From contig JAEUWI010000034.1 in the NCBI GenBank assembly GCA_016791475.1, positions 1 through 64,000 of the forward strand: a DNA stretch of 64,000 nucleotides, read 5' to 3'. The notes beneath the pieces are model-generated. The model was not told the origin of the DNA. It ran no database searches and saw only the letters and a list, made by a program, of their open reading frames with translations. The position numbers and the translations under genes were made by a program. Shown here in pieces: positions 1 to 64,000 of the stretch (position 1 is the first letter of the stretch; every line of letters starts with the position of its first letter). Origin of the DNA: Candidatus Hydrogenedentota bacterium (GTDB lineage Bacteria > Hydrogenedentota > Hydrogenedentia > Hydrogenedentales > JAEUWI01).

Positions 1-459
<459 letters not shown>

Positions 460-563
460 GCTAACCCTCCTCAATGTCGACATCCGAAGAGACGACCACC
501 AGAAAGCCGCGCTGGTGTTCACGAACAGATCTCGCTGGACGTGAAGCCCAACCAACCTTGCGG

Positions 564-1982
564 TCAAAAGTACACGACGGTGGACAGCAGGATGCGGTGC
601 TGGTCGAAATCTTCTTCGAAATCTTTGACTCCTCGCACGAAATCCTTGTTCACACCCAGGCCAGCGCGATACTGATACGCCATATCGATATTCACGCGCT
701 GAAAGAGCTGGACGCCCACGCCGAGCGTGAAACCATAGAACGCATCGGGTTCACCCGTGCCTTTTAACCAGGAATTCTTTTCCCCCGTCGCCGGTTCTTC
801 GTCATAGAAAAGCCCACCGCGCAAGGTCCAGAGTCTTTCCAGAGACTCTTCCGGGTGGCGCGGCACAAAGATATACTCCGCGCCAAGGCGTACGGTGTAG
901 GTGGGCTCCAGGTCCGTGGCGCTCAGGCGCGCATCTACGTTGGAACCGTCCACAAGAGAACGCCGGATCCCCTGGGAATCCTTCATATAGAAATCGTGCC
1001 AGTCTGTCCGGGTAACGTCGAGCGACAGGGTCAGTCGGTCATTGGCGCGGTAGCTCGCGCCGAAGGCCAAGGAATCGGGAAATCTCACCTGACGATCTTC
1101 GCGAATGCTCTGCACGGAAAGGGGACGGAACTTCCGGTGGCGCGAGATTCGCCCGGAATAGTCCACATCGCCCGTGAAGGCGGTGTCATAGCGCAAACCC
1201 ACTTTCCACCGGTCGTCCACGTCCCATAGGAGGCCCAGGGTCATGTTTTCACCTTCGAAATTACGGTAGTCCTCCCTGGTATTGGTAAATCTAAAGCCGG
1301 GAACACCGAAATACATCTCGGACTGGGTGCTTCGGAGGTGCTGCGTCCAACTGTTTTCGTTGAAGGGGGTGCTCCGCCAGAGGTTCAGCGACGCGCCCAC
1401 GGAGAGACGGTGGGTGAGTTCGAAAGCGATTGCTGGACTGACCGTGGACAAACCACCGGACTGCTCGAAATCTATCCGCTGATATACGCTGTGCACCGAG
1501 GGTGCTCGTGAGAGGAGATATCGCTGGCTGCGTCGGAAAGAAAACTTCCGGCTGAAATCATAGCGCTGCTGGTAATTCAGCGACACGGTGATGTTGCGGT
1601 CCATCACGACGAAGGGTACGGGATAGACCAGGGACAGATAGTTGAGTTCGAGATTCTCTATATCGTGGAGTCCCTCAAACTCGGGGTCGCTGGGCGCCCC
1701 GTAGAACTCATCGACAACCCGGTTCCACGCCCCGACGATGGAGAGCTCCGGGCGCTCAAGTTGCACCAGACCGGCGGGATTCCACGAGGCCGCCGTGGCG
1801 TCGTCCGCGATGGCCACGAAGGCATCGGCCATGCCGGCGGCCCGCGCCCCCGCGCCGATGGGGGAGGGGGAAACGGACATATTCAGGTCATCGCTGGGCT
1901 GCGCGAAAGCACACTGCCCCATCACGGTGGCGACGAGGCATGTACCCCAAAGTACGCGGGCGTGATCACTTGAGAACAACAT
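564..1982 (-). CDS. FadL/PorV-like outer-membrane beta-barrel protein
   Basis: The 472-residue protein has a signal peptide (about residues 1-27, ending QCAFAQ). The segment GAGARAAGMADAFVAIADD, followed closely by WNPAGL, is the N-terminal signature of the OmpP1/FadL and PorV/PorQ families. The remainder alternates polar and hydrophobic residues as in beta strands and ends VVYF, a typical barrel C-terminus. The start at 1982 is preceded by GAGAGGGGG. An upstream ATG at 2033 would put 17 residues before the signal peptide and is less likely. The start overlaps the end of the upstream lipoprotein gene by 17 bases, so the two are probably co-translated. The cargo is unknown: a hydrophobic-compound channel or a shuttle for surface proteins are both possible. 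Confidence 0.8.
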   Translation of the reverse strand: MLFSSDHARVLWGTCLVATVMGQCAFAQPSDDLNMSVSPSPIGAGARAAGMADAFVAIADDATAASWNPAGLVQLERPELSIVGAWNRVVDEFYGAPSDPEFEGLHDIENLELNYLSLVYPVPFVVMDRNITVSLNYQQRYDFSRKFSFRRSQRYLLSRAPSVHSVYQRIDFEQSGGLSTVSPAIAFELTHRLSVGASLNLWRSTPFNENSWTQHLRSTQSEMYFGVPGFRFTNTREDYRNFEGENMTLGLLWDVDDRWKVGLRYDTAFTGDVDYSGRISRHRKFRPLSVQSIREDRQVRFPDSLAFGASYRANDRLTLSLDVTRTDWHDFYMKDSQGIRRSLVDGSNVDARLSATDLEPTYTVRLGAEYIFVPRHPEESLERLWTLRGGLFYDEEPATGEKNSWLKGTGEPDAFYGFTLGVGVQLFQRVNIDMAYQYRAGLGVNKDFVRGVKDFEEDFDQHRILLSTVVYF

Positions 1983-4023
1983 AATCCCCCTCTCCAAGTT
2001 CAAGTGCCATGGGCTCCCCATCTCCCGAAACACTGAACAGGTCCGCCGTTGAGAATTTACTGCCCGTGCTCGTTATGAAGCCTTCCGCGAGAATCTCCGG
2101 CTTGCTGCCAATCACCTCGCCTTTGTGAACTACATCCTCCAAGCGATAGACGAGACACTTTCGGTTCTCACGTACCCCTTGTTCCTTTGTGAGAGTCGAG
2201 GTGAGCTCCGGGCTGTCCCACGAGATAACTTCCCCCTGGGCTCGTGGAAACTCCTGCAAAATCCTGACCGCAAGTTGATCGAGCAATTCGTCCACGTCTT
2301 TCTCATCGCCCGCGACGTCAACCCGACCCGTGACAAAAACACCCTTCTCGGAACTGACACCATCGGCTATTATTTCCAAAGTTCCATTGTCCAGATTTGC
2401 CTGAAAAAGCAGCAAGACCTCGAAAGGAATCAGTTGATTTAAGATGAGGGCGCGGTCCGTCGCGCCCAGTTCCGCACTCAACACTTGCTCCCGCAGAACG
2501 GTGTCCAGTTGCTCGCGGTTTACAATGGCAAAGCGATCGGCGAGGGTCTGCTCGCTCCCGGAACCGCCGGCAGTCGAGCCCCGTCTGCCGTGCATCTCGC
2601 CGACTACATGTTGCGTAAGCGTGTCGGCAGGAAGAGACTTCGGCATCATGGCTATGGCGAGCTTGTTCTTCATGTTCTCGAGTTCGCTCGCGTCCCGTTG
2701 AACACTTCGCTCATCGGACGCTTGATTGCCTTGCGTGTCCGTTACGACCGCTTCCAGCGTATTTGGCCCGGGATCGAGCCGCACGCGCCGGGTTATGTAG
2801 ACATCGTTCCGTGCCGGCACGAGACCGATCTCTTCGCCGAGCAGCACGATGCTCTTGATAGGCTCCTTCGAGCGTGCATTCAACGCCACAATGATTTCAT
2901 CCTGATAGTACGCGGCCCCTTCGGGAATGTTGTCCAATCGAATTCGTACAGGCTCAACCGCCACCACCGAGGCGGCGATGCGCTCCCCCGAAAGGAGCTC
3001 CACGGCGTGCTTGGCGTCATTGCTTGCAAGGGCAACGGGCGCGGGGTCGGCGACGTGCTCAGCCGGGAGAGGCGCCTCGCCGTAGGTTCTGTTTCCCAGG
3101 GTATCGTGGGACTCGAACTTGAGCGGCGCGGACTGGGAGAGTACCGAGACTTCGAAGCTGTAGACCCCTGAACCTTGCTCGACGAGCCGGGCTTCGGTGG
3201 TGCCGACCGCCAGCGAAGCCACGCCCGACGCATCGTAAATCTGGCCCGTAACTACACCGGGAATCGTAATCGGTGTGTCGAAGCTGATGGCGGGTCCGTC
3301 CAGATCCGTCTCCAGGGTGACGTCATCGACGAACTCGTTTCCTCCGAGGTCCACAACCCGAACATGTACATGGTTTGATCCGGGCGACAGCGTAACCGGG
3401 TACGAGAAGGCGACTTCTGAGCCAATAACGCGGATGTCGACGGGTACGCCGTTCACTTCGATGCCGGAAACGAAGGTGTCGTCCCGCGCGACTGCGGAAA
3501 ACTCTACCCGAGAGTCGCTCAGGATGCTCTCACCCATCCGTACCTCAAGCGATGGTGGTTCTTTGTCGCCGAGCGCTGCGATGCGTTGCTGCTGGGCCTG
3601 CTTGAAGTAGTGCGCGGCCCGTGCGGAGAACTGGTGATCCAAGCTGGCTTGCAGGTGCTCAACGGCCCGTTCCAGATCGCCCTGATAGTACAAACTGACG
3701 CCGAGTTCACGGTGGGGAAAGTACTCCGGGATGAAGTGCATTCCGTAGGTGCGTGGCCACAGGACATCCCTGCTTCGGGCCATTATCGCGGTTTGAAAGT
3801 CCTGTTCGGCTTCGGGAAATTCACCGCGTTGCTGGTAGGCACGACCGCGCTCATAGTAGTTCCACCAGCGGCCTCGGAAGGGGCCATCCACAATTTTCGC
3901 ATCCTTGGTTCCGGCCAGCCTCAAGGCCGTCCCTGCGCAGCCACCGAATCCCGAAGCGATCCAGACTAGTGCCATAATTGCTGCGATTCTTTGGACGCAA
4001 ACCGTCGCTACCCCCAATTTCAT
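1966..4023 (-). CDS. Lipoprotein with TPR, Ig-like and CsgG-like domains
   Basis: The 685-residue protein carries a signal peptide ending in a lipobox (ASGFGGC, Cys29), so it is probably a lipoprotein. Residues about 50-150 form two to three tetratricopeptide-like helical pairs (WNYYERGRAYQQRGEFPEAE and LGVSLYYQGDLERAVEHL). Residues about 155-440 look like three or four Ig-like beta domains, each beginning near DKEPPSLEV or DLDGPAISF. The C-terminal third (IAMMP..., DRFAIVNREQLDTVLREQ, LIPFEVLLL) resembles the CsgG/curli-assembly fold. A similar domain occurs in the C-terminus of the kinase encoded just upstream. The start codon overlaps the kinase stop (ATGA, 4020-4023). It may act as an envelope adaptor between the kinase and the barrel protein; that is inference. 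Confidence 0.72.
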   Translation of the reverse strand: MKLGVATVCVQRIAAIMALVWIASGFGGCAGTALRLAGTKDAKIVDGPFRGRWWNYYERGRAYQQRGEFPEAEQDFQTAIMARSRDVLWPRTYGMHFIPEYFPHRELGVSLYYQGDLERAVEHLQASLDHQFSARAAHYFKQAQQQRIAALGDKEPPSLEVRMGESILSDSRVEFSAVARDDTFVSGIEVNGVPVDIRVIGSEVAFSYPVTLSPGSNHVHVRVVDLGGNEFVDDVTLETDLDGPAISFDTPITIPGVVTGQIYDASGVASLAVGTTEARLVEQGSGVYSFEVSVLSQSAPLKFESHDTLGNRTYGEAPLPAEHVADPAPVALASNDAKHAVELLSGERIAASVVAVEPVRIRLDNIPEGAAYYQDEIIVALNARSKEPIKSIVLLGEEIGLVPARNDVYITRRVRLDPGPNTLEAVVTDTQGNQASDERSVQRDASELENMKNKLAIAMMPKSLPADTLTQHVVGEMHGRRGSTAGGSGSEQTLADRFAIVNREQLDTVLREQVLSAELGATDRALILNQLIPFEVLLLFQANLDNGTLEIIADGVSSEKGVFVTGRVDVAGDEKDVDELLDQLAVRILQEFPRAQGEVISWDSPELTSTLTKEQGVRENRKCLVYRLEDVVHKGEVIGSKPEILAEGFITSTGSKFSTADLFSVSGDGEPMALELGEGDYVVLK

Positions 4024-6065
4024 TGCACCTCACTCTCCTGAAGTCTTCGCACATACCAGGCGTCGTCGGCATTCGCGGGCACGGATTCAAGATCGGCTCC
4101 CTCAATCGTCACCATGGTTCTCGATGGTCCCGGAGATCCGTTCACCACGACGACGACGCCCTCAAGCGGCGGCCCTTCCACATCAGGGCGGACGTCAAAT
4201 CTCTGTCCCTGCTGAAGACCGACGTCCTGGCCAATGTTCAATACCAGCGTGTTCTTGTCTCGAAAAATCCTGCCCTGCGCGGGGTAGGCATGTTCCAGTG
4301 CCGCTACGAGCGAATCCGCAGCCGCCAGGAGGAGGTCATCGACGGAGAGGAAGGTGTCCACGTCAAGAGACGCGGCTGGAATAATCTTTGTCGTCTCCAC
4401 ATCAGTGACTTCGAGACGAAACCGCTCCTTGGATTGGGGCGTGAGCTGAAGGAAACTTCCAGCCACCATGAGTCGTGCGCCGACAAAATTGCCCAGTTGG
4501 AGTCGGCCCGATTCCGTGCTCAGATCGGCAGACAAGGTCTGCTCCGCGATCAAGGCGCGAATGTTCTTTCGGTCAAGGTACTCGATGCTGGACGATGCTC
4601 GAAATGCGGCGTCCAGCGCTTGATCGAAAACCTGCGCGACACCATTTTGCTCAAGGTAATTACTCTTTTCGGGCTCCCGGGGCAATAGGAAAAACGAAAG
4701 CGGGCGACTCGTCCATCCATCATACTTCACCGGATCCGATTCTCGGGCCCGGATCTTCTCTCCCAGACGGTGGGCCTGTTCCAGTGTGTCTTCGGATGGG
4801 GCAACCCCCTTGTGCTCTTCGATGAAGTCGATATAGGCGTCGACCAGGAGTCGGTTCTCGGTCACCCCTGCCTGCTGCAAGGCCTTAAACAAGGCCAGCG
4901 CGGAATCCAAGTCGCCCGCTTCGACTTCCTCGCGAGCCTGCGCATAGGCTTGCTTCGGATCCGCAATCGCCGCACCCTCCGGTGTTACATTCCAGCGTTG
5001 AACGAGTTGCCCGGACAGTAATAGCAGAATTAGGGCAAGCGCCAGGGCGCAGCCCGCAAGCAATAGACGCCGCGATCCACCTTTGCGGACAACCCTGCGG
5101 CGTGACCTGGTGTCTATCTGCTCGTTTCCTTCCAGCGCACCAATGGCCGTACGCAGCTCCGCCAGGAATTCTTCTGCGGAAGGGTAGCGGTCTCCCGGAT
5201 CGTGCGCGGTCGCTTTGTCGACAATATCCACGACAATGCCCGGAAGGCCCGGGCAGCGTTCTCCAAGTGGTATGCGATCGTTACGGCGAATCTTTTCGAT
5301 GATCTGCCCCGAGGTCGTTCCCACAAAAGGTCTATCTCCGCAGAGCAACTCATACATGGTTACGCCGAGGGAGAAAATGTCGCTCCGGCTGTCGACGGAA
5401 CCTGCCGAAGCCTGCTCTGGCGACATATAGGGTGGGGAACCGCTCAGACCACCAGCGAGGGTGAACTCACCCTCTTCCTCGGAGAGATGCGCGAGTCCGA
5501 AGTCCGCCAATTTCGCGGAGCCTTTATCCGCTTCAAGGAGTATGTTGGCCGGTTTGATGTCCCGGTGGAGAATTCCCGCTTTATGCGCTGCGGAGAGCGC
5601 CGCCGCGCAATCGGCGACAATCCCGAGCGCCTTAAGAACGGGAAGTCCGTTGGGATGTTGCTTCAGCAGATTCTCGGCGCTCGTCTCCACGAATTCGAGA
5701 ACGATGTAACTCTGGGACCCCAGTTCGCCCCACTCGTAGACCTCAACAATGGCGGCCTCCTTTGAGAGCGCCGCCAGTGCACGTGCTTCCCTTTCAAACA
5801 GGGTGCGCCGGCGCGCGTCGAGCGGATTGTGAAGAAACTTGATGGCAACAAAGCGAGCCAACTTCAGATCGCGCGCCTTGTAAACAGCACCAAAGCCACC
5901 GCGCCCCAATACCTCAATGATCTCGAAATTGCCAAGTCTCCGATTGAGCATGGAGTCGGCATCGGCTATCGTGGAGGAGACATTGGTCGGAGGCTGAATG
6001 GCCTCCCCGGGCTTCGGTGGTGTGCCCCCATCTGGATCCGTAATATGCGTGGAATCAATTTCCAA
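4020..6065 (-). CDS. Transmembrane Ser/Thr protein kinase with extracytoplasmic CsgG-like domain
   Basis: Residues about 43-305 are a Hanks-type kinase: glycine loop LGRGGFGAVYKA, VAIK lysine, catalytic HRDIKPANIL, DFGLA, and the activation-segment end SGSPPYMSPEQA. One membrane helix follows (RRLLLAGCALALALILLLL, about 335-353). The remaining 300 residues should be outside the cytoplasm. They hold a short helical repeat, a CsgG-like domain (VFDQALDAAF... EYLDRKNIRALIAEQ... GARLMVAGSF) and a C-terminal beta domain like that of FlgT (GRIFRDKNTLVLNIGQDVGL). PASTA repeats, usual in such kinases, are absent. It is first in a three-gene operon. The ligand and substrates are unknown. Confidence 0.88.
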   Translation of the reverse strand: MEIDSTHITDPDGGTPPKPGEAIQPPTNVSSTIADADSMLNRRLGNFEIIEVLGRGGFGAVYKARDLKLARFVAIKFLHNPLDARRRTLFEREARALAALSKEAAIVEVYEWGELGSQSYIVLEFVETSAENLLKQHPNGLPVLKALGIVADCAAALSAAHKAGILHRDIKPANILLEADKGSAKLADFGLAHLSEEEGEFTLAGGLSGSPPYMSPEQASAGSVDSRSDIFSLGVTMYELLCGDRPFVGTTSGQIIEKIRRNDRIPLGERCPGLPGIVVDIVDKATAHDPGDRYPSAEEFLAELRTAIGALEGNEQIDTRSRRRVVRKGGSRRLLLAGCALALALILLLLSGQLVQRWNVTPEGAAIADPKQAYAQAREEVEAGDLDSALALFKALQQAGVTENRLLVDAYIDFIEEHKGVAPSEDTLEQAHRLGEKIRARESDPVKYDGWTSRPLSFFLLPREPEKSNYLEQNGVAQVFDQALDAAFRASSSIEYLDRKNIRALIAEQTLSADLSTESGRLQLGNFVGARLMVAGSFLQLTPQSKERFRLEVTDVETTKIIPAASLDVDTFLSVDDLLLAAADSLVAALEHAYPAQGRIFRDKNTLVLNIGQDVGLQQGQRFDVRPDVEGPPLEGVVVVVNGSPGPSRTMVTIEGADLESVPANADDAWYVRRLQESEVQ

Positions 6066-6819
6066 AGCTACCTCCCGTCACGCTACGAATCATATCAGAT
6101 TCCAAGCGTCGCTTTTGAAACCGCCACTCCCCTTACTATAAGACCACACAGCCCCGCCAAATGTCCACTATAGGCAAGCATGACCGAAAACAGTACACAG
6201 TTCGTCGAGAAGCCAAGTCGGAGGTTGCTGTGGTGATACTGGACGGATTGTACCCATGACCTGGACTGAATCGTCCGCTGCCGGTCCCCGCCAACCATAA
6301 AGTAATCATTAAAGACTAAAGCAACATGCTTTAGTGTGCGACTCTAGCTTTACTTTTGGCTCCTTTCCTGGCCCGAAAATCGGATTAAGCATACCCGAAA
6401 GTTCCCGCCCCCAGGAAAAAGGCGCACGGGGATTGGGCCAATCACGCCCAATCCATTTGGAATAGATTTTGCTGATGAACCCATTCGCCCTCTTGATTGC
6501 CTGATGCCAATCCATGTACTCTCCAAATCAATTCCTAACACTTGTAATTGTAATACCAGACCAGCGAACACAATCCCGAGCTCGTTACTCATCGAGGAGC
6601 ACTCGGGCTCTTGAAACCCGGCAATGCCGGTGCAACAGTCGAATTCGGCAAAGAGTCCTGTCCGCATAATCGGATGAGAGATGCTCTACCCGGTTCTGGG
6701 CTTTGCGCGAGGGTAAGAGAGACCACGACCACTTGAATGAGACGCCCCGTGCCCATTCCTGCCTGTTTGGCGGCGGGGTGCTGCGCGCTTGCCATGGAAT
6801 ACAAGGGAGGTCTTTAGTT
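6066..6819. other. Divergent intergenic region with two hairpins
   Basis: This gap of about 750 bases separates the leftward kinase operon from the rightward sensor kinase. The open frames here have no recognisable protein features. It holds two inverted repeats: 6316-6336, with 9-base arms ACTAAAGCA and TGCTTTAGT around ACA; and 6430-6454, with 9-base arms GGATTGGGC and GCCCAATCC around a 7-base loop. Neither is followed by a T run, so they are more likely operators or RNA hairpins than terminators. Promoters for both flanking operons must lie here, but none is clear enough to place. Confidence 0.5.
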
Positions 6820-8685
6820 GTGGACATAGTCCTGCCGGAGGGTGCTGACAAGACCCTGATGCTGGGGTGGTTCGTTTGCTCTACCCTTGTGGTGGCAGGT
6901 TTCGCGTTATCCACAGGCGTGAGCCACCTTTTCGACTGGTGGTACCAGCGCCATGATAAGGAAAAGCTGGCGTTCAGCATCATTTGTCTGACGGTCGGGG
7001 GCCATACGATCGCCTTGGTATTCATGAACGAGACCTTAACGGTGGCCGGATATGTGCTCGCCCTCAAAGTGGATCTTTGTCTGCTATTCATCGCACAACC
7101 GGCTTTTGTGTGGTTCGTCACGTGCCACATGCGCGTAAGCTCGCGGCACTTCACGACACTGTTTCTTGCCTACTTCGCCGTGCTGTTTGTCGCCAATATT
7201 CTGTCCGAGAATTCCCTGATGGCTTCCGAAGTGGTTGGCCTGTTTGTATGGCTGTTCCCCGCCGGTGAGCCCCACGTCTCGGCCGTTTTCGTGCCCAGCA
7301 TTTGGAGCCCGCTTTGTTTCGCGGGCACGCTGGCCACCTACGTCTATTGCCTTTTCGTCATCTATCGCGGGCGACGCAATCTCGAACGGACCGAAGTATT
7401 GATCATGGCCGTCTCCCTGGTGTGCATGTTCGCCACCTGGCTCCAGACACTCCTGGTCAATCCCCCGGTACTATCGCTGGTACTCTTGAGTCACTATGCC
7501 TTTCTGGCGTTTATATTCCTCATGGGGAGCGCGCTGGCTTCGCGCTATGGGCGACAGGCACTGGCACTGGCCGATACACACCAGGAGCTTCAGGAGAGCG
7601 AGGAACGGTTTCGCATGGTGGTCGAGAAGGCGCCCGACGCCATTGTGGTGTACGACCTCGAACAGGATCGCCTGGTTGATGCCAACACCAGGGCTACAGA
7701 GCTCTTTGGCTGCAGCCGCCACGAATTGCTGGGATCTACGATGGAGCAATTCCAGTCGCTCTTCTCACTGGAGAGCCTTTCTCCAGCCGAAAGCATTCGC
7801 GCGCTCGGTTACCGTGCAATGGCCGGTGATGAGCAAGTGATAGAAATGGCATTCCAGAATCGTGCGGGAGCGCATTTGATCTGCGAGGTACGGCTGGCGA
7901 GATTGCCGTCGGCGAAACACCAGATTATCCGGGCCAGCTTCATGGATGTATCCGAGCGCAGGCAGGCCGAGAAGCGACACGTGGAATATCAGCGACGACT
8001 TCGGTCGCTTGCCTCGGAACTCGCGCTCACGGAGGAACGCGAACGGAAACGAATCGCCATGTACCTCCACGACGAGGTTGCCCAGGATCTGGTAGCGACG
8101 CAAATGAAACTCAGCGAATTGGCCTCGGAAATTGACGACCAGGGCGTCGGGCAGAAGATTGATACTGTTCAAAAGATGCTCGGAAGCGCCATCGAAGACA
8201 CGTACACGCTGACCTTCGAGTTAAGTCTCCCAATCCTTTATGAGCTGGGGCTGATTCCCGCCATCGAATGGCTTGGGGAAAAGATTTGTGAAAGTGATGG
8301 AATCCACTTTAGACTGATTGACGATGGGCTTCCCAAGCCGTTGAGCAATGATATTCGCTCGGTCTGTTTCGACGTGACGCGCGAATTGCTGCGCAATGTC
8401 GTCAAGCACGCCAGGGCCTCAGAAGTCTCGGTCTCCGTCCGTGCGGAAGACGCGAGGCTGTGGATCGTCATTCAAGATAACGGCGTGGGCTTCGATGTTG
8501 CCGACCTGACTGATATGAAACGCAAAGATGGAGGGTTTGGCATGTTCTGTGTTCGGGAGCGCCTGGAGAATCTTCATGGATCCATTCGGACAGAATCTGA
8601 GTGCGGTCGAGGTACCCGGGTTAGCTTTTGTGCACCGTTGAGCGATGCCGGCGCGGAAACAGGAAGTGCCCAGGATGAAGACTAG
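6820..8685 (+). CDS. Membrane PAS-domain sensor histidine kinase, NarL-type (HisKA_3)
   Basis: The start is GTG at 6820, chosen because AAGGGAGG lies nine bases upstream; it gives 621 residues. The first ~220 residues contain about seven hydrophobic segments, as in 7TM input domains. A PAS domain follows (about 255-385; ESEERFRMVVEKAPDAIVVYD). The dimerisation domain (RKRIAMYLHDEVAQDL) has the phospho-acceptor His near residue 417. The ATPase domain shows the N box (RELLRNVVKHA) and G box (DNGVGFD, GGFGMFCVRERL). This is the architecture of NarX/DesK-type kinases, whose partners are LuxR-type regulators. Such a regulator follows immediately, overlapping by 11 bases. The signal cannot be read from the sequence. 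Confidence 0.9.
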   Translation: MDIVLPEGADKTLMLGWFVCSTLVVAGFALSTGVSHLFDWWYQRHDKEKLAFSIICLTVGGHTIALVFMNETLTVAGYVLALKVDLCLLFIAQPAFVWFVTCHMRVSSRHFTTLFLAYFAVLFVANILSENSLMASEVVGLFVWLFPAGEPHVSAVFVPSIWSPLCFAGTLATYVYCLFVIYRGRRNLERTEVLIMAVSLVCMFATWLQTLLVNPPVLSLVLLSHYAFLAFIFLMGSALASRYGRQALALADTHQELQESEERFRMVVEKAPDAIVVYDLEQDRLVDANTRATELFGCSRHELLGSTMEQFQSLFSLESLSPAESIRALGYRAMAGDEQVIEMAFQNRAGAHLICEVRLARLPSAKHQIIRASFMDVSERRQAEKRHVEYQRRLRSLASELALTEERERKRIAMYLHDEVAQDLVATQMKLSELASEIDDQGVGQKIDTVQKMLGSAIEDTYTLTFELSLPILYELGLIPAIEWLGEKICESDGIHFRLIDDGLPKPLSNDIRSVCFDVTRELLRNVVKHARASEVSVSVRAEDARLWIVIQDNGVGFDVADLTDMKRKDGGFGMFCVRERLENLHGSIRTESECGRGTRVSFCAPLSDAGAETGSAQDED

Positions 8686-9325
8686 AATCTTGCTTGCCGA
8701 CGACCATGAAGTCTTTCGCGAAGGACTTCGCTCCATGATTGAGAAGCATGACGATCTGGAAGTGGTGGGGGACGCCGAAACCGGCCGGGTGGCGGTACGC
8801 ATGGCTACCCAGCTCAAACCGGATATCATCATCATGGACATCGCGATGCCGGACCTGAACGGTATCGAGGCTACCTCCCAGATCCGCGCAAACGTTCCGG
8901 AAGCACGCGTGATTGCGTTGTCGATGCATTCCGACAAGCGCTTTGTAACGGGCATGCTCCGGGCCGGCGCGGTGGGCTATCTTCTCAAGGCGAGCGCTTT
9001 TGATGAAGTCATTCAAGCTACGCGAACAGTGATGAACAACAAGCACTACGTCAGTGGCGATATCGCTGATACCGTGGTGAGCGATTATGTCCGGCAGTTG
9101 ACGGAAGCGGCGCCGGAGCAGCATGCCGCACTCAGCCCACGCGAGCGCGAAGTTTTGCAGCTCCTGGCGGAAGGACACAGTACCAGGAAAATCGCGGAAG
9201 CGCTGCACATCAGCGCTAACACGATAGAAACCCACCGGGCCCACATCATGGCGAAACTGGGCATCAAGACCATCGCCGACCTTGTGAAGTTCGCCATTCG
9301 GGAAGGAATTACGTCGCTTGAATGA
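8675..9325 (+). CDS. NarL/FixJ-type response regulator
   Basis: The 216-residue protein has a receiver domain (1-120) with the acidic pair DD at 9-10, phospho-acceptor Asp55 in IIIMDIAMPD and the conserved Lys in YLLKAS. The LuxR-type helix-turn-helix occupies about 148-210 (LSPREREVLQLLAEGHSTRK... NTIETHRAHIMAKLGI). It is the expected DNA-binding output of the kinase encoded upstream. The ATG at 8675 has AGGAAG eight bases before it and lies inside the end of the kinase gene, so translation is probably coupled. Ten extra upstream codons are open but have no better ribosome site. Confidence 0.93.
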   Translation: MKTRILLADDHEVFREGLRSMIEKHDDLEVVGDAETGRVAVRMATQLKPDIIIMDIAMPDLNGIEATSQIRANVPEARVIALSMHSDKRFVTGMLRAGAVGYLLKASAFDEVIQATRTVMNNKHYVSGDIADTVVSDYVRQLTEAAPEQHAALSPREREVLQLLAEGHSTRKIAEALHISANTIETHRAHIMAKLGIKTIADLVKFAIREGITSLE

Positions 9326-9688
9326 CAAGGATTTCACCGTCTATACAATCTGCGCCGGGGCCACACGTGGGCGGTCTCCTGACATCCGCATGGATACAAT
9401 CAGGTTTTTCCATGGTCATAATCATGGCTTGGCCGATAGGGAAATGCACCAGGATCGTCGATAATGCTGTGGCGTTCTGATGTGGCACGAAGACCGTATT
9501 CCGGCGGGATATGTGCCATTTCCCGGCGCGAGGGTGTGGACATAGCCACGAAGCACGTGCGACACGCGGGCCATCCCGTCAGAAGGGAAGAAGGGCCCCA
9601 AGGTGAGACCTGTCTGGAGGCTGTGGAAGGCTCGGGAGTCGGGTGCTATACTTCTGGAGGTCGAGCGTATCGAGAAAGGGAGAGTGCA
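9326..9688. other. Intergenic region without a supported gene
   Basis: About 360 bases lie between the response regulator and the first pseudopilin gene. The frame of the downstream gene stays open to 9464, but those codons do not resemble a protein N-terminus. A small inverted repeat (CCATG...CATGG) lies near 9410-9428. No promoter or terminator could be placed with confidence. Confidence 0.4.
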
Positions 9689-10810
9689 ATGAGGAGACTA
9701 GGCCGCCGAGGGTTCACGTTCGTCGAACTGCTGGTCCTCATGGCGCTCATTGGCCTTCTTGCGGCCATCCTGCTTCCCGCCCTGGCCCGTGCGCGCGAGG
9801 CGGCACGTCGGTCATCCTGTCAGAGCAACCTGAAGCAGTGGGGCGTCGTTTTCAAGATGTTCGCGAAGGAGAACAGCGGCCTGTTTCCATTGAACTCCCT
9901 CCACATCAGCGCGAAAGACGTCCCGATTTCCAATACGCGGATGTCGGTCTACGTCGGGTGGTGGCAAATCTATCCGGAATACCTGGCGGATGCTCGACCG
10001 AACGGATGTCCGTCTTCCATTCAATACCCCAAGATGGCCGCCACGGACTACTCAATTCCTCGCAACAGCCTCGCTGGCTGCGGCGCTGCCATGGTGGCGT
10101 GGGCAAACGTCACGAACCAGGAAACGGACAACCCGTGCTACGGAAAGCGGGCGGCCCCCGAAACCTTTGATTCCATCCGAGGCCAATCATCGTCGCTGTA
10201 CTTTGATTGCAGCCTCGATGTCGGTGCCTGTGCCCCCTATGTTCATGCCGACATGGCGAAGTTTGGCTACACCGACCTCGTCCGTTCCTACAAGTACTTT
10301 GGTTTTTTCATCGACCCTCATTGGATGTCGAAATCCGCTGATGACTTTTATGCCGTCGGCTCCACGTTCCTCAATGCCCCCGAACTTCCCTATCCCGGCG
10401 CCACGACCAGCGGCACCCACATGCAGTGGGGAAACCGAAACGCCGGGAGTTTTACTTATCCCTTCCCAATAGGCAGCAGCCAGGGGTCGTTTACGATCAT
10501 GCGCCTGAAGGAAGGGGTCGAGCGCCTGGTCACCACCGACGTCAACAACCCGGACGCTTCGGCAGACGCCCGATCTGACATCGTGGTATCGTACGATGAA
10601 GCTATCGCTTATAATGGGCAAGTGGTGAATTCAAAAGACGGCCCGCGATTTAACCATGTGCCTACGGGCGCTAATATTTTGTATATGGATGGTCACGTCG
10701 AGTTTGCGCGTGTGGGAAGCCGCGGCGGACGATTCTGGCCCGTCAATCAATTCTTTGCAAAGCAGATGGCCACGACAGGCGCCTGGGCGAGCGGTCTCAA
10801 CTTTCCCTGA
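9689..10810 (+). CDS. Pseudopilin-like secreted protein with C-terminal H...DG motif (copy 1)
   Basis: The 373-residue protein starts MRRLGRRG and then [16 protein letters not shown]. This is a type IV prepilin leader, cut after Gly8, with the conserved Glu at mature position 5. [24 protein letters not shown] follows the membrane helix, as in the large Planctomycete/Verrucomicrobia family of H-X9-DG proteins. The C-terminus has [19 protein letters not shown]; here ten residues, not nine, separate His and DG. The large globular middle has no recognised catalytic site. The ATG at 9689 has AAGGGAGA seven bases upstream. The protein closely matches the product at 12142 in layout and in many blocks, so the two genes are a recent duplication. 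The exact role of the family is unknown. Confidence 0.85.
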
Positions 10811-10974
10811 GCTCCCTCGGAATCGGTGCGCCCTGACACGCGGTGCCTGAACTTTGTGCCTGGAGGTATACCTTTTGTAGAGGTCGGGATTCTCAATTGG
10901 CCCGCCCCTCCGAAGCACGGGAACGCCAGGGTGACAGGTTGCCGATTCAACGAGTACTTAAGAGGTTTCGCTCA

Positions 10975-11391
10975 ATGGTTGCAGTACGCAGATGCGTTTT
11001 CATCTTGTTCCTGGCGGGGTGTGCAGGGGCTCTGCTTCCTGGCTGCCCCGAACCGTCGACCAAGGGGGACAACGCGCCGGCGATTGATCTGTCAAGCTTG
11101 CCGGTCAAACAGCAGATCATCGAAGCCACCATCTCGGGAAACCTGGGCAGGGTCGAGGCGCTTGTCACATCCGACGCCACGCTCGCCAACGTCTGCAACG
11201 CGGATTGCAAGACACCCCTGCATTTTGCCGCCGCACACGGTCACAACGCCATCGTGACGTATCTGCTGGAGAACGGTGCCGATCCGCTCGCTGTGGATTC
11301 GGATGGCAATCGCCCCCAGGCAACCGCGATAGACTGGGGCCATTTGGACACCGCCAAGATCCTCGGGGAATTTTCGACCGTTGAACCGTGA
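10975..11391 (+). CDS. Small ankyrin-repeat lipoprotein (copy 1)
   Basis: The 138-residue protein has a signal peptide with lipobox FLAGC (Cys16; an alternative is Cys24 in LLPGC). Two to three ankyrin repeats follow (KQQIIEATISGNLGRVEALV; TPLHFAAAHGHNAIVTYLLE; AIDWGHLDTAKIL). The TPLHFAAAHGH block is the diagnostic ankyrin core. Ankyrin repeats bind other proteins, so an envelope-anchored binding partner for the neighbouring pseudopilin is plausible but unproven. The ATG at 10975 has AAGAGGT eight bases upstream. The frame is open further upstream but has no signal sequence there. Confidence 0.8.
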   Translation: MVAVRRCVFILFLAGCAGALLPGCPEPSTKGDNAPAIDLSSLPVKQQIIEATISGNLGRVEALVTSDATLANVCNADCKTPLHFAAAHGHNAIVTYLLENGADPLAVDSDGNRPQATAIDWGHLDTAKILGEFSTVEP

Positions 11392-12141
11392 TTCCGGGGT
11401 GTAAGTCCCGCACTTTCAACCGACACCGCTCTTGAGTTCTGATAAGCGGGCAGCATGCGCTCTGGCACTCTGCGTCTTCTTATGGCGTAAACGCTTGTAC
11501 AGAAACAGGTTAAGATTCCACTTCGCTGCCTTCGACGGGTAAGTTCTGCCCGTCGAGTATCACTCGAATTCGCGATCTACCTCTTTCCAGCTTGCCCCGT
11601 GCACCGTCGCAGACCGCACTGGATTTTCTCTGATGGGGTACAGGGCAAGTGGGGGCGAAGCCACCTGCCGGCACGCTCAAGGAATCCTCCCAACTATTTT
11701 CAAGTTTTCGAAATCCACAATCATGATATCCCTGATATACAGGCTGGCGGAGTTCGTTGAAAATAGGAAAAGGCTCATCCGGGGCCGCGTCACATTCCAT
11801 GATGACCGATCGAAACGAAGATTTCGACGCCGTCAGCAAGGGAAGGATGATAGAGAATCTCGGGGGGTTCATCAGATGCCTTCCTCACGTGGACGTTCAA
11901 GGCCTGTTCGCGGGGGATGTCATGGTTCGGAGAGAGCCCCAAGGGGTGCGCTTTCGGGAGTCGCTTACGCTCTTACATCAATGAACCCCAACGTGGAGGG
12001 AACGGACTGGACGAATATCCTGTAGCGAGAGTTTCATCATATCAGTGAAACGAAGTGGTTCAGGGCTGTGCTTTTTCCGAAGTGCGGACACCGGCGACAT
12101 CTGGTGAATGATGTCGTGAAAAACGAAAAGGGAGAGAACGA
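11392..12141. other. Intergenic region, no supported gene; one hairpin
   Basis: About 750 bases lie between the two pseudopilin-ankyrin modules. Several frames are open for 60-130 codons on both strands, but their translations show no domain, signal or consistent composition. A hairpin at 11532-11556 has 8-base arms TCGACGGG and CCCGTCGA around a 9-base loop; no T run follows. GGGAGAGA at 12131-12136 is the ribosome site of the next gene. The stretch may include decayed coding sequence from the duplication. Confidence 0.4.
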
Positions 12142-13263
12142 ATGAGACCGAATAAGCGAGGCTTTACCCTCATAGAACTACTCGTTGTTATAGCTATCAT
12201 CGGAATCCTTGCGGCCATCCTGCTTCCGGCTTTGGCCCGCGCGCGTGAAGCCGCCCGCCGCGCCAGTTGCCAGAATAATCTCAAGCAATTTGGCATTGTG
12301 TTCAAGATGTTTTCAAACGAGAGCAAAGGCGGTATTTTTCCATACAATAGTCTGGATCATACGAACAATACCGTCGACCTTGGCGCGAAGCGGTCTTCCG
12401 TTTACGTGCAGTGGGCACAGGTCTATCCGGAGTACCTGTCGGACACAAAAATCAACGGCTGCCCTTCATCCTCGAATGTGGGCCCGCTTTTCGACACCGA
12501 CTATGGCCTTGCCAGAAACAATCTGGCCGGGTGCAGTCAGGAGACGATGAATTGGCTCGCAACGCATAACGAGCCGGACAATCCCTGTTACGGAAAGGTG
12601 GCGGCGCCGGCGGTGCCCGACCCGATCTTCGGGGGCAGTTCCTTGTCGCGCTTTTACGATTGCGGGTTAAATCCGAACGCCTGTGCGCCCTACGTGCATG
12701 CCGATATTACGAAGTCCGGGTACAACGACCTTATCCGTACCTACAAGTACATGGGGCGCCTCATCCAGTCCAGTTGGATGAACCGCTCGGTCGAAGATTA
12801 CTACGTGATCGGTGAAACCATGCTGAACAGCCCGGTGAGCGGGACCTATCCCGGCGCCAACACTGCGCTTGGTTGTTTGACCTGGAGCAATCGACAGAGC
12901 ACGGTAACCTACAACTGGGCCAGCGACAGCCCCACGTCGTCGGGGACATTCGACATGATCCCGCTGCGTGATGGTGTCGAACGTTTCGCGATTACCGATA
13001 TCAACAATGCCGGCGCCAGCGCGGCAGCCCAGTCCGATGTGGTCGTGATGTATGACGAAAGCTACGCCAACGGCGGTGCTGTCGCCCGAGGCTCCAACCC
13101 GGTTCGGTTCAACCACGTTCCGGGCGGCGCCAATATTCTCTATCTGGACGGGCACGTCGAGTTTGCCAAGGTCGGAACCCAGGGTGGACACGCCTGGCCG
13201 ATGAACCAGTTTGCCTTCCGTTACCCGACAGGATCCGGGTGGGCGAAGAAAGACTGGCCGTAA
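12142..13263 (+). CDS. Pseudopilin-like secreted protein with C-terminal H...DG motif (copy 2)
   Basis: The 373-residue protein has the same length and plan as the product at 9689. Its prepilin leader is MRPNKRG followed by [16 protein letters not shown], then [20 protein letters not shown], and its C-terminal motif is [19 protein letters not shown]. Shared blocks include [23 protein letters not shown] and DNPCYGK. The leader here is closer to the family consensus than that of copy 1. It should be processed by a prepilin peptidase and displayed from the inner membrane or a pseudopilus. The ATG at 12142 follows AGGGAGAG. A strong hairpin lies 65 bases after the stop. Confidence 0.87.
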
Positions 13264-13327
13264 TTCGGTGGGGATGGGGGGCGGCCTTCTGTGAATGAAA
13301 AGCGACCGCACAATTAAGCGAGCGAGT

Positions 13328-13362
13328 AGCGTACCGAAGCTGGCCTGACGCTTCGGTACGCT
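13328..13362 (+). terminator. Strong 13-base-pair hairpin after pseudopilin copy 2
   Basis: Perfect inverted arms AGCGTACCGAAGC (13328-13340) and GCTTCGGTACGCT (13350-13362) enclose a nine-base loop. The hairpin can extend imperfectly outward. No U tract follows, so it may be a Rho-assisted terminator, an mRNA-stabilising hairpin or a palindromic binding site. Confidence 0.5.
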
Positions 13363-13466
13363 TACCCGCTTGACCTGCCCCGATGGCCCTGGAATCTGTG
13401 GCCCTTCTTCTCTTCCTGCGGCGTAGGGGTGTGATTTCGATTCAACCCAGCGGAGATTTACGAAAA

Positions 13467-13871
13467 ATGAGCGTAGTACGTGGAGCCATTTTACTGGTCC
13501 TCTCGGGCGTGCTGGCGGGTTGCGGTGGGTCCGTGCAATTAGAGATCCCCGAAAATGATATCTCAACGTTTTCGACGCCCTGGCAGGTTTTTGATTATGC
13601 CGCGTCCGGAGAACTTGACCAGTTGAAGGTGTTGATCGAGGCGGATCCGCAGCTAATCGACGTCATCGGCGACCACGATTGGACGCCCTTGCACTATGCC
13701 GCCTCAAATGGCCAGAACGCGGTCATCCGCTATCTGTTGAGCAAGGGCGCCAATCCCATGGCCCTCGACGAGAATTCCTTCGAACCCATTGCAATTGCCG
13801 GTCAACGCCAGCACATGGACACCGTCGAGATCCTGCGGGATGCGATGGGCACGCCTTCGATGAGTCAGTAG
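13467..13871 (+). CDS. Small ankyrin-repeat lipoprotein (copy 2)
   Basis: The 134-residue protein has lipobox GVLAGC (Cys19) and ankyrin repeats (VFDYAASGELDQLKVLI; TPLHYAASNGQNAVIRYLLS; MDTVEILRDAM). It matches the lipoprotein at 10975 in length, order of elements and position after a pseudopilin-like gene, so it belongs to the same duplicated module. The ATG at 13467 has GGAG eleven bases upstream. Envelope location is predicted from the lipobox; protein binding is a general property of ankyrin repeats. Confidence 0.8.
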   Translation: MSVVRGAILLVLSGVLAGCGGSVQLEIPENDISTFSTPWQVFDYAASGELDQLKVLIEADPQLIDVIGDHDWTPLHYAASNGQNAVIRYLLSKGANPMALDENSFEPIAIAGQRQHMDTVEILRDAMGTPSMSQ

Positions 13872-13943
13872 GCGATTGAAGGCGGAACAAGCGTATCGTT
13901 AAATGATTTCGGCGTTATGCCACATACGAATGAGGTAAGAGAC

Positions 13944-15281
13944 ATGAACATTTCAAGACGGTCTTTCCTGGGCGCATCGGCGGCAGTCGCGGCAGTCGCG
14001 ACGGGCGCCGCGACGCGTGGCGCGGCACTTGGGGCAAACGAGAAAGTTGGTGTTTGCTGCATCGGCGTGAACGGGCAGGGCCGCAACCATATCGCGGAGT
14101 TTACGAAGTACCAAGCTTCAGAGGTTGTGGCGTTGTGCGACGTAGACAGGAATGTTCTGGAACAGCGGGGCGCACAGCTTGCCGAAAAGACCGGCAAGAA
14201 ACCGAAATTGTACGTCGATATGCGCGAGGCCTTTGAGGACAACTCGATCGACGCGGTAAGCATCGCGACTCCCAATCACTGGCATGCACTGGCCGCTGTG
14301 TGGGCCTGTCAGGCGGGGAAAGACGTCTACGTTGAAAAGCCGTTGGCCCACAGTTTCTGGGAGGGCCAGCAACTGGTAAAGGCGGCGGAGAAGTACCAGC
14401 GGATCGTCCAGCATGGCACGCAGCAGCGCTCGGATCCCACGTGTCGGCGCGACATGAAGCTCCTTCACGAAGGAACGCTGATCGGGCCCGTGGTTCATGC
14501 GCGCGGATATGTGTACAAGAATGGGAATCGCATGGACATTGGCCGGGGCAAGGCGGGGACACCGCCGGAGCACCTGGACTACACGATGTGGCTCGGACCT
14601 GCCGGAGAGCGCCCCTGGATGGATCGGGTGGGCGGCGACCCGAACTTAAAAGAAGGCGGCGGGCTGTTCGTGCCCTACAACTGGCACTGGTTCTGGGATT
14701 TCGGCAATGGCGAATGCGGGAACCAGGGCGTGCACGAAATGGACGTGGCGGTATGGGCGGCCAACAAAGGGCTTCCCGTGCGGGTTGCGAGCACCGGCGG
14801 TCGTTACGCATGGAAGGACGACGGGCAGACACCCAACACGCAGGCAAGTCAGTTTACCTACGCGGACGGCACCCTGCTGACCTTTGAGGTGCGCAATCTG
14901 GGGTCCTTCAACGAGGCGTGTGACAGCAATTGCTCGAACAGCGCCTTTGGCACCGACGGCTACTGGGTTCGGGAAAAGGGCTTCTTTGATTATCAGAACA
15001 AACCCATTCCAATACCCGAGAGCGCGGTGTTGCCCGACTCGGATGGCCCCTTCGGCAATTTCATCAATGCCGTGAAGAGCCGCAAGGTGGAAGATGTCCA
15101 CGGCACACCCGAAGAAGGGTTCAAGTCATGCGCCCATATCCACCTCGCGAATATTGCCTACCGCTTGCAGCAATCGCTCGACTTTGATCCCGCGAAGGGG
15201 GCGTTCGCGCAAGGGGAGAAGGCCACCGGCATGTTGAAGGATTCCTATCGCGAGCCCTTCGTCGTACCGGAGATTGTGTAG
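13944..15281 (+). CDS. Exported Gfo/Idh/MocA-family oxidoreductase
   Basis: The 445-residue protein begins with a twin-arginine signal (NISRRSFLGASAAVAAVATG). The NAD(P)-binding fold follows, with GVNGQGRNH, VVALCDVD and the family hallmark EKPLAHS. Members oxidise or rearrange sugars and related polyols using a tightly bound nicotinamide. Planctomycetes and their relatives have many Tat-exported copies, usually for breakdown of complex glycans. The start at 13944 has GAGGTAAG upstream and places the Arg pair correctly. No sugar-utilisation partner is adjacent, so the substrate is unknown. Confidence 0.88.
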   Translation: MNISRRSFLGASAAVAAVATGAATRGAALGANEKVGVCCIGVNGQGRNHIAEFTKYQASEVVALCDVDRNVLEQRGAQLAEKTGKKPKLYVDMREAFEDNSIDAVSIATPNHWHALAAVWACQAGKDVYVEKPLAHSFWEGQQLVKAAEKYQRIVQHGTQQRSDPTCRRDMKLLHEGTLIGPVVHARGYVYKNGNRMDIGRGKAGTPPEHLDYTMWLGPAGERPWMDRVGGDPNLKEGGGLFVPYNWHWFWDFGNGECGNQGVHEMDVAVWAANKGLPVRVASTGGRYAWKDDGQTPNTQASQFTYADGTLLTFEVRNLGSFNEACDSNCSNSAFGTDGYWVREKGFFDYQNKPIPIPESAVLPDSDGPFGNFINAVKSRKVEDVHGTPEEGFKSCAHIHLANIAYRLQQSLDFDPAKGAFAQGEKATGMLKDSYREPFVVPEIV

Positions 15282-15424
15282 CCTTTGTATACACGTTCTC
15301 CGGTTCCAGATAGCGCCCGATGATTTTACTCTTGAAAACACATTACTCGGTTCGTATGCTTCAGTCATGGGAATTGGAAGAAAATCTTTGGGGAATACAA
15401 CGCGTTGGCAAGGAGTGAGGAGAT

Positions 15425-16243
15425 ATGTGCATAAGACCCGAACGGGTGACTGTCTTAATGCTCTGTGTCCTGCTCCACTTTCTCTGGGGCTCAATGTCCA
15501 ATTTCGCACATGCACATCCGGGAAGTTTGGATGCCAATGGGGGCCATCAGGATAACATTCACGGAGGCTACCACCTTCACAGTGGCAACGGAAACGGCAA
15601 CGGAGGAACTCAGATTGGAGTTGGTGGGGCGGGTGTAAACGGGAGTGGAAGGCGATTTGCGCCTCGAATACCGAAATTGACGAGTCGAAATCCCCATACA
15701 GTACCGCACGAACCCTATTTTCCACCTTATTGGTCTCCAAATAGAAGCTATCAGGCGCCTTCAAAAAAGAAGGCTATTGTCTCTAAGTCTGAAGAGTCTT
15801 TGCCAGATGAGCTGGTAGCAGAGATAGTTGATGTCTATGACGGCGACACAATGACTGCTAGAATTGACACTGGCCAGCAAATTAAGATCCGACTTTACGG
15901 GGTAGACTGTCCGGAAAAGAATCAAGTTTTTGGCAAAGAGGCCACCCAATTTTCCGAAAATAGTTGTATGGGGAAATCTGTTCACCTTCAAGTATTGAGC
16001 AGGGACCGCTACGGTCGATACATTGTGCGAGTCAATCTGAGAGACTCCGTCTATTTTAACCTTGAATTATTATCCGAAGGGCTTGCGCACTGGGATAAGA
16101 ACTATGCGCCAAACGATGCAATTCTGAGGGAAGAGGAAGTGAAGGCGAAGGCAGAAAAGAAAGGACTTTGGGCGCTCCCAAATCCAGTTTCTCCCTCTGA
16201 TTTTCGAAACGGCGAGGCTATCCGCGCGCGCCGGGGGGGATGA
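15425..16243 (+). CDS. Secreted thermonuclease-family protein with N-terminal His-rich (YHYH-like) motif
   Basis: The 272-residue protein has a signal peptide (about 1-30) followed by HAHPGSLDANGGHQDNIHGGYHLHSG (split as HPGSLDANGGHQDN and GGYHLH), a conserved His-rich motif of many small exported proteins. After a Gly/Asn-rich and Pro-rich linker, residues about 131-255 form a staphylococcal-nuclease domain: VYDGDTMTARI, IRLYGVDCPE with the catalytic Arg and Glu, DRYGRYI with the second Arg, and LSEGLAHW. It should cut single- or double-stranded nucleic acid outside the cell with Ca2+. The ATG at 15425 follows GAGGAGAT. The gene is visibly richer in A+T than its neighbours and abuts the plasmid-like region, so it may have been acquired. 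Confidence 0.82.
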   Translation: MCIRPERVTVLMLCVLLHFLWGSMSNFAHAHPGSLDANGGHQDNIHGGYHLHSGNGNGNGGTQIGVGGAGVNGSGRRFAPRIPKLTSRNPHTVPHEPYFPPYWSPNRSYQAPSKKKAIVSKSEESLPDELVAEIVDVYDGDTMTARIDTGQQIKIRLYGVDCPEKNQVFGKEATQFSENSCMGKSVHLQVLSRDRYGRYIVRVNLRDSVYFNLELLSEGLAHWDKNYAPNDAILREEEVKAKAEKKGLWALPNPVSPSDFRNGEAIRARRGG

Positions 16244-16557
16244 GCTTTGAATCCATCCGCAGCCCAAGCATGTTACAGGTTCATGCGGTCGGAGAATGCC
16301 GAGACAATTCGAGGCATTCACTTCAGCGGTGGGTCGACTATGAAACCACCGGCAATCTCGGACTTGGAGGCTTGGACGGGGCCCCGGAGACGGAGACCGA
16401 ATACGGCCCGAAATACTTCACGCAGATCATGCGGACGTAACCGTCGGCGGAAGTGGTCGTTCGAAAACACGAAGTGCTGCTGGATCATGGTCAGGAGCGT
16501 GTCCACCTCGGGGGGTTGTCCGGTTTTTGGCTACTCGTCGTAAAAACGGGTGGCTGC

Positions 16558-16668
16558 TCACTCGTAGTTTGAGTCCCTTTCCTCCAGGGCCGCCTCGCGC
16601 TCGTAGAACGCACGCGCGGCGCGGTAATGGGACCAGGAGAGGAGGGGCAGAAGGCTGGCGCGAAATTG
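16558..16668 (-). pseudogene. Possible C-terminal gene remnant
   Basis: A short open frame on the minus strand ends in WSHYRAARAFYEREAAL, then EERDSNYE and a stop. This helical, charged sequence looks like a genuine protein C-terminus, unlike the rest of the gap. It has no start codon and only 36 codons, so it is probably a remnant of a plasmid gene lying downstream of parB. Its family is not recognised. Confidence 0.3.
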
Positions 16669-16669
16669 T

Positions 16670-16995
16670 CACCCGTCGGGTGGCGAATTTCCCGCTGAGC
16701 CAATTTCCTCCCCGGCGGGGACGGAATTGGGTTGGGGCTCGATTCTCCGGTAGGCAGGTTACCATGAATCGTGTCGGGGTCAAATATTACGCCCAGCGGG
16801 CGTGATATTTCCTCGTCTGTCTGTATTTCTTCAAATTATCAGGTTGCGCGAAGGGTAATTGGCTCATCCGAAGATTTGGTACCCGGTGGGTACCAAAATT
16901 CACGAGAGCATCGATTCTCTTCCCATTGAAAAGAGAATTCCGCAGGCGGGCCCAGATTCTCCACCCAACGGGCGGGGTTTTTCCAAACCGCCCGT
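16670..16995. repeat. Series of CCC-n-GGG palindromes downstream of parB (candidate centromere)
   Basis: Five short palindromes have a CCC/GGG core and an A/T-rich tract just after: 16670-16682 (CACCCG-T-CGGGTG), 16709-16721 (TCCCC-GGC-GGGGA), 16789-16803 (ACGCCC-AGC-GGGCGT), 16875-16897 (arms TTTGGTACCC and GGGTACCAAA around GGT) and 16961-16975 (imperfect). The last four centres are 81-90 bases apart. Two further inverted repeats lie among them: 16914-16938 (ATTCTCTT arms) and 16968-16995 (ACGGGCGG arms). Repeated inverted sites next to parB are typical of plasmid centromeres (parS). The assignment is inference; the last hairpin could instead terminate parB. Confidence 0.5.
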
Positions 16996-17004
16996 GCGCC
17001 CCTA

Positions 17005-17892
17005 CTACCCCAAACTCTCCAGCGCCTGAAGCAGCATGGCCTTGACGGACGACTTGGACACCGGGCCCTTCTTGAAGTTCACCGTCACCGTCGCGCTGGG
17101 CAGGTCGATGCGGTAGGTCTGGTCTTTGGGTGCTTCGGTGGCTTTCGCGGCGGGTTTCTGGGGCGTTGCCGGTGCGGGAACGACGGCCGGAGTCTTCTTG
17201 CCTTTGGCCTCGTCGATCTTCGCGCGGATCTCGCGGTTGGGCTTGCCGTCGAGAACGTCTCTGACAAGTCCCTTCTGGAGCTTCACGTCGTCGACGCGGC
17301 TGATGCGCATGACGGCGTCGTAGGGCACGGTTTTCTCATGGGTGCGCAGTTGCTGCTGGAGGACGGGGGGGAGGGTGAGGATGCGGAGCATGTCGCTGAC
17401 CCAGGATTCGCGCTTGCCGATCATCTTGGCGAGGTCGCGCTGGGTCTTGACGGCGGGATCTTCGTCGAGGATGGCCTGGAGGGCTTCGGCGAGCTCTACG
17501 GGGGGCACGTCTTCGCGTTGGACGTTGCTGACGATACTACGGCGGCGGCGGGCCTGGCCTTCTTCGGGATCGGTGATGACGACGCGAAGCTGCTTGAGGC
17601 CGGCTTTCTTGGCGGCGCGGAGGCGGCGGTGTCCGGTGACGACCATGTATTTGCCGTCTTCGTGGGGTGTAACGGTGAGGGGCTCGATGACGCCGAGTGC
17701 CTTGACGGTGTCGATGAGGCCGTCCATGTTGTTGAAGGTCTTGCGCTCGTTCTGCGGATCTTCGACGAGCAGCTCGATCTCCAGGAGCTGGGCGCCGCGC
17801 TTGGGGATCGCGGGAATGGCGCCTTTGCCTTTCTCGCGGACGAGCTGGAGGCGGGAGGGGCGATTTTCGGCGGTGTTGTCTGCAGGGCTCAT
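17005..17892 (-). CDS. parB: ParB-family partition protein
   Basis: The 295-residue protein has the ParB N-terminal nuclease-like/CTPase fold (about 35-110), with NERKTF, GVIEPLTVTP, and the hallmark GHRRLRAAKKAG. A central helix-turn-helix follows (TQRDLAKMIGKRESWVSDML). A Pro/Ala-rich linker then leads to a C-terminal segment (TYRIDLPSATVTVNFKKGPV). ParB binds centromere sites and loads onto flanking DNA, working with ParA to segregate a replicon. The ATG at 17892 overlaps the parA stop (ATGA), so parA and parB are coupled. An upstream start would add 49 residues without ParB character. The position beside rep points to a plasmid rather than a chromosomal system. Confidence 0.92.
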   Translation of the reverse strand: MSPADNTAENRPSRLQLVREKGKGAIPAIPKRGAQLLEIELLVEDPQNERKTFNNMDGLIDTVKALGVIEPLTVTPHEDGKYMVVTGHRRLRAAKKAGLKQLRVVITDPEEGQARRRRSIVSNVQREDVPPVELAEALQAILDEDPAVKTQRDLAKMIGKRESWVSDMLRILTLPPVLQQQLRTHEKTVPYDAVMRISRVDDVKLQKGLVRDVLDGKPNREIRAKIDEAKGKKTPAVVPAPATPQKPAAKATEAPKDQTYRIDLPSATVTVNFKKGPVSKSSVKAMLLQALESLG

Positions 17893-18668
17893 GCGTTGGC
17901 TACCTTCTTGCGCTTTTTCATGTTGAACATACCCAGCACTTCGTCGCGCAGGGCGTTGATGTCCTCGGCCCCCTTGGAGCGCGGGCGGTATTCCAGAATC
18001 GATCCGCCGTGCTCGTCCACCTGGGCGAGCCAGCCGCAATTGCGGATCTCGGTCTGGGCAATGGCAATGTGCTCTTCGTGCATGCGTTCGATCACCCGTT
18101 TGCGCAGGCCGGCGCGGTGGAGGTTATTGAGCACGTGGAGCAGGTGGAAATCGGCGCTGGGCCGGATCTGGAGCAAGAGGCTGTAGAAGTTCGCATAGGA
18201 CTTCACGGCCTTGGTGCTTTCAAAGGGCACGATAAAGAGATCCGCCGGATAGATGGTATTTTCCATGATGGGCGAGATCTGGTTGGGCGCATCGACGATC
18301 AGGAAGTCGTAGGCGTCTTCCGGCAGTTGGGCGAGCACGCTGGCGTAGCCCTCGAAGTAGCCATCTTCCTGGATGATATCGCGGCCGTATTCCTCCAGGG
18401 CGAAGGCACTGGCCACAAAGGACAGGTTTTTGTGCTGGGTGGGGTGGATTACCGATTTCAGGGGTGCATGACCGAGCAGTGCCGCCACGATGGTGTCCTC
18501 CCAGGAGAGGCCGTCGCTCGCGTGGAGCCATTCGGAGACCTGGGCCTGGGGGTCCATATCGGAGAGGAGCACCTTCTTCCCGTCCTTCGCCAGGGAAGCG
18601 GCCAGGTTCATGGCGATGGTGGATTTGCCGCATCCGCCTTTGGCGTTGATGACTGTGACGATCTTCAT
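17889..18668 (-). CDS. parA: ParA-family partition ATPase
   Basis: The 259-residue protein has the deviant Walker A motif (INAKGGCGKSTIAMNLA) with the signature lysine near its start, Walker A' (LLSDMDPQAQ) and Walker B (DFLIVDAPNQ). It lacks the N-terminal helix-turn-helix of large plasmid ParA proteins, so it is of the small (type Ib or chromosomal-like) class. Such ATPases form gradients on the nucleoid and pull ParB-bound DNA apart. The gene overlaps rep upstream (18665-18668, ATGA) and parB downstream (17889-17892), so it sits in the middle of a coupled replication/partition operon. Confidence 0.93.
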   Translation of the reverse strand: MKIVTVINAKGGCGKSTIAMNLAASLAKDGKKVLLSDMDPQAQVSEWLHASDGLSWEDTIVAALLGHAPLKSVIHPTQHKNLSFVASAFALEEYGRDIIQEDGYFEGYASVLAQLPEDAYDFLIVDAPNQISPIMENTIYPADLFIVPFESTKAVKSYANFYSLLLQIRPSADFHLLHVLNNLHRAGLRKRVIERMHEEHIAIAQTEIRNCGWLAQVDEHGGSILEYRPRSKGAEDINALRDEVLGMFNMKKRKKVANA

Positions 18669-20587
18669 GCGTTCACCACCTCCTGGCCCAGTTGGGTCGG
18701 GTTATGTTTGCGGTCCCATCCCCAGAAATCGAGAATGGACCCGTCGAGTGCTTTGTAATATTCGTAGAAGCGCTTCAAGTGTTCCTTGTCGCTGTCGAAG
18801 GCGGCAAGCATCTGATGGATAAATTCGGGCGACTGGCAATAGGGCGATTTCGCCAGGAAATCACGCTGGCGGATCTCTTCGCCTTCGAAGGCGGCATAGA
18901 GCAGTGGGTTGTCGTCGCGCAGGGCGGTCTCCTGCTCGCGGATATAGTCGAGGTAGTCCCCGCGGAAGCGCTCATAGTGCTGCTTCCGGGCCCGGGCGTT
19001 CGCTTTCTTCTCCGCTTCGCGCACCTTCCGGCGGAATTCCACCACGAAAGCATCACCATGTCGGGTGAGGGCCAGCTTGAGGGAGCGGGGCATGCCGGGG
19101 TTGGCATTTTCCCGATCGCGCACATACTCGCCGAAGCTCCGGCCCATCCGGTGGACCTTGTCCTCGTGGGGGTAGTGACGGAGGAGCTCCTTCACGAAGC
19201 GCTCGCCGGCTTCCACGTCCGTCAGCACCACGGCGGCGGCGGGAGTGTCGTCGTTACCCGCCCAGGCGGCATAGAAGTGGGCGGCGAAGACCCCACCGAG
19301 GCGCTCGGGGTTTTCCGTCTCCGGGTTGGGCCAGTTTTCCTCGATGGCCTTGCGCAGGAGTCCCAGGCGATTCCGGGTGGGGTTGCGCAGGGGGAGCCAC
19401 TCGCACTGCTCGATGATCTGAAGTGGGGGATAGGACTCGGCCAATCGCTTTGCCGTGCTCCCATCGAATCCCTCTTCCTTCAATCGAGAAAAAGCCCCCT
19501 CCACAGCAGCAGGTGCAGCCTGTTGTTGTTTACCAGTGTTCTTTAGGGTGTTATTTAGATCTGTTATTTCTATACCGGTGTCTAAAATGGACTGGTCCCG
19601 GTATCCTTCTTGAACTGCGACCGGTGCGGATTTTGAACCGGGGTCGGTATCCTTAATGGACCGGTTTTCGGTATCTTTTTTGAACCGCTCCCGGTCTACT
19701 TTTTGAACCGGTATATTCTCCGGTGCGTTCGCGGGGATCCGGTATCCTTTTTGAACTGGCTTCGCCTTCTCAATCGCGGGCGGCTCGGCGGAGTCCGGTG
19801 CACTTTTTGAACCGGTCAGGGGGCAAGTGCCTGTGTCACTCCACTTTATGCCATAGGTGGCGGCGCGGCTGGCCTGGCCCGCGTTGGCATCGAAGAAACC
19901 GTCTTCTACGCGCTGTATATGGTTGTTTTTGATGGAATGCTGTATGGCGTCGTTCAGACTGCGGCGCGAAGCAATCCCCGTGATCCGTTGGAGCCGGGTG
20001 AAGCTCATCTCCACCTGCTGGCGACGGAAGCCAAACTTGGTCTGGAAGCCGATGGTGTGGCGGATGATGGCGCCGACCACCTTGATGACGGCCAGGGACT
20101 CATTGGGCACGGTGAAATCGAAGAAGGCATTGGGGATGTAGGTGAGGTTGCCGTTGCCCGCATAGAAGCCAGCAAAAACCGACAAATCCTTTATGTATTC
20201 ATCCCGATCATCCCAACAAAGCTCGTAAAGCGCCGAAACCGCCGCCTGGCGGTGGCCCGAGGCCCGGCCTTCGCGGATACAGCGGATGAAGTGACAGGCG
20301 ACCGCCTCTTCCAGTGCCGGGCCGATGGCACCCCGACTGATGCCCGCTTCGCGGATGAGCTGATTGTAGGAGATAACCACCTCGGGTTCCTGCGGGTTGC
20401 CTTCGGCATCGCTCCAGCCCAGGGTTTTGCGTATCATATAGGCGACCAGGCGAACACAGCCCCGGGAGGCATGGCGCAGCACCACGTCGAAGAACTGGTT
20501 CGGCGTGTAGGTGGTGTTGCTCGTCGGCGCAGGGTAACCCCGGAAGGGTATTGCCTTTGCGTCGATCTTACTGTCCCGGGCTGCCAT
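18665..20587 (-). CDS. Plasmid replication initiator with two winged-helix domains and internal repeats
   Basis: The 640-residue protein begins with two related segments, NTTYTPNQFFDVVLRH (about 23-38) and GNLTYIPNAFFDFTVPN (about 145-161). Each is followed by helices and a wing (ISYNQLIREAGISRGAIGPA; MSFTRLQRITGIASRRSLND), as in phage/plasmid O-type and RepA initiators. Residues about 265-340 contain the short related peptides VQKGYR, FKKDTE, SIKDTD, VQEGYR and SILDTG. These are translated from 23-base DNA repeats, listed separately. The C-terminal half is helical and charged and resembles no domain I know. Initiator function is inferred from the fold, the repeats and the coupled parAB. The gene lies 3 bases after a small RHH regulator. 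Confidence 0.75.
   Translation of the reverse strand: MAARDSKIDAKAIPFRGYPAPTSNTTYTPNQFFDVVLRHASRGCVRLVAYMIRKTLGWSDAEGNPQEPEVVISYNQLIREAGISRGAIGPALEEAVACHFIRCIREGRASGHRQAAVSALYELCWDDRDEYIKDLSVFAGFYAGNGNLTYIPNAFFDFTVPNESLAVIKVVGAIIRHTIGFQTKFGFRRQQVEMSFTRLQRITGIASRRSLNDAIQHSIKNNHIQRVEDGFFDANAGQASRAATYGIKWSDTGTCPLTGSKSAPDSAEPPAIEKAKPVQKGYRIPANAPENIPVQKVDRERFKKDTENRSIKDTDPGSKSAPVAVQEGYRDQSILDTGIEITDLNNTLKNTGKQQQAAPAAVEGAFSRLKEEGFDGSTAKRLAESYPPLQIIEQCEWLPLRNPTRNRLGLLRKAIEENWPNPETENPERLGGVFAAHFYAAWAGNDDTPAAAVVLTDVEAGERFVKELLRHYPHEDKVHRMGRSFGEYVRDRENANPGMPRSLKLALTRHGDAFVVEFRRKVREAEKKANARARKQHYERFRGDYLDYIREQETALRDDNPLLYAAFEGEEIRQRDFLAKSPYCQSPEFIHQMLAAFDSDKEHLKRFYEYYKALDGSILDFWGWDRKHNPTQLGQEVVNA
19574..19816. 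repeat. Iteron-like 23-base repeats inside rep (candidate replication origin)
   Basis: Copies of a repeat close to ACCGGTTCAAAAAGGATACC (minus strand) begin, by their CGGT end on the plus strand, at 19576, 19599, 19622, 19645, 19669, 19692, 19740 and 19796. The first six are 23 or 24 bases apart, about two helical turns. Because 23 is not a multiple of three, successive copies are read in different frames (VQKGYR, FKKDTE, SIKDTD). The repeat is therefore conserved as DNA, not as peptide. This is what an initiator-binding origin inside its own gene would look like, as in lambda O. Confidence 0.7.
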
Positions 20588-20590
20588 AGG

Positions 20591-20809
20591 TTATGCGCTC
20601 TGTCGCGTTTCCTCTTCGTGGTTGATAGGTCGGCCATTCTGGGCCGCAAAGTCTTCGATGATCATGTTGACGATTTCGCTTCGCGAGCGTCGCTGAAAAA
20701 CGGGGGATTCGCGACGTAACTCGTCCAGATAGTCGAGGATACGGGCATCGAAGTTGATGCCGGTGGTGCTCTTGCTGCGGGTGGCCGCGCTATTTACAGG
20801 TGATGACAT
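20591..20809 (-). CDS. Small ribbon-helix-helix DNA-binding protein
   Basis: The 72-residue protein contains TTGINFDARILDYLDELRRE and RSRSEIVNMIIEDFAAQ, the strand-helix-helix pattern of CopG/Arc-type regulators. The spacing of the RSRSEIV block fits the second helix. Small RHH proteins before plasmid rep genes usually repress rep and set copy number. An inverted repeat just upstream (20833-20869) is a candidate operator. The ATG at 20809 is chosen because the extra 23 codons upstream would run through that operator. rep starts 3 bases after its stop. Confidence 0.7.
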   Translation of the reverse strand: MSSPVNSAATRSKSTTGINFDARILDYLDELRRESPVFQRRSRSEIVNMIIEDFAAQNGRPINHEEETRQSA

Positions 20810-20832
20810 GGGACCAAACTCCTTGATGAACC

Positions 20833-20869
20833 TTGTCGTTGTACGTTGATCGTGGACAACGTTCGACAA
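20833..20869. promoter_or_regulatory. Candidate operator of the rep-par operon
   Basis: Nested inverted repeats share nearly one centre: TTGTCG (20833-20838) with CGACAA (20864-20869), and ACGTTG (20843-20848) with CAACGT (20857-20862). They lie 24-60 bases upstream of the RHH gene start, where an autoregulatory operator would be expected. RHH proteins bind such repeated short half-sites. Confidence 0.5.
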
Positions 20870-21239
20870 CTTTGTCAAGGGAAAAATCTCCCTTCAATCG
20901 CAAAATGCAGCGTTGAAGGTAAAACTGAGGCCCAATATGTGGGGTTTGCCGTACATTGGGCCGAAGGCTGGGGCATTAAATACTTTTCCGAAAGGATAAC
21001 AGCAGGAAAACTAATAAAATCGCTGTCAAGAGTTTATTGCCCAGAAATCCAGGGTGCCACCCACCTTGGCGACCGGTGTGGAGAATGTCTCCCTATAAGT
21101 AGGGATGGGACGTTGCAGTTTTCTTGGGGGCGGGGTCAAAAGGCGAGGTATAGTCGACCGTTCGGGGGCAGGGAGGGGGAACTTGTAAGAGTTACTTGCA
21201 CGTTGTGCGGGTGGCCGGAAATCTTATCACGCGCCTGGC
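20870..21239. other. Intergenic region, nothing recognised
   Basis: About 370 bases between the candidate rep-par operator and the end of abiEii. A plus-strand frame is open for 137 codons from 20846, but it has no ribosome site, domain or protein-like composition. No hairpin or repeat stands out. Confidence 0.4.
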
Positions 21240-22223
21240 TCAGAATTCAGGCCGAGTAGTCTGGTGAGGTAAGCGTTGCTGCACGTTTCGCAACTTCCAG
21301 AGTATGGCGGGATGATCGGCCAATCGGGTCGCTTGAGCGGGCTCGTTCGGAAACAGTAATTCGAGCCGCAGTTCACCTTTGTGAATTGCTTCGACGTAGT
21401 CCTGTTCCTGTGGAGTCAGGTCGAGAAGCGGTTCGGCCACGCTCCAGGCGGTATCGAACAACTGATCCGGGTCCGGTGTTGCTCCAGCACTCAGCATGGG
21501 CACAAGTTGCTCCTGTGTCAATCGCGGTGTAAGTCGCGAAGCGACGACCGCGCGGGTATAGGTCGACAAGGGGTGGGGCAACATGGCGGACAGGGCAATG
21601 AAACAGGCGCGAAATTCAGGATGATTCGAGGTATCGCCCATGGTATTGCGATACTGGGCTACGTCCCACGCATCTCGTGGCGCGGAACGGTCCACGAAGG
21701 CGAGCAACTTTCCGATACCAAGCTCGAGCCGGGAAACTATGGCTATTTGCGGGCGATCCAGTTCGCCGGGTTGCCAGAGTTCTGCGCGGACCACACCCGC
21801 AAGGGGCTGTCGCCAGAGGAAGTTCAGATCGACCTCAACACGATCTTCTGGCCCCAGAGCGGAGGCGTATATCGCGTAGATTTTCCTTCCGGCAAATGCG
21901 TCGGCAGAGCGCTGCAGTCGAAAGCCCAGTCGGCGGGCTATATTCTCAACGGCCTCTTCAACCTCTGGACGTGCCGCTTGCATCGCTTCCCGATCAGGAT
22001 GCGCCACGTAGTTATAGTCCAGGTCCACCGACAGTCGCGTAGGAGCTTCGCCGAGGCATAGATTGAGCGCGGTTCCGCCTTTCAAGGCTAACGCCTTCCC
22101 AAGCAAGGGGTGCGCCGCAATGGCACCGGCCAGCGTGCCCAGTCGGATGACTTTCTCCAGTGATTGTAATTGGAATCCGGATTGTCCCGCGCACTGCTGG
22201 AGGTATTGAAGACTAGCGTTCAT
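21240..22223 (-). CDS. abiEii: AbiEii-type nucleotidyltransferase toxin
   Basis: The 327-residue protein shows the family motifs LALKGGTALNLCLG (the GG/S-type nucleotide-binding turn) and RLSVDLDYNY (metal-binding Asp-x-Asp), with a later acidic strand (VEVDLNFL) and the helical block GIGKLLAFVDRSAPRD. AbiEii proteins are DNA-polymerase-beta-like transferases that stop growth during phage infection. The related MenT toxins add nucleotides to tRNA. The ATG at 22223 lies inside the antitoxin gene (11-base overlap), the usual antitoxin-first order of type IV systems. It is near the length of other AbiEii toxins. Confidence 0.85.
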   Translation of the reverse strand: MNASLQYLQQCAGQSGFQLQSLEKVIRLGTLAGAIAAHPLLGKALALKGGTALNLCLGEAPTRLSVDLDYNYVAHPDREAMQAARPEVEEAVENIARRLGFRLQRSADAFAGRKIYAIYASALGPEDRVEVDLNFLWRQPLAGVVRAELWQPGELDRPQIAIVSRLELGIGKLLAFVDRSAPRDAWDVAQYRNTMGDTSNHPEFRACFIALSAMLPHPLSTYTRAVVASRLTPRLTQEQLVPMLSAGATPDPDQLFDTAWSVAEPLLDLTPQEQDYVEAIHKGELRLELLFPNEPAQATRLADHPAILWKLRNVQQRLPHQTTRPEF

Positions 22224-23028
22224 CGGGATCTCGCATCGATTCCAGTTCAGGCGGCAGGATCAGGTTCCACCGTGGGACCAGGATGCCGCCGCGACGACTG
22301 CGCACAAGGTATTGGGGCACGCGGGGGCGTTGCGCTTCAAGGCGGTCAAGGTACCCATCGTCAACGTGGAAGGTCTGACGGTGCGCTTCGAGAAACCAGC
22401 CGCTTGCCGCCCACAGGTTCGCGGTGGCGTAGGCTGTCAGTAACGTATCCAGCAGATCGAGGTCCAGCGTGGCGAAGCCCGCTGCCGATTCCAAGAACTC
22501 CGGCAGGCCACCCGCCAGATCGGGACGACGTAATCCGTCAACCAGTGTACGCTCTGGACCGGTGGCGCGCAGGAGTTGGCCGCGCCACTCCACCCGCCGC
22601 ACGCCCAGGCCAGTTTCGCCACGGTCGAGCAGCGGGCGAGGGTGATCCAGGAAGAGAACCCGTGCTCCACCGAGGGGCAGGGGAGGGCGGCGCTGATCGG
22701 TGAACAGGGTGACCTGATGCCACACCGAGTGGGCTGCGCCGAGCAGTTCCAGTGCGCTGTGATAGGAAAATATACCATCAGGACGGGCCGCGCGCGCCGC
22801 AAGGAAGGGGTCGGGCTGAAAATGATCCGGCGCAACCAGCGGCGGCACCACCGCATATATACCCCGGGACACATGGGTCAACTGGCCCGTCCGCAGATGA
22901 TGCTTCAACCGCTGCACCACGGCGGCCCGACCACCCGCTGGGCGCAAGGTCTCCTCGGCCTCCTCCAGGGAGAAGACCGGGTGCGTGGCGAAGAAGTCGC
23001 GGGTGCTTACTGGGCGTTGCGTATTCAT
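22213..23028 (-). CDS. abiEi: AbiEi-type antitoxin/transcriptional regulator
   Basis: The 271-residue protein begins with an N-terminal winged helix (RPVSTRDFFATHPVFSLEEA... LKHHLRTGQLTHVSRGIYAV), the characteristic AbiEi antitoxin domain, in which the GxLxxVxRGxY turn is conserved. The C-terminal part contains the AbiEi antitoxin core (GIFSYHSALELLGAAHSVWH; GPERTLVDGLRRPDLAGG). It should repress its own promoter and counteract the adjacent transferase toxin. The pair is a complete type IV toxin-antitoxin or abortive-infection unit. An upstream region of about 130 bases to the next gene should hold the promoter; no clear inverted repeat was picked out. Confidence 0.85.
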   Translation of the reverse strand: MNTQRPVSTRDFFATHPVFSLEEAEETLRPAGGRAAVVQRLKHHLRTGQLTHVSRGIYAVVPPLVAPDHFQPDPFLAARAARPDGIFSYHSALELLGAAHSVWHQVTLFTDQRRPPLPLGGARVLFLDHPRPLLDRGETGLGVRRVEWRGQLLRATGPERTLVDGLRRPDLAGGLPEFLESAAGFATLDLDLLDTLLTAYATANLWAASGWFLEAHRQTFHVDDGYLDRLEAQRPRVPQYLVRSRRGGILVPRWNLILPPELESMRDPDER

Positions 23029-23158
23029 ACGGGGGAAATAATAGCCTGTTTACAAGCGAAATGTCAAGCCTATATTTGACGATGGGACGCGGAATGGGTA
23101 TATTTACATCCTTTAGCCAATCGAATTGACAAATCGTCTCAGTGTTCTCCGTGCTGCA

Positions 23159-23779
23159 TCACTCATCGCACCCGGCCTCTCCAAAAGCTAAGCGCCTAAT
23201 GATCTCGTAGACCCAAATGGTGACGTAGCGCGATTCACGTAAAGCCCGGGCCCGTTCTTGCGGGGTGAGCCGGGCGCGGAGCGCATCGAGGGTAGCGTCA
23301 TCGACGTGCTCTTCGCCCAGGGCTTTTAGCCCGTGAATCAGGAGCGCGGTTCTGGGGGAGAGGCCCGTGGTTTCCTTGTTGGTGCGGTGCTTCATGTGGA
23401 TGCGGCCGCCCTCCCAGGCATAGCGCTTGGTGGGGCCATCGCTGAAATACTCCCACTGCGCGGGCACCTGGGTTGAAAGGCCCAGCAGATTCAGGGCTGT
23501 GACACCGGTGGGCACGAGGGTCCAGCCATGAGCGCGGGCAATTGCCCGGGCAATGGCATCGGGATCGGGACTCGCCGGTCCCTGACGCACCGCGCTGTAG
23601 GCGGGGAAATCATAGACCCCGCGCATGGGTCGGCGTAGCGTGCCGGCGTTGGCCAGACGCAGCAGCCCCTTCTTCGCCGCTTCATAGCCCGCGAGATCGA
23701 GGAAGTCCTTTGGCGTAAACGCGCTGCCGGGGCCGGACCGACGCACGCGCGCAAGTATTTTATCTTCTGTGGTTTGCAT
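23159..23779 (-). CDS. DUF6088-family (AbiEi-like) protein without a nearby toxin
   Basis: The 206-residue protein has an N-terminal winged-helix region (ILARVRRSGPGSAFTPKDFL... LLRLANAGTLRRPMRGVYDF). The core follows (GWTLVPTGVTALNLLGLSTQ; RHTNKE-like segment RTNKETTGLSPRTALLIHGL), as in DUF6088 proteins, distant relatives of AbiEi antitoxins. The ATG at 23779 starts the domain; a further upstream start adds 17 residues. No toxin gene follows or precedes it within operon distance, because the AbiE pair has its own antitoxin. A palindrome TTCGGACGTCCGAA lies 100 bases upstream. A fragment of a second copy is at 45146-45328. Confidence 0.72.
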   Translation of the reverse strand: MQTTEDKILARVRRSGPGSAFTPKDFLDLAGYEAAKKGLLRLANAGTLRRPMRGVYDFPAYSAVRQGPASPDPDAIARAIARAHGWTLVPTGVTALNLLGLSTQVPAQWEYFSDGPTKRYAWEGGRIHMKHRTNKETTGLSPRTALLIHGLKALGEEHVDDATLDALRARLTPQERARALRESRYVTIWVYEIIRRLAFGEAGCDE

Positions 23780-24407
23780 AGGGGATAGGTTCTCTTGTTT
23801 GTCCCGAATTATAGCGCGAATTAGGGACAATGCAAAGGAGAAATCGGGAGGGAGAAGCCGAGCTGAGTACGATAGAACTTCGGACGTCCGAAAGTGCTGC
23901 GGCCATGTGGCAGCCCCCGAATGCGTGCGGACGATCCGAGGCGCTCATGTCCTGTTTAGCGGCGAGGGATGGATTGTTATAAATATATGCCAAAAAAGGA
24001 GTTATCGCTTGTTCTATTGAGCTTATATAGTGCTCGTGTCCTGTTTATGTCTTGTTCGACACTCCGCAGCGTCCATGCAGATTGTGGCGGGTTTGGCGGG
24101 ATTGTGGCGGGTTTACGCTACACGCTGATGACTGGCCGATAAGCACGGATGATGTCTCAAATGTCCCATAAATGTCCCATAAAATGTCTCATATCCAAAC
24201 CTTGTGCAAGTGAATGGCACGATCGGCACGATTCTGACACGATTCCAAGGACCGTGTGTGATTGGCACAGTCGTCCCCTGATGGCCCATTTGGCCCTTTT
24301 GCGGCCCATTGGCGGAATGTCTACTTACCGCCGCGTGCCGACCCTTGGAATCGCCCCTCTTCGAGGTAACCGAGATAGTGCTGGTCCGCCCGTTGCTGTG
24401 GCCCTAC
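23780..24407. other. Intergenic region with a palindrome and direct repeats
   Basis: About 630 bases without a gene. It contains the 14-base palindrome TTCGGACGTCCGAA (23879-23892), whose core recurs at 26313-26326, and two sets of direct repeats (24081-24193, listed separately). GGCACGAT-like words repeat at about 24217-24245. The base composition is lower in G+C than that of neighbouring genes. It could hold promoters for the DUF6088 gene and, less certainly, a second origin-like element. Confidence 0.45.
24081..24193. repeat. Short direct repeats
   Basis: ATTGTGGCGGGTTT occurs at 24081-24094 and again at 24101-24114. ATGTCYCA-type units follow at 24152, 24161, 24172 and 24184; the middle two are identical (ATGTCCCATAA). 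The regular spacing (9-12 bases for the second set, 20 for the first) recalls iterons or a regulator-binding array. Function is unknown. Confidence 0.45.
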
Positions 24408-24710
24408 CTACGGAACGCGCGTCGCTTCGGCGTGGAGCCGGAGTCCGAGTGCGTTGATGACCTTAAGCACGGTATCAAAACTCGGGCTGTGGTCGCCCGA
24501 GAGGGAGCGGTAGAGGCTCTCGCGGGACAATCCCGCGTCGTGGGCAATCTGGGTCATGCCCTTGGCCCGGGCGATGTCGCCGAGGGCCTTGGCGATGAAG
24601 GCGGCGTCACCGGGGGCTTCTTCGAGGCACGCTTCCAGATAGGCCGCCATCTCTTCTGGGGTACGAAGGTGCTCGGTGACGTCGTATCGGGTGGTTTGTG
24701 TTTTGGTCAT
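24408..24710 (-). CDS. Addiction-module antidote-type HTH protein (orphan)
   Basis: The 100-residue protein has the layout of plasmid addiction-module antidotes (HigA-like): MTKTQTTRYDVTEHLRTPEE, then YLEACLEEAPGDAAFIAKALGDIARAKG, then an XRE helix-turn-helix (MTQIAHDAGLSRESLYRSLS) and FDTVLKVINALGLRL. The usual partner is a RelE/HigB-type toxin encoded directly upstream. No such gene is present: only a 22-codon frame overlaps its start. It is therefore an orphan antidote or a regulator, possibly left after toxin loss. The ATG is at 24710. Confidence 0.82.
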   Translation of the reverse strand: MTKTQTTRYDVTEHLRTPEEMAAYLEACLEEAPGDAAFIAKALGDIARAKGMTQIAHDAGLSRESLYRSLSGDHSPSFDTVLKVINALGLRLHAEATRVP

Positions 24711-24775
24711 CGTGGTACTCCAATAGATCGTGCGCCAGACGCGGCATTGCGCTTCTCAGCCTGAATTGTAAGCAT
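24707..24775 (-). CDS. Possible 22-codon leader or remnant ORF
   Basis: A tiny frame (MLTIQAEKRNAASGARSIGV, then PR) ends in a TGA that overlaps the ATG of the antidote-type gene (ATGA). The exact overlap suggests translational coupling: it could be a leader peptide or the remains of a lost upstream toxin gene. There is no clear ribosome-binding site and no family match, so it may be chance. Confidence 0.2.
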   Translation of the reverse strand: MLTIQAEKRNAASGARSIGVPR

Positions 24776-24894
24776 GGTAACACGTTATTGGTGTGAAGTC
24801 GTGCCGCCCGTTTAGCGTCGGAGGCGACCTCGTAAACTTCACGTCGCCTTGAATCACTATTGCAAACCATAACATTATGCTTTATGCTTTCTTC

Positions 24895-25878
24895 ATGGAC
24901 TTTTCCGCATTGACCGAGAAGAAAGCGCAGCTTGACGCCCAGCGACCCCTGTCGGCCGCGTTGCTTCGCAATCTGGAAGACTGGTTTCGGGTTGAGCTGA
25001 CCTATACCAGCAACGCAATTGAGGGCAACACACTCACACGCCGCGAAACCGCGCTGGTGGTGGAGAAGGGCTTGACCGTCGGTGGCAAGTCGCTGGTTGA
25101 ACACCTTGAAGCGGTGAACCACGCCCGTGCCGTCGACTGGATCCGGGACCAGGTTGCTCGGCAGCCACGGGAATTGGACGGGCGAGATATCCTCGAACTT
25201 CACACGGTGGTCTTGAAGGGCATCGACGATGCGAATGCCGGGCGCTACCGGAATGTGGCGGTGCGTATATCAGGCTCGATGGTCGTCCTGCCCAATCCTG
25301 TGAAGGTCCCCGGGCTGATGGAAGAATTCGCGGCGTGGCTCCGCAGCGCTCCCGGTCTTCATCCCGTGGAACTCGCCGCAGAGGCCCACTATCGTCTGGT
25401 TACCATCCACCCATTTGTGGATGGGAACGGTCGCACCGCGCGACTCCTGATGAATCTGATCCTGCTGATGGAGGGCTATCCAGCGGCGATCATCCAGAAG
25501 CGCGAACGGCTGGCGTATATCACCGCGCTCGAAAAGGCCCAACTCGGCGGATCCAAAGACGACTACCTGAAGCTGATCGCGCGGGCGGTGGAGCGCTCGC
25601 TGAACATCTACCTTAAGGCCTTGCAGGGCGACGCCAGCGCGGGCCTCGGTGAGGCGCCGCTCCTCAAGATAGGGGCGCTGGCGAAGCGCGCGGGCGTGGC
25701 GAACTCCACGATCCGCCATTGGACCAAAGAAGGGCTGCTCGACGTGGCCGAGACCACGGCATCGGGCTACCAGTTGTACGCGGCAGACATGGTGGAACGG
25801 ATCAAGCGAATCGGAGCGCTGAAGGCACAACGCTACACCCTGCAGGAGATCCGGGAGGCGATGGGGAAGGAGGAGTAA
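24895..25878 (+). CDS. Fic-domain protein with C-terminal MerR-type HTH
   Basis: The 327-residue protein contains the Fic active site HPFVDGNGRTAR (His near residue 172), which transfers AMP or another phosphate-linked group to target proteins. The N-terminal segment has TSNAIEGN, matching the (S/T)xxxE(G/N) inhibitory helix that blocks ATP binding, so it is a self-inhibited (class II) Fic. Residues about 260-325 form a MerR-like winged helix (LLKIGALAKRAGVANSTIRHWTKEGLL split around IRHW, then YTLQEIREAM). DNA binding suggests autoregulation. ATGs at 24877 and 24895 are both possible; neither has a clear ribosome site. It is one of few plus-strand genes in the island. Confidence 0.87.
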   Translation: MDFSALTEKKAQLDAQRPLSAALLRNLEDWFRVELTYTSNAIEGNTLTRRETALVVEKGLTVGGKSLVEHLEAVNHARAVDWIRDQVARQPRELDGRDILELHTVVLKGIDDANAGRYRNVAVRISGSMVVLPNPVKVPGLMEEFAAWLRSAPGLHPVELAAEAHYRLVTIHPFVDGNGRTARLLMNLILLMEGYPAAIIQKRERLAYITALEKAQLGGSKDDYLKLIARAVERSLNIYLKALQGDASAGLGEAPLLKIGALAKRAGVANSTIRHWTKEGLLDVAETTASGYQLYAADMVERIKRIGALKAQRYTLQEIREAMGKEE

Positions 25879-26097
25879 TTCCTGCCGACACCCAACAGCC
25901 TCTTAAATACCATTTTTTTCCCCTATCCCGCCGAAAAGTTTCTCTATTCAAGCCGCCGTGCCCTTGCTATACTGGCCATTGTCGATGCGCTCAACGGCGT
26001 GGCGGCATCATTCAAGTGGGCTGGCAACCCGGTAAACCCGATCTCACCAATCGGGCTAAGGGGGCGGACTTTACCACCCGCCATTGTCAGACCCGTA
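25879..26097. other. Gap between fic and the domain V motif
   Basis: About 220 bases without a gene. Near 26060-26082 a hairpin GGGCGG...CCGCC precedes the domain V element, as a small domain III or IV hairpin might. A run of seven T near 25912 follows the fic stop and may serve as a weak terminator. Confidence 0.35.
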
Positions 26098-26162
26098 GAG
26101 CCGGATGCGTGGAGACGCGCTTGTCCGGTTCGATGGAGGCTTGCTGGCGTAATCCTCCTGAC
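26098..26162 (+). ncRNA. Group II intron domains V and VI (3' fragment)
   Basis: Bases 26098-26131 match the 34-base domain V plan position by position. They begin GAGCCGGATG with the AGC triad at positions 2-4. A three-pair upper stem is capped by a GAGA (GNRA) tetraloop at 15-18, and the element ends TCCGGTTC, pairing with the start. A domain-VI-like hairpin follows (GGAGG ... TAATCCTCC, with an unpaired A), ending near 26162. No reverse transcriptase or domain I lies upstream because fic ends at 25878, so this is probably a truncated intron or a ribozyme derived from one. Confidence 0.65.
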
Positions 26163-26242
26163 TTGTCCAGCGGACGGGCCAGGAGAGTAATCCCAGCATT
26201 CTATCCAATAGCGATTGCCTTGAAGCAGGGCGACGCGGACAT

Positions 26243-26992
26243 GCCCCGGTGGAACAGTTGGCAACGACTGGGCCAACGGGGCTGTGTTGATCTAAGACGG
26301 TGCGCGGCCAACTTCGGACGTCCGAAGTTGCGCGGCAAATCCGCCCAGGGGGTTCGTGACTACAGGGTGCAAGCCCCAGGTCCGTTCAACCTGCGCTGGC
26401 GTGGGGAGTGTCCGTCCTGGTGACAGGCGGACTCGGGTCCCGGAAGGGAACCGGCGTTCGGTGAGAAAAAGCCGACGGCGAAGAGCTCAACCATGAGAGG
26501 GGCGAAAGCCCTTGCCAGTAAGAATTACGCGAGACGGTGCCGAACCGCGAAGGGCCATGATCGGCGGGTAAGGGGGAGCTTCTTACTTCTGCCCCCTGAA
26601 ATCGCCTCTTGCAGCCAATGCGAGGGGCGGAAACTGCATCGGGACGGGAGTCCCGGTGTACGGTCATCGGTTACGGGGGATAACACCCCCTAGCGACGTG
26701 ACGCGTGATTTGAAGGTCAACACTAACGCGGGAACCGCTGAGGCGGCCGGGGTGGTACCCGGTGCCTGGCCCATTCAGCCAGGTGATTGAAAAGCCTCAG
26801 TGGGGGAGTGTGGTCTGAGTAGAAGTCGAAAGGTTTTCGAGGGTGCAGGCGGCAAGGCAGTCGCACGCACCTTGGTGTGTTTCCGGGTGGTGCCGGAACA
26901 CAAATGCCACGACGAAAGGACCGACGGGTTTTTACCCATTTGAATGACGCCAGGGGGACGGTCAGCCAGTGCTGGCCTGGCCGTCCCCCTTT
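26243..26992 (+). ncRNA. Candidate large structured RNA (about 750 nt) with terminal hairpin
   Basis: This stretch has no plausible gene but many well-formed hairpins, several with GNRA loops: 26243-26282 (inner loop GCAA), 26410-26432 (GTGA loop, stems GTCCG/CGGAC and CCTG/CAGG), 26436-26452 (GGAA), 26498-26513 (GAAA), 26640-26655 (GGGA), 26675-26690 (five G:C pairs), 26765-26783 and 26876-26902. It ends in a nine-pair hairpin, GGGGGACGG/CCGTCCCCC (26953-26989), followed by TTT, like an intrinsic terminator. The density of GNRA loops suggests tertiary packing, as in ribozymes or large bacterial ncRNAs. Strand and exact ends are inferred. Confidence 0.55.
26309..26330. repeat. 22-base perfect palindrome sharing its core with 23879-23892
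   Basis: Arms CAACTTCGGAC and GTCCGAAGTTG meet with no spacer. TGCGCGGC flanks it as a direct repeat on both sides. The inner 14 bases, TTCGGACGTCCGAA, occur again at 23879-23892. It may be a regulator or recombinase site, or a hairpin of the structured RNA. Confidence 0.55.
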
Positions 26993-27476
26993 ACCCCAGG
27001 CAGGGACACGACCGGCCGCACCCAATTCATCGGGAGATGGATCGGGTGCGGCGTGAGCATGGGATGATCGCAGCAATGCGGGAAAGGAGGTTATGCAAGC
27101 AGAGGATTTGAGTGCGCAACGGGTATGAATTGGGCACGGGGAACTTACGGAAGTAAGTGCGCCGTGCCGAATGAACGGACGCCGGGGCTTTCCGCAGGTG
27201 CGGGAGGTACACCGGATGCCGGGCATGCACCGCGGATGTTATCGGGCATTTGCCCTTTACCGCGGCTTGTGCTAAAGAACCCCGTGAGGCGCTCGTGTCG
27301 CGGGTTCTGTCTGATGAGCTGTAACGCATATCGAGACCGCGACACGGGCGCTTCTGCATCATGGCAATTCGCCATGGCGGAAGCAGGCGCCGCAAGGGAC
27401 GATAAAGGCTTTGCGGGATTGTGCCTTCACCAAAACAATCCCGCCCCTTCATTCGGGGGAATTGCCAGGGGGCGCG
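26993..27476 (+). other. Structured leader region before the 27477 ORF
   Basis: About 480 bases without a gene. It includes a nested hairpin at 27134-27167 (GCACGG/CCGTGC outside, ACTTAC-GGAA-GTAAGT inside). A long hairpin at 27289-27351 has 15-base arms (GCGCTCGTGTCGCGG, one G:U pair) around a 33-base loop. AAAGGAGG at 27085-27092 precedes an 11-codon frame by only two bases, which is too close to be convincing. The region may be part of the RNA element or a long 5' leader. Confidence 0.45.
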
Positions 27477-28172
27477 ATGATGATCTACCGATGTGTTGCC
27501 ACCAGCCTTGCGGGCTTCGTTCAACAGGTGGCCACGGCCTACCTGCCCCATGGCTATTGGTTCTACTGCCAGGGCTTCGTTCCGAAGGGGAAGTGCCCGG
27601 AAGCCATCGACGCGAAACTGATCGCGAAGTACGGCGCGGCCCTGTCCAAATGGCAGCGGGCCCGGCGAAAGCGCGGGGGACATGCAAACCTTCAATACAT
27701 TCGCCTCGGTTCCATCTTTCTGCTCATGGCCACGAAGGGCGTGCATCCGTTCTTCGAGGAGGAAGGGGCAACCATCCGTGATGCCCGCAAGGTGCCGATC
27801 CGGATTGGCGGTTATTCCATCAGCGTGCGGAAGGGACCCGACGGTCGGCTTCACAGCCACGTCCGCATTGATCGCGCACCCTATGGCGAATTGATGGCCC
27901 AGTACCTGGAGCGCTGCAACCGCCTTTCCACGGCCCGACTCGTCAGCGAGCTTTACCATCTGCCCTATGAACCCTATGCTCCGGTGCGCCGGCAGTATCT
28001 GATGCTGTTGCGAAGGATCAACGCGATCCGTAAAGAGCATGGGCGCCAGACCATTCCCTTGGAGGCGCTGCCCTTGCGCAGACGGATCGTGCGGCCTTTT
28101 GAAGAGGACGCCCGTGATCCGGGTCGGGCGCCCGAAGGGGAGGCTATTCCGCCGTGGGTGTCAACGCCGTGA
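27477..28172 (+). CDS. Unrecognised basic protein next to the structured RNA
   Basis: The 231-residue protein begins MMIYRCVATSLAGFVQQVAT. I do not recognise its family. It is basic (QRARRKRGGHANLQYIRLGS; LRRRIVRPFEE). It has a glycine-rich beta segment (IRIGGYSISVRKGPDGRLHS, then HVRID) and a helical C-terminal half with many Tyr and Arg. An RNA- or DNA-binding role would fit the basic character and the neighbouring structured RNA, but this is inference. The double ATG at 27477 follows CAGGGGG; a TTG at 27411 would extend it through the leader. Its end overlaps the 3' end of the convergent ArdC-like gene by 29 bases. No transposase or reverse-transcriptase motif is visible. Confidence 0.6.
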   Translation: MMIYRCVATSLAGFVQQVATAYLPHGYWFYCQGFVPKGKCPEAIDAKLIAKYGAALSKWQRARRKRGGHANLQYIRLGSIFLLMATKGVHPFFEEEGATIRDARKVPIRIGGYSISVRKGPDGRLHSHVRIDRAPYGELMAQYLERCNRLSTARLVSELYHLPYEPYAPVRRQYLMLLRRINAIRKEHGRQTIPLEALPLRRRIVRPFEEDARDPGRAPEGEAIPPWVSTP

Positions 28173-28950
28173 TGATTTCCGAGGCGGTTTTGCGGATGCC
28201 ATCGAGGGAGGCCTCCAGGGTTTCGACGGTACCATTGTAGAGCTGTATATAGTCGCTCGACGCGGTGCTGCATTCTAGTCCGATCGCGCTGGAGACGATG
28301 AAAGCTACCGCTTCGGCTTCCAGTTCGCGGGATTTGCACGTGCCAATCAAGCCGTGATCCGTCCAGTGGAGCAATTCGTGGGCAAGTTCGTGAACCAAGA
28401 CGGAGAATTCCGCTGCGGGGCTCAGCTCCGGACGTATGCGGATTTTGCCACCAGAGGAAGCACCTTCGGCATTGCCCAACTCGTCGGAATACTCCAGCAC
28501 GATGCCCTGGCTTGCGATGAAGGCTTTCAGCCGCTCGGTGTGGTCAAGTGGATCGCCACTGGCTTCCGCAGGGCAGGGGAGGGCCTCGCCGTCGGTCTGG
28601 GAGACATCGAACACATACGCCGCACGGAATCGGATGCGGGGTTGGTCATCCTGTAGCGCGGTGTCACTGGAATCGCGAAAGACCATCGGTGCAATGATGG
28701 TGATGCCCTGCTCGCCCTTCTTTACGAAACGTCCAAGCTTCTTCCACGCCCGGAATCCACTGACCCGCGTCGCACTGGGGAATTGCGACTGAATCAGCAC
28801 GATATTCCGGAAACTGTAGCGATGAAATCGCGCCATCGCCGCGAGATAGGCCACGAGCTGATCGCTCTTGCCGCTTTCAAGATTCTCGACGAGGGATTTC
28901 AGGCCCTGATCGATGAGTTGCTTTACCTGATCTGTTTTCTCCGTGTTCAT
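28144..28950 (-). CDS. ArdC-like protein: ssDNA-binding domain plus zincin metallopeptidase
   Basis: The 268-residue protein has an N-terminal ArdC-type domain (about 10-110; LVAYLAAMARFHRYSFRNIV, FRAWKKLGRFVKKGEQGITI). A metallopeptidase segment follows, with HELAHELLHW supplying an HExxHxxxH zinc site and a downstream Glu-rich helix (SRELEAEAVAFIVS). ArdC proteins are plasmid antirestriction factors that bind single-stranded DNA as it enters a new host. The ATG at 28950 has a strong GGAGG six bases upstream. It lies downstream of hsdR but after a likely terminator (29077-29111). An antirestriction gene beside a restriction operon is expected if the region arrived as a mobile plasmid. Confidence 0.82.
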   Translation of the reverse strand: MNTEKTDQVKQLIDQGLKSLVENLESGKSDQLVAYLAAMARFHRYSFRNIVLIQSQFPSATRVSGFRAWKKLGRFVKKGEQGITIIAPMVFRDSSDTALQDDQPRIRFRAAYVFDVSQTDGEALPCPAEASGDPLDHTERLKAFIASQGIVLEYSDELGNAEGASSGGKIRIRPELSPAAEFSVLVHELAHELLHWTDHGLIGTCKSRELEAEAVAFIVSSAIGLECSTASSDYIQLYNGTVETLEASLDGIRKTASEIITALTPTAE

Positions 28951-29076
28951 GTCCGCCTCCTGGGGGTTAAGGTTGTTTTCTTCGCGGAGACGGCCGACGA
29001 AGCGAACCCGGCGGTCAAGGTGGAGGCGAAGCACGACCTTGACGGCCCCAGGGGTGAGCGCAGTCAGAATCCGCGC

Positions 29077-29111
29077 AAAAAGAAAACCACCGCCCAGGAG
29101 GAGGACGGTGG
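29077..29111 (-). terminator. Intrinsic terminator of the hsd operon
   Basis: On the minus strand, CCACCG and CGGTGG (29106-29111 and 29087-29092 on the plus strand) form a stem, extended by CC/GG. The run TTTTCTTTTT follows at once (29086-29077). It lies 31 bases after the hsdR stop and separates the defence operon from the ArdC-like gene. Confidence 0.75.
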
Positions 29112-29141
29112 GGGAGGGGAGATGGGGGAGTTGGATCGAGG

Positions 29142-32100
29142 TCAGGGGTTCGTAATCTGATACACCATGTCGCCGACGAAACGCTTGAAGGATTCGTTCT
29201 CGACAAATTGCTTGTAGAACTGGGTGAAGTCCTTCATGGAGCCTTGCGCCGCTTTGCCCAGGGCCTGATCGTGGGCCAATCTGGCGGTATGCGGTGTGTT
29301 GGCCTTCGCGTTCAGATAGGCCGGATCGGCAGCGACTTTCGGCGCGATGTCGTCCCGAATGTGACGGAAGATTCGGTCCGCATCGGTGAATGACGTCCCG
29401 AATTGCGCATTGAAGCTCTGCAGAATATTGCTCAGCCGATCCAATTCGGGTTCCGATTTTCTGCCCGCCACGTCGGTAGGAATGGGTTCAATCTCCGCAT
29501 CTTCGTCGGCCAGAGCGATCTTCATGGCCACTTTCTTCTCCACGCGATAGCTGTCCATGTCAATGGCTTCGACGATGCCCTTGGCGAGGTCTTCTTCACG
29601 CGGCGCGGGAAGCTTGGGCGTGAGCAGGTCCAGAAAAATGGAGAGTTTCTCCCACGCGGCGTTGCTGTAGGAAATCACCGCCGAGAGGAAGCTGTAGGTG
29701 CGGCAGAAGGCTTTGGCCTTTCCCTTGAACTCCACTTGGCCATCCTCTTCGAGCTGGCTCACATAAACGGCCACACATTGATCGAGGATCGGGTCCAGGG
29801 CATCCCGGTCGGCCCCGTCGAGGAACAGGGCCACCAGTTGATCCACCTGTTCCGGTGCGTACACCTGGGCGGCATCCAGCGCCGTCTTCAGGTCGTGCAG
29901 TTTGTTCGGGTCAGATTCTTCGGACAGCAGCGTGGTGCGGTAATAATCCTGGAAGGCAAAGGTAATCGCCTCGCTGTTATTTTGAAAGTCGAGGACGAAG
30001 CAATCGTGCTTCTGGGGATGGGCGCGGTTGAGGCGGGACAAGGTCTGCACGGCCTTGATACCCGCGAGGGGTTTATCCACGTACATCGTGTGAAGCAGTG
30101 GCTCGTCGTAGCCCGTCTGGAACTTGTCCGCGCAGATGAGGAAACGATACGGATCGCTCTGTATCTTCCCCGCGATGTCCCCACTGGAAAAACCGTTGAG
30201 CGACGCCTCACTCACCTTCGCTCCGCCGTACTCATGCTCCCCCGAGAAGGCGACAATCGCCTGATAGGGGCTCTTCCGTTCAAGCAAGTATGCCTTGAAT
30301 GCGTGATAGTACTGGATGGCCCGCTCAATGCCACTGGTGACCACCATCGCCCGCGCCTGGCCCCCGATTTTCCCGGACGCCAACACCTGCTCGTGAAAGT
30401 GGTCCACCATGATTTCGGATTTGAGTCGAATCGCGTGGTCGTGACTCTCCACGTATCGGCGGAGTTTCTTCTTGGCCTTCTTGGTGTCGAATTCCGGATC
30501 ATCCTCCGTCTTCTTCACCAGCTTGTAATAACTCTCCACGGGCGTATACGACCGGAGCACATCGAGGATGAAGCCCTCTTCAACCGCCTGCTTCATGGTG
30601 TAGCTGTGGAATGGCCGGTGCCTGACCTTGCCTTCGACATCGGGTGCCAGTGCTTCGCCGAACATCTCCAGCGTCTTGTTCTTTGGCGTGGCGGTAAAGG
30701 CGAAGTAACTCGCATTCTTGAGCATCTTCCGCGCCGCCATGCGCTTTTCCAGCGCCGCGTTTACCAGGTCTTCGGGGTCGTTGCCCTCACTATCATCCAG
30801 TTCCTCCCCCAGCGCCTGGCTCATCGCCGCCGTGGTCTTGCCGCCCTGGCTGGAGTGGGCTTCGTCGATGATGATAGCGAAGGTCTTGCCACCCTCTTTG
30901 GCGATCTCATCCAGGATGAAGGGGAATTTCTGGACGGTCGAGACGATAATCTTCTTTCCCTGCTCGATGAACTTTCGCAAGTCGCCCGAGCGCTCCGCGT
31001 GTCCTACCGTCGCGCCGACCTGCATGAACTGCTTGATGGTCGCCTGGATCTGTTGGTCGAGAAGGCGGCGGTCGGTGACCACGATGACCGAATCGAAAAT
31101 CTCCTTGTCGTGGCGCTTCTGACCGATGAGCTGGTGGGCCAGCCAGGCGATAGAGTTGGACTTGCCGCTCCCTGCAGAGTGCTGGATCAGGTAACGTCTG
31201 CCCGCGCCGTGGGCGCGCACGTCGGCCAGTGCCTGGCGCACGACACCGAGCTGGTGATAGCGCGGCCACACCTGCCTGAGCGGTGTCTTACCCGTGCGGG
31301 GGTTTTTCTCCCCCTTCACGATCTGGGCGTAATTCTCCAGAATGTTGGTCAGCCCCGCCGGGGTGAGCACTTCTTTCCAGAGGTAGTCCGTCTTGAGGCC
31401 GTTCGGATTAGGCGGATTTCCCGCGCCGTCGTTGAACCCCTTGTTGAAGGGCAGGAACCAGGAGGCCTTCCCCTTGAGTTCAGTGCACATCCGTACTTCG
31501 CTGTCGTCCACGGCGAAATGCACCGCGCATCGACCAAACTGAAAGAGCCGTTCGCGCGGATCGCGGTCCCGTCTGTACTGGTGCACGGCATCGACCACGG
31601 TCTGCTTCGTCAGGCTATTCTTCAGCTCAAAGGTGGCGATTGGGAGCCCATTGATAAACAAGCCCAGATCCAGCGCCCGGCGCGTCTCGTCCATGCTGTA
31701 GGCCAACTGGCGCGTGATGGAGAAACGATTCTGCCCGTGGAGGGCTTCGGCCTTGGCGTTTCCGAGGGAGGGGGTGCCGTAGAAGAGGGCGAAGTGCAAG
31801 GGGCCGTGCGCCACCCCCTTGCGCAACACGTCGATCACCCCGCGCTTGCCGATCTCGCCGGAGAGCCGCGACAGAAACTTGAGTCGGTTGATGTCCGCAT
31901 GGTCCGTGTAGCTGCCCATCCCCAGCTTCTCGAAAGTCTCCGATTGGGTCGTCTGAAGGAAGGCGAAGAGCTGGGGCACATCCAGCGCATGGGCGCGGTC
32001 AAAGTGCTGCGGACGCCCCACAAGATAGCCCGTGCCGCCGCTGGGTGGGGACTCCTCGGCGGACCAACCCGGGTCCACCGCAAGCCCGTCCGTGCCGGTC

Positions 32101-32153
32101 ATGTGCCGCATGATGAGGCTTTCCAAGCCCTTCTCGGAGATGTCCGTGCTCAC
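29142..32153 (-). CDS. hsdR: Type I restriction enzyme R subunit
   Basis: The 1003-residue protein has an N-terminal nuclease domain with the PD-(D/E)xK-type FELKNS (about 178). The superfamily 2 motor follows: Walker A HSAGSGKSNS (about 329), DEAH box IIDEAHSSQGG (about 431), TATPKNKT, and late motifs (ICADKFQTGYDEP; QTLSRLNRAHP). It cuts unmethylated DNA after ATP-driven translocation, in complex with HsdM and HsdS. The start is GTG at 32153 with GGAGG six bases upstream. A gap of 290 bases separates it from darG, so it may have its own promoter; no gene is seen there. In most systems hsdR lies beside hsdMS; here DarTG and Hachiman-like genes intervene. Confidence 0.95.
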   Translation of the reverse strand: MSTDISEKGLESLIMRHMTGTDGLAVDPGWSAEESPPSGGTGYLVGRPQHFDRAHALDVPQLFAFLQTTQSETFEKLGMGSYTDHADINRLKFLSRLSGEIGKRGVIDVLRKGVAHGPLHFALFYGTPSLGNAKAEALHGQNRFSITRQLAYSMDETRRALDLGLFINGLPIATFELKNSLTKQTVVDAVHQYRRDRDPRERLFQFGRCAVHFAVDDSEVRMCTELKGKASWFLPFNKGFNDGAGNPPNPNGLKTDYLWKEVLTPAGLTNILENYAQIVKGEKNPRTGKTPLRQVWPRYHQLGVVRQALADVRAHGAGRRYLIQHSAGSGKSNSIAWLAHQLIGQKRHDKEIFDSVIVVTDRRLLDQQIQATIKQFMQVGATVGHAERSGDLRKFIEQGKKIIVSTVQKFPFILDEIAKEGGKTFAIIIDEAHSSQGGKTTAAMSQALGEELDDSEGNDPEDLVNAALEKRMAARKMLKNASYFAFTATPKNKTLEMFGEALAPDVEGKVRHRPFHSYTMKQAVEEGFILDVLRSYTPVESYYKLVKKTEDDPEFDTKKAKKKLRRYVESHDHAIRLKSEIMVDHFHEQVLASGKIGGQARAMVVTSGIERAIQYYHAFKAYLLERKSPYQAIVAFSGEHEYGGAKVSEASLNGFSSGDIAGKIQSDPYRFLICADKFQTGYDEPLLHTMYVDKPLAGIKAVQTLSRLNRAHPQKHDCFVLDFQNNSEAITFAFQDYYRTTLLSEESDPNKLHDLKTALDAAQVYAPEQVDQLVALFLDGADRDALDPILDQCVAVYVSQLEEDGQVEFKGKAKAFCRTYSFLSAVISYSNAAWEKLSIFLDLLTPKLPAPREEDLAKGIVEAIDMDSYRVEKKVAMKIALADEDAEIEPIPTDVAGRKSEPELDRLSNILQSFNAQFGTSFTDADRIFRHIRDDIAPKVAADPAYLNAKANTPHTARLAHDQALGKAAQGSMKDFTQFYKQFVENESFKRFVGDMVYQITNP

Positions 32154-32443
32154 TGGTTGCCTCCATCAATTACCAATGCATTTTGTAAGTCATTATGCTG
32201 CAATGGGTTGCGCTATGCTGCTCCGATGGTTTTGCTCTCTCCATCAAGTACCCGACAGCCTTGCCGCAGGTCGTCGCGCGTTGCTCGACGATCCTGTCAA
32301 ACAACCGTCAAGCAATTCGGGGAATCATAATCCTATTCAAATCAACAGGTTGCGGTGCATGTGAGCTGAAACAGCGGCGCGATCACCCGGTGCAATCAAG
32401 CAAACGTATGCTCACCGGTCGCGCATCGCAAGTCCAGAGACGC
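32154..32443. other. Gap between darG and hsdR
   Basis: About 290 bases, less G+C-rich than the flanking genes. A minus-strand promoter for hsdR may lie here, but no clear -10/-35 pair was found. No gene or strong hairpin was seen. Confidence 0.35.
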
Positions 32444-33508
32444 TCACTTTGAGCTCGTTTCGATCGGGTCGTGCTTTATCCAACCCTGCTTGACCAGGGT
32501 ATCCGCAGCGATGCCGATCTGTCGGGGTGTGAACTGCCGCTTGCGGGGACTCCACTCGTAGACTCGCTCAACCACGTCGTCCATGGCAGAGACCCCTTCC
32601 TTCGTCATCACCCAATGGACCGTCGATAGCATTTCCAGGCCAAAAGGCGACTCGAAGCCCTCTGTCAGCGCCGTCACCCGGTCGAAGCGCGCACGGGTAT
32701 CGGGATGCTGGCCGAGAAAGGCCCCGGCATCCTCCACCGCGCCCGGCACCAGAGACAGTTGCTTGTCGGGCGCGTCTCCGCCGTCGTCGTAACCCACCAA
32801 CAGATGTCCCTCGATAGCATGCAACACATGGCGCAGGTTCGCCGCATAGGGCCCGTAGACCGCTTTTTCGTAATTAAGGCGTAAGGGTTCTCCCGCCTCC
32901 TGCATGAAATACATCAACTTGTGGACTTCAAGCAGGGTGACGAAAGGGTCGAGCAGGCCACGAAAGTAGCGGTCTATCAGCTCCACCAGCGCCGCCCGCC
33001 CGGCAGTCATGCGGGGCACCTCGCGGCTGTGGTGCATGGTGTCCGATGCGGGCGCGCCCTTGGGCTCATAGATCCGCACCGTCACGTCGGGCAGCGCGCC
33101 CAGGGCCGCCTCAATGCGTGGCTTCACCTCCACCCATTCCAAGCCGCCCAAACCGCTGCCCAGAGGTGGGAGGGCGATGGAGCGAATCTTCCGTTCCTCT
33201 ATGAACGCTGCAAGGGCCGCTAGACCGTGGTCAATATCTTCCATGCGGCTCTTGCCCCGCCAGTGCCGCTTCGTCGGAAAGTTGATGATATAGCGCGGCG
33301 GCGTGAGCTGGCCCGTCTCGAACACAAACATGCGCCCCGGCTGGACCTCCTTGCGCTTGCATGCTGACGCATAGGCCTTGAAGTTTTCCGGCCACGCGTT
33401 CTTGAACTGCAAGGCAATGCCCCGCCCCATCACGCCCACACAGTTCACGGTGTTGACGAGGGCCTCGGATTCATCGCGCAGCATATCGCCGCTGGTCAGT
33501 TCAATCAT
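32444..33508 (-). CDS. darG: DarG antitoxin: macrodomain DNA ADP-ribosyl glycohydrolase
   Basis: The 354-residue protein has the DarG-type macrodomain at residues 1-155: GDMLRDESEALVNTVNCVG and VMGRGIALQFKNAWPENF form the ADP-ribose pocket, PTKRHWRGKS carries the catalytic Lys, and LPPLGSGLGGLEW completes it. It removes ADP-ribose that DarT attaches to thymidines on single-stranded DNA. The C-terminal half (about 170-354; LLEVHKLMYFMQEAG) is the region that binds and inhibits the toxin in known DarG proteins. The gene begins 16 bases after darT. DarTG is both a toxin-antitoxin pair and an anti-phage system. Confidence 0.92.
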   Translation of the reverse strand: MIELTSGDMLRDESEALVNTVNCVGVMGRGIALQFKNAWPENFKAYASACKRKEVQPGRMFVFETGQLTPPRYIINFPTKRHWRGKSRMEDIDHGLAALAAFIEERKIRSIALPPLGSGLGGLEWVEVKPRIEAALGALPDVTVRIYEPKGAPASDTMHHSREVPRMTAGRAALVELIDRYFRGLLDPFVTLLEVHKLMYFMQEAGEPLRLNYEKAVYGPYAANLRHVLHAIEGHLLVGYDDGGDAPDKQLSLVPGAVEDAGAFLGQHPDTRARFDRVTALTEGFESPFGLEMLSTVHWVMTKEGVSAMDDVVERVYEWSPRKRQFTPRQIGIAADTLVKQGWIKHDPIETSSK

Positions 33509-33524
33509 GGTTGTGCCTCATGGG

Positions 33525-34169
33525 TCAATAATACCAATTATTCCGAATTTCCACCACCGGCCGGTGCCCGTCTTGTGGTAACGTCTTGATGACTCGCTTA
33601 TAAATGACGTCGGAATACACCCCGATGCGCTCCACAAGCGGCCAGGGGAAACGTTGCTCCAGCAGGAACTCGGCCTGTTTGCCTTCCTTGCAACTCTGCC
33701 AATCGGTCGCCTGTACCGCTTTCCAGTCGATTTCCGCCAATTTTCCCAGATCGGCCCGATCCTCGAAGTATCGCGCACCCGCGTTGGACAGGGTGAAGGC
33801 CCATCGCGCACCCCGCTGCGCCGCCCAGTCCACCGTAGCCTGAAGGTCGGCCTCCAAATGGATGATCGGGCCTTGCCCGCCCCGGTAAGACAGCTCCGGG
33901 TGGTTGGCGCGGGCGATAAGATACAGCATAACCGAGCGCGGGCAGAAATAGAAGGGGACACAATCGCCGACATGCAACTCGGGATGGCTGGTCAAGGTCA
34001 GCTCGGTCATCCGCCGTTGTTTAATGTCGCTCATTCCAATCGTCGTTCCAGGGGGATGCCGCCGCGCGATTTCCGCATCGCACCACAGGCACCCATCCGC
34101 CACGATGGACGGTGACCGATCCACATGCACGATGTGATATAGCTTGGGCTGGGCAGGTACGAGACTCAC
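33525..34169 (-). CDS. darT: DarT toxin: DNA ADP-ribosyltransferase
   Basis: The 214-residue protein (DUF4433) shows LYHIVHVDRSPSIVADGCLW and the NAD-site region IGMSDIKQRRMTELTL, then the phage-defence loop YFCPRSVMLYLIARANHPEL. The C-terminal KQAEFLLEQRFPW carries the catalytic Glu. It transfers ADP-ribose to thymidine bases in single-stranded DNA and blocks replication. The start is GTG at 34169, whose GTGA overlaps the hsdS stop, so toxin synthesis is tied to translation of hsdS. Its antitoxin darG follows. Confidence 0.92.
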   Translation of the reverse strand: MSLVPAQPKLYHIVHVDRSPSIVADGCLWCDAEIARRHPPGTTIGMSDIKQRRMTELTLTSHPELHVGDCVPFYFCPRSVMLYLIARANHPELSYRGGQGPIIHLEADLQATVDWAAQRGARWAFTLSNAGARYFEDRADLGKLAEIDWKAVQATDWQSCKEGKQAEFLLEQRFPWPLVERIGVYSDVIYKRVIKTLPQDGHRPVVEIRNNWYY

Positions 34170-35575
34170 ACTTCAGCCTCCTCGTCAGCGGTCTCAAGCG
34201 CGTCGTCCAGCTCAACGTCGTCCTCGGCGAGTTCCGACGTGACTTCCTCGGGCAACTGCGCCGCCGCCGCACGTACATCGAGCTTGCCGGTCACCACGTC
34301 GGCCACGAGGCGGGTGCGGTACTCGCGGAGGAGTTCGATCTCGCGTTCGAGGCGGGAGATGGCGGCGGATAGGGCCCGAGTCTCGTTCTCAACAACTCTC
34401 AACAACTCCGTCTGTTCAGTCTCGGGAGGAATGGCGAGTTTGAAACGTTTCAAATCTTCGCACGTAATCGCCCCTTTTGTACTGCCGGAGTCTTCACTAA
34501 GAGCACGGAGTTGAAGGTAGGCCGCTCTTAGGCTAAGACATATAAACTCGGGCGATGCGACAGGGATTCGCGGAGCTATGAAAGCGATATGCTGGTTGAT
34601 GGTCGCCTCGATGCGGAGGAGTGCAGACATACCGCGAGTTTTTCCTTGGCCAGTAATCGCCACCAATACACTCCCAGCGGGAACTATGGGCAGATGGCAC
34701 TCTCGAAGTGCGGACTTTGTGACGAATTGATCTGCGCTGTCGATCATGTCGCGGTTAACCTGCGAGCTATTCAGCCACGGATATGTTCCGCCATTCCAAT
34801 AGGCGGGTTTGCCGCGAGACGGAGTTGATCCATTACCGACGCGAGCAAAACGACTTATCCGCCAAAGCTCCCAATGCGCGGGAATATCCCCGAGCCAGGG
34901 GATGCCGGAGGGTTTGAGGGGGACGTTGGGGTCGAGGCCTCGGGTGACGGCGCGATGAATGATGGCCTGCTTCTGCTCGTTCAGCAGCGCGATCACCTTG
35001 CGCTTCGCCCGGATCGTCCGCTCCAGCCGCCCGTTCGCCCAGTCCAGGAAACGCACAATCGCCGCCTGCTCCTCGGGGGGAGGGAGGAGCACTGGAATCT
35101 GTCGCATACCAGGAATGGACAAATCCCATTGACCGACCCGTACGCCATCCGACGCCTGACCGAAATGTGCAACGTAGGGCTTGCTGCGAAGCAGCCTTTG
35201 TCCAAATGCGTGATTGGCTATGCGTAGGTCGAAGACAAAGTAGGCCGGGCTGACGATACCGTCGCATGGAGCGATGCCCATTGAGCCTTGCCAAGCCTTC
35301 ATCTTATTGATCACGAGATTGCCAGCGCGGGCCACCTTGTAGTTGCTCAAATCCTCAGGGATGACATTGTGATTCTCTTTTTCATCGGTCATCGAGCGCA
35401 CGAAGACGCCCTTCTCGCGCGCAACCGACAAAAGGGGCAGGTCTGCTCGATTTCGCTCGGTTCGCTTAGAGATAAGTGTGCGGAGATTCTGCACTTCCCA
35501 GGTTGTCGGGACCGTGCCGAGCCACTCTGAACCCGACTCCTTATACTCCGGGTACGGCTTAAGGTCGGCGATCAT
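34166..35575 (-). CDS. hsdS: Type I restriction-modification specificity subunit
   Basis: The 469-residue protein has two target-recognition domains, the first beginning GSEWLGTVPTTWEVQNLRTL and the second GIPWLGDIPAHWELWRISRF. Each is followed by a conserved helical spacer (PPPEEQAAIVRFLDWANGRL and PPETEQTELLRVVENETRAL). Each domain reads half of a bipartite DNA site. An acidic C-terminal tail (ELAEDDVELDDALETADEEA) is unusual. The ATG at 35575 has GGAGGGGG upstream and overlaps the helicase stop (ATGA). hsdS is separated from hsdM by five other genes, so S-subunit synthesis is coupled to the Hachiman-like genes. Confidence 0.93.
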   Translation of the reverse strand: MIADLKPYPEYKESGSEWLGTVPTTWEVQNLRTLISKRTERNRADLPLLSVAREKGVFVRSMTDEKENHNVIPEDLSNYKVARAGNLVINKMKAWQGSMGIAPCDGIVSPAYFVFDLRIANHAFGQRLLRSKPYVAHFGQASDGVRVGQWDLSIPGMRQIPVLLPPPEEQAAIVRFLDWANGRLERTIRAKRKVIALLNEQKQAIIHRAVTRGLDPNVPLKPSGIPWLGDIPAHWELWRISRFARVGNGSTPSRGKPAYWNGGTYPWLNSSQVNRDMIDSADQFVTKSALRECHLPIVPAGSVLVAITGQGKTRGMSALLRIEATINQHIAFIAPRIPVASPEFICLSLRAAYLQLRALSEDSGSTKGAITCEDLKRFKLAIPPETEQTELLRVVENETRALSAAISRLEREIELLREYRTRLVADVVTGKLDVRAAAAQLPEEVTSELAEDDVELDDALETADEEAEV

Positions 35576-38500
35576 GATTCCCCCTCCATGATCGACCAGA
35601 CTCGATGGTAGCTGGCGCCACGCTCGCCCATCGCTATTGTCCACTCATTGGGGTCGGCAGCCCGCAACCGGAGGCGAATCTGGTGGAGCGGCTCTTCCGT
35701 TGTAACTTCAAGGTGTTTAGCCAGGGCTGGCGCCGCAGTCCTTGGAACCCCGAGAAGTCTCAGGGCCACGGCCTCGTCGGAGTTCACGCCGTAGTAGACG
35801 CGCGCTGGTAGATTCCGCAGGCTGCGCTGCTCGTCGGGGGACAATCGTTCGATCTTGCTTCCGAGCGTAAGCGACTGCAATGCGGAAAGTCCCCAGGACG
35901 CCGTCTGCGTGAGCCGTCCGAATACGTTGCGGCAACACTCGGTCATTGCGGCGACGGGGTCGGTGGTGGTCTCGCCGTCCGCCACTTGCTCGTGATGGCT
36001 GAAGTAGTCTGTCGCCATCTCGGTAAGCGCACGCCCCTGTACCCAGTCACAGATGATTCGGGCGAGTTTGTCTCCATCCGGACTCGTACCTCCCGTTACC
36101 GCTTTCAGGGGGTCGCGAAGCTCCGGCACTTGGAGCAACAGCCCCATCATTCGGCGAAGGTCATCTTTGCGGTCCGCGAACAACTTCGGTGACCAGACAT
36201 CGTCCGGAAGATTCTCCTGACCCAGTCGGGCGAGCGTGTTGCTGACCGACTCCCAGGAGAACCCGGTAGCGTCAACCAGACTCAGTGGTTTTCCCTTGAT
36301 TCGTTCGGCATAGGCGTGAACGCCCTGCACCAACGTATCCGCCCATCCTCGGTGGCTTTTGCGCAGTGATTGGAAGCCGAGGGTACCTCGAAGAACCTGT
36401 TCAACTTGCGCTGCGAACTGCTCGTGGTTCCCGATTTGACGGTATGTATGAGCCAGATACTGAACGAACGCCGACCAACCTGGTTGATGAGAGAGCGATT
36501 CCAAGCGCAGCAGCGAGCCAGCTTCCATCGCGGCCCTCACCATGTCGATGAGCGTCGAATTGAGTTCGCCCACAGCCGTATCGATCAAGTGCTCCAACTC
36601 CCGCTGCCTGGCGTCATCTTTGGCCGCCAGGGCAACCACGCCGAGGTCCCCCTGATCAACGCGACCGGCCCGACCGGCGATGTTCCAGAAGTCCTCGGGA
36701 GGCATATCGGTGCGAAACGGGAAGCTCCTAGAAAGGTACTGTTGGCTGGCAAACACGACACCGGACACGGGAAAGTTCACACCCTGAGCGATGGTGGTGG
36801 TCGCCACGAGAATGCCAAGCCGACCGGTTTCCGTGAGCCATTCCACAAGCGCACGCGTGTCCTCGGACATACCCGCATGATGAACCCCGACGCCGTACTC
36901 GAGTAGACCGGTCAGAGGGAAGTCGTGCCCCATCTCGTCGACGAGAAACTTCCGCACATGGTCGAGATCTTCGTCTACCAGCCTTCGCCTGTTCGCCTCG
37001 ACTTTAAATGTGTCAGCAATGCCCCAGGTCGCCCGTGGAGCGTCGGCGAGCACGATGACTGTGCCGCGTTCCTTCAGAACTTGCGCGGTTACAGCCGCAA
37101 TTTTCCCCGGAGATTTCGCCACCTTGGACCAGGCCAATCCCAGAGGGCGCGGCTGGCCGATAACGATCTGCTCCGGGATATCGAGGGTATTGCGAGTCGT
37201 ATGGCGCGTGCGAAGCGATAGAGTGAATGCGCCCTTGCTATCGCCCTTGTCGACACGGGCAATGGCCACAACTCGGTCGTTCGGAGTCCAGTCAACGCCC
37301 AAGTCGATGTTTTTGTTGCTATCTGGCGACAGCCATCGTGCGATCTCCGCCCCGTTACGGATGAAGGGCGTCAGCAGGAGGAACTGCGCATAGCGGCACT
37401 CCCGGTTAATCGTCGCCATGAGCAGCTCAAGCTTGATTCCTCGGTCCGGGGACGCCAACCCGTGAGCCTCGTCCACGACCACGAGCGTAATGGGTCGGCC
37501 AATCTTGTCTTCCCAACCGCCACGCAACATCAAATCCAGCTTCTCCGGCGTGGTTACGAGAATCCGGAACTGCTGTGCTTTGTCGGACTCTGTCAGCATC
37601 CCGGCTTCGAGGCCATCCACTTCGAGTGCCGGGCTCACTTTCTCCACGACCGTCCCGATTTTCGAGAAGTCCTGACGGAGGCGCGTTGTTAACTGGTTCA
37701 CCAGCGCTCGCGTAGGCGCCAGATACGCTACCCAACCGTTCTCCTGGTCGAACTGGTTCAAGGCCTGAAGAATCCGAAACTGTGCGATGAACGTCTTACC
37801 GCTCGAAGTCGGCAAGCTCACCACAACCGCGCGATGGCCAGAGCCGAGAAGGCCCTCCTCACGGAGGGTCCGCCTCTGGGGAGGCAGCATCTCAAAGATT
37901 GGGCGCGATCGATCTCGAGCAGTCAACGTCTCAACGAATCGCGTCACCCGGCTGTTGACTGCGCGGGTGACCGTCCAGATGCTGCTTTCAACCATCGCGC
38001 GTGCAGTTCGAGCGAGTAGGCGCGACAGGTTTTCCTGGTCGATCAGTTGGCCGCGCGCGGATGCGCCAATTGCCCGGTCGAACTGCGCTTCCAGTTGTTC
38101 TCTGATGTCGAAGTGGCCGTCGATGGAGCCCTGCCCCAGGTAGGTGCCCAGGAGCTCGGCGGCTTTCGCGAGATGGTATAGGGCTATCAATTCTAATGCT
38201 GGCCGGACGTCCTTGCTGGCCTCGGCCTCCTGCAGGAACGTGGGTTCAATGTCACGCTGGGCAATGCGGATAGCGACGATACGTGCTTGAACCGCGTCGA
38301 GGTCCGCCCAACCTTGTTTTCGAAGAAGTCGCAGCCATACCTCCAATACCGACGACCACACTCGGACGCCCCAGTCTGGAGCGTCGAGCGGCAGTACCGG
38401 GAACTCTACCTCCGTCACGATGCGTCGAAAATCCGCAGAGCGATCACCAAGGACGGCAAGGCAACCCAAGCGCACCAGCCAATGAGAAGCCGCGACTGGC

Positions 38501-38763
38501 TCCTCCGGCCATTTCAGAGTTCTGGCAATCTGGAACGCTTCAGCAGCTACAGATCGAAGTTCAATCGCCCGGTGCTCGTCATCGAGGCAATCAAAGACCT
38601 GGAGTTCAAGCGCGTTAGCAATGAACAGGAGTTCACTCTCATCCATATCTGGTGGCGATGTGGACCCCAACGCTTGTGTGAGTCTCCGGCGACTCGCTTC
38701 CGTTGTGGTATCTTGAAGGCGGTCCTCGCCAATAGCTGTCCTAAGCCAAGAGCCTGTTGTCAT
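35572..38763 (-). CDS. hamB: Ski2-like DExH helicase, HamB-like (Hachiman)
   Basis: The 1063-residue protein has an alpha-helical N-terminus of about 280 residues. Superfamily 2 motifs follow: Walker A VSLPTSSGKTFIAQ (about 319), motif Ia YLAPTRALVNQL, DEAH box LVVVDEAHGLAS (about 431), and Ski2-type motifs (VGVHHAGM; LVATTTIAQGVNFP; NIAGRAGRVDQG). The Ski2-type layout next to a small PD-(D/E)xK-like partner gene is that of HamB in Hachiman, where the helicase senses DNA and licenses HamA to degrade it. The ATG at 38763 overlaps the hamA stop (ATGA). Other Ski2-like defence helicases cannot be fully excluded. Confidence 0.8.
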   Translation of the reverse strand: MTTGSWLRTAIGEDRLQDTTTEASRRRLTQALGSTSPPDMDESELLFIANALELQVFDCLDDEHRAIELRSVAAEAFQIARTLKWPEEPVAASHWLVRLGCLAVLGDRSADFRRIVTEVEFPVLPLDAPDWGVRVWSSVLEVWLRLLRKQGWADLDAVQARIVAIRIAQRDIEPTFLQEAEASKDVRPALELIALYHLAKAAELLGTYLGQGSIDGHFDIREQLEAQFDRAIGASARGQLIDQENLSRLLARTARAMVESSIWTVTRAVNSRVTRFVETLTARDRSRPIFEMLPPQRRTLREEGLLGSGHRAVVVSLPTSSGKTFIAQFRILQALNQFDQENGWVAYLAPTRALVNQLTTRLRQDFSKIGTVVEKVSPALEVDGLEAGMLTESDKAQQFRILVTTPEKLDLMLRGGWEDKIGRPITLVVVDEAHGLASPDRGIKLELLMATINRECRYAQFLLLTPFIRNGAEIARWLSPDSNKNIDLGVDWTPNDRVVAIARVDKGDSKGAFTLSLRTRHTTRNTLDIPEQIVIGQPRPLGLAWSKVAKSPGKIAAVTAQVLKERGTVIVLADAPRATWGIADTFKVEANRRRLVDEDLDHVRKFLVDEMGHDFPLTGLLEYGVGVHHAGMSEDTRALVEWLTETGRLGILVATTTIAQGVNFPVSGVVFASQQYLSRSFPFRTDMPPEDFWNIAGRAGRVDQGDLGVVALAAKDDARQRELEHLIDTAVGELNSTLIDMVRAAMEAGSLLRLESLSHQPGWSAFVQYLAHTYRQIGNHEQFAAQVEQVLRGTLGFQSLRKSHRGWADTLVQGVHAYAERIKGKPLSLVDATGFSWESVSNTLARLGQENLPDDVWSPKLFADRKDDLRRMMGLLLQVPELRDPLKAVTGGTSPDGDKLARIICDWVQGRALTEMATDYFSHHEQVADGETTTDPVAAMTECCRNVFGRLTQTASWGLSALQSLTLGSKIERLSPDEQRSLRNLPARVYYGVNSDEAVALRLLGVPRTAAPALAKHLEVTTEEPLHQIRLRLRAADPNEWTIAMGERGASYHRVWSIMEGES

Positions 38764-39548
38764 GGTGTACTCCCATGAAGCAAAGTTGGCCAGTCGGCGA
38801 TCGGGACAGGCAAGTACCAAGCGGTGCATTCAATGCGCGTCGGGGCGGTAATTGTCGCTGCAAGCGTTTTCGCGCGCATGCTAACGTCTCGTTCATCAGG
38901 CTCTGTATCGCGAAGCAGAATCCCGACCAAAAGGAACTCCTTGCCGACAGACTGAACGTAGCGCCGAACCGCGGCCTGATAGAGTTCTTGATGCTTTGGA
39001 GCTTCACACCGGGACCGCAGCCACTTCAGCAGTGCGTGCTGAATATCCAAGCGAGTTGCCTCTTCCTCAAGTTGCCACGCCATTCCGCCACTACCATTCA
39101 TTACATTTGGAGGCGTTCTTGCGTCTGAGGAAGTCTTAACCTCACCGAAAAGTAGCAGCACCGATTCGCCTTCTCTGCAGAAACCGACGAGGTCTGCGCC
39201 GGGCAAACTGGCTCTAGGGGTACGTCGATCTCGGACAAGGTTCCACGGCCAGCAGATCTCGCGACTGTCATCGTCTACGAGAACGCACTCTGCGAGAGCC
39301 TCTCCGATTGCCCACGATTTCTCTTCGGGAACTGCGCGCAGGAGCTTCTCGACGAAACCGGTCTCCATCCCTGTAGAGGCCATTCCGCGCAACTCAGCCT
39401 CAAAGCTGGTATCGGCGTCTTCAACACGATCCTTCACTACACTTCGAAGATAGTTGGTGAACTGCTCGACGTCCGATACCTTACGACCGGACCACAATGA
39501 GCCCAAATGGGTTCCCGCATAGCAGGTGCTTGAAGCAAGTGCATTCAT
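38760..39548 (-). CDS. hamA: HamA-like nuclease (DUF1837-type, Hachiman)
   Basis: The 262-residue protein has a nuclease-like core: GEALAECVLVDD (Glu near 84), LPGADLVGFCREG (Asp near 118) and LLLFGEVKTSSDAR (Glu-x-Lys near 134). This fits the PD-(D/E)xK arrangement of HamA, the effector of Hachiman. The order hamA then hamB, with an ATGA overlap, is that of known systems. The ATG at 39548 overlaps the stop of an 85-residue gene upstream. Assignment rests on motifs, size and the helicase partner; a sequence comparison would settle it. Confidence 0.72.
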   Translation of the reverse strand: MNALASSTCYAGTHLGSLWSGRKVSDVEQFTNYLRSVVKDRVEDADTSFEAELRGMASTGMETGFVEKLLRAVPEEKSWAIGEALAECVLVDDDSREICWPWNLVRDRRTPRASLPGADLVGFCREGESVLLLFGEVKTSSDARTPPNVMNGSGGMAWQLEEEATRLDIQHALLKWLRSRCEAPKHQELYQAAVRRYVQSVGKEFLLVGILLRDTEPDERDVSMRAKTLAATITAPTRIECTAWYLPVPIADWPTLLHGSTP

Positions 39549-39802
39549 GGAGATGCCTCACTCCATCCCTTGCTCTCATTCAGCAGGACCTCTGCTATCC
39601 GCTCGATGGCTAGTATGCCCCTGCGGAGTAAGTCAGGCCTGCGTCGAAAGCTGAATTGGTGAATCAGCGCGGTAGCTCTATCCCCGGCAACAATAAAGGA
39701 AGCACTTCCGTGCAGCGTCATCAAGAGCCCTTGCTTGTACCGTTTGCCTGGCAATCCGACCAGCGATGCACTACAGGTTTCCATGGCGAAGTTAACTGTC
39801 AT
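39545..39802 (-). CDS. Small protein of unknown function in the defence operon (85 aa)
   Basis: I do not recognise the family. The 85-residue protein (MTVNFAMETCSASLVGLPGK... SFRRRPDLLRRGILAIERIA) seems to have an N-terminal beta-rich part and a C-terminal helix with an Arg-rich turn. Both ends overlap neighbours by four bases (ATGA at 39799-39802 and 39545-39548). Such overlaps on both sides are strong evidence that it is a real, co-translated gene. It sits directly before hamA, so it may be an accessory factor or regulator. Confidence 0.6.
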   Translation of the reverse strand: MTVNFAMETCSASLVGLPGKRYKQGLLMTLHGSASFIVAGDRATALIHQFSFRRRPDLLRRGILAIERIAEVLLNESKGWSEASP

Positions 39803-40200
39803 ATCTGCCCCTGGTCTTGAGGTATTCCTGCGTGTTCCTCGTTTATGGCGGAGCGCAGGCGCATCTTCAACGCGCGCGCGGCATCGGAGAGATTCTCGTC
39901 GGCCTCCAGGGCATACTCGGACCACAACACGCCGATTTGTTCGTGCAGCTCTGCCTGCAGATCTTCGCGGGTGGGGGCAATCACGTGAATGTGCAACGCG
40001 TCGTCCTTGAGGATCACGTGTTGCCTGGACGCGGTGAGTTCGGGCGTGAGCTTGAGCGGTTCATGGAATAGGAGGCGCTTCTCGCGCCACGGCACTTCTC
40101 TCACGTCGAAATCCGACATAGCCAGCGGCTCAATGCTTTCGACAGCATCGCAGTTTGCCCCGAGGACCCTTAAGTCCAGCTTTTCCAACTTGTCTGACAT
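39799..40200 (-). CDS. Small protein of unknown function in the defence operon (133 aa)
   Basis: The 133-residue protein is acidic (MSDKLEKLDLRVLGANCDAV; LWSEYALEADENLSDAARAL). It has a central beta segment (REKRLLFHEPLKL, HVILKDDALHIHVIAPT) followed by two helices. I know no family for it. The ATG at 40200 has GGGAAGAG upstream, and its stop overlaps the next gene (ATGA). It is the first gene of the chain of overlapping genes that runs through hamA, hamB and hsdS to darT. Confidence 0.65.
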   Translation of the reverse strand: MSDKLEKLDLRVLGANCDAVESIEPLAMSDFDVREVPWREKRLLFHEPLKLTPELTASRQHVILKDDALHIHVIAPTREDLQAELHEQIGVLWSEYALEADENLSDAARALKMRLRSAINEEHAGIPQDQGQI

Positions 40201-40490
40201 GTCTCTTCCCTGTAGCCGGGTGCGATGACCTGGCACCTTGCACGCTTGTCATGGTACTACAGCGCTATTCGGCAATTCGCCTGAGACGGGCACAGCCTGC
40301 GCGTCGCCTGTCGCACATTCGGTGGGCTCAAAAAGGGCGGTTGCTCCCCCCGATCCAGGGGTCGCTCCCCCCGATCCGAGGGCCGCTCCTCCCGATCCAG
40401 GGGTCGCTCCCCCCGATCCAGGGGTTGCTCCACCCGATCCGAGGGCCGCTCCTCCCGATAATCGTTATGTCGAACTGGGGCCGGATCACC
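40201..40490. other. Gap between hsdM and the hamA-side gene chain
   Basis: About 290 bases that hold the five-copy 21-base tandem repeat (listed separately). The remainder shows no gene. If the chain starting at 40200 has its own minus-strand promoter it must lie between 40201 and 40350, but none is clear. Confidence 0.4.
40352..40456. repeat. Five tandem copies of a 21-base repeat
   Basis: Units start with GATCC at 40352, 40373, 40394, 40415 and 40436, each close to GATCCAGGGGTCGCTCCCCC plus one base. A sixth start is broken at 40457. Two subtypes (CAGGGGTCGC and CGAGGGCCGC) alternate. Each unit can form a small hairpin (GGGG...CCCC). The array lies between hsdM and the next gene and could vary in copy number. 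No coding role is supported. Confidence 0.75.
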
Positions 40491-42791
40491 CTAGCGTACC
40501 CCCTTCAGCAGGCCATCCAGCAGGCCTTCGGCCTCCTTCTCGATGGCGAGGATGTCGGCGCTGATTTCTTCCAGCGTCCGCAGCGGTTGCGGCTTGTAGA
40601 AGTGGCGGGTGAAGCTGATTTCATAGCCGATTTTGGTGGCGCTTTCTTTGATCCAGGCGTCGGGGGTGTAGGGCAGGACCTCGCGGCGGATGAAGGCCTC
40701 GATGCCGCCTTCCTCCAGGAGCGGGACCTGCTCGGTGTCGCGTAGATCGGAATCGGGCTCATACTCTACGATGGCGCTCTTGCCGTCCACGGTGGCTTCG
40801 ACGAGTCCGCGCAAGGGGTCGGCCTTGATTTTGCCCGGCTTATGGACCTTGGCGATGACGGGCGGTGCGGACTCCTCGCGCCAGCTCACGGCCTTGAAGA
40901 TTTGCTTGAGATCCGCAGCGCCGAGCTTTATCCCCCCGTCTTTCAGGGCGGCGTTCACCCGGTCGCGGAAAACATTGTGGTCCTCAAAGGGCTGATCGCC
41001 CAGGGCGGCCCGGAGTTTCGTGGCGGCTTCGACCAGGCGGCCGTCGCGCTCCCAGGTCTTCGGGTCGAGGAGCTTCTTTTTCTTCTTCTCGGGCAGGCCC
41101 TTTTTCGTCGAGCCGCCTTCTTCGTCGTCACCTTCTTCCTCGTCGCTGCCCCAATCGGCCAGTCGGGCCTCGACCTGGGTGGCGACTTTCGGGAAATTCT
41201 CGAACAGAAGGTCACCGAATTCCTCGTTGAGCACGGTGCGGATGTCCTCGTCGCCGGAAGTGAAGCGGAGCGTCTCGATGGCCTTGAGGGAGAACTGGCT
41301 GTGCAGGCGCAAGGGACGCTCGACGGTGACTTTCCAGTAGCCAAAGGCGGCGTTGGGGAATAGCTTCGATTCGGGTGTCTCTTTGAATTCAAGGAAGGTG
41401 CGGTTGATCCGTTCGATATCCTCGGGGGAAAGTTCGCAGTTTTTCTTGCCGAGGTTTTTCCGAAGCGGTTTGAACCATTGGGTGGCATCAATGAGCTGGA
41501 CCTGGCCCTTGCGGTGGGTGGCCTTCCGGTTGGAAAGCACCCAGATGTAGGTGGCGATGCCGGTGTTGTAGAAGAGATTGAGGGGGAGGGCGACAATGGC
41601 TTCGAGCCAGTCGTTTTCGATGATCCACCGGCGAATGTTGCTCTCGCCTTGGCCCGCATCCCCCGTGAAGAGGGAGGAACCGTTGTGTACTTCGGCGATG
41701 CGGCTGCCCAGGGCGGACTTGCCGTTCATCTTCGAGGCCATGTTGGCCAGGAAGAGCATTTGGCCATCGCTGGAGCGGGTGACGAGGGAAAGCTCCTCGC
41801 CGTTGTGCATGACCTTGAAGCGCGGATCGCGCATCCCTTCCTTGCCGCCCATGGCCTCCAGATCTTTCTTCCAGCTCTTGCCGTAGGGCGGATTGGCGAG
41901 CATGAAATCGAACTCTTGCGCGGGGAAGGCATCGTGCGACAGGGTGGACCATTCGGCACCACCGACGATGTGGTCGGCGCTCTCGCCTTCGCCCTTGAGC
42001 AGCATGTCCGCCTTGCAGACGGCGTAGGTCTCGGGGTTGATCTCCTGGCCGTAGGGCAGGCACTTGACCTGTTGACCTCGCTTCGCAGCGATGGCCACGA
42101 GCGTCTCCTCCGCAACCGTGAGCATGCCGCCGGTGCCACAGGCGCAGTCGTAGAGGAGGTAGGTGCCGGACTTGATCTCGTCCTCGATGGGCAAAAAGAT
42201 GAGATTGGCCATGAGGCGTACTGCGTCGCGCGGGGTCCAGTGCTGACCCGCCTCTTCGTTGTTGTCCTCGTTGAACTTTCGAACCAACTCCTCGAAGACG
42301 GTGCCCATGGCGTGGTTGTCGATACCAGCGGGGGAGAGGTCGATGTCGGGATCGAGGAACTTGTTGATCAGCGTGCCGATGGCGTCGGCCCGAGAGAGGG
42401 TCTGGAGCTGGTTGCGGAATTTGAAGTTTTCCAGGATGTCCTGGACGTTCGACGAGAAGCCGTTGAGGTAGTCTTCGAAGTCGGCCAGGAGCTGTTGCTG
42501 GCTGCCCCGCGACTTAAGATCACGCAGGGTGAACTTCGATGTATTGTAGAAGGCCTGGCCGGCAGCATCGCAGAGGGCGGCGCGCTGCTCCGTAATCTGC
42601 GCGTCGTCGAGCATCTTCTTCGTCTCAAGCACCTGCGGCTTGGTCGGTTCGAGCACGGCGTCCATACGTCGGATGACGCACATGGGCAGGATGACATCCG
42701 GATATTTCCCACGCTTGAACAAATCGCGCAGGACATCGTCGGCGATGCCCCAAATGAAGGAGACGATCTTGTTGTGTGTGGCTTGATCCAT
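40491..42791 (-). CDS. hsdM: Type I restriction-modification DNA methyltransferase subunit
   Basis: The 766-residue protein has an N-terminal helical domain (NKIVSFIWGIADDVLRDLFK) and the adenine N6-methyltransferase core: DCACGTGGMLTVAEE (S-adenosylmethionine loop, about 219), GQEINPETYAVCKADM, and the catalytic ANPPYGKSW (about 300). A long C-terminal extension contains a charged Lys/Glu-rich segment (DEEGGSTKKGLPEKKKKK) and a region ending ADILAIEKEAEGLL. At 766 residues it is longer than typical HsdM (about 500). It protects host DNA and forms the restriction complex with HsdS and HsdR. The ATG at 42791 is preceded by GGAG; the start is moderately certain. Confidence 0.94.
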   Translation of the reverse strand: MDQATHNKIVSFIWGIADDVLRDLFKRGKYPDVILPMCVIRRMDAVLEPTKPQVLETKKMLDDAQITEQRAALCDAAGQAFYNTSKFTLRDLKSRGSQQQLLADFEDYLNGFSSNVQDILENFKFRNQLQTLSRADAIGTLINKFLDPDIDLSPAGIDNHAMGTVFEELVRKFNEDNNEEAGQHWTPRDAVRLMANLIFLPIEDEIKSGTYLLYDCACGTGGMLTVAEETLVAIAAKRGQQVKCLPYGQEINPETYAVCKADMLLKGEGESADHIVGGAEWSTLSHDAFPAQEFDFMLANPPYGKSWKKDLEAMGGKEGMRDPRFKVMHNGEELSLVTRSSDGQMLFLANMASKMNGKSALGSRIAEVHNGSSLFTGDAGQGESNIRRWIIENDWLEAIVALPLNLFYNTGIATYIWVLSNRKATHRKGQVQLIDATQWFKPLRKNLGKKNCELSPEDIERINRTFLEFKETPESKLFPNAAFGYWKVTVERPLRLHSQFSLKAIETLRFTSGDEDIRTVLNEEFGDLLFENFPKVATQVEARLADWGSDEEEGDDEEGGSTKKGLPEKKKKKLLDPKTWERDGRLVEAATKLRAALGDQPFEDHNVFRDRVNAALKDGGIKLGAADLKQIFKAVSWREESAPPVIAKVHKPGKIKADPLRGLVEATVDGKSAIVEYEPDSDLRDTEQVPLLEEGGIEAFIRREVLPYTPDAWIKESATKIGYEISFTRHFYKPQPLRTLEEISADILAIEKEAEGLLDGLLKGVR

Positions 42792-43259
42792 GATTATGCG
42801 ACTCCGGCACGACGAGGGATCGCCGCAAAGCACGCGCCCATCGTCTCTTGAGGCTTGGACTGGACGGACGGGCAGGTCCCGACGCCGGAATGGGCGGCAT
42901 CACTCTGGATGTCTTCGAGGTTGAGCATGAATTCTGATTCCCCTGCGCACGGGCCCGCACCGACGTTCGCAGCACGTGGTAAAGGGCCAGTAAGATGCTC
43001 CCGCATAGGCGCTTAGGGCCTTTCCAACTGCCGTGGTGGTTGTCACAGGATAGTACCAGATGGGGAACGGGGTGCTCAATGCGGCTGACAGGTCACGGCC
43101 GGATGAACACGGGTCGATGGATATATTTCATTTCTGGCGGTGAAAATTGCGGGACAGCGTTGAGCGCAGGTGGGTGCCGAGCCGGCGAAGACGTGGGCAG
43201 GGAGGCCCGGTGGTGCAATCGAACCATTTTAAAAAAATCCCTGCCGCATTGAACAACTA
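42792..43259. other. Intergenic region upstream of hsdM
   Basis: About 470 bases separate hsdM from the small plasmid-type gene. It should contain the hsdM promoter on the minus strand. No gene, repeat or strong hairpin was recognised. Confidence 0.4.
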
Positions 43260-43526
43260 TTATTCGTCGTCACTCTCCGAGCGCTGGTTGGCGCGGAAGA
43301 TCCAGATGTGGGCCAGGTCCGCCACTTTGGCGACCAGAGGCAGTTCATCGCGCCCGAAGGAGTCGGAGGTCTTCCACTCGTCTTCGTCCTTGTAGAGACG
43401 CGTGATCCGGACGCTATACCGTGTGCCGTTCTTGGATTCGTTCTGCCAGATGGCGGCCTTGATGGTGCCCAGGCGGAGTTCTTCCACGGGCTTGTTGGCC
43501 GTTGTTTTCTTGTTGCTGCTGGCCAT
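43260..43526 (-). CDS. Small conserved plasmid-type protein (88 aa)
   Basis: The 88-residue protein contains ELRLGTIKAAIWQNESKNGT and RYSVRITRLYKDEDEWKTSD, then SFGRDELPLVAKVADLAHIW. This compact beta-rich layout is common among small proteins encoded on plasmids and integrative elements. It recalls single-stranded-DNA-binding-like or DUF736-like proteins, but I cannot name its activity. The ATG at 43526 has GAGG upstream. It lies 25 bases after the DUF932 gene, so the two are probably co-transcribed. Confidence 0.65.
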   Translation of the reverse strand: MASSNKKTTANKPVEELRLGTIKAAIWQNESKNGTRYSVRITRLYKDEDEWKTSDSFGRDELPLVAKVADLAHIWIFRANQRSESDDE

Positions 43527-43551
43527 GATGGCCTCCTTTCGTGAGGAGTGG

Positions 43552-44577
43552 TTATGCGGCGAGGGCCAGAAGGCCCGCCGCTTTGGTGTCCAATTCGATG
43601 CGGTCGCCGGCATTGGGCAGCTTGCCCGCCATGCGGGTGAGGGCGTCCACCAGCGCGAAGATGGTGAAGCAGCCCTGGGCTTTGGCTATCTCCGTCGCCT
43701 CGTGGGCGAGGTTCCGGGGGATGCCATTCTTCGTCAGGGCCTTGAGCACCTCCTCGGCATCCGCGCCGAGGCGTTCGTGCATGGCCTTGCGGATCACTTT
43801 GGCAAAGCCGTCGCGCCGTTCGTCCCGCTTCCACACGAGGTGCTCGATGATCCGCCGGATCTCATCCAGCGACTCATGCACCCGCGCTGTGTGGTTGCGC
43901 GTGAACTCCACGACCTCCACCGCGTCCCAGACGATGTGATTTCGGCAAATCGCCTGAAACCAGAAGGTCTGCACGCCCACGGAGCGCTTGCCCACCTCCG
44001 AGTTCCACAGGAAAAAGCCGGGAGCAAAAGGCTCGCCGTCGATCTCCGTCCAACCCGTCGGATCAATCAGAAAGCAGAACATATCCTGCTCCCCGCAATA
44101 GAGCCCCGTCGCGCCCGTGATGGCCGCCTGGGGTGGCGCGAAATCACCCGCCACGTCCAGCACCGCACCGAGCAAATCGGCGTTGTGCAAGCGGGTGTAC
44201 GTCGCGCCATGGATGGAGCGGATTCCGTCCGCCATGGTCATGGCCTGAATGGGCCGTGATCCGCCGGGGAGCGTCTCCCGCAGCACGTTGGCCGCCGTTT
44301 CCGGCCGGAGCTTATTCACCGTGTCCTTGCTGACCTTCGCCAGTGCGCACACCTGGCTGAAGCTCCAGTCGTTCAGGCGGTAGACGCCATCCTCGCCGAG
44401 GCGCAGGTTGAGCGCATCGCCCTCCACCTCTGGACGGATCCCGGAAGGCGGATTCCACTTTTCCTCCGACCATCGCTTCTGCCCCTCGCAGTGGCTTACA
44501 AGCGCCGCCAGCGTGGGGTATTGTTCATCCGGCGAACGCCGGTAGAGCTCATTATGAGCCCGCGTCAAATGGGCCAT
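43552..44577 (-). CDS. DUF932-family plasmid/phage protein
   Basis: The 341-residue protein has the DUF932 pattern: an N-terminal segment on planting or target sites (WNPPSGIRPEVEGDALNLRL), then YRLNDWSFSQVCALAKVSKD, IRSIHGATYTRLHNADLLGA, and the late conserved FWFQAICRNHIVWDAVEVVE, in which Asn-His-Ile-Val-Trp is typical. DUF932 proteins are widespread on plasmids, phages and conjugative elements; their biochemical role is unknown. AAGGAG lies upstream of the ATG at 44577. It supports the view that the flanking defence genes are plasmid-derived. Confidence 0.8.
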   Translation of the reverse strand: MAHLTRAHNELYRRSPDEQYPTLAALVSHCEGQKRWSEEKWNPPSGIRPEVEGDALNLRLGEDGVYRLNDWSFSQVCALAKVSKDTVNKLRPETAANVLRETLPGGSRPIQAMTMADGIRSIHGATYTRLHNADLLGAVLDVAGDFAPPQAAITGATGLYCGEQDMFCFLIDPTGWTEIDGEPFAPGFFLWNSEVGKRSVGVQTFWFQAICRNHIVWDAVEVVEFTRNHTARVHESLDEIRRIIEHLVWKRDERRDGFAKVIRKAMHERLGADAEEVLKALTKNGIPRNLAHEATEIAKAQGCFTIFALVDALTRMAGKLPNAGDRIELDTKAAGLLALAA

Positions 44578-45145
44578 GACCCTGTCTCCTTGTTGTTGAA
44601 ATTCCCAATGAAAAAACCGTGTTGCACCACCGGTCTCCCATAAGACATGAGAGACGGGGGTATCCCGTCTACGCGTATTCGGATTTGAAAGAGCATCAGC
44701 TTTGGAAGGGTTATGGCGGGAATATACGCGAGCGTGTCATTTAGTCAAGGCTTGGGTCAGGAATGGGGGAGGGATATACGTGCCCCCACGTACACCGGTC
44801 CAATTTTCCTACCGTCTTCGGCCGTCGTCGTCGGGTCTCACCCCGGCACGGGCCCGACGCACGGCGTCCGAAGGCGATAGTTGCGCTCGATTCACCTACT
44901 ACCGGATCGGTTCCGAGTCCGAGGGGCTCTCTTGGGCTTCGGTTGGCCCGCAGGGCCATCGGAAGCCGGGTTGTGTGCGCTGGCGCTTTCGGTGGCGACG
45001 CAGGAGCCTCGGAAAGCGGACCGTGTGCGAATGCACCCAGGGCAAGACCCTGCAATATTTGCGAAGCGGTGCAGCGTGTTGATTTGAACAACGTTGCGGG
45101 CCCGGCTCTATGCGATCGAGAAGCCACATCGGGACGTAGCCTTTC
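44578..45145. other. Intergenic region at the right end of the island
   Basis: About 570 bases without a recognisable gene. A small palindrome at 44777-44792 (TACGTG-CCCC-CACGTA) is the only structure noted. The promoter of the DUF932 gene should lie just above 44600. The stretch may be decayed sequence at the junction between the island and the nitrogen cluster. Confidence 0.4.
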
Positions 45146-45328
45146 TTACGCGGCCGCAATTTCGTTCCTTCCAAATGAGAATGTATAAGCGGTGGCCATT
45201 GTCTGGCTACCCAAGTTCTGCCCGCCCAGTGTCTTAAGCGCGTGAACGAGAACGGCGGTCTTGGGCGACAATTCCGAAGTTACCGCTGAGACCCCACAGC
45301 CCTCCCAGCGGGAAACACGCAAGGGCAT
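45146..45328 (-). pseudogene. Fragment of a second DUF6088 gene
   Basis: The frame contains RWEG, then SELSPKTAVLVHALKTLGGQ. This aligns with WEGG ... TGLSPRTALLIHGLKALGEE in the intact protein at 23159-23779. Only the central block is recognisable; both ends differ and the length is about a third of the intact gene. It is a decayed copy lying directly before the nitrogen cluster. Confidence 0.6.
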
Positions 45329-45329
45329 T

Positions 45330-45371
45330 TGACAGTGCCGGGCAAAGAATCATATAATGGCATGTGATTAA
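45330..45371 (+). promoter_or_regulatory. Promoter and operator of the first Rrf2 gene
   Basis: TTGACA (45330-45335) and TATAAT (45354-45359) are separated by 18 bases, a near-ideal sigma-70 promoter. A 23-base site at 45349-45371 begins AATCATATAATGGCAT and ends GTGATTA; it overlaps the -10 element. A site of the same length and pattern occurs before nnrS (45822-45844). Repression by the encoded Rrf2 protein is likely. Confidence 0.75.
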
Positions 45372-45383
45372 GGATTTAAAGCT

Positions 45384-45800
45384 ATGATATCCAAAACTGC
45401 CCTTCACACCCTCAAAGCCGTCGTACTGCTGGCCGAGCGGCCGGGGGAGTATCAGGGCGCCGCCCACATCGCCGAGCAGATTGGCGCGCCGCAGAACTAC
45501 CTGGGCAAGTTGCTCCAGGGACTCGTCCAGACGGGCATCGTGCATTCGCAGAAGGGGATGGGGGGAGGCTTCTGTCTGGCCCGCAAACCGGAGGAGGTCA
45601 CGCTGTTCGACGTAGTGGACCCGATCGATCATGCCACCCGCTGGGAAGGATGTTTCATGGGAAAAGAGACCTGCGATGCGGCCAATCCCTGCGCGGTACA
45701 CTTTCAGTGGGCGGCGGTGCGCCAAGCCTACTTGAAGATGCTTAAGGAAGCGACCCTGGCGGACATCGTGGAGCATCGCGCCGTGCTGCCGGTGGGGTGA
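45384..45800 (+). CDS. Rrf2-family regulator with three cysteines (NO/Fe-S sensing likely)
   Basis: The 138-residue protein has the Rrf2 winged helix (YQGAAHIAEQIGAPQNYLGK; LLQGLVQTGIVHSQKGMGGG) with the conserved GxxGGFxLA wing. Its cysteine set (GCFMGKETCDAANPCAVHF) fits Fe-S cluster ligation as in IscR/NsrR. Regulators of this type sense nitric oxide or iron-sulfur status. The gene is followed by nnrS and the NO reductase, and near-identical 23-base sites lie before its own promoter and before nnrS. It is therefore probably a local NO-responsive repressor. The ATG is at 45384. Confidence 0.88.
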   Translation: MISKTALHTLKAVVLLAERPGEYQGAAHIAEQIGAPQNYLGKLLQGLVQTGIVHSQKGMGGGFCLARKPEEVTLFDVVDPIDHATRWEGCFMGKETCDAANPCAVHFQWAAVRQAYLKMLKEATLADIVEHRAVLPVG

Positions 45801-45818
45801 ACGGAATTTTTTTTGGAC

Positions 45819-45845
45819 TATAATCACCTAACAGCATGTGATTAT
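45819..45845 (+). promoter_or_regulatory. Operator/promoter before nnrS
   Basis: Arms ATAATCAC (45820-45827) and GTGATTAT (45838-45845) form a perfect eight-base inverted repeat with a ten-base spacer. The inner 23 bases (45822-45844) align with the site at 45349-45371 before the Rrf2 gene. TATAAT at 45819-45824 overlaps it as a possible -10 element; a -35 is weak. Confidence 0.7.
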
Positions 45846-45861
45846 GCGAGAAGGAGCAGTC

Positions 45862-47307
45862 ATGCGTAACTGGATGAGTGTAAACAAAAAAGAGTATAGC
45901 CCGGTCACAAATCCTGTAGAGATTCTACTCTCCAAGACCGGAATAGACCCCGCCGAGGAGCATGCCCGCGGCCACTTCCGCCCCTTCTTTCTCGCGGGCA
46001 TTGCCATCGCGCTGAGTCTCGGCGCGGTGTGGGGCGCTTGGCTGCTGCTGCGGATTGCGGCCACCGGCTCGTTTACTAGCGTGGGTATTCATCAGGTGAA
46101 CGCCCACGGCCACGCGCAGATATTCGGCTGGGTGGGTTTGTTCGTGATGGGGTTCGCCTATCACATGTTTCCTCGCTTCAAGAATACCCGGCTCGCTTGG
46201 CCCCGTTTGGCCCGATCAACCCTGTGGCTCATGGTCGGCGGGATCCTGCTGCGGGCCGGGGGGGAGGCCTTCATTGACACGTGGCCGGGGCTGTTGGGTG
46301 TGGCGCTGCTCGGGGGAGCGCTGGAAATCGTCGCGGTGCTGGCCTTCGCCGCTGTGCTGATCCGGACCGCGCGTCTCCACGGCAAGCCGCTGGAGGCGTA
46401 CGAGTACTATATTGCCTGTGCCCTCTTCTGGTTCGTGGTGCAGGCGATCTACAGCACGATCCACTTTACCGCACTGGCGACAGCCCCCACGGAAGAGGCC
46501 TTGCTCGCCCGGATCGCGTTGTGGCAGGCCCCCCTGCGGGATCTCCAGATCCACGGCTTCGCCCTGCTTATGATCCTGGGGGTGAGCCACTTCATCCTCG
46601 ACAAGCTCTACCACCTGCCCAGGCCGACCTCGCGGAAGAGCCTGTCGATGTTGGTGCTGATAAACCTCGCCCTGCTGGCAGAAGCGGGGGGCTTCGTGGC
46701 GATGCGGATCGGAGGGCGCCCGTATGTCGCGGTCTGGTATTTCGGCGTTCTGCTCCTCCTTGGCGCCGTGGCGGCGCTTGTCTGGTCCTGGCGGCTGGAC
46801 CAGCCCGTGTGGCGTCCGGATCGGAGCCTCAAATTCATCCGCGCCGCTTATCTCTGGCTCGTGATCTCGCTGGCCATGCTCGTGCTGCTGCCGGCCTACC
46901 AGTTTGGCGTGCTGCGGGTTTTCGCCCCCGAGAGTCAAGCGGCGGCGCTCGGCTTTTCCCACGCCTACTATGGCGCCATCCGCCACGCGGCTACGGTGGG
47001 TTTCATCAGCATGATGATCCTCGGCGTCGCGGCCAAATTCGTGCCAGTCTTCACCGGCGTAGACGGCCGCACCCTGACCCCGCTGTGGGTGCCCTTCCTG
47101 CTGCTGAACACGGGCTGCGCGTTGCGCGTCACTTTTCAGACCCTGACCGACTTCACGCCGCTTGCTTTCCCCGCCGCCGGGGCGAGTGGACTGCTCGAAG
47201 TGGCGGCCCTGGCAATCTGGGGCCTGCACCTGGCGCGGATGATGTACCCGAAAGCGTTGGAGCGCCTCGCACCGAAACTTCCCGCAACGCTGCCGGGCAA
47301 TGTTTGA
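45862..47307 (+). CDS. nnrS: NnrS-family haem-copper membrane protein
   Basis: The 481-residue protein has about twelve hydrophobic segments and the conserved histidines of NnrS: GIHQVNAHGHAQIFGWVGLF, AYHMFPRF, LRDLQIHGFALLMILGVSHF, and FSHAYYGAIRHAATVGFISM. NnrS proteins sit in the inner membrane, bind haem and copper, and protect cells from nitric oxide and its iron complexes. The ATG at 45862 has AAGGAG five bases upstream; two upstream start codons would lie inside the operator. It is preceded by a probable Rrf2 operator and followed by the NO reductase. Confidence 0.9.
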   Translation: MRNWMSVNKKEYSPVTNPVEILLSKTGIDPAEEHARGHFRPFFLAGIAIALSLGAVWGAWLLLRIAATGSFTSVGIHQVNAHGHAQIFGWVGLFVMGFAYHMFPRFKNTRLAWPRLARSTLWLMVGGILLRAGGEAFIDTWPGLLGVALLGGALEIVAVLAFAAVLIRTARLHGKPLEAYEYYIACALFWFVVQAIYSTIHFTALATAPTEEALLARIALWQAPLRDLQIHGFALLMILGVSHFILDKLYHLPRPTSRKSLSMLVLINLALLAEAGGFVAMRIGGRPYVAVWYFGVLLLLGAVAALVWSWRLDQPVWRPDRSLKFIRAAYLWLVISLAMLVLLPAYQFGVLRVFAPESQAAALGFSHAYYGAIRHAATVGFISMMILGVAAKFVPVFTGVDGRTLTPLWVPFLLLNTGCALRVTFQTLTDFTPLAFPAAGASGLLEVAALAIWGLHLARMMYPKALERLAPKLPATLPGNV

Positions 47308-47364
47308 TATACTTCTATAACTATTTGGCAATGGGCAAATATTAAATGCAGATTGGAGGTTGCA

Positions 47365-49677
47365 ATGACGGATCGCAGGTTGTGGATCAGTTTGATCCTG
47401 GTAATGGTGTTGTCCTTCCTGGTGTTGGGCTATTTCGGGTACGACCTGTACCACAAGGCGCCGCCGATCCCGGGGCGGGTGGTGACGGCCGACGGGACGG
47501 TGCTGTTCACCGGGCAGGACATCATGGACGGGCAGAACGTGTGGCAGTCGACGGGCGGGCAGCAAAATGGCACGGTGTGGGGCCACGGCTCCTATGTGGC
47601 GCCGGACTGGTCGGCGGACTTTTTGCACCGGGAGTGCGAATGGCTGCTGGACCACTGGGGTCAGGCGGACTTCGGTAAGCCCTATGCGGAACTGGACCTG
47701 GAGCAGCAGGGCGCGTTGCGCGCGCGGCTGAAGGCGGAGATCCGCACGAACACCCACGATCCGGAGACGGGCGATATCGTGGTGTCCGCGGCGCGGGCGC
47801 AGGCCATCCAGGCGGTGCGCGCGCACTACGAGACGCTGTACAGCGACGATCCGGCGCTGGCGGAACTGCGTGAGGCCTATGCGCTGCCGAACAACGTGCT
47901 GCGCGACGATGAACGCCGCGAGAAGCTGAGCGCCTTCTATTTCTGGGCGGCCTGGGCCTGCGGCACGAACCGTCCCGGCCAGGCAATCACCTACACGCAG
48001 AACTGGCCGCCGGAGCCGCTGATCGACAACCGCCCGACCGGCTCGAATATCGTGTGGTCGGTGGTCAGCTTCGTGCTGCTGCTGGCGGGCATCGGCGCAC
48101 TGGCCTGGTACTATGCGATATTGAAACACGGCGAGCACGAGGATGACGATCTGCCCGCGCACGACCCGCTGATGGGGCAGGAGCCCACGGCGTCGATGCG
48201 CGCGACGCTCAAATATTTCTGGGTGGTGGTCGGACTCATTGTGGTGCAGGTGGGCCTGGGTGCGGTGACGGCGCATTACAGCGTCGAGGGTTCGGGCTTC
48301 TACGGCATTCCGCTGGCGGAGATCCTTCCCTACGCTGTGACGCGCACGTGGCACACGCAACTGGGCATCTTCTGGATCGCCACGGCCTGGCTGGCCACCG
48401 GCCTGTTCATGGCGCCGGCGGTCTCGGGACACGAGCCCCGCTTCCAGCGGCTGGGCGTCAACGTGCTCTTCGGCGCGCTGTTGCTGATCGTCGTGGGTTC
48501 CATGTTCGGCACCTGGTACGGCACGCGCCAGCAAATGGGCTATGAGATGAACTTCTGGTTTGGACACCAGGGCTACGAGTACGTCGATCTTGGTCGCTTC
48601 TGGCAGATCTTTCTCTTTGCCGGCCTTTTCATCTGGCTCGGGCTCATGGCGCGCGCCCTCTGGCCCGCGCTGCGGAACCCCGGACCCAACCGCAACCTGC
48701 TCGCGCTCTTCTTCCTCTCCAGCGCCGCGATCGCCCTTTTCTACGGCGCGGGTCTCATGTGGGGGCGGCAGACCAACCTGGCGCTGGCGGAGTACTGGCG
48801 CTGGTGGGTGGTCCATCTTTGGGTGGAAGGCTTCTTTGAGGTCTTCGCTACCGTGATTATCGCGTTCCTCTTCACCCGCATGCGGCTGTTGAACATCCGG
48901 ACCGCGACCTCGGCCGTGCTCTTCGCCACCACCATCTTCCTGGCGGGCGGGATCATCGGCACCTTCCACCACCTCTACTTCACCGGCACGCCCACGGCGG
49001 TGCTGGCGCTCGGCGCAGTCTTCAGCGCGCTGGAGGTGGTGCCGCTGGTGCTTATCGGTTTCGAGGCCTACGAAAACCTCACCCTCAGCCGCGCGCGGCC
49101 CTGGGTCGTGGCCTATAAGTGGCCCATTTACTGTTTCGTCGCCGTGGCCTTCTGGAATCTCGTGGGCGCGGGGATCTTCGGCTTCCTGATCAACCCGCCC
49201 ATCGCCCTGTATTACATGCAGGGTCTCAATACCACCGCCGTTCACGCCCACACGGCCCTCTTCGGGGTCTACGGCATGCTCGGCATCGGGCTGACGCTTT
49301 TCTGCCTGAAGGGGCTGACCCAGCGGCTTATGTGGAAGACCGGCAGCCTCGCTTTTGCCTTCTGGATGATCAACATCGGCCTTGCGCTCATGGTGCTCCT
49401 CAGCGACCTGCCCCGCGGCATCCTCCAGGTCTGGGCCAGCGTAAACGACGGCATGTGGATGGCCCGCTCCGCCGAGTTCATGCAGACCGGCCTGATGGAT
49501 ACCCTGCGCTGGATGCGCGTCATCGGCGACACCATCTTCGCCATCGGCATCCTCGCCCTCGCCTGGTTCGTGCTGGGGCTCAAGACCGGCTGGTCCCTGC
49601 GCGATGAGCAGGAAGCCGTCATGGCCACCGACTACCACGAAATCGAAACTGACCGCACCCATCCCGCGGAGCCGTAG
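47365..49677 (+). CDS. norB: Quinol-dependent nitric oxide reductase (qNor)
   Basis: The 770-residue single-subunit enzyme has an N-terminal membrane anchor and a periplasmic domain (FTGQDIMDGQNVWQSTGGQQ; GTVWGHGSYVAPDWSADFLH), then about twelve membrane helices carrying the haem-copper-type core. Key residues include WHTQLGIFW, YWRWWVVHLWVEGFFEVFAT, GTFHHLYFTGTP (His pair for the non-haem iron) and AVHAHTALFGVYGM (haem ligands). It reduces two NO to N2O using quinol, without a NorC subunit. The ATG at 47365 follows GGAGGT. It is followed by a RIC protein, consistent with NO detoxification or denitrification. Confidence 0.95.
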   Translation: MTDRRLWISLILVMVLSFLVLGYFGYDLYHKAPPIPGRVVTADGTVLFTGQDIMDGQNVWQSTGGQQNGTVWGHGSYVAPDWSADFLHRECEWLLDHWGQADFGKPYAELDLEQQGALRARLKAEIRTNTHDPETGDIVVSAARAQAIQAVRAHYETLYSDDPALAELREAYALPNNVLRDDERREKLSAFYFWAAWACGTNRPGQAITYTQNWPPEPLIDNRPTGSNIVWSVVSFVLLLAGIGALAWYYAILKHGEHEDDDLPAHDPLMGQEPTASMRATLKYFWVVVGLIVVQVGLGAVTAHYSVEGSGFYGIPLAEILPYAVTRTWHTQLGIFWIATAWLATGLFMAPAVSGHEPRFQRLGVNVLFGALLLIVVGSMFGTWYGTRQQMGYEMNFWFGHQGYEYVDLGRFWQIFLFAGLFIWLGLMARALWPALRNPGPNRNLLALFFLSSAAIALFYGAGLMWGRQTNLALAEYWRWWVVHLWVEGFFEVFATVIIAFLFTRMRLLNIRTATSAVLFATTIFLAGGIIGTFHHLYFTGTPTAVLALGAVFSALEVVPLVLIGFEAYENLTLSRARPWVVAYKWPIYCFVAVAFWNLVGAGIFGFLINPPIALYYMQGLNTTAVHAHTALFGVYGMLGIGLTLFCLKGLTQRLMWKTGSLAFAFWMINIGLALMVLLSDLPRGILQVWASVNDGMWMARSAEFMQTGLMDTLRWMRVIGDTIFAIGILALAWFVLGLKTGWSLRDEQEAVMATDYHEIETDRTHPAEP

Positions 49678-49705
49678 TGCCCGCGACCCTCGAAAGGAAC
49701 CCACT

Positions 49706-50440
49706 ATGAGCACCATCACAGCAACCCAGAGCGTCGGCGAACTCGTTGCCGCGCAGCCCGCTCGCTCGCGGGTCTTTGAAGCCTTCCATATTGACTACTG
49801 CTGCGGCGGCAAGCGATCGCTCGCGGACGCCTGCGACAAGAAAGGAGTGTCCGTGGACACGGTCCTGGATGCCCTCGTGCGCGCGGATTCGCTGCGGGCG
49901 TCGGATGCCCATCTGGACGCGGCCGCCATGCCCCTCGACGCCCTCTGCGACCATATTGTCGAGCGGCACCACGACTACCTGCGGCGCGAACTGCCGCGGC
50001 TGATGCAGATGGCGGACAAGGTCGCGAAGGTGCATGGGGACAACGACCCGCGCCTCGAAGGGGTCGCCGAAACTCTGCGCGGCCTGGCCGGCGAGCTGGA
50101 GGTCCACACGATGAAAGAGGAACGCGTGCTGTTTCCCGTCATCCGCGAACTGGCGCGCCGGGAAGGGCTGCCGCCTATGCCCTTCGGGACGCTGGCCAAC
50201 CCGATCCACGCCATGGAAGCCGATCACGACGGGGCGGGCGATGGCCTCGCACGGCTGGCCGACCTGACCGACGACTATACACCGCCGGAATGGGCCTGCA
50301 ATACCTACCAGGCCCTTCTGGACGGCCTGCACGATTTGGAAATGGATTTGCACCAGCATATCCATAAGGAGAACAACGTATTGTTTCCCCGAGCCCTGGA
50401 AGAGGAGAATCGTCGTCGGCCAGCGATGCCTATGTCCTAA
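49706..50440 (+). CDS. ric: RIC/ScdA-type di-iron Fe-S cluster repair protein (copy 1)
   Basis: The 244-residue protein has the ScdA N-terminal domain with YCCGGKRSLADAC (paired Cys). The hemerythrin-like di-iron domain follows: ERHHDYLRRELPRLM, LEVHTMKEERVLFPVI, MEADHDGAG and HQHIHKENNVLFPRA. Proteins of this family (YtfE, ScdA, DnrN) repair iron-sulfur clusters damaged by NO or oxidants and can release NO from dinitrosyl-iron. The ATG at 49706 follows AAAGGAA, 28 bases after norB. A strong terminator follows. Confidence 0.93.
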   Translation: MSTITATQSVGELVAAQPARSRVFEAFHIDYCCGGKRSLADACDKKGVSVDTVLDALVRADSLRASDAHLDAAAMPLDALCDHIVERHHDYLRRELPRLMQMADKVAKVHGDNDPRLEGVAETLRGLAGELEVHTMKEERVLFPVIRELARREGLPPMPFGTLANPIHAMEADHDGAGDGLARLADLTDDYTPPEWACNTYQALLDGLHDLEMDLHQHIHKENNVLFPRALEEENRRRPAMPMS

Positions 50441-50455
50441 GTGAAGAGCCAAGGG

Positions 50456-50492
50456 GGGCCGTCCCCCGTAGTTGGTTGCGGGGGACGGGCCC
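50456..50492 (+). terminator. Terminator after the NO operon
   Basis: Arms GGGCCGTCCCCCG (50456-50468) and CGGGGGACGGGCCC (50479-50492) pair over 13 positions with one bulge around a ten-base loop. GTTTCTTT follows. It ends the nnrS-norB-ric transcription unit. Confidence 0.75.
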
Positions 50493-50767
50493 GTTTCTTT
50501 CCCGCCTCACTGAGCAGCTTTGGTTTTTCGAGTTCGACGCATCCATTAAGGAGCTTTTTGGAAGCGATACCCTTCTTGTCCAGTTTGCGTATGGGCGGGT
50601 TGTGTCCGGTAGGGACGGCAACGGAAAGAGCATCCACGTGGGCTTCCACAACTAGCACAAGCCAAATTCGGGAAGGGTGTCGCTCTCGAGGGAAAGTTTG
50701 TGGGCGTTAGGCACCCATTTGCCTCGCATATCGAGAGAATAGCGAGATCGAGAGCTCGTAGTGCCGA
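50493..50767. other. Intergenic, nothing recognised
   Basis: About 275 bases. A minus-strand frame here is open for about 70 codons, but its translation shows no domain or signal and it runs through the terminator. No further structure was seen. Confidence 0.35.
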
Positions 50768-51928
50768 CTAAGTAGGAAAGGTGTACCGGGTTGGAAGGTA
50801 GTGGAGGAGTGTACCGGCCACGAATCCGATAGCGAAGCCCTGGGGCAGTGTCATTGCTGCGGTAGCCACGAGCAGCGCGATGAGGAATGCTCGCTGATCG
50901 TTTGCGGTATCTCGTATGAAGGACATGAGCAGGAGCGCTTCAAAGAGGAGAATAATTCCGAGTACGGGTTGAGGAAAGATCCGGATGACGTGTTCCGTAG
51001 ACCCGCCGAAAAAAAGACCGATGACTACGTAGAACGCGCCGTAGAGAATCACTGATCCGCCCGTCCGAGCGCCAAAGGCCGCGTGGCCCGCCAGCCCGCC
51101 GCAGCCGTGGCAGACCGGGATGCCGCTGAAGAAAGGTACGATGAGGTTGATGAGAGAATAGGTCAGCCCAATCTTTTTCAGCGTTTGTGGTCGTTCGGGG
51201 AAGAGGTCCCCGAGGGTCTTGTGAGTCGCTATGATCGAATTGGAAACAGAAAGCGGCAACTGGGGCAGCGCGAGCACGAACAAGCCTGTCCAGATGTCGT
51301 CCGGGAGCGGCGCGTGGGGGCGGGGTAGACGGAAGCCCGCGCCCGCAGCGATGGCGTCGAGGTCGAGATCGAAGCAGACGGCGTAGGCCAGGCCGAGACC
51401 GATGATGGGGAGGGCGGCGGGGAAGCGCCTGTGTCGGAACAAAGTCACCCCGATAAGGAAGCAGAGCCCGGCCAAGACATAGCCCGGCAGCCCCTCAGAA
51501 GGAACGTATTTGCCCAGCGCGAGGTTGGCGAGCTGGAGGCCGAGGCCCAGTTGAATGCCACGCACCACACAGGGCGGCACGATTCGGGCAATCCAATTAA
51601 GTAGTCCCGTGGCGCTCATGACAAGCATGATGAGCCCGATGGCCAGCCCCGCGCCATAAAGGAGGTCGCCACTGAGTTGGTGGGTGATCACCAGCACGGC
51701 CATGGCCTTGAGGGGCTGCATCGGCATGGGCAGGCCATATAGCATGCCCGAGAAGGCCTGAGCCAGCCCGAAAACGATGAACACGCTGGCGGCGTCCAGC
51801 CCCGCCGCCGGTATCATGGCCGCAAGCAGGGGTAGGTCGGTCCCAATGTCGCCAAAGCTTCCGGCCAGTTCGTTCCGGTCAAAGCGAATTCGCGCGGGCA
51901 GCCGCGTCGTTTCCGGTGTGCTAAGCAT
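50768..51928 (-). CDS. MOT1-type molybdate (or sulfate) transporter
   Basis: The 386-residue protein has about ten hydrophobic segments. The two family signatures of MOT1 are clear: GSFGDIGTDLPLLAAMIPAA near the N-terminus and GIPVCHGCGGLAGHAAFGAR, then TGGS, in the second half. MOT1 proteins are distant SulP relatives that import molybdate. Nitrate reductase needs molybdenum cofactor, so the position between NO genes and nar operon fits molybdate supply. Sulfate or another oxyanion cannot be excluded. It is the last gene of a leftward group with the DUF7009 and second RIC genes. Confidence 0.85.
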   Translation of the reverse strand: MLSTPETTRLPARIRFDRNELAGSFGDIGTDLPLLAAMIPAAGLDAASVFIVFGLAQAFSGMLYGLPMPMQPLKAMAVLVITHQLSGDLLYGAGLAIGLIMLVMSATGLLNWIARIVPPCVVRGIQLGLGLQLANLALGKYVPSEGLPGYVLAGLCFLIGVTLFRHRRFPAALPIIGLGLAYAVCFDLDLDAIAAGAGFRLPRPHAPLPDDIWTGLFVLALPQLPLSVSNSIIATHKTLGDLFPERPQTLKKIGLTYSLINLIVPFFSGIPVCHGCGGLAGHAAFGARTGGSVILYGAFYVVIGLFFGGSTEHVIRIFPQPVLGIILLFEALLLMSFIRDTANDQRAFLIALLVATAAMTLPQGFAIGFVAGTLLHYLPTRYTFPT

Positions 51929-52034
51929 AGATCCGTTCCCACAGGCCTGGGGGATGCTGCGAAACGGCTTTCACCCAAGATAGTACCGTAGACAAGGGTG
52001 GTTTTTGGGACATTTCGAACGTCTCGTTTCCGAT

Positions 52035-52421
52035 TCAACGGCCCGCGCAGGGGCCCTCCGGATGGGGAAAGGCGTCCCTTTCGTCCTCGCCGGGTCGCTC
52101 GGTAAGACAGGCGTAGTCTTTCTCGATCTTGACCCGAACCATCGCGCCAGGGGCCACGGGGACTTCCACATCCACGCCGACCTGATCGGTCTCGGCCAGT
52201 TCCGCGGCCCACACCGCCGGCAGGCGAACGACAAGCCCGGCGGGCTCCCGAAGTACCTGGAGCGTCGCGCCGGAATGGCGCTCGAGACTGTAGGTGAAAG
52301 TCTCCTCCGGCCCGGTCCCCAGAACGAGGGATTCCGACAGGCGGCCGCATTCGTGTAACTCGGCGACCTCCCGCTGTTGCAGACGGAGCCGCAGACTGTT
52401 TCCCTGAATGCGAAGTTTCAT
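52035..52421 (-). CDS. DUF7009-family protein
   Basis: The 128-residue protein begins MKLRIQGNSLRLRLQQREVA, a very characteristic start of the DUF7009 family. Its central part is beta-rich (SYSLERHSGATLQVL; LVVRLPAVWAAELAETDQVG) and it ends in an acidic, Asp/Glu-rich tail with CLTERPGEDERDA. Function is unknown. Members turn up near nitrogen-oxide and molybdenum genes, as here between a RIC gene and a MOT1 transporter. The ATG is at 52421, 34 bases after the RIC stop. Confidence 0.72.
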   Translation of the reverse strand: MKLRIQGNSLRLRLQQREVAELHECGRLSESLVLGTGPEETFTYSLERHSGATLQVLREPAGLVVRLPAVWAAELAETDQVGVDVEVPVAPGAMVRVKIEKDYACLTERPGEDERDAFPHPEGPCAGR

Positions 52422-52455
52422 GATTCATACTCCTGCGCAGTGATTAAAGCCTGCG

Positions 52456-53199
52456 CTATTCGGTCCCGCCAGGTTCTGTCTCGCCTTTTAGTTTCGCTTC
52501 CAACCGGATCGCTTTGGGGAAAAGGATGTTGTTCTCCTTGTGGACATGGGCGTGCATGTTGCGCTCCAGATCGTGCAGGCCATCCAGCAGCGCCCGGTAG
52601 GTGTTGCAGGCCCAGTCGGGCGGGGTGTAGCCATCGGAGAGGGTACGGAGTTGCTCCAGGGCGTTACCCGCGTCGTCGTGTTCCGCCTCCATCCGGGCGA
52701 TGGGATTCGCGACGCTGCCGAAGCAGGCCGCCACCTCCGCGCCGGTAGCGTCCATCCGGGCAATCGCCGGAAAGAGGATTTCCTCCTCTTTCATCATGTG
52801 CTGGTTCAATTCCAACGTGAACGCTTCGAAGACAGACAGCATCGTCGCGAGTCGCTCGTTGCGGTCGCCGTGTACGCGCTCGACCTTCTGCAGCATCGCA
52901 CCGAGCCGGGGAAGTTCCTGGCGCAAGTATTGGTGGTGCGCTTCGAGAATGTGCTCGATCAGGTTAGCGAGGGTCATGGCACCCGCGTCCGGTTCCTGAT
53001 CCTGGGTCGGCTCCGTGGCGAGGGCCGCCAGCAGTTCAAGCACCTGTTCGGACGGCAGCGCCTTCCGGTCGCAAGCCTCCTGCAGGGTCTTCTTACCGCC
53101 ACAGCAGTAGTCGATTCCGAAGCTTTCAAAGAAACGGGAGCGGGCCGGTCGCTCCAGAACGAGTTCGGCAACCGTTCGATCCAACATTGTGGTACTCAT
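52456..53199 (-). CDS. ric: RIC/ScdA-type di-iron Fe-S cluster repair protein (copy 2)
   Basis: The 247-residue protein is closely similar to the one at 49706: YCCGGKKTLQEACDRKAL, EAHHQYLRQELPRLG, LNQHMMKEEEILFPAI, MEAEHDDAG and HAHVHKENNILFPKA. All iron-ligand histidines and glutamates seem present. It reads leftward from a divergent promoter region shared with the second Rrf2 gene. A candidate operator of that regulator (53229-53244) lies 30 bases upstream of the ATG. Two RIC genes suggest heavy exposure to NO. Confidence 0.93.
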   Translation of the reverse strand: MSTTMLDRTVAELVLERPARSRFFESFGIDYCCGGKKTLQEACDRKALPSEQVLELLAALATEPTQDQEPDAGAMTLANLIEHILEAHHQYLRQELPRLGAMLQKVERVHGDRNERLATMLSVFEAFTLELNQHMMKEEEILFPAIARMDATGAEVAACFGSVANPIARMEAEHDDAGNALEQLRTLSDGYTPPDWACNTYRALLDGLHDLERNMHAHVHKENNILFPKAIRLEAKLKGETEPGGTE

Positions 53200-53228
53200 A
53201 GCTTCTCTCCTTGGTTGAGTCTCTATTA

Positions 53229-53244
53229 TGGACTATTTTATCCA
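53229..53244. promoter_or_regulatory. Second-type Rrf2 operator before ric copy 2
   Basis: TGGA-CTATTTTA-TCCA is one of four sites of the pattern TGGA-N8-TCC(A/G) found between 53229 and 53963. On the reverse strand the flanks read ATATTG before and ATAATA after, matching the site at 53940-53963. Confidence 0.6.
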
Positions 53245-53340
53245 CAATATAAACCCCGATGTGAAGCGGTCTATTCCCGGGGCTTCGGTGACCCAAAAAC
53301 AGGGGCCTTGACAATCCTTTCTCCGTAACCGATACTTAAG

Positions 53341-53356
53341 TGGAGGGAAACATCCA
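53341..53356. promoter_or_regulatory. Second-type Rrf2 operator at the start of its own gene
   Basis: TGGA-GGGAAACA-TCCA lies four bases before the ATG at 53361 and has the same half-site spacing as the other sites. Binding here would overlap the ribosome site and block the gene directly. Confidence 0.5.
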
Positions 53357-53360
53357 TAAT

Positions 53361-53813
53361 ATGTTCAAGCTCTATTCGAAAGGTTGCCAATACGCGCTGC
53401 GCGCGCTTACCTTCGTTGTTGCGGACAAATCGAAGGATCGCTTTCAGGCGCGTGAGATCTGCGAAAAGGCGGAGATTCCCGAGTACTTTACGCGTAAGGT
53501 CTTTCAGGCCCTCGTGCAGGGGGGATTCCTTGAGGCCCACCGGGGGCCGGGCGGTGGCTACTCACTCACCCGGGATCCCAGCGATATCACGCTCCTGGAA
53601 GTGATTCAGGCCGTCGAGGGGGAGGATACGTATGACCATTGCGTGCTTGGTTTCGCCGAGTGCGGCAAGGCCAACCCGTGTCCCCTTCACGATATCTGGG
53701 TAATGTCGAAAAAGAACCTCATCGAGAATCTGTCCCACACCACCCTCGACAAATTGGCTGCCGTGACCCTGGAGCGCAAGATGCTCCACGAGCACAAAAC
53801 GCACGACGCCTGA
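53361..53813 (+). CDS. Second Rrf2-family regulator with three cysteines
   Basis: The 150-residue protein has the Rrf2 winged helix (FQAREICEKAEIPEYFTRKV; FQALVQGGFLEAHRGPGGGY) with the GGGYSL wing. Cysteines HCVLGFAECGKANPCPLHD suit Fe-S ligation. It differs from the Rrf2 protein at 45384 in sequence and in the operator motif around it. The TGGA-N8-TCCA sites sit before ric copy 2, before its own gene and before the nar operon, so it probably controls nitrate respiration and NO repair. The ATG at 53361 is used; a GTG at 53340 is also open and has no better site. Confidence 0.88.
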   Translation: MFKLYSKGCQYALRALTFVVADKSKDRFQAREICEKAEIPEYFTRKVFQALVQGGFLEAHRGPGGGYSLTRDPSDITLLEVIQAVEGEDTYDHCVLGFAECGKANPCPLHDIWVMSKKNLIENLSHTTLDKLAAVTLERKMLHEHKTHDA

Positions 53814-53919
53814 TAAGCACCGTACGGGCGGATCCTTCCTCTTTCTGACTCCTTTTGCCATGGGAATCCGCATTTTTTCAAAACCGATAAAATCCTCTTG
53901 ACTTGTCAGCGCATAATAG

Positions 53920-53963
53920 TGGATACTTTTCTCCGGAATATAGTGGATAAGATTATCCACTAT
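53920..53963. promoter_or_regulatory. Paired Rrf2-type operators before the nar operon
   Basis: A full palindrome at 53940-53963 has 11-base arms ATAGTGGATAA and TTATCCACTAT around GA. A weaker copy 24 bases upstream reads TGGA-TACTTTTC-TCCG (53920-53935). Two sites on one face of the helix suggest cooperative binding. The nar operon starts at 54012. Confidence 0.7.
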
Positions 53964-54011
53964 TAATTGCCCTAAATTCCGGAGTGGATGCACCCGCCAG
54001 GAGCAGAGAAT

Positions 54012-54911
54012 ATGAGCTATTTTTCAGGAAAGGCACAGTTTCGGTGGGGGCGTGGTGGGGCCTTCATGGCCTGCTGCGTTGGGGCAGGGCTATTTGCGCC
54101 CTGGGTATCGGCCCAGGCGGTGCCGGGAGTCCCTGCGGAAAGCACACCTGCGACTGTCGCAGCCGAAGCAGCGCCGGAAGCGGTCGCCCCGGTCGATGCC
54201 GCCGCCGCGGCCTATGCCATGAAGTGCATGGGCTGCCACACCATCGGCGGCGGCGTGCTGAGCGGTCCGGATCTCAAAAACGCGGCCACCTATCCGCGAC
54301 AGACGGTCCTGGACGGCATTAAGCGGATGGAGAAGAATGTGGGGCCCATCAGCGAAGAAGACCTGACCATGCTGGCCGACTTTCTGCTCGCGCCCGACGC
54401 GGCGGCCCGCATCGATGCGCACCGCCAGCAGGTGCAGCTACGGGAAGCGGCCTCTATGGCGCCCCCGAACGCCGAACTGGGCCGAGCCCTGTTTACCGGG
54501 CGCACGGCTTTCGCCAATGGTGGCGCAGCCTGCGCGGCCTGTCACCAGGCCGGTGGCCGTGGAGGCAATCTGGCGGTGTCGTTGGAGGACGCCTTTACCC
54601 GGCTGGGTGCCCAGCCTCTTCAAGCGACCACCGAAGCCCCCGGCTTTCCCGTCATGCGCGCCATCTACACGCCCCTGCCCGTGACGAAGCAGGAAGCGAT
54701 GCACGTAGTGAAATATCTCGAAGAAGTTTCCGCCACCCCCGCACCTCCGGCCCGCCTTCCGATGCACCTCGCCGGAATCGGCGGCACGGCGCTGGTGCTG
54801 GTGTTGCTGGGTAAATCCACGGCAAAGCGGGTCGCGGGCACGCGCGCGCGAATGGTGGCGGACGCCTGCCGCCGGAGTGACCAGGGCGCAAATCGCAGGA
54901 GGAAGAACTGA
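54012..54911 (+). CDS. Diheme cytochrome c, first gene of the nar operon
   Basis: The 299-residue protein has an N-terminal signal or anchor ([20 protein letters not shown]) and two haem sites, CMGCH and CAACH, each in a c-type fold with later Met candidates ([26 protein letters not shown]). A C-terminal membrane helix ([15 protein letters not shown]) anchors it. It could pass electrons between the cytochrome b/Rieske module and a partner. The ATG at 54012 has AGGAG eight bases upstream. Its stop overlaps the narG start by one base (TGATG). Confidence 0.85.
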
Positions 54912-57900
54912 TGGGTTGGATACAGGATTTATTTGCGCCGGAACAGCGTAGCTGGGAAGAGTTCTACCGGAACCGCTGGGCCCACGACAAGGTGGTGCGC
55001 ACGACCCACGGCGTCAACTGTACGGGCTCCTGCAGTTGGAACGTCTATGTGAAGCAGGGCATCGTGACCTGGGAAATGCAGGCCCTCGATTACCCCACGA
55101 TAGACAAGGCCATCCCCAACCACGAGCCACGGGGCTGCCAGCGCGGCATTTCCACCTCGTGGTACATCTACTCGCCGCTGCGGATCAAATATCCCTACAT
55201 GCGCGGAGCGCTGCTCGATCTCTGGCGCGAGGCCAAAGCGGAGCACGGGAACGACCCCGTGGCCGCGTGGGAATCGATCACGGCCAATCCCGAGCGGCGC
55301 AAGCGCTATCAGCAGGCCCGGGGTAAGGGCGGCTTTCAGCGGGTCTCCTGGCACGAGGCCCAGGAACTCATCGCCGCCTCCAACATCTACACCGTGAAAA
55401 AATACGGCCCCGATCGCCTCGTCGGTTTTTCGCCTATCCCCGCCATGAGCATGATCAGCTATGCGGCGGGCGCGCGTTTCCTCCAGCTCATGGGCGGCAT
55501 CGCCCTTTCCTTCTACGACTGGTACTGCGATCTGCCGCCGGCTTCCCCCGAGGTCTGGGGCGAACAGACCGACGTGGCGGAGAGCGCCGACTGGTTCCAC
55601 TCGAAGTTCATCGCCACGGTCGGCTCCAACGTGCTCATGACCCGCACGCCCGATGCCCACTTCCTCGTGGAAGCGCGCCACCGGGGCACCAAGGTGGTCG
55701 TGTTCTCGCCGGACTTCAGCCAGACCTCCAAAATCGCCGACGAATGGATCCCCATCAACCAGGGCAGCGACACGGCGTTCTGGATGGCGGTAAACCATGT
55801 GATCCTCCGGGAATTCCATGCGGACCGCGCCGTGCCTTTCTTTCAGCAATACATGCGGGAAAACTCCGATGCGTCTTTCCTCGTGGTGATGGAGCCCGAC
55901 GCGAAAGGCCACTACCGGCCCGGTTCGCTGCTCCGCATCGCCCAGATCACGGAAACCCAGGGCGAGGAGCACGCCGAGTGGAAGAGTTTCGTGCTGGACA
56001 CCGAAGGCAATCTGCGCATTCCCGCGGGCCAGATCGGCCACCGCTGGCAGACGAAAAAAGGCCAGTGGAACATTAAGCAGGAAGACAGCCGCGACGGTGC
56101 ACCCATCGACGCCCTGCTTTCCCTGAGAGACTGCGCCGACAAGACAGTCAGCGCGTACTTCGACGACTTCTCCGAAGGTATTCAGGGCCAGGGCCGCCTG
56201 CGTCATGTGCCCGTGCGCGAAATCCAGACGGCGGATGGGCCGGTGCTCGTCGCCACCGTCTACGACCTCCAGTTCGCCCAGCACGGCGTGAATCGCGGTT
56301 TCGAAGGCCAATGGCCCACCGGTTACGACGACGATACCCATCCCTTCACGCCCGCGTGGCAGGAACAGTACACCGGCATCAAGGCGGAGACGGTAATCGA
56401 CTTCGCCCGCCAGTGGGCAATCACGGCGGAGAAGACCGGCGGCAAATGCAGCATCATCATCGGCGCCGGGGTGAACCACTGGTACCACAACAATCTCATC
56501 TACCGCGCCTGCATCAACTCCCTGCTCTTCTGCGGATGCGTCGGCCGGAGCGGGGGCGGGCTGAACCACTATGTGGGCCAGGAGAAACTCGCGCCCCAGG
56601 CTAGCTGGGCGCCCATCGCCTTCGCCACGGACTGGAGCGGGCCGCCCCGACTGCAGAACGCGCCCTCCTTCCACTACATGCACAGCGACCAGTGGCGCTA
56701 CGACCGAAAATTTGGCGAGTTCTGTCCCGTGGCCGACAAGACCAATCCCATCGCCGAGGGCCATACGGCGGACAAGCAGGCACTGGCCGTGCGCTGCGGC
56801 TGGCTGCCCTGCTATCCCCAGTTTACGGAGCACAACTTCGAGCTCGTGAAAGAGGCGGCGGCGCTTGGCGTGAACCCCGTGGATCACGTGGTCTCGCGCC
56901 TGAAGGACCGCAGCCTCAAGTTTGCTATGGAAGACGTGGACAATCCCGCGTGCTTCCCCCGCGTGTGGTACATCTGGCGCGGCAACGCGATTCAGGCGTC
57001 CGCCAAAGGCCACGAGTACTTCCTCAAGCACTACCTCGGCACCCACCACAACAGCATCGCCGAGGAACAGGCGAAGGAAGACGTGAAGGAAGTCACCTGG
57101 CACGACAAGGTCGAACTGGGCAAGATGGATCTCATCGTCGATATCAACTTTCGCATGGACACCTCGGCGCTCTATTCCGACATCGTCCTGCCCACGGCGA
57201 GCTGGTACGAGAAAGACGACCTCAGCTCCACCGACATGCACTCCTTCATCCACCCGCTCCAGGCGGCTGTGCCGCCCTGCTGGGAGTCGAAGACCGACTG
57301 GAAAATCTTCCAGGAGATCGCCAAAGCCACCAGCACGATGGCAGAGCGCTATCTTCCCGAGCCGATTCAGGATTTTGTCTGCTCGCCCCTCCTGCACGAT
57401 ACCCCCGGCGAAATCACGCAGCCCCGCATCAAAGACTGGGCGAAAGGGGAGTGCGAGGCCATTCCCGGCAAGACCATGCCGAACATGACCGTCGTCGAGC
57501 GGGACTACACCAAGGTCTACCAGAAATTTATCTCTCTGGGCCGCAACGTGCGCAACAACGGCATCGGCGTCCACGGCTGCACGTATAAAGTGGACGATGT
57601 CTACGACGAATACCTGCTGCACAATCCGGTCGAGACCTGGGGTGGCGAGCAGTACCCCTCCCTGCGGATTGACCGCAGCGTCTGTGAGGCCATCCTCCAC
57701 TTCGCCGCTGAGACCAACGGCGAACTGGCGCACCGGGCCTACGAGACCGAGTCCCACAAGACCGGCATCGACCACACGCACCTGGCCGCGGGCAATCGCA
57801 ACGTGCGCTACAACTTCGCCGATCTCTGCACCCAGCCGCGCCGCGTGCTGACCACGCCCTACTGGACCGGTATCACGAATGGCACGCGCACCTATTCCGC

Positions 57901-58528
57901 CTACTGTCAGAACCTCGAAGAGCGTATCCCGTGGCGCACGCTGACCGGGCGCCAGCACACCTACTTCGATCACGAGGCCTATGTGGCCTACGGCGAGCAT
58001 TTGCCCACCTTCAAGCCCCGGGCCGACCTGCGGACCACCCGCGATCTGGACATGACGGGCACCGAACCGGGATCGCTGGTCCTCAATTACCTCACGCCCC
58101 ACGGCAAGTGGCACATCCACTCCACCTTCGGCGACACCCTGCGCATGGAAACCCTCTCGCGCGGCATTGAGCCCTTCTGGATGAACGAGCAGGATGCGGC
58201 GATGCTGGCGATCCACGACAACGACTGGGTGGAGGTCCTCAACGATCACGGCACCGTGGTTACCCGCGCCTGCGTGAGCGCTCGCATCCCCCGAGGCATC
58301 TGCTTCATCTACCACGCGACCGAGCGGACCGTGGGAAATCCCAAGAGCCAACACCGGGGCAAGCGCCGTGCGGGTGGGCACAACAGCCTGACGCGCGCGC
58401 GCCTCAAACCCCTCTTCATGATCGGCGGCTACGCCCAGTTCTCGTATGGCTTCAATTACTGGGGACCCCAGGGGGTGAACCGCGACACCTTCGTGGTGGT
58501 GCGCAAACTCGACAAGCCGATTTGGTAG
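54911..58528 (+). CDS. narG: Respiratory nitrate reductase alpha subunit
   Basis: The 1205-residue protein is the molybdenum catalytic subunit. [18 protein letters not shown] gives the His-Cys ligands of the [4Fe-4S] cluster FS0, and [20 protein letters not shown] includes the Asp that ligates molybdenum. Later blocks match enterobacterial NarG (NYRACINSL-type [53 protein letters not shown]). It reduces nitrate to nitrite with bis-MGD cofactor. No twin-arginine signal is present ([20 protein letters not shown]), so it should face the cytoplasm. The length is normal. Confidence 0.97.
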
Positions 58529-58539
58529 GAGAGAAGACA

Positions 58540-60036
58540 ATGAATGTACGCGCACACGTTTCCATGGTGTTCCACCTCGACAAATGCATCGGCTGCCACA
58601 CGTGCAGCGTGGCCTGCAAAAACATCTGGACCGACCGGCCCGGTGCCGAATACATGTGGTGGAACAACGTGGAGACCAAGCCGGGCACCGGCTATCCCAC
58701 GCGCTGGGAGGACCAGCTCAACTACAAAGGCGGCTGGGAACTGAACGACCAACGGGAGCTCCAGCTCAAGAGCCAGAAAAAGGCCAATTACTTTCAGAAG
58801 ATATTCTACAACCCGAACCAGCCGGGTCTGGATGAATATTACGAGCCCTGGACCTATCGCTACGGCGACCTCACCAACGCGCCCGAGGGCGACGACCAGC
58901 CCACGGCCCGACCCATCTCCCAGATCACCGGGGAAGATATGGACATCGAGGCGGGGCCCAACTGGGACGACGATCTGGGCGGCTCTCCTGTTTACGCGGC
59001 CAACGACCCCAATCTCGACGCACTGACGGAAGACGAGCGGCGCGTCCTCTTCGACGTGGAACAGATCACCATGATGTATCTGCCCCGCATCTGCAACCAC
59101 TGCGCGAACCCGAGCTGCGTCGCGGCCTGCCCGAGTGGCGCGCTCTACAAGCGCGGTGAAGATGGCATCGTCCTGGTCAATCAAGACACCTGCCGCGGCT
59201 GGCGCGCCTGCGTGGCCGCGTGCCCCTACAAGAAGGTCTACTACAACTGGAAAACCGGCAAAGCCGAGAAATGCATCCTGTGCTATCCGCGCATCGAGAC
59301 CGGCCAGCCCCCGGCGTGCTTCCACTCCTGCGTGGGCCGCATCCGCTACATGGGCGTGCTGCTCTACGACGCTGATCGCGTGGAAGAAGCCATGAAGGCA
59401 CCCGAAGACGCGCTCGTGGAATCCCACCGCAGTGTCTTGCTCGATCCCTTTGATCCCGCCGTAATCGCGGGCGCCGAGGCCAACGGTATCAGCGCCCAGT
59501 TCATCGAATCCGCCCAGCGCTCTCCGGTGTGGAACTACGTCATGAAGTGGAAGCTGGCCCTGCCGCTCCACCCCGAGTTCCGCACCCTGCCCATGCTCTA
59601 CTACGTGCCCCCGCTCCTGCCCGTCAGCGGACGCGCGGGCGATGGTATCTATCAGCAGAACGCCACCGAGTTCTTCTCCAACCTCGACAGCGCGCGCCTG
59701 CCCATCCGTTACTTGGCCTCCCTCTTCAGCGCGGGCAACGAGAAGATCGTCCACGACGTGATGAAACGCCAGATGGCCGTGCGCTACTTCAAGCGCGCGC
59801 AGGATGTGGACGACGTGGATGCGTCCAAGGTCCACGCCGTGTTGCGCGAGGCCGGACTCTCCGAAGCCGAGGCCGAAGAAATCTACCAGATGACGACCCT
59901 CGCGCCGATGAACGAGCGCTACGTGATGCCGCCCATCCAGCGCGAAGTGAATATCGCGGGGAGCGGTTGCTCGCCTGAGATGTGCAAAGGCTCCTGCGGC
60001 CTGGGCGCCATTTCCACCCCCGAGCGAGGGCTGTGA
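58540..60036 (+). CDS. narH: Respiratory nitrate reductase beta subunit
   Basis: The 498-residue iron-sulfur protein has four cysteine groups: CIGCHTCSVACKN, CNHCANPSCVAACPSGALYK, CRGWRACVAACPYKKVYYNW and CILCYPRIETGQPPACFHSC. They carry three [4Fe-4S] and one [3Fe-4S] cluster; the Trp in CRGWRAC marks the [3Fe-4S] site, as in E. coli NarH. It passes electrons from NarI to NarG. The ATG at 58540 has AGGAG upstream, 11 bases after narG. Confidence 0.97.
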   Translation: MNVRAHVSMVFHLDKCIGCHTCSVACKNIWTDRPGAEYMWWNNVETKPGTGYPTRWEDQLNYKGGWELNDQRELQLKSQKKANYFQKIFYNPNQPGLDEYYEPWTYRYGDLTNAPEGDDQPTARPISQITGEDMDIEAGPNWDDDLGGSPVYAANDPNLDALTEDERRVLFDVEQITMMYLPRICNHCANPSCVAACPSGALYKRGEDGIVLVNQDTCRGWRACVAACPYKKVYYNWKTGKAEKCILCYPRIETGQPPACFHSCVGRIRYMGVLLYDADRVEEAMKAPEDALVESHRSVLLDPFDPAVIAGAEANGISAQFIESAQRSPVWNYVMKWKLALPLHPEFRTLPMLYYVPPLLPVSGRAGDGIYQQNATEFFSNLDSARLPIRYLASLFSAGNEKIVHDVMKRQMAVRYFKRAQDVDDVDASKVHAVLREAGLSEAEAEEIYQMTTLAPMNERYVMPPIQREVNIAGSGCSPEMCKGSCGLGAISTPERGL

Positions 60037-60038
60037 CC

Positions 60039-60584
60039 ATGACGGAATCACCCGAATATCGCGCGATCTACCAGGACTTCGCCGCGCTCCTGTCTTACCC
60101 GGAACCAGGTCATCAAAAGCTGGCCGAAACATTGGCGTCGCGACTCCGCGAGGTCTCCGATGAGACGGCGGAACCGCTGGAACGTTTCGCGGAAATCCTC
60201 GCATCGTCCACGGTGGAAGAGGCGCGGGAACACTATACCCGCGCCTTCGACTTGAGCCCGCTCGCCGTGCCGTACCTGAGTGTTTACCTCTTCGGCGCGG
60301 AGAATCCGCAGCGCGGCCAGTTCATGGCCGGATTCAGCGGGGCCTATGCCGAAGCGGGCTACGACAGCGGGGGAGAACTGCCCGACCACCTGGCCACCGT
60401 GCTGGGCTACGCCGGGGTGGCCCCCGAAGATACCTGGGAGGAAGTGCAGCAACTCTGCCTGCCTTCGCCCCTGAAACTTATGCGCCAGGCCTTGCGGGTA
60501 GGGGAGAGCCCCTATGAACACGTCCTCGCATCCCTGGAGGTTTTTGTAAAGCACGTGACTGCCGGAGCGTTGATCCATGCTTGA
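60039..60584 (+). CDS. narJ: Nitrate reductase assembly chaperone
   Basis: The 181-residue all-helical protein belongs to the NarJ/TorD/DmsD family: YQDFAALLSYPEPGHQKLAE, EHYTRAFDLSPLAVPYLSVY and LPDHLATVLGYAGVAPEDTW, the conserved ELPDHL block. It helps insert the molybdenum cofactor into NarG and dock the complex to NarI. The ATG at 60039 lies two bases after the narH stop, and its end overlaps the next gene by eight bases. Confidence 0.93.
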   Translation: MTESPEYRAIYQDFAALLSYPEPGHQKLAETLASRLREVSDETAEPLERFAEILASSTVEEAREHYTRAFDLSPLAVPYLSVYLFGAENPQRGQFMAGFSGAYAEAGYDSGGELPDHLATVLGYAGVAPEDTWEEVQQLCLPSPLKLMRQALRVGESPYEHVLASLEVFVKHVTAGALIHA

Positions 60585-61896
60585 CCTTTTTCTATTTGTC
60601 GGATTCCCCTACATCGCCTTTACGCTGATGATCGTGCTGTCGGCCTACCGCTACCGGACCCAGCGCTTCACCTATTCCGCCCTCAGTTCCCAGTTTCTCG
60701 AGGGCAATCAATTGCGCTGGGGGAGCATGGCCTGGCACGCTGGGATTCTCGTCCTCCTGGTGGGGCACGTGATTCCCGTCCTCGTGCCCGGATTGTGGCA
60801 GGCCCTGACCTCCATCCCGGTCTTTCTGATCACGGTTGAGGTTATCGGCACCATTGCCGCCTTCCTCGCCCTCAGCGGACTCTGCGTGCTCCTCTATCGA
60901 CGCACCACCTCGGCCCGGGTCTCGGCGGTAACCACCACGGCGGACTACCTGCTGCTGCTCCTGCTCATCGCCCAGGTGGTCGTGGGCATCTCGGTGGCGA
61001 CCGGTGCGCGCTGGGGGGCCGCCTGGTCGGCCAGCACGACCACGCCCTACCTTTGGAGCCTGGCCACGTTTCAGCCCCAGCCAGAATACATCACCGGACT
61101 GCCGCCCACGGTCAAGCTCCACCTCGTCCTGGCCTGGTGCTTCTTCCTCGTCATCCCCTTTACCCGCCTCGTTCACGCGTTCTCGGTACCCATCGCCTAC
61201 CTCTGGCGCCCGCCGCAAAAGGTGGTCTGGACCACGCCCCGGCCTGAAGCCGCGGCTTGTTGTGCGCCCCAGCACCAGCACCGGGACGGCCGTCGTTACT
61301 TTGTGCGCGGTGCCCTCGCCAGTACCGGCGCTCTGTTCCTGCTCAGCATCGGTGTGCTGGAAAAGCTCGGACGCTACTTTCGCGGCCCGGCCATGGATAC
61401 GCGGCAGCAAGCCGAACTGCTGCAGAAGAAACTCGAACGCCTGGAGCTGGCCGCGGCGGAACGAAAGCTCGAAATCGAGCGTATCGAGAAAGATTACATC
61501 TATGTTGCGTCCCTGGCCGAACTCTCGGATAAGGACGGACGCTACTTCACCGATTACCACATGCGTCCAGCCCTGGCCTTCAAGGACGAGCGGGGACTGC
61601 CCCTCCTGATTTCCGCGAAATGTACTCACCTCGGCTGCACCGTCGCGAGCACGATAAACAACGGACGCATTCTCTGCCCCTGCCACGTGTCCTGGTTTGA
61701 CGTGAAGACGGGCATGCCCACGCCGGGTGCCCCGGCGAAAGCGCCCTTGCCCCACCTCGGCTGGGTGCTGATGGACGGCACCGGCAACCTCGTGGCCAGC
61801 CAGGGCGCGGGCGGCGAGATGACCGGTGAGGTCGATCTTGCCCTAGCGGGCAGTTACGGCGTGTACATCGCCAAACAGTTTGAGGAGATGGCCTGA
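60577..61896 (+). CDS. narI: NarI-Rieske fusion: nitrate reductase gamma subunit with C-terminal Rieske domain
   Basis: The 439-residue protein has two parts. Residues 1-225 are NarI: five membrane helices with both haem-b His pairs in SMAWHAGILVLLVGHVIPVL and KLHLVLAWCFFLVIPFTRLV, then HAFSVPIAYLWRPP. A sixth hydrophobic segment (GALASTGALFLLSIG) and a coiled-coil linker (RQQAELLQKKLERLELAAAE) lead to a Rieske domain. Its CTHLGC (Cys349, His351, Cys354) and CPCH (Cys367, Cys369, His370) give the [2Fe-2S] ligands and disulfide. Normal NarI is about 225 residues. The fusion and the adjoining cytochrome b suggest that quinol oxidation feeds nitrate reductase through a bc-like module. Confidence 0.93.
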   Translation: MLDLFLFVGFPYIAFTLMIVLSAYRYRTQRFTYSALSSQFLEGNQLRWGSMAWHAGILVLLVGHVIPVLVPGLWQALTSIPVFLITVEVIGTIAAFLALSGLCVLLYRRTTSARVSAVTTTADYLLLLLLIAQVVVGISVATGARWGAAWSASTTTPYLWSLATFQPQPEYITGLPPTVKLHLVLAWCFFLVIPFTRLVHAFSVPIAYLWRPPQKVVWTTPRPEAAACCAPQHQHRDGRRYFVRGALASTGALFLLSIGVLEKLGRYFRGPAMDTRQQAELLQKKLERLELAAAERKLEIERIEKDYIYVASLAELSDKDGRYFTDYHMRPALAFKDERGLPLLISAKCTHLGCTVASTINNGRILCPCHVSWFDVKTGMPTPGAPAKAPLPHLGWVLMDGTGNLVASQGAGGEMTGEVDLALAGSYGVYIAKQFEEMA

Positions 61897-63005
61897 TGCG
61901 TACACACGACCGGCTTCAGCAGGCAAGCGACTGGATTCACGAACGCTTTCCCCTGGAAAAGCTGAGTTTTGAATCGCTTTTTCAGAAAAAAGAAGTTCCC
62001 GTTCACCGCATGAGCTGGGGCTACTACTTCGGCGGTCTGGCGCTTTTTTGCTTCAGCATCCAGCTCGTCACCGGCCTCCTGCTCCTCTTCTACTACCAGC
62101 CCACCGTGGCCGACGCCCACGCGTCGGTGGAACTGATTACCTTCCATATCGGCGGTGGCGCGCTGGTGCGCAATCTTCACACCTGGTCTTCCTCGGCGAT
62201 GATCTTCTGCGTGCTCACCCACTTGATCACGGCCTTCGCCATGAAAGCCTTCGAAAAGCCGCGAGAGATCACCTGGGTTTCCGGCGTGCTCCTGCTGCTG
62301 ATTACCTTCGGTTTCGGGTTTACCGGCTACCTGCTGCCCTGGCACCAGATCGCCGTCAACGCCACCAAAGTCGGTCTCCAGTCCGTCGAAGAAGCCGGGA
62401 CCTATCTCCCAGGTGCCCTGGCCGACATCCCGCGTCAGCTCAAGGAGTTGATACAGGGTGAAGCCGCCGTGGGCCAGGCCACCCTCAGCCGCTTCTACGC
62501 GCTCCACGTCGTGCTGTTGCCCCTGGCGATTTTCGCCATCCTGAGCCAGCACCTTTTCATGGTGCAAATCCACGGTATGAGCAAAGGTGTGGACAACCCC
62601 ACGGGCAAGACCGAGAAGTTCTTCCCCATTTTCGCCCTGAAGGATTTTTCCATCTGGGGGCTTGTCTTCTTCGTCCTTTTCGTCGTCGCCCTCTGCCTGC
62701 CCTTCGAGGCCTTCTTCTCCTATCCGCTCTTCGAGCCCTTCGACCCCCAGGGCTCCACGCCCGACGGGATCAAGCCGGAGTGGTATTTCTTCTTCGTCTA
62801 CTACCCGCTGGAGCTGCTGCCCTTCTGGATGATCATGATCCTTTCCGGGGCCGCCGTGGCGGTCCTGCTCGGGGTCCCGTGGATCTTTCAAGGCACGAGC
62901 CGGAGGACCCTCCGCAATATCGCCATCGCCGCCACCTTTTATCTCGTGGCCATGACCGTCTTCGGCCAGCAGATCTACGAGTTCTTCAAAGGAGCCCATC
63001 AATGA
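61896..63005 (+). CDS. Cytochrome b of a bc-type complex
   Basis: The 369-residue protein has about eight membrane helices. The first four helices carry the two haem-b His pairs (ELITFHIGGGALVRNLHTWS; FYALHVVLLPLAIFAILSQH). The quinol-site motif is KPEWYFFFVYYPLELLPF (PEWY). It combines the b6-like and subunit-IV-like halves in one chain. With the Rieske domain of the preceding gene and the c-type cytochromes at both ends of the operon, it would make a complete bc-type quinol-oxidising module. The start overlaps the upstream stop by one base. Confidence 0.95.
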   Translation: MRTHDRLQQASDWIHERFPLEKLSFESLFQKKEVPVHRMSWGYYFGGLALFCFSIQLVTGLLLLFYYQPTVADAHASVELITFHIGGGALVRNLHTWSSSAMIFCVLTHLITAFAMKAFEKPREITWVSGVLLLLITFGFGFTGYLLPWHQIAVNATKVGLQSVEEAGTYLPGALADIPRQLKELIQGEAAVGQATLSRFYALHVVLLPLAIFAILSQHLFMVQIHGMSKGVDNPTGKTEKFFPIFALKDFSIWGLVFFVLFVVALCLPFEAFFSYPLFEPFDPQGSTPDGIKPEWYFFFVYYPLELLPFWMIMILSGAAVAVLLGVPWIFQGTSRRTLRNIAIAATFYLVAMTVFGQQIYEFFKGAHQ

Positions 63006-63592
63006 AACCCCGCGTCACAATGGTCACGGCCCTCAGTTTGATACTCTGCGGCGCCGCCTGGTCCTACCCGGAGTTCCAGACCTACATCGAGGCCCAGTCC
63101 GGGCGCAATGTGAACTGCGCCATGTGCCATGCCCACGCCGACGGCCCCGAAGGCCTGAAGCCCGGCCAGATCGGTAGTCTGACCCCCCAGCAGATGGAGG
63201 CTCTCGGCAAGGCCCGCGCGGCCTTCGCTCCCGGTGAGGAAGTGGACAGCCCCATCCTGAACGCCTTCGGCGATCACATCATTCAGGTGATCGGCAAGCA
63301 GCAGTTTCTCCAGATCCGCCAGGAGCCTGCCAAGCTCGCGGAGGCCCTCGGGGCGGAGAGTGATCTCGATGGCGATGGCCTGAGCGACGCCCGGGAGTAT
63401 GTGGACGGCACCCTGCCCACGGACCCGAATCATGGCGACCCCTGGGCGCTCCTCGCGATCAATCTCAAGCGGCGCTGGTTCCATGTTCTCATGGTGGGGC
63501 TGGCAACGGCTCTGGGGCTTTGGGGGCTCAACAATCTGCTCCATGGCTTTGAGGTCATGAGCGCCGCGAAGACCGCACGAAAACAGGGATAA
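63002..63592 (+). CDS. Membrane-anchored monohaem cytochrome c with calcium-binding loop
   Basis: The 196-residue protein has a signal peptide (TALSLILCGAAWSYP), one haem site NCAMCHAHADGPEG, a calcium-type loop SDLDGDGLSDAREYVDG, and a C-terminal membrane helix (WFHVLMVGLATALGLWGLNN). It probably takes electrons from the cytochrome b/Rieske module in the periplasm. The ATG at 63002 overlaps the cytochrome b stop (ATGA). The distal Met ligand is not obvious, so haem coordination is uncertain. Confidence 0.8.
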   Translation: MKPRVTMVTALSLILCGAAWSYPEFQTYIEAQSGRNVNCAMCHAHADGPEGLKPGQIGSLTPQQMEALGKARAAFAPGEEVDSPILNAFGDHIIQVIGKQQFLQIRQEPAKLAEALGAESDLDGDGLSDAREYVDGTLPTDPNHGDPWALLAINLKRRWFHVLMVGLATALGLWGLNNLLHGFEVMSAAKTARKQG

Positions 63593-63603
63593 GAGAGAAC
63601 CCC

Positions 63604-64000
63604 ATGGAACATCGACGACAGGCCATTACCGTACTGGCACTCAACACCATCGCTTTCACCGTCTGCTTTGCCTGCTGGATGCTCAACGGCGTGCTCGTGA
63701 CCTATCTCGTCGAAAACCAGCTCGTCCACTGGACCGATGCCCAGATTGGTTGGCTGATCGGCATTCCCGTATTGAGCGGTTCCATCTTCCGGCTGCCGGT
63801 GGGCCTGTTGACGGACAAGTACGGTGGAAAATGGGTCTTCGTCATCGTCATGCTGGTCGCCGCCGTGCCCATGTACCTGCTCAGTTTCGCAGACTCCTAT
63901 GCCGCCTTCCTGTGGTGCAGCCTCGGCTTCGGTCTGGCGGGAACCTCCTTTGCCGTGGGTATCGCCTACACCTCGGTCTGGTTCTCCCGCGAGCACCAGG
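63604..64000 (+). CDS. narK: NarK-type nitrate/nitrite transporter (3' partial)
   Basis: The first 132 residues are present. They form an MFS N-terminus (VLALNTIAFTVCFACWMLNG; SGSIFRLPVGLLTDKYGGKW), with the GLLTDKYGGK loop-2 motif and LGFGLAGTSFAVGIAYTSVW, which is close to the NarK nitrate signature region. It imports nitrate and/or exports nitrite for the cytoplasm-facing nitrate reductase. It lies 11 bases after the cytochrome gene in the same operon. The gene runs off the window, so its full length is unknown. Confidence 0.88.
   Translation, partial: MEHRRQAITVLALNTIAFTVCFACWMLNGVLVTYLVENQLVHWTDAQIGWLIGIPVLSGSIFRLPVGLLTDKYGGKWVFVIVMLVAAVPMYLLSFADSYAAFLWCSLGFGLAGTSFAVGIAYTSVWFSREHQ

Follow-up and report, generated by a model that had tools for sequence, protein, structure and literature searches.

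A probable CP group II ribozyme with a distant AcpG partner on a plasmid-like contig of Hydrogenedentota

The window, which is the whole stretch of 64,000 nt that was analysed, contains a gene-free region that folds strongly as RNA and lies next to a gene for a 231-residue protein. The locus raises the question of what this RNA is and whether the protein belongs to it. A preliminary description proposed an ornate RNA with a linked protein, named group II introns among its analogies, and suggested a new RNA-protein element. The structured RNA is real, since the segment 26243-27000 has a minimum free energy of -379 kcal/mol compared with -318 +/- 6.4 in 20 shuffles (z = -9.5). The general picture of an ornate RNA with a linked protein was also correct. 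The RNA and the protein are very probably a circularly permuted (CP) group II ribozyme and its known companion AcpG, with back-splicing chemistry, so the novelty of the element is not upheld. Few large ribozymes are known from nature, and the CP group II ribozymes belong to them. They were described, under the name 'T-large' RNA, by Roth et al. 2021 (PMC8637638). The RNA class and its association with the protein are both already published in that work (PMC8637638); the unit is of a known kind and not new.

Domains and splice sites of the RNA

The RNA begins near 26020 rather than at 26243, where the preliminary description had placed its start, and it includes D5-D6. An Rfam search gave a match to RF00029 (group II D5-D6) at 26096-26209 with 47.9 bits and an E-value of 2.5e-6. 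Once this segment is included a known family explains the RNA, an outcome that the preliminary description had itself listed as speaking against a new element. The order of the parts is P1-P2-D5-D6-[18-nt circle, 26210-26227]-D1-D2-D3-D4 (Table 1), and the length of about 900 nt is that of the published CP group II ribozymes. Both Rfam and the alignment place D5-D6 5' of D1-D4, as expected for a CP group II RNA, and the canonical layout, in which D1-D6 are contiguous and flanked by the splice sites, is not found. The ORFs that overlap or adjoin the RNA have no Pfam match, so there is no intron-encoded reverse transcriptase (RT) ORF inside it. Judged by sequence and covariation, the RNA is a member of the CP group II class.

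Table 1. Positions of the ribozyme parts, the downstream elements and acpG in the window.
Feature	Position	Strand	Observation
5' helices	26021..26090	+	Basal stem 26021-26027/26084-26090, P1 26037-26055, P2 26063-26082
P2 loop UACCAC	26072-26077	+	Covaries with D2 loop
Domain 5	26098..26131	+	RF00029, covariation
Domain 6	26132..26209	+	Bulged branch-point adenosine A26203 (predicted); 3' splice site after AU at 26209
Linker, predicted RNA circle, 18 nt	26210..26227	+	Splice-site motifs aligned in 31 loci
IBS1 GAAGCA	26222-26227	+	EBS1-IBS1 covariation
Domain 1 with 5' splice site GGGCGAC (26228)	26228..26690	+	Compensatory changes in 85/111 pairs
EBS1	26584-26589	+	Covariation with IBS1
Domain 2	26735..26803	+	Loop GUGGUA 26752-26757 pairs with P2 loop
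Domain 3	26812..26922	+	Covarying helices
Domain 4 by position	26951..26990	+	Long GC hairpin, variable sequence, no ORF inside
Extra conserved element	27122..27167	+	Lies after the ribozyme and before acpG; motif GGUAUGAAUUGGGC and GGAA-loop hairpin
Second leader hairpin	27289..27351	+	Lost in L020; some Hydrogenedentota relatives keep it with paired changes
10-bp hairpin, about 33 nt before acpG	27413..27444	+	GGGATTGTGCC-like motif recurs upstream of many acpG genes
acpG, 231 aa	27477..28172	+	Distant AcpG/TTHC007 homologue (HHalign); 73 related loci

Covariation in the homologues is strong. Compensatory changes occur in 202 of 250 predicted pairs from P1 to D3 among 31 relatives, compared with 25-57 of 109-140 pairs in column-shuffled controls. 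The 5' helices have such changes in all 21 of their 21 consensus pairs, and double changes occur in 18 of 24 pairs of D5-D6. Domain 5 has an AGC triad (26099-26101), a GAGA tetraloop (26112-26115) and a 2-nt bulge; the triad is replaced by CGC in 5/26 relatives, and the window has AGC.

The splice sites in the window read ...CUAUCCAAU, then the 18 nt of the linker, then GGGCGACGCGGAC... The dinucleotide AU precedes the linker in all 31 aligned loci and GGGCGA follows it in 30 of the 31, with linkers mostly of 12-55 nt and one of 142. The 18-nt linker agrees with the class pattern of NU at the 3' splice site, GGGCG at the 5' splice site and about 15-86 nt between them. An alternative 5' splice site, GUGCG at 26300 with a 90-nt circle, was dropped when the 31-locus alignment pointed to GGGCG at 26228. 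EBS1 (NNNUUC) pairs with IBS1 (GAANNN), and five of the six pairs are formed in the window. At the variable positions of these two motifs, none of 5000 shuffles, which ignore relatedness, reached the pairing observed in the 31 loci. The loop-loop pseudoknot between P2 and D2 is unique to the CP class (PMC8637638). Its loops change together (UACCAC/GUGGUA, CAUCAC/GUGAUG, CACUAC/GUAGUG), and the pairing was 160 compared with 124 +/- 5.6 in shuffles that again ignore relatedness, with 0/1000 reaching the observed value.

A covariance model, R1, was built from this clade alone and then run on two plasmids named in PMC8637638. It matched pPNAP05 at 134-262 (E 1e-8), where the R1 alignment leaves 32 nt between the splice sites; the published prediction for the pPNAP05 circle is also 32 nt (PMC8637638). 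The match in pTT8 is on the minus strand at 5917-5777 (E 2e-4), where it adjoins TTHC007 and is divergent from it. No Rfam match to OLE, HEARO/omega RNA, GOLLD or ROOL was found in the window RNA. A HEARO/OLE-type element was considered and rejected, as the group II domains explain the structure; a decayed canonical intron beside an unrelated RNA was also rejected.

The AcpG protein and its pairing with the RNA

The ORF at 27477 had been described as a protein of unknown family. It is a real conserved gene; the family is that of AcpG, at a distance. Neither Pfam nor NCBIfam has a match to the protein. BLASTP against TTHC007/AcpG gave no similarity and profiles were therefore used. HHalign against six Thermus AcpG proteins gave an E-value of 5.5e-7 with a probability of 92.3 over 165 columns, compared with 0.24 for reversed profiles and 0.0088 for the best of 120 column-shuffled comparisons. 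Therefore, the protein is treated as a distant AcpG.

Searching genome contigs with the window protein alone found no close relative. A search with a multi-member protein alignment, covering 85,000 species with a single genome apiece, succeeded and gave 73 related loci (about 70 relatives). By record title most are from Planctomycetota, Verrucomicrobiota, Acidobacteriota and Hydrogenedentota, with Omnitrophota and others also present; single phylum assignments may be wrong since most loci are metagenome-assembled genomes. Relatives on plasmids come from a planctomycete, Leptolyngbya, Calothrix and Planococcus, and relatives are absent from the phage records and viral contigs searched. The unit is also present in Tautonia sociabilis (L040 and L071), a planctomycete in culture. 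The stretch from about 25975 through the protein is kept at 86% in a same-genus genome, where the protein homologue has 82% identity. It is less complete in another genus of the order (76%), where the homologue has 74% identity. The order-mates G040 and G060 are contigs SLHB01000247.1 and CAIYET010000450.1.

The conservation of synteny is strong. The RNA is followed by acpG on one strand at 57/62 loci with 1.7 kb or more of sequence ahead of the protein, with a median distance of 1289 nt from D5 to the protein (57 loci). A full R1 match on the acpG strand is found at 54 of these 62 loci; the match in L072 is cut by the contig end, and the RNAs in L043 and L077 are 5'-truncated. Three loci (L035, L037, L042) have an intact acpG and no RNA upstream, and in L084 and L090 the match covers just a part of the protein. 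CP RNAs without acpG also exist (PMC8637638). A strict RNA-protein partnership is therefore not proven, given RNA-less acpG genes here and acpG-less CP RNAs in the published set. Since the orientation of RNA and acpG is mixed in other phyla (PMC8637638), the nearly fixed order characterises this clade.

Two further observations concern individual loci. The Calothrix plasmid (L012) has two CP-type D5-D6 units upstream of acpG, at 1626-1764 and 3777-3906, about 2.1 kb apart. L037 and L042 carry very similar acpG genes on contigs labelled Acidobacteria and Gemmataceae, both beside ParA and both lacking the RNA, which reflects either recent transfer or a binning error.

The alignment of the clade is deep enough for a confident AcpG model, and AF2 models of two members have pLDDT values of 93.1 and 94.3. 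Foldseek against PDB ranked the retron Eco8 RT first for both models, with low TM-scores; for one model the next match was a group II intron RT (8h2h_D). Against viral models most of the top matches were RNA polymerases, also with low TM-scores. The best E-values were 1.8e-3 to 1e-2, with no match at E <= 1e-3. A profile search of PDB sequences gave nothing meaningful. HHalign against 16 RTs was not significant (E 0.28, while shuffles reach 0.04), and the YADD active site expected of an RT is absent from the AcpG family alignment. An RT-like palm lacking the catalytic aspartates is therefore offered as a hypothesis, suggestive but not significant, given the weak Foldseek E-values and unsupportive sequence profiles.

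Plasmid setting and possible roles

The contig of the window (83.5 kb) has genes for ParB, ParA, a 640-aa protein, ArdC, AbiEii, HsdR and DarT/macro. The 640-aa protein beside ParA has no Pfam match and is a putative replication protein. When the first 64 kb were compared with an 83.5-kb contig from the same genus (G001:C32), DNA was alignable only at three sets of stretches. The first is parB-parA-640aa (17005-20954) and the second is RNA-acpG-ardC (25975-29131). Two further stretches, at 43.2-45.0 kb (43195-45029), align at 81-88% identity. Among the related loci, 14 have ParA-like proteins and 12 a RepA/Rep3-type initiator family; some relatives sit in long chromosomal contigs, such as L064. 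A plasmid backbone is likely to be the setting of the RNA-acpG unit, and its recurrent linkage to genes for partition and replication suggests a role carried by plasmids.

Adjacent macro-domain and DarT (ssDNA ADP-ribosyltransferase) genes form a DarTG-type toxin-antitoxin pair at 32444-34169. The region 21240-23830 has an AbiEii toxin gene (21240-22223), a neighbour without a Pfam family and a separate DUF6088/AbiEi-like gene. The region 24408-25878 holds an antidote gene of HI1420 type and a gene for a Fic-domain protein that has a MerR-type helix-turn-helix, the latter directly 5' of the ribozyme. The whole unit is single-copy in the window genome, contrary to the multiple copies that a mobile element might have shown. 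Group II-type RTs are encoded elsewhere in the genome (G000:C8:130557-131192 and G000:C62:34030-34653) and could in principle act in trans on the ribozyme.

The proposed mechanism takes the ribozyme and its AcpG partner as one unit on a plasmid-like replicon. The transcript would fold into a group II core, and from its anatomy the window copy is predicted to splice. The 2'-OH of A26203 in D6 would attack at 26228, the 5' splice site; the linker, its 3' end now free, would then attack the 3' splice site at 26209/26210. The products would be an 18-nt circle and a T-shaped branched ribozyme with its EBS1 retained, for which RNA or single-stranded DNA with a matching site could be a target in trans. 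The 2021 study detected no processed form in cells (PMC8637638). AcpG, whose gene follows directly on the same strand, would bind and fold the RNA, most likely as a maturase-like cofactor, a role given slightly less than even chances. A more specific and more tentative proposal is that AcpG is a miniaturised, catalytically dead group II RT/maturase, detached from D4 at the permutation and kept as a folding cofactor. If correct, the dead maturase would account for the otherwise unexplained AcpG as well as for the missing intron-encoded protein, and would answer what became of that protein.

The best surviving alternative is that the RNA is a long structured leader that controls acpG, with splicing altering mRNA stability or exposing the acpG start. 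The shared strand, the nearly fixed distance to acpG and the conserved hairpins between the two are consistent with a leader. The hairpins at 27134-27167 and 27289-27351, seen earlier as a second leader, are indeed kept in close relatives, apart from the loss of the second in L020. The first lies in the extra element (CUAUGAAUUGG followed by the hairpin), which has counterparts in about 40 loci with a mean fold z of -3.0. These folds are of single sequences compared with shuffles rather than of an alignment consensus; RNAalifold yielded no consensus owing to the poor alignment of the stem. A pattern search did not find the extra element in pTT8, pPNAP05 or the Planococcus plasmid, which carry the Thermus, Polaromonas and Planococcus CP loci. 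The extra element could serve as a leader or as a site to which AcpG binds, and the hairpin at 27413-27444 is a possible autoregulatory site. The GC hairpin followed by TTT, previously read as the end of the RNA, sits at the D4 position, and scans for terminators and promoters found nothing. Conservation of all the catalytic features argues against a leader as the whole explanation, and since the Thermus protein is divergent from its RNA, cis control cannot be the general role. The leader reading is unlikely.

It is somewhat less likely that the branched ribozyme uses reverse splicing to strike foreign or competing nucleic acid in trans, with AcpG as the targeting protein. Such targeting has been proposed for the CP ribozyme (PMC8637638), EBS1 is predicted to remain after splicing, and restriction, AbiE and DarT genes are also in the window. 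However, the EBS1 site is short and covaries with the unit's own IBS1, nothing ties it to a target, and the two plasmid-like contigs do not share the neighbouring defence genes.

A functionless relic, in which a scrambled group II intron is carried passively on a plasmid, is very improbable. In its favour, no mobility mechanism is evident for the RNA-acpG unit, a few relatives (L043, L077) have nothing but truncated RNAs, and pTT8 lacking most of its ribozyme continued to replicate (quoted in PMC8637638), a result that also counts against the main reading. Against it, a relic would keep neither the gene order with acpG nor the splice sites, EBS1-IBS1, P2-D2 and most helices, which are maintained by compensatory change across several phyla. 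The weakest reading, in which a large ornate RNA of a new class and a new protein make up a mobile or regulatory element, draws on the strong fold, the lack of a Pfam or NCBIfam match and of any single Rfam family spanning the RNA, but it is scarcely credible and a new RNA class is excluded, as all the class-defining CP group II features are present, R1 finds published members and the protein is homologous to AcpG.

Comparison with known systems

The reading of the locus as a CP group II ribozyme with AcpG leaves several points that are new here: the extended distribution, the nearly fixed pairing, the par/rep linkage, the extra element and the dead-maturase idea. The supplement of PMC8637638 may already hold some of the phyla. 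A diverse clade with near-constant pairing on one strand provides a clean system to probe AcpG as a protein cofactor.

OLE, HEARO/omega RNA, GOLLD and ROOL resemble the window RNA in being large and structured, and some of them are linked to a protein. Bacterial group II introns of the canonical kind, which encode an RT/maturase, share the D1-D6 parts and presumably the chemistry, but in the window the domains are permuted, the splice sites are internal and reversed, and D4 has no RT ORF. AcpG/TTHC007 of Thermus thermophilus pTT8 shares the profile homology, a similar size and a linked CP RNA with the window protein; it differs in the lack of BLASTP similarity and in its divergent arrangement, which in the window is same-strand. 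The closest likeness is to the CP group II ribozymes (PMC8637638), with the same domain order, splice-site motifs, range of circle sizes, EBS1-IBS1 pairing, P2-D2 pseudoknot, length and frequent plasmid residence. The window clade differs from them in occurring in phyla that the main text of that paper does not name, in its nearly fixed order and strand of RNA and acpG, and in its extra element downstream of D4.

Follow-up and report, generated by a model that had tools for sequence, protein, structure and literature searches.

A type I restriction-modification operon of a Candidatus Hydrogenedentota bacterium as a probable two-slot carrier of exchangeable defence cassettes

The type I restriction-modification (RM) operon in the window (the whole 64,000-nucleotide stretch of DNA that was analysed) is probably a carrier with two slots for defence cassettes that can be exchanged and that each work on their own. 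Slot A, the interval between hsdM and hsdS, carries the Hachiman-like genes M23A and M23B (M23AB) with two small genes, and slot B, the interval between hsdS and hsdR, DarTG. The meeting of M23AB and DarTG looks like a chance combination and not one machine, because relatives swap defence genes in and out of these two operon sites. The embedding of DarTG and other systems in type I RM operons is already published. In the literature searched, outside which the Payne et al. 2024 preprint lay, we found neither the two-slot logic, nor recombination joints, nor the Hachiman kinship of M23, and no paper naming "PDC-M23"; no title or abstract dealt with hybrid hsd joints, while embedded systems did appear.

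Gene order and junctions

The initial annotation gave the correct order on the minus strand: hsdM, two small genes, a nuclease, a helicase, hsdS, darT, darG and hsdR (Table 1). The hsdM, hsdS and hsdR frames are open, and the operon was judged by gene order only; against the NCBIfam hsdM and hsdR models the scores were 93.7 bits (cut-off 242.75) and 201 bits (cut-off 284.55). Genes of other systems lie between the hsd genes, here and in other loci. By sequence, a predicted DarT ADP-ribosyltransferase (NF048013, 239 bits, cut-off 150; PDB DarT 7omv, E 8e-32; PF14487 also matched) is adjacent to a predicted DarG macro-domain antitoxin (NF048014, 476 bits, cut-off 250), both as NCBIfam equivalogs above cut-off. 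The whole operon can in turn be exchanged, as the cargo of a site flanked by ardC and a DUF932-like gene; a sister genome has an Hma system there.

Table 1. Features of the operon and its borders (positions in the window).
Feature	Position	Strand	Evidence or remark
DUF932-like gene, right border of site	43552..44577	-	17 bits, under Pfam cut-off 23
hsdM, type I methyltransferase, backbone	40491..42791	-	PADLOC MTase_I 855 bits; Pfam HsdM_N + N6_Mtase; start set by eye
21-bp tandem repeat, hsdM-orf1 gap	40339..40459	.	5.8 copies
orf1, 133 aa	39799..40200	-	first gene of the overlapping chain
orf1/orf2 overlap	39802-39799	-	ATGA
orf2, 85 aa	39545..39802	-	
orf2/M23A overlap	39548-39545	-	ATGA
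M23A, HamA-like PD-(D/E)xK nuclease (predicted), slot A cargo	38760..39548	-	PDC-M23A E 3e-90; HamA fold Z 16.8
M23A/M23B overlap	38763-38760	-	ATGA
M23B, HamB-like Ski2-type helicase (predicted), slot A cargo	35572..38763	-	PDC-M23B 1349 bits; HamB 173 bits (PADLOC)
M23B/hsdS overlap	35575-35572	-	ATGA
hsdS, specificity subunit, backbone	34166..35575	-	PADLOC Specificity_I E 2e-101; Pfam Methylase_S
hsdS/darT overlap	34169-34166	-	GTGA
darT, DNA ADP-ribosyltransferase toxin (predicted), slot B cargo	33525..34169	-	NCBIfam NF048013; PDB DarT 7omv
darG, macro-domain antitoxin (predicted), slot B cargo	32444..33508	-	NCBIfam NF048014; PDB match
hsdR, restriction subunit, backbone	29142..32153	-	PADLOC REase_I E 1.5e-42; Pfam HSDR_N + SWI2_SNF2
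ArdC-like gene, left border of exchangeable defence site	28144..28950	-	Pfam ArdcN; start by eye

All five claimed 4-nt overlaps are real; they were read directly from the sequence and then re-tested. The chain that they were said to draw through the RM operon runs from orf1 to darT, but hsdM, darG and hsdR lie outside it: the TAG stop of hsdM is 290 nt ahead of orf1, with the tandem repeat in between, the ATG of darG is 16 nt past darT, and hsdR follows 290 nt past darG. Overlaps alone are weak evidence, because a 4-nt overlap is also possible in 78 of 288 pairs of closely neighbouring, co-directional ORFs from the collected M23 loci (pairs touching neither M23 nor hsd genes); against this background the five overlaps at eight window junctions give p = 0.04, with kinship ignored. 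A sigma-70 scan of 32000-43400 returned 0 sites against 3.1 expected by chance, which has no bearing on real promoters.

Neither small gene has a family match in Pfam, NCBIfam or PADLOC at E <= 0.1 (for orf2 the query was the longer ORF 39545-39925). orf1 is similar to the C-terminal part of ~350-aa proteins from the phylum of genome G075, where relatives occur in 4 of 292 genomes; it has one plasmid match, and orf2 none among plasmids. Both were rejected as constant M23 parts, neither being matched by any ORF of other M23 loci. A search of 10 M23-carrier genomes also lacked orf1, and an empty answer of such a search shows nothing alone.

Among the genomes searched, the exact gene order is unique to the window, an outcome that the initial annotation had listed as refuting, whereas each half of it recurs elsewhere. 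This uniqueness, together with an assembly in 529 contigs and a contamination estimate of 3.66%, could speak for an assembly chimera or contamination, which we nevertheless regard as hardly credible. The same-genus genome G035 holds both near flanks on one contig at 81-85% identity (its counterpart of the ArdC-like gene, inside a syntenic stretch, is 92% identical), close hsdM genes (78-84%) occur in the same phylum (G006, G040 and G011), and GC content stays level, at 0.57-0.61, over the 28-44 kb interval. M23AB is also found in slot A of loci L024 and L160, and DarTG in slot B of L132-L134.

The M23AB pair and its likeness to Hachiman

In a PADLOC run on the window, the pair labelled hamAB in the initial annotation is candidate PDC-M23A/B. 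Its Hachiman-like character is borne out by predicted folds but not by a HamA profile match to M23A; what supports the label "hamA-like" is the fold together with the active-site residues. Judged from these models, M23AB is likely a Hachiman-like nuclease-helicase pair.

The M23A of the window had no HamA match in PADLOC or Pfam at E <= 0.1, nor in Pfam at E <= 1. PF08878 (HamA, formerly DUF1837) weakly matches 3 of 46 M23A relatives (best E 0.0071), and a 46-row M23A profile searched against the PDB matched HamA at E 0.015-0.02; a PF08878 search of the bacterium's own genome gave no match, and control genomes were equally without one. The predicted structure of M23A (model pLDDT 90.5) has the HamA fold, aligning to HamA 8vx9_A with Z 16.8 and rmsd 4.1 over 238 aligned residues, while the top non-Hachiman row is FokI at Z 6.9. 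In Foldseek, HamA (E 1.9e-5) was the sole match below 0.001. Across the 46 M23A sequences, D119 and K138 of the D-E(X)K motif are invariant and E136 is nearly so, and from this motif the three are putative catalytic residues.

M23B is a predicted Ski2-like helicase whose N-terminal part is of the HamB type. In its structure search rows within 1 Z were counted as tied, and HamB is tied with Hel308 and Brr2; likeness was therefore judged on N-terminal coverage and not on Z order. HamB aligns over residues 1-1063 of M23B (937-962 aligned, Z 24.2-26.6), and non-Hachiman rows begin at residue 252 or later among the 50 rows listed.

Like M23AB, Hachiman HamAB consists, in the excerpts available of its description (PMC12278908; PDB 8vx9, 8vxa, 8vxy), of two genes, a nuclease followed by a Ski2-like helicase. 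M23A shares the HamA fold and the D...ExK residues in its model, and M23B aligns with HamB at full length. The two pairs differ in that identity is only 10-18% in structure alignments, that PADLOC files M23AB separately as candidate PDC-M23, and that M23AB is often embedded in type I RM. This embedding is common, but not obligatory. Of 43 M23 loci with at least 5 kb on each side, 16 (window included) have M23AB flanked on either side by type I genes of the same strand, and 24 have no such gene in view; RM context changes at least 12 times on the M23B tree. The sample leans to close relatives, because two peptide patterns found 115 and only the best 80 of these were retained (the weak L105 was left out).

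Two cargo sites on one hsd backbone

The backbone was defined loosely, as 32 loci with hsdM identity of 50% to 84% over the matched part; some hits were chosen by E-value and others by identity, the 50% operons L136-L138 of another phylum were included, and operons at 44-46% from three genomes of the bacterium's own phylum were left out. The content of each slot was labelled manually, in several cases only from its likeness to a relative that had been scanned, and some cargos have no family match. Among the 28 operons in which hsdM, hsdS and hsdR were all seen, slot A is occupied in 17 and slot B in 13 (two of these being DarTG remnants), and both are empty in 8. Contents change at least 14 times in slot A and at least 11 times in slot B on the hsdM tree.

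The swapping of cargos is independent. M23AB fills slot A in 4 of the 28 operons and open DarTG fills slot B in 4, and they meet only in the window; elsewhere M23AB goes with an SLFN/AlbA_2 gene in slot B or with an empty slot B, and the partner of DarTG in slot A is a GmrSD-like or a TPR protein. G040 and G011 carry this backbone at 77-81% protein identity for HsdM and HsdR, and the contents of both slots are wholly different. In the phylum of L085 (Moorella), seven close backbones have SIR2-HerA, M23AB, Ppl or a Hypoth_Ymh-like gene in slot A; L085 itself has three cargos there (GmrSD-like, M23AB and Ppl-like) and was scored as M23AB.

A joint function of M23AB and DarTG had been proposed. 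A Hachiman-like pair and DarTG do lie inside a type I RM operon, in one gene run with overlaps that recur elsewhere, but one joint system was rejected as the main reading: the two meet in just 1 of 28 related backbones, and darG is outside the overlapping chain. A helicase-DarTG pairing was seen in one Opitutales locus (L100), and no second was found in 387 genomes from the phylum of G077, where 7 matches were inspected. One of them is the genome that carries L100 itself, another, G077 (L096), has M23A, and the other five are M23A-positive (one, L184, weakly at E 6e-9) with no DarT or DarG match.

Slot-A outer borders overlap by 4 nt in 24 of 30 tested; thinned by hand to 23 (M23AB three times, AbiD twice and GmrSD-like twice on the hsdM side), 17 overlap, against 78 of the 288 background pairs, with p-values that ignore kinship. 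The test left out the slot borders of L085, L114 and L115, the downstream border of L160 and most of L138. With slot A empty, 5 of 10 hsdM/hsdS junctions have such an overlap. Slot B shows less regularity, with 4-nt overlaps at 5 of 11 hsdS/cargo and 4 of 11 cargo/hsdR junctions.

Second hsdM ends lie between tandem cargos in three of the 32 loci, namely L085 (two), L160 and L114, and point to recombination between the ends of hsd genes as the means of exchange. L012 has a second copy of the hsdR start (63 bp, 98.4%). In the window itself, neither a joint nor a duplication was found. It is unlikely that the locus reflects ordinary defence-island clustering, with arbitrary neighbours and overlaps that merely reflect compact operons. 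Such overlaps are common in the background, the window's own p-value is modest, and in the wider M23 locus set a 4-nt overlap is present at only 11 of 23 direct M23-hsd junctions; yet the same two positions in one backbone are occupied by cargo again and again, in genomes from three phyla, most slot-A boundaries are hsd stop or start codons, and the duplicated hsdM ends recur.

Possible workings, precedents and implications

In the two-slot carrier, the slots would be stop-start junctions. Slot-A cargo that starts with ATG or GTG at the hsdM stop and ends with ATGA at the hsdS start would keep the translational relay from M to S, and HsdS would therefore be made after ribosomes traverse the cargo; ribosome coupling across the junctions is presumed. 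In the window this pattern holds on the M23B-hsdS side, and the hsdM side is broken by orf1-orf2 and the 290-nt gap. Cargo may move by recombination between hsd gene ends, and each cargo would defend by its own mechanism: RM would cut unmodified DNA, M23AB may, by analogy with HamAB, degrade DNA when its helicase meets damaged DNA (described for HamAB in excerpts of PMC12278908), and DarT would ADP-ribosylate DNA unless counteracted by DarG. The outcome would be a layered defence, not jointly triggered.

Other embedded systems fit this arrangement in part, as far as the available excerpts describe them. The RptR-RMS-DarTG2-M48 island of EPEC also carries DarTG in a type I RM operon, at the place between hsdS and hsdR, which its authors call a potential recombination hotspot, and protects E. 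coli from several phages; it differs in having, in the text available, no Hachiman-like pair in slot A, and it includes the repressor RptR on its upstream side and a gene for an M48 peptidase on its downstream side (PMC12255303). TgvAB of V. cholerae VPI-2 is likewise a two-gene defence system inside a type I RM operon and protects independently of HsdR restriction activity, but is a single, GmrSD-like type IV cargo (PMC11411939). The guilt-by-embedding candidates HEC and PDC (Payne et al. 2024, via excerpts of PMC12988326 and PMC11411939) follow the same principle, and PDC-M23, from its name, presumably belongs to that series.

A guardian or back-up logic is quite unlikely in our judgement. 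Under such a logic the RM complex, or co-translation with HsdS, would restrain M23AB and/or DarTG until the RM proteins are blocked or removed by a phage, as in the case of PrrC, a toxin gene product from inside the type I RM locus EcoPrrI that senses RM inhibition and is activated when T4 Stp inhibits EcoPrrI (excerpts of PMC12707154). The 4-nt overlap between hsdS and darT is shared by L132, L133, L134 and the window, and the whole V. cholerae cluster is 10- to 100-fold more protective than embedded tgvAB alone against several phages (excerpts of PMC11411939). However, cargos swap independently on the same backbone, the M23AB-DarTG pair is confined to a single operon, more than half of the well-flanked M23AB loci have no type I genes in view, and, unlike PrrC, DarT in the window has its own antitoxin, the known brake DarG. 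In type I RM and in DarTG, according to excerpts of PMC12255303, the toxic component is usually held back by the system's own methyltransferase or antitoxin, respectively. Two relatives have lost most of darT with hsdM, hsdS and hsdR still open, and the RM operon therefore does not require darT.

Returning to the two-slot carrier, a more specific form is put forward tentatively: an hsd cassette platform with cargo at two junctions and coupling kept by ATGA, stacked or exchanged through homology arms of hsdM 3' and hsdS (or hsdR) 5' ends, leaving hybrid hsdS-hsdM joints. Embedding itself is known; two fixed slots, close copies with other contents and fossil joints make it testable, by sequence survey and reporters, how cargo enters other systems and why it is retained. 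Kinship with Hachiman gives candidate PDC-M23 a likely mechanism, that of a genome-integrity nuclease-helicase, and uncharacterised slot genes are predicted to be antiviral. If true, the hsd cassette platform would amount to a store of antiviral systems that resembles an integron but works without an integrase.

The operon and its site

The operon lies on contig 34 of a 7.7 Mb source genome in 529 contigs. It had been described in the initial annotation as a Hachiman-like pair, HsdS and the DarT toxin translated as one coupled chain inside a type I restriction-modification (RM) operon. All five of the stop-start overlaps behind this description are confirmed in the sequence, but the chain is open at both ends, as hsdM, darG and hsdR are set apart by gaps (290 nt from the hsdM stop to orf1, 16 nt from darT to the darG start, and 290 nt from darG to the hsdR start). 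The three hsd genes are open frames and all match type I models, with hsdM and hsdR scoring under the NCBIfam cut-offs. DarT and DarG both lie above the NCBIfam equivalog cut-offs, and also match solved DarT and DarG chains.

The first small gene, orf1, is similar to the C-terminal portion of proteins of ~350 aa encoded at four other loci (L153 to L156), with no Pfam match for the one tested (L153); the L156 protein is cut by the record end. A small gene follows the orf1-like gene in L154 and L156. Tandem repeats of 21 bp precede both orf1 and the L154 gene, the L154 unit sequence differing from that of the window.

A sister genome of the same genus (G035) has the near flanks of the window, 25.9-29.1 kb (85%) and 43.2-44.8 kb (81%), on a single contig; between these flanks, where the window has its RM operon, it carries an Hma system that includes a GajB-like helicase and a dCTPase. 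Therefore, judging from sequence comparison, the entire operon looks like exchangeable cargo of a site bounded by ardC on the left and a DUF932-like gene on the right. This synteny is local, because matches beyond the near flanks scatter to other places and contigs. A ParA-like gene is found further left of the site, and AbiEii toxin and Fic-MerR genes also lie left of the operon.

Coordinates of the features discussed (W, window; L, collected loci)
Locus	Position	Strand	Feature
W	42.8 to 29.1 kb	minus	hsdM, orf1, orf2, M23A, M23B, hsdS, darT, darG, hsdR (in order)
W	40339-40459		21-bp tandem repeats
W	17889-25878		ParA-like, AbiEii toxin and Fic-MerR genes
L153	150-1232		orf1-like protein
L154	4954-6045		orf1-like protein
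L154	4703-4801		21-bp tandem repeats
L155	6445-7470		orf1-like protein
L156	2-796 and 10101-10373		orf1-like protein
L193	510-15789		Hma system (HmaA, GajB-like helicase, dCTPase, HmaB, HmaC) at site of window operon, sister genome
L100	319-5837		DarTG with M23B-like helicase
L131	6587-7542		decayed DarTG: match to 53 N-terminal darT codons beside partial darG
L135	slot B		decayed DarTG: match to 29 C-terminal darT codons beside partial darG
L172	12476-23373		empty-slot backbone, plasmid
L012	~8605-8667	minus (locus)	hsdR-start copy

The M23 pair and its contexts

PADLOC names the nuclease and helicase genes PDC-M23A (E 3e-90) and PDC-M23B (1349 bits). HamB profiles reach just 173 bits against M23B, and no HamA profile in PADLOC or Pfam matches the window's M23A. 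PF08878 (HamA) matches 3/46 M23A proteins scanned with Pfam (best E 0.0071), the window's not among them. Using a model built on 46 M23A sequences (pLDDT 90.5), Foldseek retrieved HamA at E 1.9e-5 and no second match below 0.001, and VIA gave HamA a Z of 16.8 versus 6.9 for the top non-Hachiman row. Across the 46 M23A sequences, residues D119 and K138 are invariant and E136 nearly so. For the M23B model (pLDDT 87.2) the top three Foldseek matches are HamB chains; the HamB alignment spans residues 1 to 1063, and among the 50 rows listed those of Hel308, Brr2, ASCC3 and Pol theta start no earlier than residue 252. Sequence scores without structure rank other Ski2-like helicases above HamB. M23 is thus Hachiman-like in its predicted folds and catalytic residues. 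The hamA-like/hamB-like identity proposed initially agrees with the modelled folds, including the full-length alignment of M23B to HamB, and with the HamB profile match to M23B; M23 is not classed as Hachiman, however, because the HamA profile fails on the window's M23A. This likeness was not found in the literature searched and may be new.

M23 loci were sampled as the best 80 of 115 relatives in the genome_contigs collection, plus one from viral contigs (L104). M23A aside, the gene clusters most often near M23B are hsdS (33/85 loci), hsdR (27/85) and hsdM (19/85), a count that takes in two RM-only loci (L012, L013). Same-strand type I genes flank M23 on both sides in 20 of 83 loci, upstream only in 11, and are not in view in 52; where both flanks reach 5 kb or more (n=43, window included) the figures are 16, 3 and 24. 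The M23A-M23B junction is a 4-nt overlap in 67/78. The M23B tree (FastTree; 84 rows, 56 labelled; long-branch warnings) implies no fewer than 12 switches in RM context, and on it the hsdM-hsdS position occurs in two separately supported clades (window with L024; Moorella L085 with L160).

An Opitutales MAG carries darT, darG, an M23B-like helicase and a second macro-domain gene, with no M23A match within the locus. Here a HamB-like helicase is apparently paired with DarTG in place of its nuclease, the one such case in 387 genomes searched.

Two slots on one backbone

With the window hsdM as query, the backbone was found at ≥70% identity across the matched part in 5/68 genomes of its own phylum (one order for all; three further genomes at 44-46% were left out of the count), in 11/398 genomes of the phylum of L024 (50-77%), in 15/299 of that of L085 (63-77%), and in plasmids, where one record was taken out of 92. 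hsdM, hsdS and hsdR all have matches in 28/32 backbone loci, some truncated at contig ends. Slot contents were assigned by hand, in part by likeness to a scanned relative. Slot A (hsdM-hsdS) is filled in 17/28 and slot B (hsdS-hsdR) in 13/28, two of them DarTG remnants; both are empty in 8/28. Cargos of slot A are M23AB, DUF1016/PDC-S02, AbiD, GmrSD-like, SIR2-HerA, Ppl, TPR proteins, HepT-like and Hypoth_Ymh-like, and those of slot B are DarTG, PD-Lambda-2, dCTPase, SLFN_AlbA_2, RhuM-type (one with a Fic domain) and Helicase-DUF2290. The hsdM tree requires at least 14 content changes in slot A and at least 11 in slot B. Slot B holds an open DarTG in the window, L132, L133 and L134; in L131 and L135 darT ends and partial darG are left between open hsd genes.

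The empty-slot backbone of an E. coli plasmid (L172) has an IS3 element and an mcr-10 gene within a few kb, and WYL-domain and DUF262 genes upstream of hsdM.

Cargo borders, joints and function

Where slot A is filled, 4-nt overlaps occur at 12/16 hsdM-cargo and 12/14 cargo-hsdS borders tested, and at both in 9/14. After thinning by hand, 17/23 borders overlap versus a background of 78/288 (one-sided binomial p 4e-6, kinship ignored). In operons with no slot-A cargo, hsdM meets hsdS at such an ATGA or GTGA in 5/10 (L129, L130, L165, L166, L169). Slot B is less regular (5/11 and 4/11), as is the broader set of M23 loci, where 11/23 direct joins to an hsd gene are 4-nt overlaps.

A second hsdM 3' end (111-156 bp, 84-89% to the locus's own copy) stands between tandem slot-A cargos in 3/32 loci (L085, with two copies, L160 and L114). 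An hsdS-start fragment precedes it in L085 and L160 (BLAST), and ~11 nt of hsdS start in L114, by eye only. The L160 joint and the second L085 joint are alike and probably a single event. In L012 a copy of the hsdR start (63 bp, 98.4%) ahead of the PD-Lambda-2 cargo is, as we read its sequence, an insertion scar. The hsdR leaders of L012 and L024, whose slot-B cargo differs, have AGCAAAGG repeats ~12 bp apart. The simplest reading is that cargo was stacked and exchanged via recombination at hsd gene ends. That operons of this family are cassette platforms, with cargo at two stop-start junctions and exchange via hsd-end homology, is a tentative proposal, our confidence being slightly lowered by the less regular slot-B and wider M23 junctions. 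Embedding in type I RM has been described before, as has the hsdS-hsdR location of DarTG; two-slot exchange on a single backbone with ATGA borders and hybrid hsd joints were not found in the literature searched, and both may be new.

Translation of hsdM and hsdS is coupled in EcoKI, where the two genes share 1 nt; in classical E. coli type I systems hsdR is usually under its own promoter (PMC3510504). Cargo exactly at the M-S junction would inherit this relay and be co-expressed without interrupting HsdS supply; the gap ahead of the window hsdR fits separate HsdR expression. RM-linked cargo could instead be checked by, or answer to, RM proteins, a guardian role that PrrC shows to be possible (review PMC12707154), and which we consider rather improbable here. 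An EPEC island that has DarTG2 in the hsdS-hsdR interval is protective in its entirety (PMC12255303). Layered independent cargos are therefore preferred over the guardian role: the type I RM operon is probably a two-slot carrier of exchangeable, independently acting, layered defence cassettes.
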